Of a DNA stretch of 47,221 nt, positions 1 to 47,221 are shown piece after piece. The notes beneath the pieces are model-generated. The model made no database searches and was not told the DNA's origin. It saw only the letters and a program-made list of their open reading frames with translations. Both the position numbers and the translations under genes were made by a program. The stretch comes from a virus. The stretch covers positions 1 to 47,221 of IMG/VR virus record IMGVR_UViG_3300048686_000319. One strand, given 5' to 3'. Within the stretch, counting starts at the first letter, position 1. Each line of letters begins with the position of its first letter.

Positions 1-1766
1 TGATTAAAAAGGGTATCTTAAGCGCGTTTAGCGTAGGATTTAGAGTTCGTGATGCTGATTATGACAGCGCCTCAGAATCTTTTCTTATCAAGGAATTGGA
101 GTTACATGAAATTAGTGTAGTTTCAGTGCCAGCTAATCAAAACACACTATTTAGTTTAGCCAAGGCATTTGACAATGCCACAGAGTTTGAATTATATAAA
201 CAGCAATTTGCACCAGCGCCAGTGGAATCAGCTAAAAAGCTTGATACACCAAAAGCAGCAAAAAGCACAACAAAAGAGGAATGGGACATGGATCCAAAAG
301 AGTTAGAAAAGTTACTAGCAGATGCTGCTGCTAAAGCTGCTGAACAAACTGCTAAAGCTGTGCTAGAAGCACAAGCAAAAGCTGCTGAAGAAGCACAGCG
401 TAAAGTTCAAGATGAAGAAGCCCTACAGGCTAAAATTAAAGCTGCTGTAAGTGCAGTTACCCCAGCTACACCCGTAGTACAAACAGTTGACACAGGTGCA
501 GAACGTCTACTAAGCGACATTGAAAAGCGCCTAGAAGATCAAGCCACAGAGCACAGAACAGCTCTTGAAGGCCTTGAGGCTGCTATTAAAGAAAAAGCTA
601 AAGAGCTAGAAGCCCTACAAAACAAGAGTGGCGAGCTAGAAGCACTACAGCGTAGTCGTATGCAGTTTGCCGAGCCAAAGGAAATGGATATTGCTTATCT
701 TGACAAAGAAAAGGCAGTTCTTGCCAGCAAGATCTTACGCAAGCCCATGGAATATACCAAGTTTGGTAAGCAACTACTAGAAAAAGCAGCTACATTTGGT
801 GCAGCAGCTCGTGGTCCACGTGATAGCGGCGGTAACATCAGTGAAATCTGGGAACAAGAAGTTAGCACAACACTAGAAAGCGAAATGCGTCGTCAGCTAG
901 TGGTTGTTGGTTCAATTCGTCAGATTCCTATGAGCCAACCTGTAATGCGTATTCCAACAAATCCAGATACAGGCGATGATGCTACATGGATCATTGGTAG
1001 TTCAGCAGCTACTCCAAAAACAGAAACTAGTGTTTATGGTGCAGCAGCCAGCAGCGGTGTAGCCAAGACACATACACTAAAAGAAGTTACTCTGCAAGCA
1101 TACAAGCTTGCTACAAAAGAGTATATTGCTTTTGAAGAAGACGAGGATAGCCTAATTCCAGTTCTACCACTAGTACGTGATGCACTAAGCCGTCGTATGG
1201 CCAAGTCACTAGATCTAGCAATGTTAGCTGGTGCTGGTAGTGTAGCCAGTACACCTATTAAAGGTTTACTATCACATGACCCAGCTGGTGGCACACCAAA
1301 CGTTACAATTGCATCAGTAGGTGGTGTTTTTAAGCTAAAAGTTAGTGATATTATGGCTGCTCGTAAAGCAATGGGTGCCTGGGGCTTAAATCCTAGTGAA
1401 CTAATTGTTTTTGTAACTACACAAGGTTACTATGAGCTATTAGAAGACAGCAACTTTCTAACAGTTGACAAAGTTGGTGATCGTGCTACAATTCTAACAG
1501 GTCAAATTGGTAGCATTGGTAATACACCAGTTGTTGTAAGCGCAAGCTTCCCAGCTATTACTGGTGCAACAGGTGATGCAAGTGCTGTAATTTTCAATCC
1601 ACGTAACTTCCTAGCAGGACAGCATCGCGGTATGCGTCTTGACAGCGATGATTTCGTAGTTGAGCAGCGTAGTGTACTAGTAGCTAGTATGCGTGTTGGT
1701 ATGACAATTCTTTCAGAGAATTTTGCCACAGACGGATACAGCGCAGTAGCAGTTCGTTACGCATAA
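1..1766 (+). CDS. Prohead protease (C-terminal part)-scaffold-major capsid protein fusion, 5' partial
   Basis: The reading frame is open from the left edge (first full codon at base 3). The first 45 codons read GILSAFSVGFRVRD and then ELHEISVVSVPAN, the C-terminal signature of HK97-type prohead proteases (peptidase S78/U35); the serine-rich SAFSVGF stretch and the glutamate of HEIS fall in conserved family segments. The frame continues without a stop into an Ala/Lys/Glu-rich helical stretch (about codons 96-220 of the visible frame), typical of the scaffolding delta domain, then into an HK97-fold capsid (SEIWEQEVSTTLESEMRRQL, later LRRPMEY-like and FNPRNFLAGQHRGMRLDSDD segments) ending in SILSENFATDGYSAVAVRY-type sequence. 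Family knowledge: the protease processes the scaffold and matures the prohead. A TTG at 96 is not a likely start, because homology extends upstream of it. The N-terminal protease half, with the rest of the active site, lies outside the window. Function calls are firm; whether the full polyprotein, the internal product, or both are made is inferred. Confidence 0.88.
   Translation, partial: IKKGILSAFSVGFRVRDADYDSASESFLIKELELHEISVVSVPANQNTLFSLAKAFDNATEFELYKQQFAPAPVESAKKLDTPKAAKSTTKEEWDMDPKELEKLLADAAAKAAEQTAKAVLEAQAKAAEEAQRKVQDEEALQAKIKAAVSAVTPATPVVQTVDTGAERLLSDIEKRLEDQATEHRTALEGLEAAIKEKAKELEALQNKSGELEALQRSRMQFAEPKEMDIAYLDKEKAVLASKILRKPMEYTKFGKQLLEKAATFGAAARGPRDSGGNISEIWEQEVSTTLESEMRRQLVVVGSIRQIPMSQPVMRIPTNPDTGDDATWIIGSSAATPKTETSVYGAAASSGVAKTHTLKEVTLQAYKLATKEYIAFEEDEDSLIPVLPLVRDALSRRMAKSLDLAMLAGAGSVASTPIKGLLSHDPAGGTPNVTIASVGGVFKLKVSDIMAARKAMGAWGLNPSELIVFVTTQGYYELLEDSNFLTVDKVGDRATILTGQIGSIGNTPVVVSASFPAITGATGDASAVIFNPRNFLAGQHRGMRLDSDDFVVEQRSVLVASMRVGMTILSENFATDGYSAVAVRYA
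274..290 (+). promoter_or_regulatory. Internal ribosome binding site and in-frame ATG for a scaffold-capsid product
   Basis: AAGAGGA at 274-280 sits 7 bases before an ATG at 288-290 that is in frame with the protease-capsid fusion. Initiation here would give a 492-residue protein starting MDPKELEKLLADAAAK, which is scaffold plus capsid without the protease. Just upstream is a Pro/Ala/Lys-rich linker. This resembles the nested scaffold start inside lambda gpC (Nu3), and it would let capsid subunits exceed protease copies. Use of this start is inferred from the sequence. Confidence 0.55.
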
Positions 1767-1781
1767 TAGTAGTTTATACAG

Positions 1782-1830
1782 GCAGGATTCGCAAGAGTCC
1801 TGCTTCCAAAGCCCTGTGGTTTTGGAAGCA
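1782..1830 (+). other. Two tandem RNA hairpins between capsid and connector genes
   Basis: Hairpin 1 has arms 1782-1790 and 1795-1803, nine pairs with one G-T, closing a GCAA tetraloop of the GNRA type. Hairpin 2 has arms 1803-1813 and 1818-1828, eleven pairs with one G-T, loop CTGT. No T-run follows; the next bases are the AAGGAG ribosome binding site (1832-1837) of the connector gene. The pair could stabilise the 3' end of the capsid message, act as a processing site, or compete with ribosome loading on the next gene. It is not a standard intrinsic terminator. Confidence 0.6.
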
Positions 1831-1842
1831 TAAGGAGTTTTT

Positions 1843-2415
1843 ATGGCTACTAACTTAGTTTCAAAAATAGAGGTAAAAAATTATTTAAGTATTACAAGTA
1901 CCAATAAAGATAGTGAAATAGATTTACTTATACCAAAAGTTAGTCAGCTAGTACAAACTTATTGCCGTAAATCATTAGTAGAGTATGCTACAAGTACTCC
2001 CTATGTGCAATATGATGATGGTGGTTTTGATAAGATTGTACTAAAAGAAACTCCAATTAGATCTATTAATAGTTTTTCATGGAGCAGTGACTATGGTGTA
2101 ACATGGACTACTCTTACAGATGGTACAGATTTTATACTACACAATGACTGTATATATCCAATTCCGCAGCCAGGTAAGTGGAAAAACTTATTACGCGGAT
2201 TTAAAATAGAATATCTTGGCGGATATGATCCACTACCAGAAGATTTAAAACTAGCTGTATTAGATCTGGTAGAATATTACATGAAAAATAATAGTTCTGT
2301 ACACGTTAACAGAGATGTTACACCTAATGTAACACAGATAAATTATGTAAGTAGTAGTAATTTTCCAGCACATATTAAGCGTATATTAGACCAGTATATG
2401 TCGGATTATGCATAA
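1843..2415 (+). CDS. gp6-like head-tail connector protein
   Basis: 190 residues. The order SKIEVKNYLSITSTNKDSEI, then LLIPKVSQLVQTYCRKSL, then a C-terminal DLKLAVLDLVEYYMKNN matches the all-helical Phage_gp6 (HK97 gp6-like) connector family that rings the portal. The central 60 residues, with ETPIRSINSFSWSS and YLGGYDPLPEDL, are also usual for this family. ATG at 1843 has AAGGAG at 1832-1837, five bases upstream. The stop overlaps the next ATG by one base (TAATG), suggesting coupled translation. Its place directly after the capsid gene fits the role. Confident at family level. Confidence 0.82.
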   Translation: MATNLVSKIEVKNYLSITSTNKDSEIDLLIPKVSQLVQTYCRKSLVEYATSTPYVQYDDGGFDKIVLKETPIRSINSFSWSSDYGVTWTTLTDGTDFILHNDCIYPIPQPGKWKNLLRGFKIEYLGGYDPLPEDLKLAVLDLVEYYMKNNSSVHVNRDVTPNVTQINYVSSSNFPAHIKRILDQYMSDYA

Positions 2416-3935
2416 TGGCTATAAGTAATTTTACCAATCTAATTAAAAATAAAATATATAAAGACTTTTTTAATAGTTTGGAAAAAACGATTATTACAGA
2501 AAGTACTAATACTTTTAGAGCAGCCGAACAAACCGCACCAAAAACTAGTTTTTATATTACTGCGAATACTTTGCAGGACATGATTAAAACTATTGGTGGC
2601 ATTGATATACCAGATGATGAAGCAAACGAATTACTTAATGATTTACTAGTTCCACTTAAAAATAGCCCAACAGCTCAAGAAATAATGGTTAACGGTAATA
2701 GAGCAGTATTTTATAAAAATATTGGCTGGGGAACTATTACTGAAAAGATTCGTAATATATTATATCAATACCCAGAAGTAGATGCCAAATTATCTTTAGC
2801 TGAAGAACAGTATTTTGAAGCAGAAAAATCAGCTATTACTGAAAAATATAAAAAATTACGTGCTGATGGAAAAGTAGATAGTAAAAAAATAGCTCGAATG
2901 GAGCAAGAAGAATTAGATAAAGCTGAAAAAAGGTCTAAAATAGAAGGTGGACTAGGAAATTATTATAATAAAGGTCATGTAGTATCAATAGCTACTAATT
3001 TAGTTAAAAGATTTAAAAATCAAATTAATAGTGCAGAAAAAGAATTAGGTAACATGAGAGCGGATCTAATTAATGTATTAGATCAATATATAGATAGATT
3101 ACAGTCAGATGATCTTGCAAGCGCAAATTTACCTAATGCTATTAATCAAGCTATGTATGCTAGATATATTCAAGATCCGAATTTTTATTTAGTTGAATTT
3201 CAATTAAAAACTACTAATATAGAAAGTGGAAGACTTAGTAAAGGAATACTAGACGAACTGAGACAAGTATTTGATCCTAGAAATTCACTACAAACAATAA
3301 CATCTATTATTACTAAAAGCCCTAAACTAGGACAAGCACTATTAGTAGAACCTGGCAGTGGTACGCCCCTTGATATGATAATAGAAAATATATTGTCACC
3401 CTTTCCAGGTAGAAAGTCTAAAAAACAAAGAAAAAGTCCGCTAGTACTTATTGGAAAAAATACCTATAAACTTCCTAAAAAGAATAATAAAAGTAAAATA
3501 CAAAAATTAAAACAAACTAGAAATAAGTTAGCAAAAGTTAAGCCTATTCCAGATTCTAAACAATTTATTGTTGATAAGTCCTTAAATCCACCGCTGCCAG
3601 TTATTGTTGATTCTATAGTAAGTTTACAAAATTTATTAAATGTTAGCCTGGTACAGCGTGTAAAACAAAACATGGGTACTGGAGACAGGCGCGACATACT
3701 TAACCTGCGCAGCGGTAGATTCGCTGAAAGCGTTAGAGTAGAACGATTAAGTGAAAGCAGAAATGGAGCAATTACAGCTTTTTATAGTTATATGCGTAAT
3801 CCATATGCCACTTTTAGTGCTGGCGGCAAACAACAAAATCCACCAAGTAGAGACCCTAAACTGCTGATTTCTCGGTCAATTAGAGAGTTGGCCCAAACTA
3901 TAACACAACAGCGGCTAAGAGCGGTATTAGTATGA
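2415..3935 (+). CDS. Putative neck / head-tail completion protein with long coiled-coil insert
   Basis: 506 residues, more than expected for a small completion protein. The C-terminal 90 residues (NMGTGDRRDILNLRSGRFAE, then SVRVERLS and MRNPYATFSAGG) resemble a module seen in phage virion proteins encoded between connector and tail terminator. The middle (about residues 115-225) is Lys/Glu-rich and probably helical, and a basic stretch GRKSKKQRKS near residue 335 is followed by a Lys-rich linker. Starts at an ATG overlapping the connector stop by one base and overlaps the next gene by four (ATGA). Position suggests head closure or tail completion, but the N-terminal 330 residues are not recognised, so the role is inferred mainly from context. 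Confidence 0.55.
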   Translation: MAISNFTNLIKNKIYKDFFNSLEKTIITESTNTFRAAEQTAPKTSFYITANTLQDMIKTIGGIDIPDDEANELLNDLLVPLKNSPTAQEIMVNGNRAVFYKNIGWGTITEKIRNILYQYPEVDAKLSLAEEQYFEAEKSAITEKYKKLRADGKVDSKKIARMEQEELDKAEKRSKIEGGLGNYYNKGHVVSIATNLVKRFKNQINSAEKELGNMRADLINVLDQYIDRLQSDDLASANLPNAINQAMYARYIQDPNFYLVEFQLKTTNIESGRLSKGILDELRQVFDPRNSLQTITSIITKSPKLGQALLVEPGSGTPLDMIIENILSPFPGRKSKKQRKSPLVLIGKNTYKLPKKNNKSKIQKLKQTRNKLAKVKPIPDSKQFIVDKSLNPPLPVIVDSIVSLQNLLNVSLVQRVKQNMGTGDRRDILNLRSGRFAESVRVERLSESRNGAITAFYSYMRNPYATFSAGGKQQNPPSRDPKLLISRSIRELAQTITQQRLRAVLV

Positions 3936-4375
3936 CAAAACGTACACAAATAGTTCAAGCACTGACTCAAACCATTAATAATAGCTTAACTGGTGCTGCT
4001 CCTTATGTAACTAATCTACAAAATCAATGTTTTGCCAAATTAAAATTCTGGGATGAAATAAATGACTTTCCCAGCGTATACATACATCCTGGCATGGAAA
4101 CACGCGATTATTTACCCAGCGGGTTTGCTTGGGGTATGTTAGGTGTGTGCATAAAAGTTTACTGTAATAGTGAAGACTATGCACAAGAGCAATTAGAACA
4201 ATTGTTAGCAGACATAGAAATGTGCATAGATGCTAATCGTGAAATAATATATGATACAACGAATGGTTATACAACAACAGAAATTTTGATAGCATCAATA
4301 ACCACAGACGAGGGCTTATTGGCTCCTTATGCAGTTGGTGAAATTAACTTACAGGTCCGCTATCAGATTATGTAA
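3932..4375 (+). CDS. Putative tail terminator protein
   Basis: 147 residues. N-terminal helix MTKRTQIVQALTQTINNSL, then a beta-rich middle with FPSVYIHPGMETRDYLPSG, then LEQLLADIEMCIDANREI and a terminal EINLQVRYQIM strand. This helix/sheet order (n-residue helix, 'sv.i..G.E...' strand, helix with D-I-E, C-terminal basic strand) is typical of small tail terminators of the lambda gpU class, which cap the tail tube and join it to the head. It lies just before the tail tube gene, as expected. Starts four bases inside the upstream gene. Recognised by pattern and position, not by a firm signature. Confidence 0.62.
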   Translation: MTKRTQIVQALTQTINNSLTGAAPYVTNLQNQCFAKLKFWDEINDFPSVYIHPGMETRDYLPSGFAWGMLGVCIKVYCNSEDYAQEQLEQLLADIEMCIDANREIIYDTTNGYTTTEILIASITTDEGLLAPYAVGEINLQVRYQIM

Positions 4376-4451
4376 GCAACCGTGCTAGTAAGCCTATAAC
4401 AGATAAATATCTTGTAAAAGCTATTGAGCACCTAACAAAAAAGGAAGAGAT

Positions 4452-5924
4452 ATGGCTTTAAATTTAATTCGTAACGCTAGAATGTTCTTTACAACTAATG
4501 TAGATGCTACAACTGGCGTAATACCTTCTAGTGGATTTACTAATGCCAATACATTTGAAATACAAGTATTAGATGGGCTAAGCTTTAGTCAAGCAACTAC
4601 AACTGAAACTATTACTGTAAATGAAGCTGGTACAGCCCCAACTCGTGGACAACGTCAATTTAACACAGCACTAGATCCAGCAGAAATTACATTTAGTACT
4701 TATATTAGACCACATAAACTTAATGAAACTGGTGCACTACCAGCCTGGAATGCTGCTTGGGCGGTAGTAGATCCAACTGGAGCAGCTGCTACATTAGGTG
4801 ATGGAACTGGTAGTACAGCAATTGGTGCTGCCTATGGTCCAAATACTTTTATATATGCAGATGCACCTAGCGGTGCGGGTAGTAGAGCTGCAAGATTTGC
4901 ACCAATATTTAACACTAGTAATCAACTAATTGGCGTATCAATGTTAGATGCAGGTGCTGGCTATACCTCACTACCAAACGTATATATAGTAGACCCAGAC
5001 ATAACAGGTACCCCAGAAACAGGTGCTAATGAAGTAACAATAACATTAGGTGGAGCTTTAACTACTGGTACAAATATTATTCCTGAAGAGTATGTATTGT
5101 GGGAAGCTTTTGCAACAGGCCTAGGAGCTTCAAGTGGTTGGACTGCAGGATCTAGCTCTAGCTCTATTAATTTTGCCGGTAGCAGTAAAAATCAACTAAA
5201 GCGTTTCGGTATGATTATTATACTAGACGCTACAAGTTACCTAGTAGATAATTGCAGTTTAGATCAAGCAAGTATTGATTTTGGGCTAGATGCAATTTCA
5301 ACAATTGCTTGGACAGCTCGTGGTACAGAATTACGTGCTGCCACTACTAATATTACAGCTAGTAGTAGTGCTTTTACTGCCGGTCTTAGTGGTAGCTTCA
5401 AACCAAAAATTACTACAGCACACTTTTTAGCAAATAAATTAAGTACAGTAGGTATAGCTTCAATTGCTCGTGGTGGATTAACAGTTGGTGGTAGTGCTAC
5501 AACTTATACACTAGCATTAACAGGTGGTAATATTACATTTGCTAATAATATTACATACCTAACACCAGCTAATTTAGGTGTTGTTAATAAGCCTGTTACT
5601 TATTTTACTGGTACTAGGGCAATTAGTGGTAGTTTAAATTGCTATTTAAATACTGGCAGTACCAATAGTTTTGGCCTAATGAGCGATATGCTAGCACAAA
5701 GTACAACAAATACTCAACCATCTTTTGATGTAGAATTAAATATTGGTGGTAACAGTTCGGTTCGTATGCAAATTGATTTAGATAGTTGCGTATTCTCAAT
5801 ACCAACCATTAATACAGAACAAGTTGTTAGCCAAACATTAAACTTTACAGCTCAAGGTAGTACTGGTGGCGACTATGATTTAGCAGCAACAAACGAAGCA
5901 GTAATTACTTATTACGCAGTTTAA
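4452..5924 (+). CDS. Major tail tube protein with inserted GAGY-type module
   Basis: 490 residues. Begins MALNLIRNARMFFTTNVDAT, and includes FEIQVLDGLSFSQATTTETI, a pattern usual for tail tube proteins, and later SKNQLKRFGMIIILD. The tube fold seems interrupted at about residues 125-215 by a Gly/Ala-rich module containing LDAGAGYTSLPNVYIVDPD, a GSGY-type beta module that recurs in aquatic phage virion proteins and probably decorates the tube. Longer than a minimal tube subunit (about 150-250 residues). AAGGA at 4441-4445 lies six bases before the ATG. Followed by a hairpin (5939-5961). Many subunits per virion would need strong expression. Confidence 0.78.
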   Translation: MALNLIRNARMFFTTNVDATTGVIPSSGFTNANTFEIQVLDGLSFSQATTTETITVNEAGTAPTRGQRQFNTALDPAEITFSTYIRPHKLNETGALPAWNAAWAVVDPTGAAATLGDGTGSTAIGAAYGPNTFIYADAPSGAGSRAARFAPIFNTSNQLIGVSMLDAGAGYTSLPNVYIVDPDITGTPETGANEVTITLGGALTTGTNIIPEEYVLWEAFATGLGASSGWTAGSSSSSINFAGSSKNQLKRFGMIIILDATSYLVDNCSLDQASIDFGLDAISTIAWTARGTELRAATTNITASSSAFTAGLSGSFKPKITTAHFLANKLSTVGIASIARGGLTVGGSATTYTLALTGGNITFANNITYLTPANLGVVNKPVTYFTGTRAISGSLNCYLNTGSTNSFGLMSDMLAQSTTNTQPSFDVELNIGGNSSVRMQIDLDSCVFSIPTINTEQVVSQTLNFTAQGSTGGDYDLAATNEAVITYYAV

Positions 5925-5938
5925 TTTGTAATAAACAA

Positions 5939-5961
5939 TGGGGTGCTTAACCAGCACCTCA
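5939..5961 (+). terminator. Hairpin after the tail tube gene, possible weak terminator or mRNA stabiliser
   Basis: Arms 5939-5947 and 5953-5961 (TGGGGTGCT against AGCACCTCA) form nine pairs with one G-T around loop TAACC. Only ATTTAACC follows, so the T-tract is poor and read-through to the chaperone genes is expected. Could lower expression of downstream genes relative to the abundant tube protein, or protect the upstream message. Confidence 0.5.
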
Positions 5962-5983
5962 TTTAACCAAGGAAATTATTTTA

Positions 5984-6394
5984 ATGTCTAACTTATCACT
6001 AAAAAGCATGCTTGTTCCTAGCAAGGAAATTACTGTAGAGTATCCTGGCATGCCAGGTTTTGAAATACAAGTAAGCTTTTTAAGCCGCGAAACACTACAA
6101 AATATCCGTAAAAAAGCAACTAAAACTACATTTAAAAATCGTCAGCCTGTTGAAGAATTAAATGATGATTTATTCCTAGAACTATATGTAAAAGGATCAA
6201 TAAAAGGCTGGAGCGGATTAAAATTAAACTATTTAGAACAATTAGCACCAGTTGATGTAAGTGATCAAGATCCAGAAGCTGAACTACAATATACTGAGGA
6301 AAATGCGCTCTACTTAATGAAAAGTTCTACAAACTTTGATAGTTTTATCAGCGAGCAAGTAACTGACTTGGGAAACTTTTCCAAGAACAAGTAG
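5984..6394 (+). CDS. Tail assembly chaperone, unshifted product (lambda gpG-like)
   Basis: 136 residues, close to the 140 of lambda gpG. Sequence starts MSNLSLKSMLVPSKEITVEY and continues with a beta segment MPGFEIQVSFLSRETLQNIR, then helices. Lies between tail tube and tape measure, where siphophages encode two overlapping chaperones that coat the tape measure during tube assembly and are absent from the virion. Near its 3' end is the slippery heptamer G GGA AAC (6370-6376), six codons before the TAG stop. AAGGAA at 5969-5974 is nine bases before the ATG. Function rests on position, size and the frameshift site. Confidence 0.8.
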   Translation: MSNLSLKSMLVPSKEITVEYPGMPGFEIQVSFLSRETLQNIRKKATKTTFKNRQPVEELNDDLFLELYVKGSIKGWSGLKLNYLEQLAPVDVSDQDPEAELQYTEENALYLMKSSTNFDSFISEQVTDLGNFSKNK

Positions 6395-6762
6395 ATACAG
6401 TTGATAGTTTACTAAATAGCTATTTTCAAAATCGTGACTTAGCCATGAGCAAAGACGCATACTTTGAAATGTGCGAAATGATGGGCTCAGAGCCAAAAGA
6501 CGAAGAAATTCCCATAGAGTTTAATGATCTGCCTGATGTGGTACAACAAGCCCTAGAAATTTACGGCTTCCTACCTGACCGCTGGGAAGGCATGAGTGCT
6601 ACTTTTTTAGGTAAAGACTATTCAATTGCTTTTGAATTATTTAAAACATATGAAATTGATAATTACATAGAACAACGGCTGTTCCTGAGAATTATGAGTG
6701 TTATTGATAGTATACGTAGTAAAATAATTCAAGGCAAACAAAATGCAAAAAAGTCCTCCTAG
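5984..6762 (+). CDS. Tail assembly chaperone frameshift fusion (lambda gpGT-like)
   Basis: A -1 slip at 6370-6376 moves ribosomes from the gpG-like frame into the frame that ends at TAG 6760-6762. The joined product has 131 residues from the first frame and 128 from the second, 259 in all (lambda gpGT is 279). After the slip the peptide reads LFQEQVDTVDSLLNSYFQNR and continues through MSKDAYFEMCEMMGSEPKDE to a Lys-rich end. The second frame has no good ribosome binding site at its ATG (6445) and is open back to the slip, which supports frameshifting over independent initiation. The T-like part is thought to bind the tube protein, the G-like part the tape measure. Confidence 0.8.
6370..6376 (+). 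promoter_or_regulatory. -1 programmed ribosomal frameshift site G GGA AAC
   Basis: The heptamer GGGAAAC has the X XXY YYZ form with the zero frame reading GGA AAC, and differs from lambda's GGGAAAG only in the last base. After slipping, the tRNAs re-pair with GGG and AAA and the next codon is CTT. I see no clear downstream pseudoknot; an imperfect hairpin CTTGGGAAA/TTTTCCAAG surrounds the site itself. Confidence 0.82.
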
Positions 6763-6775
6763 CGAGGACTTTTTT
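6747..6775 (+). terminator. Intrinsic terminator overlapping the chaperone stop codon
   Basis: A perfect 12-base stem (6747-6758 with 6764-6775; core AAGTCCTC/GAGGACTT) closes loop CTAGC and ends in six T. The TAG stop of the chaperone fusion (6760-6762) sits in the loop, so translating ribosomes would reach it. This separates the head/tube operon from the tape measure unit. Confidence 0.88.
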
Positions 6776-6797
6776 ATTTGCCTAAGAAAATTTATGG

Positions 6798-6826
6798 TTG
6801 CAAATTTTTTAGTGTTGTGATATAAT
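6798..6826 (+). promoter_or_regulatory. Sigma70-type promoter with extended -10, for tape measure and downstream genes
   Basis: TTGCAA at 6798-6803, 17-base spacer, TATAAT at 6821-6826, with TG at 6818-6819 one base before the -10. It lies just after the terminator at 6747-6775 and 66 bases before the tape measure ATG, so it likely re-starts transcription for the tail module. The same architecture appears at 30207-30235. Confidence 0.78.
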
Positions 6827-6891
6827 TAGTGTAAAATTAGAATATTGCTAGCTAGGAAATATTAGCAGTAAATTTGGCTAAAGGGTTAAAT

Positions 6892-9800
6892 ATGGCTATA
6901 GAAGACATTAATATTCGCTTAAAAATGGCTGCTACTGGTGTTGACCAGCAAGTAGAAAACAGCGAACAGATTGCCAATAATTACGCTAAGGCAAACGCCA
7001 ATGCACAACGATTAAACGCGACTGTAAATGCTCAAGCAGGAGCATCAAAAGCCAGAGCAGCCGCTATGGATAATAGTCGTACTACTGCAGAAATGATGGA
7101 CTATGATAGGGCCGGTGGTATTACTGGCCGTGGTGGTGCTCAAGCACGTGATTTTGCTAATCAAGCTCAAGGTCTTGGTGGTTTAGTTCGTCTATACGCA
7201 ATAACTGCTGCTAATGTATACGCGCTTACAGAAGCTTTTGGTGCCCTTAGCAGAGCTATGGATACTACCAATATGGTAAAGGGCCTAGATACCCTAGGTG
7301 CAGCTAGTGGTCGTGCACTTGGTACACTAAGCAAACAACTAGCACAAGTTAGTGATGGTGCGATTAGTATGCGCGAAGCTATGCAAGCTACTGCTATGAG
7401 CAGTAGCGCTGGTATGACTAATCAGCAAATACTTCGTATGGGTGAAATTGCTAAAAACGCAAGTCTTGCGCTTGGCGTTAGTATGCCAGATGCAATTAAC
7501 AGATTAAGTCGCGGTATTGTTAAACTAGAACCTGAATTATTAGATGAATTAGGTATTTTTACTAAAATTGAGCCCGCTGTTCAAGCATATGCCCTACAAT
7601 TAGGTAAATCAGTATCCAGCTTAACTGATTTTGAGCGTCGTCAGGCATTTGCTAATGCTGTGCTTAAAGAAGGCGAAGATAAATTTAGTGCTATTAATGG
7701 TGAGATAGATAATAACTCATTTGATAAATTAGCTTCTAGTCTTAAAAACGTAGCTCAAACTGGGCTAGAGCTTTTAAACACAGTTTTAGCGCCAATAGCA
7801 GAATTATTAAGTAAAAGTCCTAGCGCATTAGCTGGAGGACTAGTATTACTTGCTGCTACACTAGTTAAACGTGCTGTACCAGCCCTTACACAGATTAGAG
7901 AAAATCTTGATGCGGAACGTAAAGCGGCACAAGCACTTGTAGCTAAGAAAAAAGAAGACACAGTTGCTGCAGGAGCTGCATTGGGGCAGTTAGCTTTTAA
8001 TAAAGTAAAAGCTGACATGGAAGCCAATGCTGAAAGTGAATTACGTATTTTTGAACGTAAAGAAGCTAAGCTCAATGAATTAAAACAGCAGGGCTTAAAT
8101 TATAGCAAACAACTCAATGAGTTGATGAAAAAAGATATTTATGATATAAGTCAAGCAGAAGTAGATTCGGCAAAACAAGCTGCAAAAGATAGATTAAAAG
8201 CCGCAAAAGACGCACATAAAGAACTACAGTTCCTACAAAAGCAAGGATTTACTGTTAGTGCAGAAGATATGGGCAAAGTTAGAAATGAAAGATTGGCTGC
8301 ACAATCTGAGTATGGAGCAGTAACAGCCTTAGATAGAACAGTTAAAGCAGAACAAAACTTTGTCAATGCGCAAAAAACATTAATAGACCAGTATAAGGAA
8401 AAACTACAGCTTACCGACCAATTTAAGAGCTTAGTTGCAGCCGAAGAAAAAATGGTTGTAGCTGCTAAGCGTTCAGAAATACTGGCTAATATGGCCTATA
8501 ACACAAGCCTTATTGGTATACGAGATTCTTATAAATTAATGGTTGCAGAAGCAGAAGCTGCAGGAAATATTGGAAACCTTACAACCCTTAAATTAAAAGG
8601 CATAGCAGTTGGCATAGGTGCTATTATAACAAGTGCATTAGGTGCAATAGGTACAATTATTCAAATAGTAACCGGGCTTATAGCCACTTTTGGATTACTA
8701 GATGCTGCATTAAGTAAAAATAGCAAAGAAACCCAACAATTTAATGACGCCATAGGTAACAGTGAATCTAGTATCAATGCGGCTAGAAAAGCCATAGAGC
8801 TTTATGAAAAGAAAAATGAAGATAGTATAAAAAGTACTGTTGCTATGTCAAATGCTTTTGGGGAGCTAGCAGATAGTTTAGAAATTTCCATCAAAAAATT
8901 TGAAAAGATGGAACAAAGCGCAGGTACTTGGGATAATATAACAAATTTTGTAAAAGGTTTATTTGGATTTGGACGAGAGGACGTTCTCGCCGAATCAATT
9001 AGAAAGCAGCTAGAGAGCGCACTAGACGTTGCTCAAAAATTTGGACAGCGTGGAGAATTAGAACAACAATTAAAACAGTATTTAAACATAGAAAATATCC
9101 TTGACAAAAACGCTGTAGAAAAAGCTCTAAAAGGATTAGATAGTTCCGCTAAAGCAGGCCTACAAGAAATTCTAGGAACATTTAAATCACGTTTTCAAGA
9201 AATAGCAGGTATACTAGAAGGATTCAAAGAAAACTTAGACAAAACATATAAAAGTTTTCAGCAGTTTATGCAAAGTATGGCCCTAAGTGATCCACTAGCA
9301 AAATTATCTGCAAGTTTTGGTCAACTAGCTATTAGTATGACAGAAGTAGCAACAATGTCCGCTACAGATGTAATAAAAGCATTTGAAGAACTAGCTAAAA
9401 GCCCAGAAAAACTATCTATGTTTAGCAAAGGCTTTATAGAAGAATTTTTCAAAATTAAAGACGCTTTTACTATAGAAAAAGAACAGGTGGATGCTTACCA
9501 GTCTGCTATTGATAAAATGAGCAGAAAAGTAACTGAATTTAAGCAAGTACAAGCCGATGCAGTATCTGCTCCTTGGTTAGATAGTACAAAAGCTATGCAA
9601 GGTATGGCTGTTGGGGCTGCAGGAGGTGCTGCGGCAGGCAGCATTGTGCCTGGATTAGGTACAGTAGCAGGTGCAGGCGTAGGCGCAATTATAGGCGGAG
9701 TAATTGGTACTGGTGTTGGATTATTTGAAAAAGTATCTAAAAATATAACTGCTTATTTTACTAAATCAAGTATTGAAACTACTGAAAACACTATTGACGC

Positions 9801-12800
9801 TTATAAACAAATACAAGGTGACTTACAAACAACGTTTAAAGACGTTACAGAGTTGTTTGCTAGAGGGGCAAAAGAAGCACTAGAAAAAGCTTCCGAATTA
9901 AATGCTATAGCAATGCAAAACTCGGCTATTAGAGCCGGAAATACTATCGCTAGCGCATACGCAACTATTTTAACAGGACCCCAAGCCATAGCAGAGCAGG
10001 CACGTATAGCAAAGTCAGAGCAGAGTATTAATATAAGAAACGCAAAAATTGCTGTAGACATGATTGATCAGCAAGATAGTCTAACTAATGCTATTCGTGA
10101 AAATACAGCAGCTGTTGAATTGAATACACAGAGTAGACTGCCAGATAGTCCAGGTAAACAAGAAAGAATTGCCAAGATCGAAAAAGGCAGAGATATTGCC
10201 AACTTAACAGAGCAACTAAAGGGTTTAAAACCAGGAGAAAGAGAGAGGGCACTAGAGGGTGTAGATCCAGCAATTGCTCGTGCAGCTGCTGCCCGAGCAG
10301 CTATACAAGATCAGGCTAAAGATCAAGCGCGCGGTAAACTACGTGAAGAACAGGCTAAAGCTGCTGCTATTGACATAAAAGCAAATATTGAAATTGAAGC
10401 AGCGCAGATTGCACAGAAAAAACAACTACAAGACCTAGAAAATAATATAAAGCAATTAGGCCTACAGCGACTAGATATACAAACTCAAATATTAGGTATT
10501 ACTACACAAGAAACAATTAGTGCTAAGTTTGCAGAACAAGCCGCTGTTCGCACTAAAAATAATGAGTTAGAAATTGAGGATATTATACGTAGACAAAGAG
10601 TTACAGAAGAGAATTTAAGCAAAGCAAAAGATGCAAAACAGAAAAAGAACTATGAAAACGAGCTAGAATTTTTAAAGAAACTTAAAACAAGTGTAGAAGA
10701 TAGACAAAAAGCAGAAGGTAACTTAGAAGAATTACGTAAACGTCAAGAATTATTAAACAAAGAACTAGATACTATACGTAAGCAGTATGAGTTACGCAAG
10801 AGTAATCAAGACGTAATATTTGCTAGAAGTGAAGCAGCTCTAGAAATAGAGCGTGCTAGTGCTACAGCACGCGCTGAAGTTTTAGGTTATGATAAGCAAC
10901 ATACTACAGAAATCTTATATCAACTAGACCTAGAAAGAAATCGTCGTGCAGATGAACGCAGTCGTTTTGATATTACTCAACGTTATAATCAACAATTTGA
11001 AGAAGCTAGCAAAAGACAAGCAGCAGCAGATCAAACAACTGAAGATCTACAAAAAGAAATAGCTAAAGAACAAGAGCGTATACTTAAATTACGCGATAAT
11101 GAATTAGCTAAATTGGATACACAACTTAGTAAGCAAAATGAATTATTGAGAATAGGTAAAGAACAAACACTAGAGCTAGAAAAACAAAGACTGCTGCAAG
11201 ATACGCGCACAAAACAACAAGCTCTAAGCCAGGCCGAATTTGAAGCAACTTCGAATACAACCCAATTTAGTCCTACATATACGGCACAAAGAGCTTTTAG
11301 AAATACTATACAACAGCAAATAACATTTAACCCAGAAATATTAAAACTACAAGATAGCGCCTTAAAACAAATAAGAGAATACGAAACTATTACTAGTAGA
11401 ATTCAAGCCCTGCAGTTGATGGGCGAGGAAGCAACTCAAGAAGACTTAGACCAACAAGCGTTAGCTTTACAAGTAGCCGAAAGAACACAAGCATTATTAG
11501 CAGCAGAAGTACAACATCGTACAGCAATAGCGCAAAAAACTTTAGAAGCTGCTGAATATCAGGCAAAAATTGCTGAAGAAGCTGAGCGTAGTAATCGTGC
11601 AGCTAATGCCTTTAAAGGTACTATGGGCGGTACTGGAGATAAACTTGCAGAATTTATCACTGGTTTAAACAAGTTTATGACCACTAGAGATGCTAATGAG
11701 CGATCATTTTCTAAAGTAGGTGAGGACATTAAAAGTGCAGCCATGGAAGTATCGGCTATAGCTAGTGATATTGATGCACTAAGCATGGGCCCTGATAACG
11801 ATGACGCAATAAAAGCTCTTCAAGACAAGCAAAAACTTTCTATTAAAACCTATGAACGTGGTCTAAAAGAACAAAATAAGCTAACTGAAAAATCCATGTT
11901 GGAGGAATTAGAGCTAGCAGAGAAGCAAGCTGCTAATACTAAAAATTTGTTTAAAGAGAAAACAGCTGCACATAAAGCGTTTTATGTTGTAGAAAAAACT
12001 TTACACGCTATGCGTATGGCAATGGCTGCTATACAAATGGCCACTGATATTAAAGCTGCTATAACAGCTATGACTACTACTAGTACACAAGTAGCTGCAG
12101 ATGGTACTAAAGCAGCCAGCGGTGGAATAGTAGCCGTTATTAATGCTATTAAAGACTTACCATTTCCTTTAAACCTTGCCGCAGGTGCAGCAACAGTAGC
12201 ATTTGTAGCTAGTGTAATTGGTAAAGCCATTGGTGGAAGTGGTTCAAAACCGGCTTTTGTACCTAATGCAGCACAACGTCAAGAGACCCAAGGCACTGCA
12301 ATGGGCTATGATAGTAGTGGTAACAAGGTACAAGTTCGCCGTGGTGTATTTGGTGATGAAACTGCTAAAAGTGAATCTATTGCAAACAGTATAAATATAA
12401 TTAAAGAAAATAGTGTAGATGGACTAACCTACGACAACAAAATGCTTAAGTTTTTAGAGAGTATTGATCGTGGTATAAATCAGAGTGCAAAAAGTCTATA
12501 CACTATTCAAGGGTTACGTAGTGGAAGTATGTTTGGTACTGTTGAAGGAACTCAAAGTGGCGGAGGCCTTCTTGGTACCGGATTCTTAGCTAGTAAAACT
12601 ACTAGAACTATTAGTGATAGTGGTTTATTAATAGAAGGAACTTTCGCACAGTTAGCCAGTGATACTAACAAAGCTGTAATTGATTTCTTTGAACAAGTTA
12701 CAGTTAGCAAGAAAAAATGGTATGGTAAAACCAAAACTTGGGTAGAAACAAACCGCAGGGAAATTGATGATGCAACCAGTGATTTCTTTCGTGACATTTT

Positions 12801-15597
12801 TAGTAATGCTACTGGTTTAATTAAGGAAACAGCTACACAAGCTAAAATTGGTTTAGATACTGTAGATCAAATACTAGGCTCAATGAGACTTGACAACTAC
12901 TTTGTTAGTTTGCGCGGATTAAAAGGTGAAGCATTTCAAAAAGAACTACAAGCAGTTATTAGTAGTATACTCGATGATGCTAGTGAAGCCGTGTTTCAAA
13001 GTTTTACGGCATTTGCTGAGTTCGGCGAAGGTATGCTAGAAACTGTTGTTCGTGTGGTAGATACTAATAAAAAGGTTATTCAAGCTACTAAGAATATGGG
13101 CATAGATTATCAAGCTCAACTTAGTAGGGTAAGAATACCTTTGCAATATTTAGGTGTAACTGTAGGTTCTGGCACTCCTACCCCTGAACAACTACAATCT
13201 TTAAGCTATGCATTTACAGAAAACATGGTTGAAATGGCTGGCGGAATTGAAGACTTTTTAGCACAAACCGACTACTTTATTGAAAATTTCCTTAGTGATG
13301 CTGAAAAATTAGCACCAAAACAAAAAGCTGTTAGAGAAGAATTAACTAGATTAGGATATGCCTCTGTAACTACTACTGAACAGTTTAAACAAATCGTTTT
13401 AGGATTAGATCTAACTACTCAATCTGGTCGTGATACTCGCCAAGCATTAATGAGCATACAAGAAGCTTTTATAGACTTGTATAAAGAAACTGAAGATTTA
13501 CTTAGTGATCTAAAGAAACAAACAGCTGAATTAAATTCAGAATTAAGTTCATCAGATTCAGTACTAAAAAATGTAATAATTAAAACGGCAGAATACGTTG
13601 AAAAATTAAAAGCAAACGGAACAGCAACAGCAGATAATATTAAAGTAATTACTCAGTGGGGTAAAGCTACTGCACTTAAAGAGCTGCGTAATAATTTTAA
13701 AGCTGCCTATGAAGAACGTAAACGAGAGCTAGAAAGTAATATAGATGGCTTGAAAAAATTTAAGAACGCACTAGTAGATCTTAGAAATAGTTTAGATATA
13801 GGTGAATTGTCAACATTAACTCCGCTTGAACAGTATAATAAACTACTTAGTCAGTATGAAATGACATTGACTAATATAAGAAGTAGTGATACTGCTGTTG
13901 CTGATGCTGCTAAACAAGCTTTTCCACAATTAGCTCAACAACTACTTCGTAGTGGCAGAGACTTGTATGCAAGTAGCAATGTATTTACAGAACTATCAGA
14001 TAGAGTTAATACGGATATATCAGATATTCAGAAATATATAGATAATCAGATAAGTGATCAAGAAGCACTACTAAAAGCATTACAAGACGATTTCAAACCT
14101 ATTTTTAAAGATATAGCAGATAATACTCTTACTGCAAGTCAAAAGTTACAGCAAGCATATACATTATGGGAGACATACTCTAATTTAGATCCAGATACCC
14201 TAGCTACTGTAATTGCAACTAATTTAACAAAAATAGATAACCCTACTCTAGCAGTTATAGGAGCTTTTAGAGGAGCAGGTGTAAGTGGTAGTATTGCAGC
14301 AGGGCAACAAGCATTAGCTGAAACAGGCCAAAGCACTATATTTGGTGAAATTTTAAATCAACTAATTGTAGGTTTTGATAAACTAGATAGTAACCGAGAT
14401 GGTTTTGCTAGTAAACAAGAGTTAAAAGATGCGTTTGTAGAAACTGGACTATTAACCGATGATGATATTACAACTTTAATAACAGCATTAGACGCTAATT
14501 TTGATAATACTATAGATGCATTTGAAACCGAGTTAGGTAGCGTAATAGCAAAATTAGGCATTGTAGCATTAGATATACTTGGAGGATTAAGTACAGGATT
14601 TAATGCTATAGATACTAATCTAGATGGTAAAGTAAGTGAACAAGAATTTAAAGCAGCATTTTTTGGAAAAACCAGCGATAATAACTTACAAAGATTGTTT
14701 CAACTATTTGATACAGACAATGATAGTATTATTAGCGCTAACGAGGCTCAGGCAGCTAGTACATATAGTGCTGCACAATTAACTGAAGAAAATAGGAACT
14801 TGCTAAGAATAATTTACAATAATGGACTTTTAGGTATCGAAGCTAACACCAGTAGCTCATTATATAATGATACAGTATTAGCCGAAATATTAGATCGTAT
14901 AGCAACTACTAATGAAAAAATGGCTGAACAAACGTCGTCTGGAGGTCAGGCTAGTAGTGTTAAGGCAGCTGGTGGAAAAAGTAATTTTGAAAAAGTAGCT
15001 GAAGCGGTAGTAGCCGGAGCAGCTGTTACAGTTGGAGCATACGCTGCCTGGACATACTTAATACCCTTTATATTTGGTAGTGATGCTAGAATTAAGAAAA
15101 ATATTAAACATGCAAAAACTTTAAGCAATGGTATAAATCTATACGATTTTAACTATAAAGAGCCTTATAGCTCAATGTATGGTACAAATACAAAAAGGGG
15201 CGTATTAGCCCAAGAAGTAGAGCAAAAATATCCAAAAGCTGTATATGAAGATACTAAAGGCATGAAAATGGTAGACTATGCTGCACTACCAATTAATCCA
15301 AATGAGCTAAAATTTAGAGCTTTAGGCGGACCAGTTAGTAGAAATGAGCCATATATAGTTGGTGAAGTTGGCCCTGAACTATTTGTACCTAATAACAACG
15401 GAACTATTGTGCCTAATAATGACCTTAGCTTTAACAATGAAGAAATTGTTGCTAAATTAGATCAACTAATACAAGCAGTATCAAAAGGTGCTGTATTAAA
15501 TGTACAAGCTACTAAAGAAAATACCGAATGTATTGAACAAGCTATTAGTAATAATACAACTATAGTACGTACCCAAAATCGTATTGGTATTAGATAG
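6892..15597 (+). CDS. Tape measure protein with EF-hands and S74-type chaperone domain
   Basis: 2901 residues from the ATG at 6892, which has AAAGGG at 6880-6885; a TTG six codons upstream is less likely. Sets tail length and probably enters the host envelope during DNA delivery. The N-terminal 270 residues contain the usual tape measure module (RLSRGIVKLEPELLDELGIF). Hydrophobic segments lie at about residues 312-330, 570-606 (IGAIITSALGAIGTIIQIVT) and 904-946 (Gly-zipper-like, GAAGGAAAGSIVPGLG). Long Gln/Lys/Glu-rich coiled coil follows, about 1000-1600. Four EF-hand loops start at residues 2499, 2534, 2574 and 2607, then a hydrophobic segment (2710-2728), an S74-like domain starting GSDARIKKNI (2729-2803) and the common tape measure end GGPVSRNEPYIVGEVGPELF. 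EF-hands and S74 are not usual here. Tail length by about 1.5 angstrom per residue would be near 0.4 micrometre (inference). Confidence 0.9.
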   Translation: MAIEDINIRLKMAATGVDQQVENSEQIANNYAKANANAQRLNATVNAQAGASKARAAAMDNSRTTAEMMDYDRAGGITGRGGAQARDFANQAQGLGGLVRLYAITAANVYALTEAFGALSRAMDTTNMVKGLDTLGAASGRALGTLSKQLAQVSDGAISMREAMQATAMSSSAGMTNQQILRMGEIAKNASLALGVSMPDAINRLSRGIVKLEPELLDELGIFTKIEPAVQAYALQLGKSVSSLTDFERRQAFANAVLKEGEDKFSAINGEIDNNSFDKLASSLKNVAQTGLELLNTVLAPIAELLSKSPSALAGGLVLLAATLVKRAVPALTQIRENLDAERKAAQALVAKKKEDTVAAGAALGQLAFNKVKADMEANAESELRIFERKEAKLNELKQQGLNYSKQLNELMKKDIYDISQAEVDSAKQAAKDRLKAAKDAHKELQFLQKQGFTVSAEDMGKVRNERLAAQSEYGAVTALDRTVKAEQNFVNAQKTLIDQYKEKLQLTDQFKSLVAAEEKMVVAAKRSEILANMAYNTSLIGIRDSYKLMVAEAEAAGNIGNLTTLKLKGIAVGIGAIITSALGAIGTIIQIVTGLIATFGLLDAALSKNSKETQQFNDAIGNSESSINAARKAIELYEKKNEDSIKSTVAMSNAFGELADSLEISIKKFEKMEQSAGTWDNITNFVKGLFGFGREDVLAESIRKQLESALDVAQKFGQRGELEQQLKQYLNIENILDKNAVEKALKGLDSSAKAGLQEILGTFKSRFQEIAGILEGFKENLDKTYKSFQQFMQSMALSDPLAKLSASFGQLAISMTEVATMSATDVIKAFEELAKSPEKLSMFSKGFIEEFFKIKDAFTIEKEQVDAYQSAIDKMSRKVTEFKQVQADAVSAPWLDSTKAMQGMAVGAAGGAAAGSIVPGLGTVAGAGVGAIIGGVIGTGVGLFEKVSKNITAYFTKSSIETTENTIDAYKQIQGDLQTTFKDVTELFARGAKEALEKASELNAIAMQNSAIRAGNTIASAYATILTGPQAIAEQARIAKSEQSINIRNAKIAVDMIDQQDSLTNAIRENTAAVELNTQSRLPDSPGKQERIAKIEKGRDIANLTEQLKGLKPGERERALEGVDPAIARAAAARAAIQDQAKDQARGKLREEQAKAAAIDIKANIEIEAAQIAQKKQLQDLENNIKQLGLQRLDIQTQILGITTQETISAKFAEQAAVRTKNNELEIEDIIRRQRVTEENLSKAKDAKQKKNYENELEFLKKLKTSVEDRQKAEGNLEELRKRQELLNKELDTIRKQYELRKSNQDVIFARSEAALEIERASATARAEVLGYDKQHTTEILYQLDLERNRRADERSRFDITQRYNQQFEEASKRQAAADQTTEDLQKEIAKEQERILKLRDNELAKLDTQLSKQNELLRIGKEQTLELEKQRLLQDTRTKQQALSQAEFEATSNTTQFSPTYTAQRAFRNTIQQQITFNPEILKLQDSALKQIREYETITSRIQALQLMGEEATQEDLDQQALALQVAERTQALLAAEVQHRTAIAQKTLEAAEYQAKIAEEAERSNRAANAFKGTMGGTGDKLAEFITGLNKFMTTRDANERSFSKVGEDIKSAAMEVSAIASDIDALSMGPDNDDAIKALQDKQKLSIKTYERGLKEQNKLTEKSMLEELELAEKQAANTKNLFKEKTAAHKAFYVVEKTLHAMRMAMAAIQMATDIKAAITAMTTTSTQVAADGTKAASGGIVAVINAIKDLPFPLNLAAGAATVAFVASVIGKAIGGSGSKPAFVPNAAQRQETQGTAMGYDSSGNKVQVRRGVFGDETAKSESIANSINIIKENSVDGLTYDNKMLKFLESIDRGINQSAKSLYTIQGLRSGSMFGTVEGTQSGGGLLGTGFLASKTTRTISDSGLLIEGTFAQLASDTNKAVIDFFEQVTVSKKKWYGKTKTWVETNRREIDDATSDFFRDIFSNATGLIKETATQAKIGLDTVDQILGSMRLDNYFVSLRGLKGEAFQKELQAVISSILDDASEAVFQSFTAFAEFGEGMLETVVRVVDTNKKVIQATKNMGIDYQAQLSRVRIPLQYLGVTVGSGTPTPEQLQSLSYAFTENMVEMAGGIEDFLAQTDYFIENFLSDAEKLAPKQKAVREELTRLGYASVTTTEQFKQIVLGLDLTTQSGRDTRQALMSIQEAFIDLYKETEDLLSDLKKQTAELNSELSSSDSVLKNVIIKTAEYVEKLKANGTATADNIKVITQWGKATALKELRNNFKAAYEERKRELESNIDGLKKFKNALVDLRNSLDIGELSTLTPLEQYNKLLSQYEMTLTNIRSSDTAVADAAKQAFPQLAQQLLRSGRDLYASSNVFTELSDRVNTDISDIQKYIDNQISDQEALLKALQDDFKPIFKDIADNTLTASQKLQQAYTLWETYSNLDPDTLATVIATNLTKIDNPTLAVIGAFRGAGVSGSIAAGQQALAETGQSTIFGEILNQLIVGFDKLDSNRDGFASKQELKDAFVETGLLTDDDITTLITALDANFDNTIDAFETELGSVIAKLGIVALDILGGLSTGFNAIDTNLDGKVSEQEFKAAFFGKTSDNNLQRLFQLFDTDNDSIISANEAQAASTYSAAQLTEENRNLLRIIYNNGLLGIEANTSSSLYNDTVLAEILDRIATTNEKMAEQTSSGGQASSVKAAGGKSNFEKVAEAVVAGAAVTVGAYAAWTYLIPFIFGSDARIKKNIKHAKTLSNGINLYDFNYKEPYSSMYGTNTKRGVLAQEVEQKYPKAVYEDTKGMKMVDYAALPINPNELKFRALGGPVSRNEPYIVGEVGPELFVPNNNGTIVPNNDLSFNNEEIVAKLDQLIQAVSKGAVLNVQATKENTECIEQAISNNTTIVRTQNRIGIR
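14386..14745 (+). other. Four EF-hand calcium-binding loops within the tape measure protein
   Basis: Loops begin at 14386 (DSNRDGFASKQE), 14491 (DANFDNTIDAFE), 14611 (DTNLDGKVSEQE) and 14710 (DTDNDSIISANE). Each keeps acidic or Asn residues at loop positions 1, 3 and 5 and Glu at 12; loops 1 and 3 also have Gly at 6. The first two and last two are paired as in calmodulin-like proteins, with helical sequence between. Calcium binding is predicted from the motif only. Confidence 0.8.
15076..15303 (+). other. S74 / endosialidase-type intramolecular chaperone domain in the tape measure protein
   Basis: GSDARIKKNIKHAKTL then INLYDFNYKEP, RGVLAQEVEQKYPKAVYED and MKMVDYAAL match the peptidase S74 (chaperone of endosialidase) pattern. 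In known members this C-terminal domain trimerises fibres and cuts itself off at the Ser of the S-D-x-R-x-K segment; here Ser is residue 2730 and Lys 2735. About 98 residues of tape measure sequence follow it, unlike the usual fibre C-terminus, but cleavage before Ser2730 would be possible. Confidence 0.75.
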
Positions 15598-15605
15598 AGG
15601 TAAAT

Positions 15606-16442
15606 ATGCGTTTAATCTATAATAATGTTGCCGATACTGCCACAAGTATTAGTGCTAATAATACTGTAGCTGGGGCTGAAAGTAACTTAAAAAATAATAG
15701 AAAGAGTAGTGTACATCGTGCCGGAACTAGTGTAACCTATACACTAACTTGGACTAGTGCACAAAAAATTAATGCAGTAGCATTACCGGCCACTAATTTA
15801 GTGGCCGGTAGTTCTATACAAGTAAGATTATACACTGAAGCAGCAGATACTACTCCACACACGGCAAATGCACTACCAGTAGCAGCAGCAGCAGACAGAG
15901 CCATAATCCTACCAGGCAACGTATTAATACCAAACTATACACATTTTTCACTTGGTGGTGCCACTAAGACTAGCGTATGGTTTCCATCCGTTACTAGTTC
16001 TCAAACTACTAAAAGAATGGAAATATTACTTACTAATCCAAACCCAATTGATTGTAGCCGAATAGTTTGTGGAGAATATTGGCAACCTAAGCGACAAGTT
16101 AGTAGGGGAATTACACTAGGTGTTCAAGATAATAGTGAGGTTAGTAATACTCGCAGTGGCGACGTGTATATAAATACTACATATACTAGGGAATCATTAA
16201 ATTTTGAATTACAATATTTTGATGACGCTGATAGAAAACAGCTGTTAGATATATTTCGTACATGGGGAAGCAATGGGTTCATATACGTTTGCGTATTTCC
16301 AGACGTAGATACTTTAACATATCCACAAGGTAATAGTGAATTAATGCAAACTTACAGTATATATGGAAGAAATACAGATTTAAGCTTACAGTATGATATA
16401 TATAGTATATATACAGCTCAATTAAGTATAGAAAGCTGGTAG
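15606..16442 (+). CDS. Putative distal tail (Dit-like) or minor tail protein
   Basis: 278 residues, starting MRLIYNNVADTATSISANNT. N-terminal half looks like a beta-sandwich (discoidin-like) with conserved-looking TYTLTWTSAQKINAVALPAT, then a segment with NPIDCSRIVCGEYWQPKRQV, and a beta-rich C-terminal half. Place between tape measure and hub is where siphophages and gene transfer agents encode Dit, the ring joining tube and hub. AGAGG at 15596-15600 is five bases before the ATG. Contains an unusual 27-base palindrome at 15784-15810 within codons 60-69. Role inferred from position and general shape. Confidence 0.55.
   Translation: MRLIYNNVADTATSISANNTVAGAESNLKNNRKSSVHRAGTSVTYTLTWTSAQKINAVALPATNLVAGSSIQVRLYTEAADTTPHTANALPVAAAADRAIILPGNVLIPNYTHFSLGGATKTSVWFPSVTSSQTTKRMEILLTNPNPIDCSRIVCGEYWQPKRQVSRGITLGVQDNSEVSNTRSGDVYINTTYTRESLNFELQYFDDADRKQLLDIFRTWGSNGFIYVCVFPDVDTLTYPQGNSELMQTYSIYGRNTDLSLQYDIYSIYTAQLSIESW
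15784..15810 (+). repeat. 27-base perfect palindrome inside the Dit-like gene
   Basis: Arms 15784-15795 (TACCGGCCACTA) and 15799-15810 (TAGTGGCCGGTA) are perfect inverse complements separated by ATT, whose outer bases also pair. The arms are GC-rich in an AT-rich gene. In RNA it would be a very stable hairpin about 180 bases into the gene. No T-run follows. Confidence 0.75.
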
Positions 16443-16452
16443 GAGATATTAG

Positions 16453-18267
16453 GTGGCCAAAACAGTAGAACAGATAAAAGCTTGGCTAGATAGCCCAAAT
16501 AGAAAATGTATATTAGCGGATATAGGTTACTATAGTACTACTGAAAAAACAATGTATTTATCTACATTAACTTATTACGATGGTAATATAGAATACTTGC
16601 CTATTATAGTAGGAGGTATTTCTTTTGCAGAATCTTTGTCAACCGATTTAACTGTATCTATTAATTATGGAACTATTGAATTAGAAAATACAGGCGGTGC
16701 TTATGACAGCTTTTTACAGTATATATGGAAACGAAGAAATATTAATTTATATATCGGTGATCCTAGTTGGCCAAAAAGTGATTTTACACTAATTTTTAGT
16801 GGATTAGTCGAAAATTTAGTATCTAGTGGAGAATCTAGTTTACAGTTAACTTTGGTTGATAAACTAGAGAGTCTTAACGAAGCTATTACTACTAAAACTA
16901 GTAAAAATTTAACTGGAAATTATACTATAAAAAATAGTCCAGAAGAAAAGCTACTGCCAGTATTATTTGGAGAAGTATTTAATTTAAGTCCTATGTTAGT
17001 AGATAATGGAATCAACTATGATGATGGCCCATGGACTGGAACTATTATTAATATAAATAATACTGTAGGTATTAATATTGGTGATTCTATTACTGCTACA
17101 GATAGTTCTGGTAGTGATGGTGCAGGAGTTCTATATGGTGGAACCCCAATTAGTTGTATAGTTTCAAATATATTAGACAATAACAAAATAATGTATACAG
17201 TAACTGGAGGGACAAGACCTCGCCCAGGTAATATAACAAATTTAACAATAGCTGGTATAGTTTATGCTCCTATTACAGGTAAAGGAATAAATATTAGCTA
17301 TGTTAAAGGAACCGGTGGACCAGTATATAAAATAACCGATGGAATTAGTTCTCCATATCTAGATGAAATAATCGAAGCTAGAGATAAAGCCGCACCTATT
17401 GAAATTAATACTTCTAGACTTTCTGTAGGTGAGTTTATGCTTAAATATAACCTATATGGTACAATTACTTGTAGTGCTAGAAGTTTTCCAGTAGCTGATT
17501 GTACTGTTCCAAAAATAATTTCTCACATAGTAAAAAACTATGGTACTAATAAATTAACAGATGCTGATTTAGAATTAAACTCTATTAGCCCAGATAAACT
17601 AGATTATACAGTTGGAATATATGTTACTGAAAGAACTAATATATTAGAGGTTTGTAATGAGTTAGCTAAAAGTATAAATTGCGGCCTGTATTATAGCCCA
17701 ATTACGATCAGTAATACAGGTGAGGTAACAAGCGGAAAACTAAGATTAGTAGAGCTAAAAGTTCCGTCTACTTCTGTTGGGGCCGTTGAGTTAAATGATA
17801 GCTTAATGCTAGAAGGAACTTTGCAAATAACGGAAAGTTTCCAAGTAAAACCATCAATTAAATTAGGTTACTGTAAAAATTATACTACTCAACAATCTCA
17901 AGATCTAGCTTTGGCTCTTAATCCTACACATGGAAATGTTTACAAAGATCAGTACTGGTATGTAGAAGTTAAAGATAGTGATATTATTAATCTCTATTCT
18001 GATACAGGAGAGGTCAAGGAAGAACTAACGCATTTATTGGTTACTAGTGAGGCCCAGTTAGAGGCTATGAGTAGATTAGATTTATGGAAAATACCCAGAC
18101 ATTTAATAACTGCTACTTATTTACCTCATTTAATATTTACACAACTTGGTGATATTGTAACTATTAAATCTAATAGGTTTGGTTTGTCTAATGGAAAGCC
18201 TGGACTAGTATATTCTATAAGTAGAGATTGGATTACTGGTTTTATTGAAATTGGAGTTTTAATATAA
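16453..18267 (+). CDS. Tail hub / baseplate-hub-like protein
   Basis: 604 residues, GTG start at 16453 with AGGAG at 16441-16445. N-terminus (KCILADIGYYSTTEKTMYLS then LPIIVGGISFAESLS and LFSGLVENL-like) and C-terminus (FTQLGDIVTIKSNRFGLSNG, ISRDWITGFIEIGVL) follow the pattern of siphophage hub proteins such as gene transfer agent gp13 and the hub part of gpJ. A module at about residues 191-270 (17024-17262) appears inserted and has a clear relative in the 2787-residue tip protein downstream. Likely forms the trimer closing the tail tube end, binding Dit above and tip protein below. Stop overlaps the next ATG by one base. Confidence 0.72.
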   Translation: MAKTVEQIKAWLDSPNRKCILADIGYYSTTEKTMYLSTLTYYDGNIEYLPIIVGGISFAESLSTDLTVSINYGTIELENTGGAYDSFLQYIWKRRNINLYIGDPSWPKSDFTLIFSGLVENLVSSGESSLQLTLVDKLESLNEAITTKTSKNLTGNYTIKNSPEEKLLPVLFGEVFNLSPMLVDNGINYDDGPWTGTIININNTVGINIGDSITATDSSGSDGAGVLYGGTPISCIVSNILDNNKIMYTVTGGTRPRPGNITNLTIAGIVYAPITGKGINISYVKGTGGPVYKITDGISSPYLDEIIEARDKAAPIEINTSRLSVGEFMLKYNLYGTITCSARSFPVADCTVPKIISHIVKNYGTNKLTDADLELNSISPDKLDYTVGIYVTERTNILEVCNELAKSINCGLYYSPITISNTGEVTSGKLRLVELKVPSTSVGAVELNDSLMLEGTLQITESFQVKPSIKLGYCKNYTTQQSQDLALALNPTHGNVYKDQYWYVEVKDSDIINLYSDTGEVKEELTHLLVTSEAQLEAMSRLDLWKIPRHLITATYLPHLIFTQLGDIVTIKSNRFGLSNGKPGLVYSISRDWITGFIEIGVLI

Positions 18268-18698
18268 TGCCGGCAATTAATTCTAGAGACGTAGAAATAC
18301 AAAAAATATATCCAAGATTACTTTCATTAACTCATAATGCCGCTGATTTAGATATTAGATTCGAGGGAACTAATATAATTGTTAAAATAATTTTGGATGA
18401 TATTGAAGGTATTCCTCAATATATAACTTCATATATTATAAAACTATGGAGAACAGGGGAAACTGTAGGTACCGCTACTACTGATTGGTGGTATGACACT
18501 TGGCAACCAAATAATATGTTAAAAGCTAATACTCTTAATGAGGTATTTTTTAACTTATTACAATTACCAAATCCACCACAACGTATAAGCGAAATAGGTA
18601 TAAATTATCAAATAGCTTGTAGATCAGTAGATACAATGAATGTTACTAGTGCCAAAAGTACATTAGGTAGTATTCTTATTAAGACGATAAATGTATAA
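18267..18698 (+). CDS. Small tail tip protein of unknown function
   Basis: 143 residues, mostly beta-type sequence with LDIRFEGTNIIVKIILDDIE near the middle and WWYDTWQPN further on. Not recognised. It is translationally linked to the hub gene (TAATG overlap) and ends ten bases before the tip protein gene, so it probably belongs to the tip complex, perhaps as a small connector between hub and tip protein. Confidence 0.5.
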   Translation: MPAINSRDVEIQKIYPRLLSLTHNAADLDIRFEGTNIIVKIILDDIEGIPQYITSYIIKLWRTGETVGTATTDWWYDTWQPNNMLKANTLNEVFFNLLQLPNPPQRISEIGINYQIACRSVDTMNVTSAKSTLGSILIKTINV

Positions 18699-18707
18699 GG
18701 ATAAGAT

Positions 18708-21700
18708 ATGTCACTAATTGTTAATAGCGGGTATAAATCTTTAAATTTATATTTTACAAAACCCAGCGGAGGATTTTTCATAGATGATAATACTACTGCT
18801 GGAGCTCAGCAGTCGTTAGATAATTCTTTGCGTACAGATATAGATAATTTGTATATTTGGGTTAGTGAGACAAATAATTTCGTTGCCAGTGAGCTTAATT
18901 TAGTGTATAAAGGCAACTTTTTAGATTTTATCTCTATTACAAAAATTAATGTAACAACTGATCTAAGTGCACCAGAGTACATAGATTTAATAGATAATAA
19001 GACGTATTATATTAGATATGCTATTACAAGTACTCTTGATCCAAGTCTAATAGTTAAAAGCATCCAACAAGTCGGAACTACTTTAGACATTTCTTTAGAA
19101 ATTCAAGGCTGGTTAACAAGAGATCCTGTTGAGATAGAAACAGATGCTGAGGGGGATCCTCCAACTCCATTTCCAACATTTTACACAGGTACTTTTACAG
19201 TTTATAAATATAGTAGTAATATTACTACTGCTGACTCTGTTCAATATAGTATTGTAGCAAATAGTAGTATTGGAGGAGTTACTGCTGAGATAATAACTAC
19301 TGATGGAGATTCTTCTAAAGGAAGATACAGGATAACAGGAATTTCTGATTTAGTAGGTAATATAACTCTTAGAGCAGTTTATACAGATCCACTAAATAGT
19401 TCCAGAGTTATAACAATTGATAAAATATTAAACGTTAGTAAACGCAGACCTGGAGCTAGTGCCTCTATAGTTGAGTTAAGTGGTAATGGTATAGCTTTTG
19501 TTAAAACTGCTAATAGCGGAGAAACATTACCTTTAACAAGAGAAATTTCAGCAACGGTTACAAATATCCCTTCACCTATTTATACCTGGTATGAAGTAGG
19601 AGTAACAGACACACCAATTACATTTTTATCTGGTCAAACAAACAGTAATAGTCATCCAGGCTTATATACTAGAGATTTGTCTAAATTAAATGAATTAACG
19701 GTTAACAAAACTATATTTAATAATGTAACTAGTCCAGCTACAAAAACTATCAGAGTAGTAGTAACAAGCAACACAAATACAAATATTGAGGTTAGTGATA
19801 CTTTTACTTATTACTATTTACAAGAAGGTAGCGACGCATTAGTTTTAGGTTTAGAAAACGAAAATCAAAGTATATCTTTTACAGGAAACTTACAAAATTC
19901 GATTATATTAAATTCTGCTACACCAATAACTACTAAATTAATATTGGTTAGGGGCAATATCGTTATTAATCCTTTGCTTACAGATCCTACTTCTACTGCT
20001 GCTGATAGTTTAGCAGTTAATAAAATTAGTACGATTGTATTTAGTGCAAGTTCTAGCGATCTGAATGTAACAAATATTACTATTAATCAAACAAGTGGTG
20101 AAATAAGTATACCAAGAAATACAACACTTTTTCCACCAGATAGTTTTCTTAGTGCTGAAATAACTTTTACAGCTACTGTAACTTTTATTAGCGGAAGCGT
20201 TACAACATTAAACAAAAAATTAGTAATTAATGCTGTTTTTGATGGGGGAACGGGAGAAGCTTATTGGTTAGTAAATAATCCTAAAATTTTAATTAAACAA
20301 AAAGATGGTAATTTAAATTTTAGTAGTATTAGTTGGACAGCTAAAAAATCTATTAATGGTACTGTTGCTAATTATACTACTGGTTATTTTAAGGTTTATA
20401 AAGATACTACACTATTAGCCACTCCTGCTAATTATTCCGTATTAAATGGAACAGTTACTGTATCATCATTAGATAAAACAGCCGGATATTATAGATTAGA
20501 ATTATATAGTGATAGCGCGTTTACTAAACTAATAGATCAAGACGATATACAGATATATGAAGAAAGTAATGATGGGGTTGTAGTATTCAATGACAATAAA
20601 GATCACATAATTATTCGTAGCACAAGCAATGATATTACTTATTTAGGCACAGGAACATACTTTTACGTACAACAAGGAGAGAATGTTTTTACTGCTAATA
20701 TTGCTGGAGCAACATATGCTTATAATACTGTACAGAAAAAACTAGCAGTTAGTAAAACAATAACAAGCAAACAATTTTATATAAAATCTATAGTATTTGG
20801 ACCCGGACTGACTGTTACTATACCATCGGGTTGGAATTGGGGTCAAAAATTTACTATAAGAAATAATACAGATTTGATTTGGGAAGATTGGTCTAATATT
20901 ACTCTTGATGACGGAGTAACTCAAGCTTATGTACAATTTGAGATAGCATACTCTAAAGCAGGAACTAACGGTGATATAACTACAGAGATAAGCACTCAAC
21001 GTATTGCTGTAGCAAAAGACTCTTCAACTATTGTAGTAGATATAGATAATGACAATCATCAAATTCCATTCACAACATCAAATACTGGTATTTATAACAA
21101 TAGTGGAACAAAAATTCAGGTATTTGATACAACACAAGAGTTACAGTATGTAAGTACAAATGCTACATTGGTAAAAGGCCAGTGGAAAATAACTCAGGCA
21201 ATAGGCACAGATATAGCTAGTCCAAGTATTCCAACTCAACCAGCATTGATTGGTCTTATAGCACAAAAATATGCAGAAATAGCTGATCATACAGGAATGA
21301 GTGCAAATGCACAAACAGCAAAAATAGAGTATAGAATTAGTGCTAGAACTAATTTAGATGTATTAGTAACTGGAATTATTGCAAGACAAACCTTTGTTAA
21401 AGTACTAAACGCTACAGCTATATATAGGCTTGTCGGAACAACAAGTATACTTAGATTTAATAATGGCACATTTAGTTCCTTAACTGTTAGCGCTCAAAAA
21501 TTAGAAGGTGGAATAAACGAAGTATTTGCTGGATGGTTTAGCTACTGCTTAAAACTTCCAAATGAAACACTTACTCAAGAAGAACCAAGAACTCAAAATT
21601 TAACTATTAGTCTACCACCAAATACTGTTGTTAGTACTGTAATAGTTAAATTATACAGGGAAGAAACAGGTGGTACAGCACTAGATTCAGCTGAGTTACC

Positions 21701-24700
21701 AATTATTCCACAACCACAAGACGGACTTGACGGAAACATAAAGCCTTGGATTGTTAAAACTAGTGACTATACTGCAGAATCAGGTGATAGAATTATTGCC
21801 GATACTAAACTTGCGTATCAAAATAATACTACTTTTACTATTACACTACCTTATGCTCCTGTTGTTGGCACGAGTGTAACTATAACAGATGGTTGGAATT
21901 TTGCACAAAAAAATCTAATAGTAGGTAGAAACAGCTCATTAATTGTAAATGCACAACAAATTGGTGAAGACAGAGACATTAATTTAGATGTTCAAAATAC
22001 TACTTATGAATTTATTTATACTGGCCCAACTCGTGGTTGGGACTTTACGGCTACAGCAGGGCCAAAAGGTGAAGCCGGCAATGATGCCACTTTACTAACT
22101 TTAGAATATACAGATTTATCTTTTATCTACGACAGTTATAATAGTACAGATACATCTACTCCTAGCGCTATTACGTTTACTGCTTCTAAACAAAATATAC
22201 AAGGTACTGTAACTTTTATCGCCAGAGCATACGATGAAAATAATGTAGATATAGGGCCAGTAACACTTACAGGCAGCGGCGATACAAGAACCCTTAGTGC
22301 AACTAATTTTAACACAATTAGTGGCGTAGCCAATAGATTAAATATTCGTTATGTAAAAGTAACAGCTAGTTTAACAGCATTAAATTCTAACGAAGTTTTT
22401 ACTGATACTGTAACAATTAATAGATTAGATAACGGTAGCGATGCTCTAGTTCATCAATTAACTAATGAGAGTCATATTCTAGCTGCTAGTGCAACCGGCG
22501 TTGTTAGTAGTTATTCAGGCGCGTCTACTTTTGGTTATTTATACCTTGGCGCCGTAAACGAAACGATGAATTGGAGTATTACCAAATCCGATAGTACGGG
22601 ACTAACAACTCAATTAATAAAACCAGAAAAGATAAGCACAAGTGGCACTATAAGTAATATCAGCGGGAATGGAACTAGCGGTAGTCCGTGGACGGCAACT
22701 GTTAGTAATATGTCAACTACTACTGGTCTTGTACCAGGCGATATAATCAGCGCACTAGAAAATAATACCGGAAGATTATATGGAGGCAATCCTAGTAGTA
22801 TAACTGTTGAAACTGTTAATCAAGGTACTAAGACTATAACATATAGAGTAATTGGAGGAACTACACCAATTGCAGGAGTAGTAGGCGGCATAGCTAAAGG
22901 TCACAACAGATACCAAGTATCTACTACTAATTTAACGGATAATGTAGCAGCAGCTACAAGCACAATAACAGCATCAAAAGGCTTAACACTATCTGAAAAA
23001 GTATTTTCTATAGCTAAATCTAAAGAGGGTAGTATTTTCTTAATTCTTGATTTAAGCAATGATAATGCTAATGTAGCAACTCTTAATGACGGAACAGGTG
23101 GAAACTATTCTTTAGCTACTACTACGGTAACAGCCCTTGTAGGTAGTGTAAATGTATTACCAACAATATCAAATTTAACTATTACTCCTAGTACCGGAGT
23201 AACTTTTAGTTACACCAAAAATACTGATGCAGCTGTAACTGGACTTAATACAGCAACAGCAGTTCCTATAAGTCCAATTGCTATTAATAATCTTAGTGTT
23301 AATATTACAAATTTAACACCAGATAATGGTAAATTGACTATATCAATTACTTATCTAGGTACAGTATATAGTACTGATTTTACAGTTACAAAAGCTAAGG
23401 TTGGGCCTACTGGAGAACCTGCTTTAATGTATACAATAGAAGCAGATAGTGAAATACAATATGATCCTAATACTGAGACATTTAGTCCCTCAACCGTAGT
23501 AATTAATGCATATAGGACTAGTGGAAATAATATACGCGAAGATTTTACTCAAGCAGGATATGTTATACGTTTTCAATATAGTAGCAATAAAACTACTTGG
23601 ACAACTGTAGGAAGTGATGTAACAGCTAGTAGTAGAACATTAATACCTAATAATTCACTGCCAAAAACAACCAAATTTTTTCAATACTTATTGATAAAAA
23701 CAGATGTTCCAGAAGTAATACTTGATAAAGAAATAGACGTTATTAATTATACAGGAACTAATAGTAGTACGGTTACTATAGATATAGACAATGATACTCA
23801 TCAAATACCTTTTTCAACTGATGGAACAGCAGTTAGTTATGTAGAAAGCGGAACAGTAATACAAGTATTTGATAACACTACAGAACTACAGTATGTTACA
23901 AGTAATAATTTGGCTGCAGGTGAGTGGACTTTTACAGATGTATCAGGCAGAGATATTACACCAAGTTTTAGTATTAATAATATAGCACCTAATTATGGAA
24001 AGCCGCCGGAAATATTTGGGCAAAAATATGCTAAAGTAGCTGATCATAGTGCAATGTTGGCAAATACTGCCAGTGTTACCTATACTATTAAAGCAATTAA
24101 TACAAAAGGTCTATTAGTAGAAAGTATTCGAGATACTCAAACTTTTACTAAAGTTATAAGAACGGCGGTATATAGAATAGTTGGTGTTGGGCCTATTACA
24201 AAAACCAGACTTGGTGTATTTTCAAGTCTTACTGTTAAAGGGCAAAAAATTGAAGCAGGAGTAACATCCGATTTTGGGGTAGTAAGCTCACAATTACTAG
24301 GAGTTAGTGGAGCAGTTGAACTTGGTAAAACTAGTAACAGTTTATTAATTAAACCTCCAGATTGGAGTACAACAACTGGAGTAAAAGTAAGATTATATTC
24401 TGGCAATAACTCAAGCGTGGTATTAGATGAGGCAGAATTAAAAATACTATATGATGGTATAGATGGTGCTACTGTTACTGTAGATGTTTCTAATGATACT
24501 CATGATTTACCATCTGATTCAGATGGAAATGTTATTAATTGGGATAATAGTGGTACAATAATTCAAGTATTTTTAAATGCTACAGAATTACAATATGTTA
24601 CATTTAATGCAGCCGTTGCTCTAACAGCTAATCAGTGGAGAATTAGTAATATTGTAGCTAGTACAGGCTTTACCCCCGCTACAAGACCTGCCGCTATTAG

Positions 24701-27071
24701 TGGACAGCTATATGCAACGATAGGAAATCATAGTGCATTAACGGCTGGAATAGATACTGCAACGGTAAATTATTATGTAGAAGCGCATGCAAATGGACTA
24801 TTAGTAACAGGTTTACTTGGTTCACAAACTTTTACTAAAGTTAGAAGAACAGCGGTATATCGTATTACAAACACTGAAGTAATAAGTGTAACAAAAAATG
24901 GAGCGGTAAATAATCTAACTATTAGTTCTCAAAAAATAGACGGTAATACAATTGAAGATCATTTTGGTTGGATAACTGAACAGTTAGACAGCGGACCAGT
25001 TAGTGCTAGAATTCAACTATCTAATAATAGTGGCTATATAACTACAGCTACAAATACAACTAAAAAAGTAACGATCAGACTATATGCTACTAGCAACGAT
25101 ACTATACTTTTAGATACTGCTGAGATTAAAGTTGTAAATGATGGTATAGATGGAACCCATGCTGCACAAGTAAGTTATAGTAATGGAACTCATTTAGTTC
25201 CTGTAACACCACTGCCTAACTGGTCAGGCAGTGGTGGAGTAATAAAAGTATATGATGGTTCGACAACTCTAACACTAAAAAGCACTAATTTAGTTACAAG
25301 TCCAACTTATCCAACCGAAAAAGGTTACTATTATTTAGCTATTACAAAAGTTAGCGGAGATACACTAACTGTTGGAAGTTTGAGCACTACAAACTTTACA
25401 GACGTAACACTAGCGCAATGGGCAGGTACTTTAACACAACCTACCGTTTATAGAATAACTGCTTATATACGTACAGAAAGGGACTTTCAAGTATCAGTTA
25501 GTACAGATGCAACTTTAGTATATACTCGTGATCCAGTTATTTATAAATTAATAGTTAATCCCCTTGTAGTTAATAAAGCACCAAATGCAGAAGTTTTTTC
25601 ACCGGCTAGTATTAGTGTAAATATGTATAGAACTATTGGGGAAGATACTGTTCTATACTCCACCCCACTAATAAGTATTGATTCTAGTACTGATGGTACT
25701 AACTATGGTGCTCCATCATCATATAATAATGAACATTCGTTAAGTTATACAATACCACAAAATACAAGATCTATAAGAATACGAGCATATAATAGTGCAG
25801 CAATTAATCAAAACTATTTAATAGATAGTCAAATAGTTAGTATTACAATTAGCGGAGCGCAAGGTGTTCAAGGAGTTGGCGGTACTGGTGTCAAAGACGT
25901 TACATTTAATGTTGCCGATGGATATATTAAAAAATTAGCCGATGGAAGTCTCAGCCCATCTAGTATTGCTATTACTGCAACCCCTTCTCCAGACATATCT
26001 AATCCAACCTATGCCTGGACAGTTACAGATCCTGGTAATAATGCTGCTTTAAATCGCTTAACTACTAATGGTCCAGGCAACACAACTACTTTAACCATAG
26101 GCAATACTATTACTGCTATGGTTAGAGTTACCTGTGAAGTAAGAGAAAATGGAACAAGAATATTTGATAAGACTGTTTCATTTATTATACTAACAGATGG
26201 AATTGATGGAAAAACCGGACTTAGAACAGCTACTGGATATATCTACTATAAATCTGAACAAGTAGCAAAACCAGCCGATCCTTCAAGCCAAAATGTTAGT
26301 TATCAGTTTACTACCGGAACATTTAGTGGAGGAGATCTTGCTAATAACGGAAGCTGGAGTAAAGATGCACCTATATTTGATCCAACAAATAGTAGTAATT
26401 ATTGGGTAGCTACTTATACAGCTGTAGAAAATTCACCAGCATCTAATAGTAGTACCGGAAACAATTTAACATTTGGAGTTGCAACAAAAACTATTGGATT
26501 CAGCGGAATTGTTACCTTTAGTAGTTTACAAACTGCAGGTGCAACTATTATCAATGGTGATAATATTACAACTGGTAAAGTAAAAGCAGCCTATATTGCA
26601 ACCGAAGCTTTACAAGTTAAAGATTCTGCTGGTAATGTAGTTTTTACAGCTGGAATAAATGGTGGATTTACTGGTATACCATACGCCAGTATAACTGGTA
26701 GCAAACCTCCAGTAGATGCTACCAATGGTATGACAGCTGCAGAAGCTTTAACTTTAGGTAATAAGCTTAATAAAGCAGCAGCTGATACACTTACTGGAGC
26801 TATTCACGTTTCTACTAATGGGTCTATATGGGTAGGATCTAGTGCTCCTACTTGGAATGGCCAAGCTGCAAATGATCCTAATAATAATACTAGTGGAATT
26901 TTAATTTCTCCAAACGGAATTGTTGGTATCAAAAGTGGAAATCCTCAATTTGTTTTAAAGAACGATGGAGAAGCAATATTTAGAGGAACAATGACTGCTG
27001 GTAAAATTACAGACGGTAGCGGAAAATTTATAATAGATTTAGATCAAAAGTATATACTAATAGAGAGTTAA
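18708..27071 (+). CDS. Giant tail tip protein, gpJ-like C-terminus with repeated beta domains
   Basis: 2787 residues; AAGGAT at 18697-18702 precedes the ATG. The whole chain is beta-rich Ser/Thr/Asn-rich sequence. Three tandem-type domains of about 230 residues recur at residues 774-1009, 1688-1920 and 1921-2149 (VDIDNDNHQIPF, IDIDNDTHQIPF, VDVSNDTHDLPS starts; each ends D-G-[IL]-D-G), with a half copy after. Shorter units starting GSDALV occur twice (near 19830 and 22437). Short collagen-like spacers GPKGEAGND, GPTGEP and GAQGVQGVGGTG sit between domains. The last 190 residues (INGDNITTGKVKAAYIATEA, AIFRGTMTAGKITDGSG) resemble the end of lambda gpJ, the host-specificity fibre. One domain is shared with the hub protein. 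Probably the central tail fibre that contacts the receptor. Confidence 0.72.
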   Translation: MSLIVNSGYKSLNLYFTKPSGGFFIDDNTTAGAQQSLDNSLRTDIDNLYIWVSETNNFVASELNLVYKGNFLDFISITKINVTTDLSAPEYIDLIDNKTYYIRYAITSTLDPSLIVKSIQQVGTTLDISLEIQGWLTRDPVEIETDAEGDPPTPFPTFYTGTFTVYKYSSNITTADSVQYSIVANSSIGGVTAEIITTDGDSSKGRYRITGISDLVGNITLRAVYTDPLNSSRVITIDKILNVSKRRPGASASIVELSGNGIAFVKTANSGETLPLTREISATVTNIPSPIYTWYEVGVTDTPITFLSGQTNSNSHPGLYTRDLSKLNELTVNKTIFNNVTSPATKTIRVVVTSNTNTNIEVSDTFTYYYLQEGSDALVLGLENENQSISFTGNLQNSIILNSATPITTKLILVRGNIVINPLLTDPTSTAADSLAVNKISTIVFSASSSDLNVTNITINQTSGEISIPRNTTLFPPDSFLSAEITFTATVTFISGSVTTLNKKLVINAVFDGGTGEAYWLVNNPKILIKQKDGNLNFSSISWTAKKSINGTVANYTTGYFKVYKDTTLLATPANYSVLNGTVTVSSLDKTAGYYRLELYSDSAFTKLIDQDDIQIYEESNDGVVVFNDNKDHIIIRSTSNDITYLGTGTYFYVQQGENVFTANIAGATYAYNTVQKKLAVSKTITSKQFYIKSIVFGPGLTVTIPSGWNWGQKFTIRNNTDLIWEDWSNITLDDGVTQAYVQFEIAYSKAGTNGDITTEISTQRIAVAKDSSTIVVDIDNDNHQIPFTTSNTGIYNNSGTKIQVFDTTQELQYVSTNATLVKGQWKITQAIGTDIASPSIPTQPALIGLIAQKYAEIADHTGMSANAQTAKIEYRISARTNLDVLVTGIIARQTFVKVLNATAIYRLVGTTSILRFNNGTFSSLTVSAQKLEGGINEVFAGWFSYCLKLPNETLTQEEPRTQNLTISLPPNTVVSTVIVKLYREETGGTALDSAELPIIPQPQDGLDGNIKPWIVKTSDYTAESGDRIIADTKLAYQNNTTFTITLPYAPVVGTSVTITDGWNFAQKNLIVGRNSSLIVNAQQIGEDRDINLDVQNTTYEFIYTGPTRGWDFTATAGPKGEAGNDATLLTLEYTDLSFIYDSYNSTDTSTPSAITFTASKQNIQGTVTFIARAYDENNVDIGPVTLTGSGDTRTLSATNFNTISGVANRLNIRYVKVTASLTALNSNEVFTDTVTINRLDNGSDALVHQLTNESHILAASATGVVSSYSGASTFGYLYLGAVNETMNWSITKSDSTGLTTQLIKPEKISTSGTISNISGNGTSGSPWTATVSNMSTTTGLVPGDIISALENNTGRLYGGNPSSITVETVNQGTKTITYRVIGGTTPIAGVVGGIAKGHNRYQVSTTNLTDNVAAATSTITASKGLTLSEKVFSIAKSKEGSIFLILDLSNDNANVATLNDGTGGNYSLATTTVTALVGSVNVLPTISNLTITPSTGVTFSYTKNTDAAVTGLNTATAVPISPIAINNLSVNITNLTPDNGKLTISITYLGTVYSTDFTVTKAKVGPTGEPALMYTIEADSEIQYDPNTETFSPSTVVINAYRTSGNNIREDFTQAGYVIRFQYSSNKTTWTTVGSDVTASSRTLIPNNSLPKTTKFFQYLLIKTDVPEVILDKEIDVINYTGTNSSTVTIDIDNDTHQIPFSTDGTAVSYVESGTVIQVFDNTTELQYVTSNNLAAGEWTFTDVSGRDITPSFSINNIAPNYGKPPEIFGQKYAKVADHSAMLANTASVTYTIKAINTKGLLVESIRDTQTFTKVIRTAVYRIVGVGPITKTRLGVFSSLTVKGQKIEAGVTSDFGVVSSQLLGVSGAVELGKTSNSLLIKPPDWSTTTGVKVRLYSGNNSSVVLDEAELKILYDGIDGATVTVDVSNDTHDLPSDSDGNVINWDNSGTIIQVFLNATELQYVTFNAAVALTANQWRISNIVASTGFTPATRPAAISGQLYATIGNHSALTAGIDTATVNYYVEAHANGLLVTGLLGSQTFTKVRRTAVYRITNTEVISVTKNGAVNNLTISSQKIDGNTIEDHFGWITEQLDSGPVSARIQLSNNSGYITTATNTTKKVTIRLYATSNDTILLDTAEIKVVNDGIDGTHAAQVSYSNGTHLVPVTPLPNWSGSGGVIKVYDGSTTLTLKSTNLVTSPTYPTEKGYYYLAITKVSGDTLTVGSLSTTNFTDVTLAQWAGTLTQPTVYRITAYIRTERDFQVSVSTDATLVYTRDPVIYKLIVNPLVVNKAPNAEVFSPASISVNMYRTIGEDTVLYSTPLISIDSSTDGTNYGAPSSYNNEHSLSYTIPQNTRSIRIRAYNSAAINQNYLIDSQIVSITISGAQGVQGVGGTGVKDVTFNVADGYIKKLADGSLSPSSIAITATPSPDISNPTYAWTVTDPGNNAALNRLTTNGPGNTTTLTIGNTITAMVRVTCEVRENGTRIFDKTVSFIILTDGIDGKTGLRTATGYIYYKSEQVAKPADPSSQNVSYQFTTGTFSGGDLANNGSWSKDAPIFDPTNSSNYWVATYTAVENSPASNSSTGNNLTFGVATKTIGFSGIVTFSSLQTAGATIINGDNITTGKVKAAYIATEALQVKDSAGNVVFTAGINGGFTGIPYASITGSKPPVDATNGMTAAEALTLGNKLNKAAADTLTGAIHVSTNGSIWVGSSAPTWNGQAANDPNNNTSGILISPNGIVGIKSGNPQFVLKNDGEAIFRGTMTAGKITDGSGKFIIDLDQKYILIES
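21027..25530 (+). repeat. Three-and-a-half copies of a ~230-residue domain in the tip protein
   Basis: Copies at 21027-21734, 23769-24467 and 24468-25154, with a partial copy 25155-25530. Shared landmarks in order: DxxNDxHxxP, [IV]QVF-[LD]-x-[TA]-x-ELQYV, QKYA-like followed by DHS-like, QTFxKV, AxYRxxG, SSLTVxxQK and a closing DGxDG. Copies 2 and 3 are adjacent; copy 1 is separated by about 2 kb of other domains. Protein similarity is clear but DNA similarity is low, so these are old duplications. Confidence 0.75.
25207..25236 (+). repeat. Perfect 11-base inverted repeat within the tip protein gene
   Basis: Arms CACCACTGCCT (25207-25217) and AGGCAGTGGTG (25226-25236) with an 8-base loop. GC-rich compared with its surroundings. 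Would form a stable mRNA hairpin in the half-copy domain. Function unknown. Confidence 0.6.
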
Positions 27072-27072
27072 T

Positions 27073-27774
27073 ATGTTTGGACATGATTTACCAACTTATC
27101 TATATCAAAAAGTACGTGAAACTAAAAAAGCGTATGTTGAAAATCATATGGGCAAGGGGATTATTGGAGAAACTTTAAATTCAGCCACAATTGCTGTGGC
27201 TGTTTATAGAGACAATGATAGTTTAGTTAAAACAATAACTGATGAAGAACGACTGGAGATGAACCAAATAAAAAAACCTTTTGTTATATTTGGCTCAACT
27301 GTAGACAGATCAGAATCTTTTTTACCGGATAGATACACAGAAAATGCACCATTTTTAAACAGACCTTTTTGGCACGGCGTATTTGACTGTTATACACTGC
27401 TTAGAGATTACTATTATAGAATATGGGACTTATGGTTACCTACTAATCTTAATAGGCCTTTTAATTGGTGGAATCAAGGACCACATCTCTATTCTGCCGA
27501 AAATGCTGGTGCTGTTAATTTTTATAAAGTTCATAAAATTAAAAAATATGATGCCATAATTTTTAATCTAGGCGGAGCCGCTCCAAATCATGGCGCTGTT
27601 GTAATAGATGATAATAATACGTTACTACATCACTTAGGTGGCAGATTTTCTTGTGTGGAGCCACTTTCATCTACACTAAGACAAAATATCAGTACAGTTT
27701 ATAGAAGTAAAACTATAGAAGATATTCTAAAAACCGAAACAGACCTTAGTAAGTATAATCAGGAGATTTTATAG
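27073..27774 (+). CDS. NlpC/P60-family tail peptidase (gpK-like)
   Basis: 233 residues. The segment WHGVFDCYTLLRDYYYR puts a cysteine (106) in the NlpC/P60 D-C-x-x-L context, PNHGAVVIDD puts the histidine (173) before the beta strand, and TLLHHLGG gives a third polar candidate (186 or 187). Family members are cysteine endopeptidases cutting peptidoglycan stem peptides; in phage tails they help assembly or local wall digestion at infection. The N-terminal 95 residues are not a clear JAB domain, unlike lambda gpK. In gene transfer agents and many siphophages this gene comes before the tip protein; here it follows it. No strong ribosome binding site is seen; start is one base after the upstream stop. 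Confidence 0.8.
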   Translation: MFGHDLPTYLYQKVRETKKAYVENHMGKGIIGETLNSATIAVAVYRDNDSLVKTITDEERLEMNQIKKPFVIFGSTVDRSESFLPDRYTENAPFLNRPFWHGVFDCYTLLRDYYYRIWDLWLPTNLNRPFNWWNQGPHLYSAENAGAVNFYKVHKIKKYDAIIFNLGGAAPNHGAVVIDDNNTLLHHLGGRFSCVEPLSSTLRQNISTVYRSKTIEDILKTETDLSKYNQEIL

Positions 27775-29147
27775 TGCCAAAAGTATTATACGCTACAGGT
27801 CAAAGTGTTCCTGCAGGAATAGTAGCAAAAACAATTAGTAATATAAGTTGCACAAATACAACATATAATAATACTATTAGGTGCAATACTACCGCCAATT
27901 TTAGTGTAGGCGATAGCATAATATTTAGGGATTTTAGCAGTACCCTTACTTTTGGAAATACTAGTAGTAGTACAAATAGTATTCAAACAGCAAATTATAT
28001 AGCAGAAAATCAACAAATAAATTTTTATGATTTTACTGTAACATCAGTAACCATTAGCGGTGTTAGAGGTTATCCTAGCAATAGAGTAATAGCTAATTCT
28101 ACACTTGGACTATCAAGGGGGGATTCTGTAGTTTTTAGTAGAAGTTTTGGCGGAGGTCAACCACTTGACGGTAGGCCTTCCAGATATGTTACTGGTATTG
28201 TAGGTGGCGTTACATATTACATTGACTTTATACCAGATAATAGTTTTGGTGTTGCTGAGAGATCAAATTTAGGTGGCCCAGTTAACCTTATTGTTGGTAC
28301 AAGTAGTACTTTTCCGACGGTTACTACATACATTAAATCAAATCTATATGGCACTCTTCAGAAAGGTGTTACTTACTATAGAAGAGCATCAGCAGGTAAT
28401 GGGTATACCCTTAGTCTAGCACCAGGCGGAGCAACTGTTGGTTTATACAATATAGGTGGTACAGCTTTGGCAACTACTATACCATTTAACTTTGGTAATA
28501 TTATAGCTGGTACAAAATACTATATAAAAGAAATAGTTAATGCTAATAGTTTTAAAATTAGTGAAACACGATTTGGTAATGTTTTTCCTCTTTATGATAT
28601 GTCTGGCTCTTTCACAGCAGATCTTAAAGCAGAATTTACCACTGATCCCGGTGTAGCAAATTCTCAAGGGTTATTAAGTATATTTGAAGCAGAGGGAGCA
28701 ACACCAGAACTTAAATATGCTCCAATTAATAATCCCTATGGGTATATAAATAGAATATACTTTGACACTAGATTTGACTACTTAAATATTGTAAATACTT
28801 TTGCAGCAAGTATAGATTTTCCGTATCAAGGTGTTACCCAGGAGTGTGGAAAGAAAAACAAAGACTGTTCTTTAGTACCAAGAACCGGTACTACTCTATA
28901 CCTTTTAGGGTATCATGGACAGTCTTTTATACCTGCAATAATTGGATATGATTTAAACACAAAAAAAGCATTCTGTGGTGATCAAATAGTACAAGTAAAT
29001 GGCGATAGTACTTTTAGATTATTTCAACTATTAGTTGATGAAAATGCAGTATGGATTAAAGAGCTATGGTATGTAAGAGGTCAACCATTACAAGCTAATA
29101 GCTTTAATTTTAAAGTATTTATATTTAATAAACCAGCATCATACTAA
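27774..29147 (+). CDS. Putative minor virion protein with two tandem entry/exit-type beta modules
   Basis: 457 residues, GTG start overlapping the upstream TAG by one base (TAGTG). The first 290 residues hold repeated motifs: NFSVGDSIIF and GLSRGDSVVF, then GGVTYYIDFIPDNSFGVAER and AGTKYYIKEIVNANSFKISE, a beta module common in phage minor structural proteins. The C-terminal 160 residues (YINRIYFDTRFDYLNIVNTF, and a Cys pair in TQECGKKNKDCS) are unrecognised and may be a receptor- or head-binding domain. Likely a tail decoration or fibre-base protein; role uncertain. Confidence 0.55.
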   Translation: MPKVLYATGQSVPAGIVAKTISNISCTNTTYNNTIRCNTTANFSVGDSIIFRDFSSTLTFGNTSSSTNSIQTANYIAENQQINFYDFTVTSVTISGVRGYPSNRVIANSTLGLSRGDSVVFSRSFGGGQPLDGRPSRYVTGIVGGVTYYIDFIPDNSFGVAERSNLGGPVNLIVGTSSTFPTVTTYIKSNLYGTLQKGVTYYRRASAGNGYTLSLAPGGATVGLYNIGGTALATTIPFNFGNIIAGTKYYIKEIVNANSFKISETRFGNVFPLYDMSGSFTADLKAEFTTDPGVANSQGLLSIFEAEGATPELKYAPINNPYGYINRIYFDTRFDYLNIVNTFAASIDFPYQGVTQECGKKNKDCSLVPRTGTTLYLLGYHGQSFIPAIIGYDLNTKKAFCGDQIVQVNGDSTFRLFQLLVDENAVWIKELWYVRGQPLQANSFNFKVFIFNKPASY

Positions 29148-29166
29148 CAATAATAAAGGGTTATAT

Positions 29167-29442
29167 ATGCCACTAGGAAAATTTTATGTTAATCGGACAA
29201 GAGCTGAGATAGGTAGTTTATTTAATACAGATAATAAGTATGTTTATAAAAAAACTGATCAAAATAGCACAAGTAGTGACGAAAATCTACTACTACCACA
29301 TCTTTGGACTATGTATGGAAATATTGGTAGTGGTACAGTAGGGATAACATATTTATTTGATAACAAATCCTTTGTTGTTGGAACATCTTTTCCATGGCCA
29401 TGGGGTAGTACGGCTATACCGTTTAGATTAGGAGTAATGTAG
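29167..29442 (+). CDS. Small hypothetical virion-region protein
   Basis: 91 residues, ATG at 29167 with AAAGGG at 29155-29160. Aromatic and Gly-rich C-terminal half (SFPWPWGSTAIPFRLGVM). Not recognised. Overlaps the next gene by one base, so probably co-translated with it, and sits within the tail-fibre block. Confidence 0.5.
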   Translation: MPLGKFYVNRTRAEIGSLFNTDNKYVYKKTDQNSTSSDENLLLPHLWTMYGNIGSGTVGITYLFDNKSFVVGTSFPWPWGSTAIPFRLGVM

Positions 29443-29921
29443 TGGGTTTAAGAATAGATCCTAATAAAATTATATTAACTGGAGCTAATAATGAGATAAA
29501 ATTTACCACAGACCGTAAAATTCCTCATATTATTGGAACTGTAGCAGGCTATATATCTCATTATGTTACTATCAATGATGGAGGATGGCAATTACAAGAT
29601 ACTAATGAAATAGTTGCAGGTAATGAGGTATTGAAAACAGGAGAAGTTTTTAGTTTAAATTTTATAAAATTAGTTGGTAGCAGGGGAGATACTGGAGGTA
29701 AGTATATAACTGCCAATGGTAGTATCACAGCTAATATATATAGTAATCAAAACGGTGATTTTAAAGGTTCCACAGTAATTACTAGTGGGCCATTTGGAAA
29801 TGGTAACGCCAGTGTGTATATTAACATTAGAACGGCTGTTAATGGTTGGGATGGCACACTTAGTGGCGGATCAGCATTGGGATTTACAATCTATTATAGA
29901 ATATTTTATGGAAGATTTTAA
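29442..29921 (+). CDS. Hypothetical beta-rich virion-region protein
   Basis: 159 residues from a GTG start in a TAGTG overlap. Begins LRIDPNKIILTGANNEIKFT, and is rich in alternating beta-type segments with a Gly-rich stretch (GSRGDTGGKYITANGS). No family recognised. Ends in TAATG overlap with the next gene. Probably a small structural protein because of its neighbours. Confidence 0.5.
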   Translation: MGLRIDPNKIILTGANNEIKFTTDRKIPHIIGTVAGYISHYVTINDGGWQLQDTNEIVAGNEVLKTGEVFSLNFIKLVGSRGDTGGKYITANGSITANIYSNQNGDFKGSTVITSGPFGNGNASVYINIRTAVNGWDGTLSGGSALGFTIYYRIFYGRF

Positions 29922-30154
29922 TGATTAAAGTTATGGCACTTAATGTTAGTTATGCAGAAAATTTAACTACTGTACGTATTCAGATTACAGAACAAGTAGG
30001 CAAAATAGAGCGTATAAAAGAAGAATTACTAATACCATTAGTTGGTAAGTATGAAAGTATAAACGAAGATTTGATGGAAGCAATTTTTGAACAATTAGAC
30101 GAATCAGGATTAAATCCATACCCAGAAGGAGGAGAAGTAGAGCAAACCGCTTAG
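29921..30154 (+). CDS. Small acidic hypothetical protein
   Basis: 77 residues, ATG within a TAATG overlap. N-terminal beta segment (MIKVMALNVSYAENLTTVRI) and an acidic C-terminal part ending in PEGGEVEQTA. Not recognised. It is the last gene before an untranslated 118-base gap holding a promoter. Its general form (short, beta strand then acidic tail) recurs in the 72-residue gene at 35237, without clear sequence similarity. Confidence 0.45.
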   Translation: MIKVMALNVSYAENLTTVRIQITEQVGKIERIKEELLIPLVGKYESINEDLMEAIFEQLDESGLNPYPEGGEVEQTA

Positions 30155-30206
30155 TAAAAAGTATTTTAAATAATTAAATTTTTATATAAGCACAATATTT
30201 TTCTAG

Positions 30207-30235
30207 TTGAATTTATCTTGCTGTTCTGGTATAAT
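30207..30235 (+). promoter_or_regulatory. Sigma70-type promoter with extended -10 before the fibre unit
   Basis: TTGAAT at 30207-30212, a 17-base spacer and TATAAT at 30230-30235, with TG at 30227-30228 one base before the -10. The geometry matches the tape measure promoter at 6798-6826. It lies in a 118-base gap and 37 bases before the ATG at 30273. No clear terminator is seen before it. Confidence 0.75.
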
Positions 30236-30272
30236 GTATTAAATTTCTACAGATATTACTAGGAGCAATTAC

Positions 30273-30620
30273 ATGGACGTAGAAAATCAAGGATTTTTAC
30301 AAACCATTTCTCTACTATCTGTAGCACTAATTGCTTTAGTAATAGGTGTTCAAAAACTGGTTAGAGATTGGCGAACTACTAATGCAGAAAGTGATATAAT
30401 ATCTATTATGCACAAAGAAATCGAACGAATGAGCAGTCAAAATATTACTTTAAGCACTACACTAGGTAAACTACAAGAAGAAATAATTGAGCTAAATAAA
30501 CAAATTAGCAAATTAAATATAGAAAATAATAAGTTGCAAGAAGAAATATCAGTACTAACACTAGAATTAAATAGTTTTAAAAAGTTAGCAAATTTAGTAG
30601 GACGTGAGGACAAACAATGA
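30273..30620 (+). CDS. Membrane-anchored coiled-coil protein, unknown role
   Basis: 115 residues, AGGAG at 30261-30265. One hydrophobic segment (about residues 9-25, LQTISLLSVALIALVIGVQ) is followed by a basic residue pair, then a heptad-type Leu/Ile/Asn/Lys/Glu stretch (about 40-105) that should be a coiled coil. The shape (inside-positive single membrane segment plus coiled coil) is like some holin-accessory or spanin-like proteins, but also like small virion proteins. It is the first gene after the promoter at 30207-30235. The stop overlaps the next ATG by four bases. No function can be assigned. Confidence 0.6.
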   Translation: MDVENQGFLQTISLLSVALIALVIGVQKLVRDWRTTNAESDIISIMHKEIERMSSQNITLSTTLGKLQEEIIELNKQISKLNIENNKLQEEISVLTLELNSFKKLANLVGREDKQ

Positions 30621-31222
30621 GTATTACTCCAGCCAGAGTTAATTTAACAATTTATCAAGGTAGTACATTTATAGAAACCTTTAGGTGGGAGTCACAAACC
30701 AAAGGTTATGTTGCTATTAGTAATATCAGTAAATCTGCTCCATGTGTAATTACTACTGGTACCTCACATACCATACCAGAAGGTTGGAGATTTAGAGTAA
30801 CCGATGTATTAGGTATGACCCAAGTAAATCAAAGTAGTGACGAGCAATTTTACTTGGCCAGTATAGTTACTAATAATACAATAAGCATAAATAGTTTAAA
30901 TAGTAACAATTTTACTGATTATACAGGTGGCGGTACAATCAGCTATAATTTACCAGTATCATTAAATGGTTTTACAGCCGTATTTCAAATGCGCGAAAGT
31001 ATAGCTAGTACTACGGTAATTAAACAATTAACTAGTGCGGCTAATCAAGGTATTATAATTAATAACGCTACAAAAACAATCAATGTTACTATGTCAGCCA
31101 CCGATACTGCAGCATTTAATTTTTCCAATGCTGTTTATGGACTAGAGTTGACTAGTAGTGCTGGAGAAGTGTTTACCTTATTAACCGGTACCGTTTCACT
31201 AGTGAAAGAGATAGTAAGATGA
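30617..31222 (+). CDS. BppU-N/FCCH-like baseplate or fibre-attachment protein
   Basis: 201 residues. N-terminal strands (VNLTIYQGSTFIETFRW) and C-terminal half (LNGFTAVFQMRESIASTTVI, NFSNAVYGLELTSSAGEVF) follow the pattern of the phage BppU N-terminal family, where the hydrophobic-G-[FY]-T-A-x-x-Q-x-R motif is typical. Inserted between them (about residues 30-112) is an FCCH-like module (SAPCVITTGTSHTIPEG, VLGMTQVNQ, SINSLNSNNFTDYTGGG), a fold annotated in many phage tail proteins. Four-base overlaps with both neighbours suggest translational coupling. Likely attaches fibres to the tail tip; inferred from family and place. Confidence 0.65.
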   Translation: MSITPARVNLTIYQGSTFIETFRWESQTKGYVAISNISKSAPCVITTGTSHTIPEGWRFRVTDVLGMTQVNQSSDEQFYLASIVTNNTISINSLNSNNFTDYTGGGTISYNLPVSLNGFTAVFQMRESIASTTVIKQLTSAANQGIIINNATKTINVTMSATDTAAFNFSNAVYGLELTSSAGEVFTLLTGTVSLVKEIVR

Positions 31223-31515
31223 CAACAACTTCAACAGTTACATTAGAGCAATCAAAAACACTAGTTATAAATAGTGGCGGTGAAGTACAAACAATAGCAA
31301 CTGAAGCTAATAATACAGTAGTTATTCAAAATCAATCTAGTTTTGCAATTGTTGCTGGAGCCATTGGCCCTAGAGCAAATTCAATTGGTGTTATGGAAGA
31401 TGTAGACTTAACTAATTTAGCCGATGGTGGGCTATTAATTTATGATGATAGTATTAAAAGGTGGGTGGCAGGTAACTTGTTACAAAAACAAGTTATTGAA
31501 TCAGGTCAATATTAA
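31219..31515 (+). CDS. Small fibre adaptor-like protein
   Basis: 98 residues, starting four bases inside the preceding gene. N-terminal beta segment, middle NTVVIQNQSSFAIVAGAIGP, C-terminal VDLTNLADGGLLIYDDSIKR-W, the last being a short repeat unit frequent in phage fibre proteins and often the first part of a longer fibre. Here it is a separate short gene just before the xTGN-repeat fibre, so it may join fibre to tail. Function inferred. Confidence 0.5.
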   Translation: MTTTSTVTLEQSKTLVINSGGEVQTIATEANNTVVIQNQSSFAIVAGAIGPRANSIGVMEDVDLTNLADGGLLIYDDSIKRWVAGNLLQKQVIESGQY

Positions 31516-31526
31516 GAGGAATAATA

Positions 31527-33629
31527 ATGGCTTCAATTTTAAGAATTAAACGTAGTGAAGTAAGTGGTAATCCAGCTACACTAGGTGCTGGTGAGCTAGC
31601 TTATAGCGCACTTGCTGATACAGGCGCCAATGGTGGTGATAGACTATACATTGGTATGGGTGTAGAAACTAATGGTAATGCTGTAAATCATATTATTGTA
31701 GGTGGTAAACGGTATACAGACATGATTGATGCTGCAACTAATGCAAACACAGCATCAACTTTAGTAAAACGCGATAGTAGTGGTAATTTTACTGCTGGTA
31801 CAGTTACTGCAAATTTAACAGGTAACGTTACAGGCAACGTAACTGGTAATATTACAAGTAGTGGCACAAGCACTTTTAGTAGTATTGATGTTAATGGTGG
31901 TACAATTGACGGTGCAACAATTGGCGGTAGTAGTGCCGCAGCTATTACAGGTACTACAATTACCGCTAATAGCGGATTTAGTGGTAACTTAACAGGTAAT
32001 GTAACTGGTGATTTAACAGGTAATGTAACTGGTAATGTAACAGGTAATATTACCAGTACTGGTACAAGTACTTTTACTACTATTGATGTTAATGGTGGTA
32101 CAGTTGATGGTGCTGTAATTGGTGGCACAGTAGCTGCTGCTATTACAGGTACTACAATTACTGCTAGTACTGGATTTAGTGGTAATTTAACAGGTAATGT
32201 TACAGGCGATGTAACTGGTAATATTACAAGTACTGGTACAAGTACTTTTAGTAATATTGACGTTAATGGTGGTACAGTTGATGGAGCAATAATCGGCGGC
32301 ACCAGTGCCGCAGCTATTACAGGTACTACAATTACTGCAACTACAGGCTTTAGCGGTAATGTAACAGGTAATGTAACTGGTGATTTAACAGGTAATGTAA
32401 CCGGTAATATTACAAGTACTGGTACAAGTACTTTTAGTACTATTGATGTTAATGGTGGTAATATTGATGGTACTGTAATTGGTGCTGCTGTAGCTGCAGC
32501 TATTACAGGTACTACAATTACAGCTAGTACAGGGTTTAGTGGTAATTTAACAGGTAACGTAACTGGTGATCTAACAGGTAATGCTAGTACTGCTACAACA
32601 TGGCAGAGTAGTCGCAACCTAACACTAAGTGGTGATGCCACAGGTACTTTTAGTGGTGTTAATGGCAGCGCCAATGTAGATGCAGCAGTAACACTTGCTA
32701 ATACAGGGGTAACAGCTGGTAGCTATGGTAGTACTACAGCAATTCCTACATTTACCGTAGATAGTAAAGGTCGATTAACAGCAGCAGGTACAGCTAGTAT
32801 CAGTACTACACTTAATATTACAGATGGTACTGCTAGTGATGGTATTGCACTTGGTACTGATACACTAACATTTAACAGTGGCACAGGTGTTACAGCAACT
32901 GTAAGTAACAATCAAGTTAGTATTGCTATTGGTCAAGCAGTTGGTACTACAAGCGATGTTACATTTAATAACGTAACAGTTAACGGACAACTAAGCAGTG
33001 ACGATATTACAGCTGCTAATATTAGCGTAGCAGGTAACGCAACTATTACTGGTAACCTAACAGTACAAGGTACAACAACCACTGTTAATAGTACAACAGT
33101 TGCAATTGGTGATAAAAATATTACACTAGCTAAAGATGCCGCAAATGCTGGCGAAGCAGACGGTGCAGGCATAACAATTTTAGGCCCAACTACACCAGCA
33201 ACTATACTGTATAATAGCACTAACAATAGCTGGGACTTTAATAAACAAGTTTATGCTAATGTAACTGGTGCTTTAACAGGTAATGCTGATACTGCTACTA
33301 AGTGGGCTACAGCACGTAATCTAACAATCAGTGGCGATGCAACAGGTACGTTTAGTGGGGTAGACGGTACAGCAACAGTAGATGCTGCACTTACACTAGC
33401 AACAGTTAATAGTAATGTAGGAACTTTTGGTAATAGTACTAGCGTGCCTACTCTTACAGTTAACGCCAAAGGTTTAGTTACAGCTGCAAGTTCAACAGCT
33501 ATACCAACAGCTACAGGTGCAGCAAGTAGTGGCAGCGCAACAAAAGGTCTAGCAAGTTTTAGTACAGCTAATTTTAGTGTAGACAGTGGGTTTGTAACAC
33601 TGGCTGAAATAGACGGCGGCACATACTAA
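31527..33629 (+). CDS. Tail fibre protein with xTGN repeats
   Basis: 700 residues; AGAGGAA upstream. N-terminal 55 residues (MASILRIKRSEVSGNPATLG, GGDRLYIGMG) form a head domain seen in aquatic phage fibres, then four long repeats (31810-32600) built of N-[VLI]-T-G units plus a TSTFS-ID-NGG-T-DGA block and AAITGTTITA. Rest contains two LSGDATGTFSGV copies and SVPTLTVNAKGLVTAA, repeated blocks common in such fibres. Likely a trimeric beta-solenoid shaft with no enzymatic domain. The last 40 residues (GAASSGSATKGLASFSTANF) could be the receptor-side tip. Codon use is repetitive, generating a spurious long antisense frame. Confidence 0.75.
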   Translation: MASILRIKRSEVSGNPATLGAGELAYSALADTGANGGDRLYIGMGVETNGNAVNHIIVGGKRYTDMIDAATNANTASTLVKRDSSGNFTAGTVTANLTGNVTGNVTGNITSSGTSTFSSIDVNGGTIDGATIGGSSAAAITGTTITANSGFSGNLTGNVTGDLTGNVTGNVTGNITSTGTSTFTTIDVNGGTVDGAVIGGTVAAAITGTTITASTGFSGNLTGNVTGDVTGNITSTGTSTFSNIDVNGGTVDGAIIGGTSAAAITGTTITATTGFSGNVTGNVTGDLTGNVTGNITSTGTSTFSTIDVNGGNIDGTVIGAAVAAAITGTTITASTGFSGNLTGNVTGDLTGNASTATTWQSSRNLTLSGDATGTFSGVNGSANVDAAVTLANTGVTAGSYGSTTAIPTFTVDSKGRLTAAGTASISTTLNITDGTASDGIALGTDTLTFNSGTGVTATVSNNQVSIAIGQAVGTTSDVTFNNVTVNGQLSSDDITAANISVAGNATITGNLTVQGTTTTVNSTTVAIGDKNITLAKDAANAGEADGAGITILGPTTPATILYNSTNNSWDFNKQVYANVTGALTGNADTATKWATARNLTISGDATGTFSGVDGTATVDAALTLATVNSNVGTFGNSTSVPTLTVNAKGLVTAASSTAIPTATGAASSGSATKGLASFSTANFSVDSGFVTLAEIDGGTY
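31810..32600 (+). repeat. Four-copy protein repeat with 12-base step in unit length
   Basis: The marker ATTACAGGTACTACAATTA starts at 31944, 32142, 32316 and 32502, giving periods 198, 174 and 186 bases. All differences are multiples of 12 bases, that is one xTGN tetrapeptide. Slippage of the short units inside the long repeat explains the spacing. Confidence 0.75.
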
Positions 33630-33666
33630 TATTTATAAATAATTTTTCCTTGTTAGGAAGTTTAAT

Positions 33667-35235
33667 ATGGCATCTTTGCTAAAATTAAAAAAGAGTTCAG
33701 TCAGTGGCAAGGTTCCACTTGTCACTGACCTAGAGTACGGCGAGTTAGCAATTAACTATGCCGATGGTGTTATATACTATAAAACTTCTGGTAATGTTGT
33801 TGCTTCACTAGGTGCTCAAGGTGTACAAGGAATTACAGGATTATTAGGCCCTACAGGAGATCAAGGTACGCAAGGTGTGCAAGGTGTGCAAGGTACAACT
33901 GGCAGGCAGTTAATTTGGCGAGGAGCATGGGCACCAGGTACAGTTTATATAAGAGACGATGTTGTTTCTTATAGCGGTAGCGTATTCATAGCAGTATATA
34001 CTAGTGAATTTAATGGTAATGCTACTATACCAATATTAAATTCTACTCTTAATTTAACCTACTGGAACTTAATTAGCGAGCAAGGCATACAAGGTGTGCA
34101 AGGTGTGCAAGGCGTTCAAGGTAATTTTGGACTACAAGGTGTGCAAGGTTTATTGGGTGCTCAAGGTATACAAGGTGAACAAGGTCAGCAAGGTATACAA
34201 GGCGTTCAAGGACTTAGCATACAAGGCGTTCAAGGTACACAGGGATTGCAGGGTAATACTGGTACTGGAATACAAGGAAATACGGGAGTACAAGGTAGTA
34301 TTGGTCAAGGTTTAGTAGTACGTGGAAATTGGAATTCTGTTGACTATTATTCAGCCAATGATATAGTATACTACGAAGGCAGTTCATGGATAGCACTTAT
34401 ACCAAATCAAGGAAATTATGCTCCAAGTACTAGTCCTACACAATGGAATTTGCTATCTTTAATTGGTAGTCAAGGTACTAGTGGTATACAAGGATTAGAA
34501 GGAAGTCAGGGTATACAAGGTACTGAAGGAATTGGTAGTCAAGGTATTACTGGTACACAGGGTATTATGGGTATACAAGGTAGTACCGGTAATCAAGGCG
34601 ACGTAGGACTTCAAGGTATACAAGGATTAGAAGGAAGTCAGGGCATACAAGGTACACAAGGATTAGAGGGAAGTCAGGGTACAGAAGGTACACAGGGATT
34701 ACAAGGTACTCAAGGATTAGATGGAAGACAAGGTATACAAGGTTTTGGTTACGAACAAAATCAAGGTATACAAGGTATACAAGGTACACAAGGATTAGAA
34801 GGAAGTCAGGGCACACAAGGATTAGAAGGAAGTCAAGGTACACAAGGTATCACTGGTAACCAAGGTACACAAGGTATACAGGGTACACAAGGAATCACAG
34901 GAAATTTTAATAATAGAGTAGTTACCTATTCTACCGGAAGTACACTAACAATTAGTGGCGACACTACAGACATGGCAATTACTAATAATACGGAATCGGC
35001 AGGCACACTTACAATAGCACAACCAACCGGAACGCCTATAAACGGACAAAAACTAGTAATTAGAATACAGAGTACCAATGCTCAAACACTTAGTTGGAAC
35101 AGTATTTTTCAAGGTAGTTCAACTACCAGTTTACCTACAGCTACTAGTGGTAGTAGTAAGTATGACTATCTAGGTTTTATGTATAACTCTACTGCTACAA
35201 AATGGCAGTTACTAGCTAAAATAGTTAATTTTTAA
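33667..35235 (+). CDS. Collagen-like tail fibre with two CBM5/12-like modules (first copy)
   Basis: 522 residues; AGGAAG shortly before the ATG. Starts MASLLKLKKSSVSGKVPLVT, a head like that of the gene upstream, then G-x-y repeats mostly of G-[IVLT]-Q type. Two inserted modules, LIWRGAWAPGTVYIRDDVVS (from 33907) and VVRGNWNSVDYYSANDIVYY (from 34315), follow the chitin-binding W-x-G-x-W...Y...D-x-V-x-Y-x-G-x-x-[FW] pattern, probably sugar-binding. Interruptions such as [10 protein letters not shown] break the G-x-y register. The C-terminal 110 residues are a compact beta domain (LTISGDTTDMAITNNTESAG), presumably the tip. A 12-base inverted repeat sits at codons 12-21 (33700-33729). Function as host-binding fibre inferred. 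Confidence 0.75.
   Translation: MASLLKLKKSSVSGKVPLVTDLEYGELAINYADGVIYYKTSGNVVASLGAQGVQGITGLLGPTGDQGTQGVQGVQGTTGRQLIWRGAWAPGTVYIRDDVVSYSGSVFIAVYTSEFNGNATIPILNSTLNLTYWNLISEQGIQGVQGVQGVQGNFGLQGVQGLLGAQGIQGEQGQQGIQGVQGLSIQGVQGTQGLQGNTGTGIQGNTGVQGSIGQGLVVRGNWNSVDYYSANDIVYYEGSSWIALIPNQGNYAPSTSPTQWNLLSLIGSQGTSGIQGLEGSQGIQGTEGIGSQGITGTQGIMGIQGSTGNQGDVGLQGIQGLEGSQGIQGTQGLEGSQGTEGTQGLQGTQGLDGRQGIQGFGYEQNQGIQGIQGTQGLEGSQGTQGLEGSQGTQGITGNQGTQGIQGTQGITGNFNNRVVTYSTGSTLTISGDTTDMAITNNTESAGTLTIAQPTGTPINGQKLVIRIQSTNAQTLSWNSIFQGSSTTSLPTATSGSSKYDYLGFMYNSTATKWQLLAKIVNF
33700..33729 (+). repeat. 12-base inverted repeat in the first codons of the collagen-like gene
   Basis: Arms 33700-33711 (GTCAGTGGCAAG) and 33718-33729 (CTTGTCACTGAC), one G-T pair, loop of six. 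Starts 34 bases after the ATG, so it would be a hairpin in early coding mRNA and could slow or pause initiation. Function unknown. Confidence 0.55.
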
Positions 35236-35236
35236 T

Positions 35237-35455
35237 ATGAAAATTTATAAATTTACAATGACCTATGATGACAAGCCTTATACTGATGCTGTCAATTTAT
35301 CTGATGATCATACAAAAACAGACCAAGAAATCATGCAAATGATGTTAGATAAATTTTTACTGTGGAAAACAAATCTACAAAATAGTGGAGCAATTACTGA
35401 AGAGGTACAACAAGAGTCTACAGAAGAAGCTCCACAAGAACCTATAGCAGAGTAA
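35237..35455 (+). CDS. Small acidic protein of unknown function
   Basis: 72 residues, ATG one base after the upstream stop. N-terminal beta segment MKIYKFTMTYDDKPYTDAV then a helix and an acidic, Gln/Glu-rich tail (EEVQQESTEEAPQEPIAE). Not recognised. Lies between two fibre genes and is likely a fibre-assembly chaperone or minor component, by position only. Confidence 0.5.
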   Translation: MKIYKFTMTYDDKPYTDAVNLSDDHTKTDQEIMQMMLDKFLLWKTNLQNSGAITEEVQQESTEEAPQEPIAE

Positions 35456-35461
35456 TATACT

Positions 35462-38400
35462 ATGGCCACTTATACTTGGATTGGTGCCGCCGGAGGCTTA
35501 TATGCTACAACTACAAATTGGTCACCCACGGGTTTACCTGCTGCTGCCGATGACATTGTTTTTACCGGTGATGCATCTCCCAGTGTAGGAACAACTGCTA
35601 GAACAATTCGTAATCTTACTGTAAATGGTGGCACAGTGACTTTCGCTGGCACTGGTGCATTTACTATTCAAGGTGATATTAGCAATAGTGGAACCTTGAA
35701 CATGAACACTTTTACTACCAGCTTCACTGGTGGTAATAATCAAACTCTTAGTTTAGGTACTAATAGTTTTACTAGTTGTACTATAAACAAAACTGTTGGC
35801 ACTAGAGTAACATTAAATGCAGCGTGGAATGTAACTGGCACTGCTACTGCTACACTAACTATAACTGCTGGAGATTTGTATACACAGTCTTATACAGTTA
35901 CCTGTCAACTTTTTGCTGCCAGCGGTAACACAGATCGCACAATTGACTTGGCTGGTGGTGCTATATATGTAACAGGTACCAGCGGCACATTGTGGAATAC
36001 CAGTCATACCACTGCCACCGGTACAGCATGGACTAAATTCGCTAGAAGTGGTGTAGCATATATTCAACCCAGTGGCGGTACTACTGCTACAATCACCGGC
36101 GGCGGTATTGCCAGTAACTATACTGCCGGAGCTACCTTTAACGGAGTGCCACCAACCTTTCAACTAGGAAATAATAAAACTTATACAACTACCGGACAAT
36201 TTGAAAATCTTGTAGTTAATGGAAACTTTGCTGGTACCAGCACACCACAAATTTGGGGTAGTTTAACTGGCGTACCTGTAAGTGCAAATAATGTAACAAC
36301 ATGTAATCCAGTTCTTATTGGCAGAACTGGTATTGAAGTATTGGTAGATTGGCGGGCTCAAGTTACTAGCTATACTACACAAAACCCTCTAAGCGGAACC
36401 CCTTCTTTTAAATTTTATTATGCTCGTGCGGTAACTTTTAATTGTAGCAGTAATACTAGCACATATAATATTTATATAGATGGCGGAGATACAACCATTG
36501 GTGCCTGGCAAACCCCAGCATTTACATTAAATTGTAATGGTAATAGTAGTACATACACTGAGCATGTAGTTTACTGCGCTAGTACATTAACATATAACGG
36601 AAATGGTACTAGCAGTTCTTATCAACACTCCGGTTTTACTGATAATAATACTGCAAGTGCAATAACCTTTGGTGGAAATACCAGCACTACTCACAGAATT
36701 AATACCTTTAATAGTTTAGGTACTGTTACATTCAATATTGGAACACTCATACTAGATACTTCGCTCTATTGTAGGATATTTGCTAGCGCGACTGGTACAG
36801 GCCTTAGTGGTAATGTGCGGACATGGAATTTTCAACAAAATTGGATAATTATAAACGGAAATCATAGAAGTGGCACTAACGGTACAGGTACACTTACCGT
36901 AGCTACACTTAATAATACTGTGTGTAGTTCTGATATAGTTAATGATAATGGTGGATTTTATCTGCAAACTACTGGAACTTGTGCAACTGGCAGCTGGCCA
37001 GAAAGTAGTGCGCCAAATATGATTGTTGAAGCTTTAGCTAATGTAACACTAAATGCAAGTATTACTGGATGTAATGTTAGAAGATTAACTTTTTATGGCC
37101 CAGTAAATTTTGCTAGCGCGCAAACTGTTAATTTGATTAACAACGCTTCTTCGATCGCATGGAATGAGTCCGGTGCAGCGTTTAACTTAAACAATTTAAC
37201 AGCAACTATTGCTTGTTCTACAGGTGGCACTTTTGATATACTTAGAAATGGTAGTTCGGGTGGTAATGCAAATTATCGACTTGGTACTTTATCTACACTA
37301 AACACTTCACTAGCAGATAATCAAACTGTAACAATTTTAGGTTATGTAAGAACACTAAGTTTAACTAAAAACACAGGCACATTCAATTTAGATGACTTAG
37401 ATTTTGCACAAACTATTACTTGCAGTGGTACAGCCAATACAAACTACTATTATAACTATGTAAGAACCAGTAATCCATTTACCACAACTTGGACACCAAT
37501 TACCGGTACCGCTGTAACTGCTGCGGTGGCTGCTACACAGGTTGGTGTAAAAAGCACCAGTGGTTCGGGTAGCGGAGCTAGTTTTAATGTAACTAAGGCA
37601 GTCAATCAACTAACTTATGGCAGTGCTACAATCACAGTGGCAGCATTGGGTAGTGGTTATGTAGTAGGCGATACTATTACCCTGTCTGGGGCAAGTTTAG
37701 GTGGAGCAGATGGAACCAACGACATAACTTTTACAATAACAGCGGCCACGCAGGTCACACTCAGCGGTGTCAGCGACAGTGCAGTAACAGCTTCAATTAG
37801 CGGAACAGCAGTTAATACCGCACAGACTAAGACCAATGTGCCGGTGAAATCAACTAGTGGCAGCGGAACAGGAGCTCTTTTTAGTGTAACTAAAACTGGT
37901 ACAGGTGTTGTCTATTTTGGCGTAACCACAATCATACGAACTACAGACGGTAGTGGTTATAATTATGGTGATACCATTGTCCTAAGTGGATCACAATTAG
38001 GTGGTGTTGACGGCACTAATGATTTGACTTTTACTTTTGGTCAGGCTACAGAACATTATGTCACAGGCGGCAATGATTTTACCTGCAAAAATACTTTAGA
38101 TCACACAGCAGGAGATTTAGAAATATCTGCTGCAAGAACAATGTATTGTAGAATATTTCAAAGCACTAGCACTACTAATATTAGAAATTGGCGTTGGAAT
38201 GGTTGGATTGAAACCAGCGGCACTGGTTTGGTTAGCATTGGATCTGCTGGTGCTAATATTAAAGGCAACTTTTTAGATACCTATACTGGAGGCTTTAGGG
38301 CTATAGGACTCGGTGCTAATGCTTTTGGTACTAATGTTGGAGCTAATGCTCCTAGAGTTTATCTTGGAACCAATGATGGTTCAACGAAAACCTATACCAG

Positions 38401-41400
38401 TGTCAATGGCAATATCAGTCATTTGATGTTCTATCATAATAATTACATATTTACTAGTGCTAGCGGACCCACTGTATACGGTAATTGTAGTTTTAATTAT
38501 TATTATTTGGCAGGTTATGGGACTTGGACTAATCTAACGGTTAACTGGCAACCATTAAGAAATGGTGCAGATCTACAATTATATAGTGGGTGGAACTGGG
38601 AGTATTACGGAAATTCACCTACTATTCCTGCTATTACATTAAATACTCCATTAGGCATAGCTGATGCCGGTGCCACAATCACCATTGGTGTAAAATGTAA
38701 TACTTTTACTTCTACTACCACACACGACTACACAGTAAATACAGCAGGATCTGGCTTACAAATAGGAACTTCTATCAGTATCACAGGAAATAATTGTACA
38801 TTTAATTTCAATACAATAGGATCACACTATACAGTAGCTAATCCCACATTTACCTTAGGTGCAGCCACATCTACCAATAATATTTATAATATAGGTGTAG
38901 GATACTTTTGGGGGCCACAAATTGACTCAGTTGATTTTACTCAGCTTGGGGGGACAACAACATTTCTTTACGCAACAACAATAAGAGATTACACATTCAC
39001 GGGTCCTGGAACGGTAAATTTTACCAGTCAATTGACTATGAGAAACTTTACAAGTTCAGCCAATGCCAATGCTAAGATAATAAATTTAGGTAACTTAACC
39101 CATGTGCTTTCCGGTGTGCCTACAATCAGTGCTACAAGCACTAATGTAACTATTCAAAATCCTGGTGGATTTAATGTTGGCGGCACTGGTACTATAAATT
39201 TAACCGGATTATCTGCTGCGGCAGATAATAATATTGATATAATTTGGCAAACTGCTTGTACATTTACCACAGCCAGTGCAGTAAGAAATTTGAGAATATA
39301 TAACGGAGCAGCCCTTAGTACTACCAGTGCTATTACTGTAAACGTTCGTGGAACAGTTACTTCTCCTGATAACACAGGTGGTACTGGACCATTCACTGGT
39401 ATGACAATATCATTTCCTCAAGTTTCTAATCCAGGTAATTTAAATCAAGAATATAATGTAATTACGGCTACTGTAATACCCAGCGTAACTGTACTAGGAA
39501 GTTGTACAGTGTCTGCTATTAGAACAACCACATTGACACTAAGTCCTGGTTCTGGGTATACTGCAATTTGTAACCCTAGTGGTCATGTTACTACATTAAC
39601 TTGTAGTGGTAGCAATGGAGGCACAGTAAATTTAAACAGTTTGACTAATCTAACTACTATTCCCACAACTGTAAGTTTTACTGGTGGTGCAACATATAAT
39701 TTAAACGGTCTAACTTCCAGTGCAACAAGTGTAAGTTGTGGTGGTACCACTGGTGCTGTGTATAATATTAATACATTAGACCTAAGTGGAACAGCAACAG
39801 CAAATAGATTGCTTTTTGACGGTAATGGCACATTAAATGTTGGCACCAGCGTAAATCTTGGAAATTTTTCTATTACAAATTCAACACTATCAAGAACTTT
39901 AAATTTTGGTACAAATTTTATTAACATTAAATCTGGTGGCCTTATTTCATGCGCTTTAGGTACTACAACAGTTAGTACTACAACAGAAAAACATTCTTTA
40001 TCTAATGCCGGAGGAATTAGAGTTCCTAGTGCTAGTGGTACAGCTGGAACTTTAACTGTAACCGGTCAAACCGAAAATAATGCATTAAACTTACTACTAG
40101 ATGGCACTACTGTAACTCTGGGAGGAACGCTAGCATGGAGAAACATTGCTACATCTACTGATAGTTATTTTGGTCAAGGCGGAGGCGTAATTACAAATAC
40201 CAGTGGAACTCTTACAATATATGGTGACTACTTTGTTAGAGTTGGCGAAGGTCAAAGTGGAAGTGTAGTTAACTGGGCAGCACTCACTGTAAATTTTGCA
40301 GGAACTGATGCTAGTGTACCACAATTTATATCAACTAATGGTTGGTATGGTGCAAATATTGGACCAGTAACATCAACAATGAGTGGTGCTAGTCCAAAAA
40401 TATTAGGAGAATGGACACATGGTGGTGGTCCGGTTTTTATAAAAACTTTAACTATTAATAATGCAACCGTAATTATTCCCAGAGGTAGATACCTGGCATG
40501 TGACAGTATTACCGTCAACGGTGCAACATTTAAAGCATATGGACCAATATACGTTAATAATTGGAATACGTCAAATACTGCTACTTACTACTGGGAAGGC
40601 GACGAATATCTACGCATAGGTGAAGCCCCGTCAACCAACCCTGGGTCATATGGTTATTCAGGAAATACAACTTGGAACTCTTCTAGGGTTTTTAATAGTA
40701 CAAATACTCGCGGAGCAGGCACTGGACCAAACCTTATAATGAGAGGTGGGTCTGAAGGATATTATACATATGCATCAGCAGATTCCTCTAATCCACATCG
40801 TGTTAAAAATTTATATCTAGCGGGAACTTCGTATGCTGACTCTAATTTGGTTTTTAAAGTAAGTGAATCAGTATTTAATGAAAACTCATCTAATGTAAGT
40901 TTTGGTAATTTAAATTTAATTTTTGATTCTTCTAGTAATGTATCTAATAATTTAAGTGTAAACAGCTCTTATAATATGACTAGCAATAATCCTTTGCCAG
41001 TGCTAAGTATGTCGTCAAATTCTATGTTATCGGTATTGCCAACTTCATCTGATGTATCTTTCTCAACTCTTGGTTTTCCTAGTTCAAATTACACAGTCAA
41101 AACAAACTCAAAAAATATATCTACTACAATTATTCAGGCTAATAGTGTTAATTTTGGTAATAGTACAGTTACACTGTACAATGATAATCAATATTACTCA
41201 GAAACTGGCGTTATATTTGATTCTCTAAATGAGCACAATTCATTGGTTGCAGCAACTAAAAATTATAGTAGTTATTTTACTTACACTCCAAGTTTAGAAT
41301 ACATAACAGTGTTGCAAAATGCAGCGCCGTACATTAATTTAAGTAATAGTTCATTTACTATTGAATGTTGGATTTGGCCAGAGGAATCTTACTCAACTCA

Positions 41401-43237
41401 ATTAATCTGGCCCGAAGGTAATGGAAGTTCGAATCGCTGGCCTCAGCCTAGAATAAGTTTGGTCAGCAAAAAAAGTACATTTGATGTACGTAGTAAAACT
41501 ACTAACTGGGAATTATTTTTGGAACCTTGGACAAGTTATCCTGGATTCAATAACGGCACAAATAACTATATTTCATCAACAAAAGTGCTGCCAAAAACTT
41601 GGAACCATATAGCTGCCACATTTGATAATTCATCAACTACATTAACTATCTACTTAAATGGTGCAAATGTTTTGCAAACTAGTATGAGTGGGGTTTCTCA
41701 TGCTAATAACGTACAGTTAATGATAGGCGACTATTTTAAAGGATATATAAAAGACGTTAGAATTGTTAAAAATGCAGTTGTATATACTTCTGCATTTGAA
41801 AACTCTTTGCCAACAGCACCTCTTGAAATACATTCATCTGGAACAACTGAACTATTAACTTGTCAAAATAGCACTCTAGTAGACAATAGTTCTAGCCCGA
41901 AAACATTATCAGATACAACCTTATCACGATACTTATTTTCACCTACAACATTCCAAAATAATTCAGAAATTATAGTAACCGGTACTGGTGATAAAACTAT
42001 TAATGTTCTTGACGATAATATTAATATAATCACGAATAATAATTACTATAATATTAATCCTACATTTACACAAGGTACCGGATTAAATTCCTCATCACTC
42101 TCAATAGCCATACAAACTGATAATAAGATAGTGGTTGGTGGTTATTTTACGAGCTATAACGGCACTACACAAAACTTCATAACCAGACTTTACAGGGATG
42201 GTACTAGAGATACAGGCTTTAGTATAGGCACTGGTTTCAGTAGTACTGTGAACTCAATGGCCATACAGTCTGATGGTAAGATAGTGGTTGGTGGTAATTT
42301 TGGCAGCTATAACGGCACTACACAAAACCTCATAACCAGACTTAACAGTGATGGTACTAGAGATACAGGTTTTAGTATAGGCACTGGTTTCAGTGGTAAT
42401 TTTGTGAATTCAATAGCCATACAGTCTGATGGTAAGATAGTGGTTGGTGGTTCTTTTACGAGCTATAACGGCACTACACAAAACAACATAACCAGACTTA
42501 ACAGTGATGGTACTAGAGATACAGGCTTTAGTATAGGCACTGGTTTTAATAATACTGTGAACTCAATAGCCATACAGTCTGATGGTAAGATAGTGGTTGG
42601 TGGTTCTTTTACCAGCTATAACGGCACTACACAAAACCTCATAACCAGACTTAACAGTGATGGTACTAGAGATACAGGCTTTAGTATAGGCACTGGTTTC
42701 AGTAGTACTGTGAACTCAATGGCCATACAGTCTGATGGTAAGATAGTAGTTGGTGGGTTTTTTACCAGCTATGACGGCACTACACAAAACCGCATAACCA
42801 GACTTAACAGTGATGGTACTAGAGATACAGGCTTTAGTATAGGAACTGGTTTCAATGGTATTGTGTACTCAATAGTCATACAGTCTGATGGTAAGATAGT
42901 GGTTGGTGGCGAATTCACCAGCTATGACGGCACTGCACAAAAAAGTTTAACCAGACTTAACAGTAATGGTACTAGAGATACAGGCTTTAGTATAGGCACT
43001 GGTTTCAGTGGTAGTAGTGTGAACTCAATAGCCATACAGTCTGATGGTAAGATAGTAGTTGGTGGTTATTTTACGAGCTATAACGGCATTACACAAAACA
43101 ACATAACCAGATTTGGCAGTGATGGCGGTTCAGAACCGCCGAATGGATGGCTAACACTAGCTCACACAGGAAATAAAACAATTAATACTGTACGAACTAG
43201 TAACGGGAATTTTTCTAAAGCATTTAAAACAGGTTAA
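35462..43237 (+). CDS. Giant fibre: beta-solenoid-like shaft, LamG-like domain and delta-60 propeller
   Basis: 2591 residues. N-terminus (TYTWIGAAGGLYATTTNWSP then NLTVNGGTVTFAG) is typical of the strand repeats in autotransporter-associated and right-handed beta-helix proteins, and the next 1700 residues keep this Asn/Thr/Gly-rich style. Two tandem GSGY modules lie at residues 690-862 (SGYVVGDTITLSGASLGGAD and SGYNYGDTIVLSGSQLGGVD). An Asn/Ser-rich stretch at about 1790-1940 is followed by a LamG-like jelly-roll (FTIECWIWPEESYSTQLIWP, WNHIAATFDNSSTTLTIYLN, YIKDVRIVKNAVVY; about 1940-2165). Seven delta-60 repeats (DGKIVVGG-F-SY-GTTQN-ITRLN) at about 2199-2554 would make a seven-bladed propeller. 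LamG and propeller are both potential carbohydrate or protein binding heads. Probably an adhesion fibre. Confidence 0.72.
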   Translation: MATYTWIGAAGGLYATTTNWSPTGLPAAADDIVFTGDASPSVGTTARTIRNLTVNGGTVTFAGTGAFTIQGDISNSGTLNMNTFTTSFTGGNNQTLSLGTNSFTSCTINKTVGTRVTLNAAWNVTGTATATLTITAGDLYTQSYTVTCQLFAASGNTDRTIDLAGGAIYVTGTSGTLWNTSHTTATGTAWTKFARSGVAYIQPSGGTTATITGGGIASNYTAGATFNGVPPTFQLGNNKTYTTTGQFENLVVNGNFAGTSTPQIWGSLTGVPVSANNVTTCNPVLIGRTGIEVLVDWRAQVTSYTTQNPLSGTPSFKFYYARAVTFNCSSNTSTYNIYIDGGDTTIGAWQTPAFTLNCNGNSSTYTEHVVYCASTLTYNGNGTSSSYQHSGFTDNNTASAITFGGNTSTTHRINTFNSLGTVTFNIGTLILDTSLYCRIFASATGTGLSGNVRTWNFQQNWIIINGNHRSGTNGTGTLTVATLNNTVCSSDIVNDNGGFYLQTTGTCATGSWPESSAPNMIVEALANVTLNASITGCNVRRLTFYGPVNFASAQTVNLINNASSIAWNESGAAFNLNNLTATIACSTGGTFDILRNGSSGGNANYRLGTLSTLNTSLADNQTVTILGYVRTLSLTKNTGTFNLDDLDFAQTITCSGTANTNYYYNYVRTSNPFTTTWTPITGTAVTAAVAATQVGVKSTSGSGSGASFNVTKAVNQLTYGSATITVAALGSGYVVGDTITLSGASLGGADGTNDITFTITAATQVTLSGVSDSAVTASISGTAVNTAQTKTNVPVKSTSGSGTGALFSVTKTGTGVVYFGVTTIIRTTDGSGYNYGDTIVLSGSQLGGVDGTNDLTFTFGQATEHYVTGGNDFTCKNTLDHTAGDLEISAARTMYCRIFQSTSTTNIRNWRWNGWIETSGTGLVSIGSAGANIKGNFLDTYTGGFRAIGLGANAFGTNVGANAPRVYLGTNDGSTKTYTSVNGNISHLMFYHNNYIFTSASGPTVYGNCSFNYYYLAGYGTWTNLTVNWQPLRNGADLQLYSGWNWEYYGNSPTIPAITLNTPLGIADAGATITIGVKCNTFTSTTTHDYTVNTAGSGLQIGTSISITGNNCTFNFNTIGSHYTVANPTFTLGAATSTNNIYNIGVGYFWGPQIDSVDFTQLGGTTTFLYATTIRDYTFTGPGTVNFTSQLTMRNFTSSANANAKIINLGNLTHVLSGVPTISATSTNVTIQNPGGFNVGGTGTINLTGLSAAADNNIDIIWQTACTFTTASAVRNLRIYNGAALSTTSAITVNVRGTVTSPDNTGGTGPFTGMTISFPQVSNPGNLNQEYNVITATVIPSVTVLGSCTVSAIRTTTLTLSPGSGYTAICNPSGHVTTLTCSGSNGGTVNLNSLTNLTTIPTTVSFTGGATYNLNGLTSSATSVSCGGTTGAVYNINTLDLSGTATANRLLFDGNGTLNVGTSVNLGNFSITNSTLSRTLNFGTNFINIKSGGLISCALGTTTVSTTTEKHSLSNAGGIRVPSASGTAGTLTVTGQTENNALNLLLDGTTVTLGGTLAWRNIATSTDSYFGQGGGVITNTSGTLTIYGDYFVRVGEGQSGSVVNWAALTVNFAGTDASVPQFISTNGWYGANIGPVTSTMSGASPKILGEWTHGGGPVFIKTLTINNATVIIPRGRYLACDSITVNGATFKAYGPIYVNNWNTSNTATYYWEGDEYLRIGEAPSTNPGSYGYSGNTTWNSSRVFNSTNTRGAGTGPNLIMRGGSEGYYTYASADSSNPHRVKNLYLAGTSYADSNLVFKVSESVFNENSSNVSFGNLNLIFDSSSNVSNNLSVNSSYNMTSNNPLPVLSMSSNSMLSVLPTSSDVSFSTLGFPSSNYTVKTNSKNISTTIIQANSVNFGNSTVTLYNDNQYYSETGVIFDSLNEHNSLVAATKNYSSYFTYTPSLEYITVLQNAAPYINLSNSSFTIECWIWPEESYSTQLIWPEGNGSSNRWPQPRISLVSKKSTFDVRSKTTNWELFLEPWTSYPGFNNGTNNYISSTKVLPKTWNHIAATFDNSSTTLTIYLNGANVLQTSMSGVSHANNVQLMIGDYFKGYIKDVRIVKNAVVYTSAFENSLPTAPLEIHSSGTTELLTCQNSTLVDNSSSPKTLSDTTLSRYLFSPTTFQNNSEIIVTGTGDKTINVLDDNINIITNNNYYNINPTFTQGTGLNSSSLSIAIQTDNKIVVGGYFTSYNGTTQNFITRLYRDGTRDTGFSIGTGFSSTVNSMAIQSDGKIVVGGNFGSYNGTTQNLITRLNSDGTRDTGFSIGTGFSGNFVNSIAIQSDGKIVVGGSFTSYNGTTQNNITRLNSDGTRDTGFSIGTGFNNTVNSIAIQSDGKIVVGGSFTSYNGTTQNLITRLNSDGTRDTGFSIGTGFSSTVNSMAIQSDGKIVVGGFFTSYDGTTQNRITRLNSDGTRDTGFSIGTGFNGIVYSIVIQSDGKIVVGGEFTSYDGTAQKSLTRLNSNGTRDTGFSIGTGFSGSSVNSIAIQSDGKIVVGGYFTSYNGITQNNITRFGSDGGSEPPNGWLTLAHTGNKTINTVRTSNGNFSKAFKTG
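42058..43122 (+). repeat. Seven tandem delta-60 (DUF5122) repeats
   Basis: The IVVGG marker codons start at 42131, 42284, 42440, 42593, 42746, 42899 and 43055, so units are 153 or 156 bases (51-52 residues). Copies 2-6 are very alike in DNA, so the array expanded recently. Seven units fits one closed seven-bladed beta-propeller. Not a CRISPR: units are contiguous coding sequence. Confidence 0.85.
43124..43140 (+). repeat. 17-base palindrome at the edge of the delta-60 array
   Basis: GGCGGTTC (43124-43131), A, GAACCGCC (43133-43140). GC-rich and immediately after the last repeat. Could mark a junction where the array was joined or duplicated; the meaning is speculative. Confidence 0.5.
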
Positions 43238-43241
43238 CATT

Positions 43242-43520
43242 ATGGCAATTATTGTAAATAACCTACAAATTTCTGGTACTAGTAGTGCAAATAATTATAT
43301 TCAAGGTAGTTGGATACAAAATGATTCCACCACATCAATGAATTTTAGCTATCTCAACATAAAAAATAGCACTGTAAGTGGCGGTCTTGCCCCAGGGTGG
43401 TATGCACTTACTGATAATGGTAATATTGATAGTGGCGGCAATACTGGTTGGATTTTTACCACACTAGTAACTGATGCAGGTGAATTCTTTTTATTTTTTG
43501 ATGTTAATACTTTAGTATAA
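43242..43520 (+). CDS. Small protein resembling a beta-helix C-terminal module
   Basis: 92 residues, ATG four bases after the giant fibre stop. The segment YLNIKNSTVSGGLAPGWYAL then NGNIDSGGNTGWIFT matches a short module often found at the C-terminal end of beta-helix phage proteins, where it is part of the same chain. Here it is a separate gene, in a different frame from the giant fibre. It may be a detached end piece or a partner subunit. No good ribosome binding site is visible, so translation may depend on the upstream gene. Confidence 0.5.
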   Translation: MAIIVNNLQISGTSSANNYIQGSWIQNDSTTSMNFSYLNIKNSTVSGGLAPGWYALTDNGNIDSGGNTGWIFTTLVTDAGEFFLFFDVNTLV

Positions 43521-43539
43521 GTATTAAAGGAACAGCTAG

Positions 43540-46500
43540 ATGAGTACTAATATATCAGCTTTAGAAGTCATTAATGCTAGACTACTAGGTAGTGGAATTG
43601 TAGGTGTACAAGGTATTCAAGGCATTCAAGGTCCTGCACAAGGACTACAAGGTGTTCAAGGTGTTCAAGGTATACAAGGTCTTCAAGGTACACAAGGTAC
43701 AAAAGGTATACAAGGACAACAAGGTACACAGGGTTTTGGTTATGAACAAAATCAAGGTATACAAGGTACACAGGGTTTACAGGGTACACAAGGTACACAA
43801 GGTATCGGATTAATTTGGGCTAATACATGGAATAATACTTCTAATTATCAGCTAAATAATATAGTTTATTACGACGGTAATAGTTGGATTAGTTTAGATA
43901 ATAATAATCTTGATAATATTCCTGCAGATCAAAGTATATTTTGGTATAGAATGACCAGCCAAGGTATTCAAGGTGTTCAAGGTGTTCAAGGTCGTCAAGG
44001 TATCCAAGGTGTAGATGGACAAAGCTATAATCAAGGTATACAAGGTACACAAGGTATACAGGGTGTACAAGGTAGCCAAGGGTTATTGGGTATTCAAGGT
44101 ATACAAGGATTTGGATTAAATTATAGCGGAATCTATAATAATAGCACAGAATACAGACAAAATGATATTGTATTTTATAACGGCCAATCCTGGATAGCAG
44201 TATATCCATTAGTAAATGGAACCTTTAGTAATGAAACACCTAGTGTTAATGATACAACTTATTGGAATATAATTGTAAGTCAGGGTGTGCAAGGTATACA
44301 GGGTATACAGGGTATACAGGGTTTAGATGGTACAAGTTATAACCAAGGTATACAGGGTACACAAGGTAGAATCGGAGAAACTGGTCTTGGGTTTGCTATT
44401 GCAAAAGTTTATACCTCAGTAAGTGATCTTTTAGCAGATACTAACCCAACAGGTATTATTCCAGGACAATTTGGTTTAATTAATACTAATAATATTAATG
44501 ATCCCGATAGTGGTAAATTATATATTTGGTCAACCAATGGCTGGATATTTACTGCAGATCTTCGTGGTACTACTGGAATACAGGGTATACAAGGTGCTCA
44601 GGGATTACAAGGTACCGAGGGATTACAAGGTATACAAGGTATTGATGGACAAAGCTATAATCAAGGCATTCAAGGTACCCGAGGATCACGAGGTATTCAA
44701 GGTGAGCAAGGTATTCAAGGTGTGCAAGGAGCACAAGGTGATCAAGGCTATCAAGGTGTGCAAGGAGCACAAGGTATTCAAGGTATTCAAGGTCTTGACG
44801 GTATAAGTCACAATCAAGGATTACAGGGTACTCAAGGTCTACAAGGCTTACAAGGTATTAAAGGAGAAAGAGGTATACAAGGTGTTCAAGGTACTCAAGG
44901 TCTACAAGGCTTACAAGGTATACAAGGACAACAAGGTATACAAGGTTTTGGTTATGGTCAAAATCAAGGTATACAAGGTACTCAAGGATTACAAGGTACT
45001 CAAGGACAACAAGGTACTCAAGGTTATGGTTATGATCAAAATCAAGGTACACAAGGTACCCAGGGTTTACAGGGTGTTCAAGGTACCCAAGGTTTAGGAC
45101 TTACCTGGCGTGGAGCCTATGATGATAATACTGTTTATAGTAAAAATCATGGAGTATCTTATCAAGGTAGTGCTTGGATTTATGTTAATAATAATTCTCT
45201 GTCTGGACAATTACCAACAGAACCAAATAGTATTTTTTGGAAATTATTAATAAGTCAAGGTATACAGGGTTTTGGTTATCAACAAAATCAAGGTATTCAA
45301 GGTGTACAGGGTGATCAAGGTGAATTAGGTCCTCAAGGTGTACAAGGATTAGAGGGATCCCAAGGTGTACAAGGTATTCAAGGTGATTTCGGGCCTCAAG
45401 GTTTACAGGGTATACAAGGTCAACAAGGTGTACAGGGTATACAAGGATTCAGTATACTATGGCAAGGCGAATACGATAATGACGGTACTTATAGTAAAAA
45501 TGATGTAGTATTTTATCAAGGTAGTGCTTGGATTTATGTTAATAATACCCCTCAATTTGGACAATTACCAACAGCACTAAGCAGTGTTTTTTGGAAATTA
45601 TTAACAAGTCAAGGTGTACAGGGCCCTCAGGGCATACAAGGCAGACAAGGTGTACAAGGACACCAAGGTGTTCAAGGTGTTCAAGGTGATTTTGGGTTTC
45701 AGGGTATACAAGGATATGATGGCCCACTAGGTGCACAAGGCTATGAAGGCCCGCAAGGTGCTACAGGAAGACAAGGTACACAAGGTGTACAAGGTACACA
45801 AGGTGTACAAGGTATTTATGGTATACAGGGGCAACAAGGTGCACAAGGTATACAAGGCTATACCGGTATACAGGGTGAAACTGGTACACAAGGTACACAA
45901 GGTTTACAAGGATTTGGGTACCAACAAAATCAAGGTATACAAGGTAGTCAAGGATTCGGAGCACAAGGTACACAAGGCATACAAGGTATACAAGGTACAC
46001 AGGGAATATTAGGCAAACCTCTGACATTTTTAGGTACTTGGAATAATACCACTACTTATCAATTAAATGATGTAGTTTACTATGAGGGTAAGTCCTGGGT
46101 TGCCATTTTAACAAATATTAATATTAGTCCGGGTCCGGGTCTATTAGAGTGGACACTGTTAACTGCTCAAGGTGTACAAGGATCTCAAGGTATACAAGGC
46201 AGTCAAGGTGATATAGGTTTACAAGGTATTCAAGGTAACTTTGGACCTCAAGGACTACAAGGTTTTGGTTACCAACAAAATCAAGGTATACAAGGTTCTC
46301 AAGGCATAGGTTTTGTTTGGCTTGGTGTTTGGAATGACACTAGTACTTATAATATTAATGATGTTGTCGAATATTTTGGTTCTAGTTATATTTCTTTGAC
46401 TAATAATAATCTTGATAATGATCCTAGTGATACTGCAAATTTAGGAATTTATTGGGGTGTAATTGCTCGTGAAGGTCCACTAGGACTGCAAGGTGTACAA

Positions 46501-47221
46501 GGTTTACAAGGTGTACAAGGTTTTTCTTTTGTATGGCGTGGCCCATTTCTTAGTAGTTGGCTATATTTTACTAATGATGTTACATATTATAACGGAAGTA
46601 GTTTTATTGCCGTATATAATTCAACATTTTCTGGCGAATATCCTGAATTAAGCCCGGGGGTTGTAAATACTACTTACTGGAATAGAATGACTAGCCAGGG
46701 TATACAAGGTATACAAGGTACACAAGGTCTACAAGGTCCACAGGGTATACAAGGTGAACAAGGTATACAAGGTTTTGGTTACGATCAGTTACAAGGTATA
46801 CAAGGTATACAAGGTACTCAAGGATTACAAGGGTTACAGGGTATACAAGGTCAACAAGGTATACAAGGTTTTGGTTACGATCAATTACAAGGTATACAAG
46901 GTATACAGGGTCTACAAGGTCCACAGGGTATACAAGGTGAACAAGGCGTTCAAGGTACACAAGGCTTACAAGGTACTCAAGGCTTACAAGGTACTCAAGG
47001 TGTACAGGGTATTCAAGGTCAACAAGGTATACAAGGTTTTGGTTACGATCAATTACAAGGTATACAAGGTATACAGGGTCTACAAGGTACTCAAGGTATA
47101 CAAGGTGAACAAGGCGTTCAAGGTACACAAGGCTTACAAGGTACTCAAGGCTTACAAGGTACTCAAGGTGTACAGGGTATTCAAGGTCAACAAGGTATAC
47201 AAGGTTTTGGTTACGATCAAT
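43540..47221 (+). CDS. Large collagen-like tail fibre with CBM5/12-like modules (second copy), 3' partial
   Basis: Open from ATG 43540 to the window edge, over 1227 codons. AAAGGAA lies about eight bases upstream. Starts [20 protein letters not shown], then G-[IVLT]-Q collagen-like triplets with seven CBM5/12-like insertions (from about 43807, 44110, 45094, 45445, 46018, 46309 and 46519), e.g. [20 protein letters not shown], and one divergent module (44389-44569, [11 protein letters not shown]). Collagen runs are broken by recurring short motifs (QGFGYxQNQG, [15 protein letters not shown]). The end is 168-base tandem repeats. The trimeric shaft with side-on sugar-binding modules suggests a flexible adhesion fibre. 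Similar to the gene at 33667 but twice as long or more. Its C-terminal tip lies beyond the window. Confidence 0.78.
46867..47202 (+). repeat. Two full copies (plus start of a third) of a 168-base tandem repeat
   Basis: Copy 1 is 46867-47034 and copy 2 is 47035-47202, identical except for three bases within one six-base stretch. A third copy starts at 47203 and is cut by the window edge. A related shorter unit starts at 46771 (96 bases). In-frame duplication of 56 residues, with the GFGYDQLQ motif at the start of each copy. Very recent expansion. Confidence 0.85.

Follow-up and report, generated by a model that had tools for sequence, protein, structure and literature searches.

Introduction

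Cleavage of the tape measure protein (TMP) near its C-terminus has been known for decades in phages T5 and lambda, and the protease is not named in the cited literature. The T5 protein pb2 is processed at R1127|A1128 (PMC10038345), and the cut piece, TMPpb2C, has been found in virions and remains in the tail tip until infection. The T5 cut reportedly involves the host, according to a 1973 paper as cited in PMC10038345. Lambda gpH is cleaved during morphogenesis, according to a reference given in PMC10038345; its C-terminal trimer helix lies in the tail tip, and residues near the C-terminus are seen in the virion (PMC10721106). The TMP C-termini of both phages are trimers (PMC10038345, PMC10721106).

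Peptidase_S74 domains of fibres, spikes and MyRF cut their own chain. The MyRF cut is made at P586|S587 and the endoNF equivalent is S911; residues Y615 and Y617 of MyRF line the cutting hole, and mutants showed that aromatics there tune its cleavage (PMC8326128). A coil (α4) and a collar helix (α1) are features of the characterised members, α4 lying outside the Pfam model. Mutations of the α4 coil abolish MyRF cleavage (PMC8326128, PMC3742443), and single changes there block both trimerisation and cutting. In endosialidase, the S74 domain reports correct trimer folding and then leaves (PMC8326128, PMC3742443). No earlier description of a tape measure that carries S74 turned up in the literature searched.

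The Tape Measure Gene

The window analysed was a stretch of 47,221 nucleotides from a viral record, and all features described below lie on its plus strand. The TMP gene was located at 6892..15597 and encodes 2901 aa from the ATG. A TTG at 6874, in frame with this ATG, would add 6 aa, and from either start the reading frame is unbroken to 15597, with the S74 match inside it. The protein matched phrog_3779 (1e-40) and phrog_7740 (1e-22), its N-terminal part (aa 75-355) was 31% identical to T5 pb2 (E 4e-26), and the gene follows those for the major tail protein and the tail chaperone. Based on these matches and the gene order, the product is, as judged from sequence, a T5-like siphophage tape measure protein. 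The capsid and the major tail protein resemble T5 as the TMP N-terminus does, and by the same kind of comparison the phage is a distant relative of T5. The TMP_C domain of T5 pb2 had no match in the window protein in the Pfam scan, and a profile scan found no S74 in pb2. Lambda gpH is comparable in its cleavage and its C-terminal trimer helix; unlike the window protein, it is not known to carry S74.

A Short S74 Domain before the Terminal Motif

The earlier note had described an S74 pattern with Ser2730 and Lys2735, lying ahead of the TMP terminal motif, and both observations were confirmed. In the Pfam scan, Peptidase_S74 (PF13884, curated cut-off of 22 bits) was matched at 33.1 bits and E 6.7e-8 over profile positions 1-58 of 58, with the same residue numbering from the ATG, and a six-frame scan of the record placed S74 at 15079-15246 (E 4.3e-11). 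The short S74 domain, assigned to aa 2730-2799 (15079..15288), was also supported by an AF2 model and by profile matches to solved S74 domains, namely MyRF 7dc3 (2.6e-8), 6f45 (3.6e-7) and 3gud (1.9e-4). Its elements are SDxRxK, the aromatic strand LYDFNYK, a GVLAQEV core and the strand VDYAAL. Scores over the PF13884 cut-off, SDxRxK, the aromatic strand and the core, written G[VF].AQEV, are shared with the S74 domains of fibres and spikes (endoNF CIMCD) and of MyRF. Chance or an assembly artefact was ruled out by the Pfam and six-frame scores and by the same placement of S74 in ten further TMPs from other metagenomes.

The signature core was thus retained, whereas helix α4 and most of α1 were absent. 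At the α4 site the chain reads VDYAAL-PINPNELKFR-ALGG and forms no helix in the AF2 model; at the α1 collar, between the dyad and beta1, there is a 5-residue gap relative to MyRF, and AF2 gave a strand, not a helix. In contrast to fibre S74 domains, no beta-helix was recognised upstream, and the domain sits inside a TMP before a conserved motif. The earlier note had read the domain as in fibres. That reading held for the homology and the invariant Ser-Lys pair, but not for the normal trimerising form: since the window S74 is short and has no C-terminal trimer helix, the fibre picture is not transferable as a whole.

The AF2 monomer model of the domain had a pLDDT of 95.7 and a pTM of 0.84, and it matched predicted models named 'intramolecular chaperone auto-processing'. 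Among solved structures, a Foldseek comparison with the PDB gave it no S74 hit, which may reflect the intertwining of S74 protomers, as the model was that of a monomer only.

The domain is joined by a linker, PINPNELKFR (15289..15318), which occupies the position where α4 starts in fibres and MyRF and has the counterpart P-I-P-x-x-L-L-K-F-A in other TMPs. The terminal motif ALGGPVS...YIVGEVGPELFVPN follows at 15319..15417, 3' of S74; it is the GG..GE.GPE motif (GGPV...YIVGE...GPELF) found in other TMPs. In T5, R1127 directly precedes this motif in the form AEGG..GEHGTE, and in the window TMP and its relatives S74 directly precedes it. Further downstream, AF2 predicted a C-terminal helix, NNEEIVAKLDQLIQAVSKGAV (15433..15495; fragment residues 171-186, moderate confidence), which, if the T5 and lambda TMP C-termini are a guide, could form a trimer coil inside the hub cup. 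On the other side of S74 lies a hydrophobic Ala/Gly-rich segment, aa 2701-2729 (14992..15078), with a Kyte-Doolittle peak of 1.59 in a 19-residue window. T5 pb2 likewise has a hydrophobic stretch upstream of its cut. The segment was alike in the TMPs L011, L101 and L102, and weak or absent in L002, L008, L012, L013 and L014.

Other Proteins Carrying the Short S74 Domain

The ten further TMPs were all on metagenomic viral contigs, and in them a short S74 always stood directly before the C-terminal GG…GE.GPE motif; S74 is therefore not unique to the window TMP. Seven of these relatives were scanned with Pfam, and all seven scored over the cut-off (23-32 bits). Such TMPs are rare. Among 2.9 million contigs, at least about ten carried one, and the searches used found no cultured phage with S74 in its TMP. 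Three unrelated TMP backbones carried S74 at the same place, phrog_3779, phrog_24/TMP_2 and phrog_339/TMP_3, a recurrence consistent with a function that depends on this location. As the TMP domains formed one clade across these backbones (95/94 in the S74 tree), it is likely that one tape measure has passed the module to another, as far as the tree can tell. A separate gain on each backbone was not favoured given the single clade, though the tree had 71 columns only.

Podophage DNA-ejection proteins commonly end in the same short S74, which is widespread among them. These DNA-ejection or virion proteins (phrog_6121 and phrog_4287, e.g., of Salmonella phage 7-11) have the same short S74 with the same invariant residues, and like a TMP they are ejected into the cell and leave the virion at infection. 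Through this one module, tape measures and podophage ejection proteins are connected. SU10 proteomics, consulted for processing of a related ejection protein, were bottom-up data and gave no information on a cut. The two differ in that S74 is usually the chain end in the podophage proteins, whereas in TMPs a terminal motif and a helix come after it, and in that the TMP copies form a clade apart. The abundance of the podophage copies could be taken to mean that the TMP domain was left behind when a TMP gene recombined with one for an ejection protein, and is carried neutrally. We regard this as very improbable: the S74-linker-GG segment was 67% identical between the window TMP and one relative, the motif was intact in all TMP copies, and a single TMP clade occurs on several backbones.

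Predicted Catalytic Residues

By homology to MyRF and endoNF, self-cleavage was predicted between Gly2729 and Ser2730 (15078..15079), with Ser2730 (15079..15081) as the putative nucleophile and Lys2735 (15094..15096) as the putative general base, a dyad spacing of 5 in numbering from the ATG. Ser, Asp and Lys were present in 125/125 non-redundant short S74 copies, compared with 103/125 for the adjacent Arg, and the Ser and Lys sites were never Thr, Asn or Arg. A scan independent of the motif gave 66/66 for the three residues versus 51/66 for the Arg, and a scan artefact was accordingly rejected as the source of the invariance. Three ORFs seemingly without the motif were secondary, partial matches at other places in the same proteins, one of them having SDIRAKENI downstream. 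Additionally, the Phe2753/Tyr2755 pair of DFNY (aa 2752-2755, 15145..15156) aligned with Y615/Y617 of MyRF (7dc3), and the motif-free scan showed Y or F at the first site in 66/66 and Y at the second in 65/66.

The strict conservation of Ser, Asp and Lys could be partly structural. It may be asked whether the domain cuts at all or is a folding or docking module that keeps the C-termini of TMPs and podophage ejection proteins soluble, either by shielding the preceding hydrophobic segment or by docking to the hub or portal. Such a module would suit the loss of both known trimer elements, the compact and confident monomer model, the hydrophobic or Gly-rich segments usually found upstream of S74, and the podophage proteins, in most of which S74 is the very chain end and a cut would remove little else. 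However, the strictness of Ser and Lys (n=125) exceeds the usual need of a helix cap or salt bridge, the cleavage-related aromatics were retained, and the domain lies where T5 pb2 is processed. A non-cleaving role is thus considered unlikely, but it is the strongest of the alternatives.

Proposed Processing of the Tape Measure

We proposed that the short S74 domain is a built-in self-processing site of the TMP, i.e., a T5-type tail maturation with its own scissors, and gave this reading a probability of about 0.57. It was favoured by the S74 score and profile matches, by the invariance of Ser, Asp and Lys while the Arg varied, and by the kept MyRF-type aromatics. It was also favoured by the T5 cut before the same motif in a related phage, by the single S74 clade on three TMP backbones, and by the same domain on podophage proteins that also leave the virion. 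The main reservations were that the trimer helices α4 and, for the most part, α1 are missing and that no solved S74 trimer matched by fold; the reading was also weakened by the hydrophobic segment not being in every TMP and by the rarity of S74 in TMPs. Processing of a TMP C-terminus has precedent, as pb2 is cut before the same motif and the T5 and lambda C-termini are trimeric.

In the proposed sequence, the TMP would first assemble into an oligomer, which in T5 and lambda is a trimer. S74 would then cut its own chain at Gly2729|Ser2730 by the Ser-Lys dyad. Since S74 no longer has trimer helices, trimerisation would have to be provided by the TMP with the coil at its C-terminus. The N-terminal product would be the tail-lumen part, of 2729 aa and 297 kDa, with the hydrophobic segment at its end, and the C-terminal product, of 172 aa and 19.15 kDa, would comprise S74, the GG..GE.GPE motif and the terminal helix. 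The cut would be made within the chain, where T5 reportedly relies partly on the host. Judging from T5, the small piece may plug the hub until infection, and the new hydrophobic C-terminus would be free to enter the host envelope at TMP ejection.

The release after tail assembly suggested by the earlier note would thus probably be a separation rather than a loss, since the T5 piece does not leave the tail tip before infection. Cleavage might instead come early, as a check on oligomer formation, with the C-terminal piece discarded like a tail-fibre chaperone, for which the endosialidase domain offers a model. This was judged improbable, as the piece bears a conserved TMP motif and the terminal helix, and the corresponding parts of T5 pb2 and lambda gpH are present in virions.

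If the TMP does carry its own protease at the cut spot, the step becomes testable by two point mutations, and its timing and purpose become approachable. A structural question is also raised, namely whether S74 can function without the coiled coil needed by characterised members. More tentatively, a mobile, self-cutting short S74 might be a general processing device for phage-ejected proteins, on several unrelated kinds of siphophage TMP and on podophage ejection proteins, which would replace outside proteases, tie the cut to assembly, and use the oligomeric state of the carrier rather than trimer helices of its own. In bacterial genomes, two weak matches were recorded, with 46% identity across about 30 residues.

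A short S74 domain in the tape measure protein

The open reading frame at 6874/6892-15597 (2907 aa from TTG, 2901 aa from ATG) was assigned to a tape measure protein (TMP) by its PHROG matches and gene order. Its N-terminal part matched phrog_3779 (E 1.1e-40), a part further on matched phrog_7740 (E 1.1e-22), and a tail terminator, a major tail protein and two tail assembly chaperones were encoded upstream. The middle part matched TMP kinds other than the T5-like, therefore the protein is a mosaic.

An earlier note had placed an S74 pattern with Ser2730 and Lys2735 in this TMP, ahead of its terminal motif, and all of this was borne out. Peptidase_S74 was matched over the whole 58-position profile with 33.1 bits (Pfam cut-off, 22 bits), a six-frame search of the window, a virus record of 47,221 bases, placed the match at 15079-15246, the residue pair was found as numbered when counted from ATG, and ten residues separated the end of the domain from the terminal motif ALGGPVSRNEPYIVGEVGPELFVPN.

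The characterised S74 domains of endoNF and MyRF consist of a ring of strands threaded by the chain of a neighbour, with a Ser-Lys dyad, a collar of helices alpha1 and alpha3, and a C-terminal helix alpha4, whose triple coil is the chief driver of trimerisation; MyRF cleavage is abolished by S587A and K592A and likewise by changes in the alpha4 coil (PMC8326128; PMC3742443). The window domain has the Ser, Lys, Arg and G-V-L-A-Q core, and its Phe2753 and Tyr2755 align with the aromatic residues Y615/Y617 of MyRF. Unlike the characterised domains, it has a five-residue gap at the alpha1 position and PINPNELKFR where alpha4 would begin. It is a short S74, lacking alpha4 and most of alpha1.

The short-form profile matched the sequences of MyRF (7dc3, 2.6e-8), a long tail fibre distal subunit (6f45, 3.6e-7) and a neck appendage protein (3gud, 1.9e-4). 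The AF2 monomer of the domain was of high confidence (pLDDT 95.7, pTM 0.84), and a longer model was linked by Foldseek with predicted models of 'intramolecular chaperone auto-processing domain' proteins. No solved S74 structure was matched by Foldseek with either model, which we count as a reservation, though one that may stem from the modelling of a monomer, S74 protomers being intertwined.

Ser, Asp and Lys of SDxRxK were retained in all 125 non-redundant short S74 copies and Arg in 103, and a circularity control, in which only the part downstream of the motif was used for the scan, found Ser, Asp and Lys in 66/66 sequences, Arg in 51/66, and an aromatic pair retained as Y/F (66/66) and Y (65/66), the sequences in these counts being related to one another and hence not independent. 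Strict conservation of Ser and Lys beside a relaxed Arg is the pattern expected of a working dyad, which it suggests rather than proves.

Position of the domain and proposed processing

In T5, cleavage of the tape measure protein pb2 follows R1127 and falls between a hydrophobic stretch, proposed to form an outer-membrane channel, and the C-terminal portion; the piece cut off is kept in the hub cup as a trimer until infection expels it (PMC10038345). In the lambda tail tip, the C-terminal helix of gpH is also trimeric (PMC10721106). The T5 cut lies immediately ahead of AEGGMMYPGVSYQMGEHGTEVVTP, the counterpart of ALGGPVSRNEPYIVGEVGPELFVP in the window (GG..GE motif), therefore the S74 of the window and its relatives occupies the known processing position. 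The protease-capsid protein, the major tail protein and the TMP N-terminal part of the window were ~31-37% identical to those of T5-like phages, so the comparison with T5 is one of homology and not of analogy alone. The hydrophobic segment 2701-2729 of the window TMP stops exactly at the predicted cut; such a segment was present in some TMP relatives, not in all.

The processing route suggested by the earlier note, in which S74 could release the C-terminal part of the TMP, was partly supported: the location of S74 at the T5 cut position speaks for it, and the absence of the fibre-type trimer helices from the short S74 is the strongest argument against self-cutting. The main rival explanation is that S74 serves in the TMP as a folding or docking module without cutting.

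Retaining the cutting S74 as the preferred reading, we infer that the chain is cut, when this occurs and what becomes of the pieces as follows. The TMP would form an oligomer, then the TMP and its terminal coil would gather the S74 regions, and S74 would cut Gly2729|Ser2730. The 297-kDa part would fill the tube, the 19.15-kDa piece would be held in the tip until infection, and the new hydrophobic end would be able to enter the envelope.

Several EF-hand calcium-binding loops (DSNRD, DANFD, DTNLD, DTDND) were found in the TMP at 14386-14724, ~110-230 residues upstream of S74, and a similar loop (FDFDGG) was present in the related TMP L002. The loops may sense calcium close to where the TMP would be processed.

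Recurrence of the short S74

Scans of IMG/VR revealed S74 inside the TMP in ten other contigs. Three kinds of backbone carried it: the T5-like phrog_3779 (shown by a test of L101 and assigned to L002 and L102 from their close similarity), phrog_24/TMP_2 (shown by a test of L008 and assigned to L009 and L010 from near-identity) and phrog_339/TMP_3 (L011-L014). S74 stood immediately upstream of the GG..GE motif in all ten, with a similar linker. The ten TMP copies tested in a domain tree of few columns, the window included, formed one clade (support 95/94). A single origin followed by spread among TMPs by recombination is the simplest reading. The occurrence of S74 ahead of the terminal motif is confirmed, the interpretation in the earlier note is partly supported and sharpened, and we regard the short S74 as a mobile module placed where TMPs are processed. 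No earlier report of such a module was found in a literature search missing most subscription journals.

In L002 ~830 aa lie downstream of S74 (10262-12724): two GG..GE motifs, a ~700-aa insert, a third motif and a C-terminus nearly that of the window TMP. The insert had hydrophobic stretches and no family match besides the TMP-end motifs. A large C-terminal piece is expected here if S74 cuts.

Many podophage-type proteins of ~350-500 aa, matching the DNA-ejection/virion-protein families phrog_4287, 6121 and 598, ended in the same short S74, and one scan gave >500 candidate relatives. This ending was very frequent in the DNA-ejection proteins (L016-L095), usually with a Gly-rich hydrophobic segment upstream. 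Common to tape measures and ejection proteins is the exit from the virion into the host envelope at DNA delivery. Two ejection-type proteins (L055, L067) had an internal short S74 with ~650-700 aa downstream, a further case of S74 dividing a protein.

Neighbouring genes

A single ORF at 3-1766 spanned both the prohead protease (S78) and the major capsid protein, whereas the similar region of T5-like phages is annotated as two genes. The 2415-3935 product weakly matched T5 p143. Unlike T5 pb2, which carries a wall hydrolase at its end, the window has a separate candidate, an NlpC/P60 tail protein (27073-27774), therefore the TMP end need not bear one. A 2787-aa tail-module protein (18708-27071) had no Pfam/PHROG match at the thresholds used. 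Very large putative adhesin/fibre proteins were encoded at 35462-43237 and 43540-47221, with DUF5122 propeller repeats and a LamG-like domain, and collagen repeats and CBM_5_12 modules.
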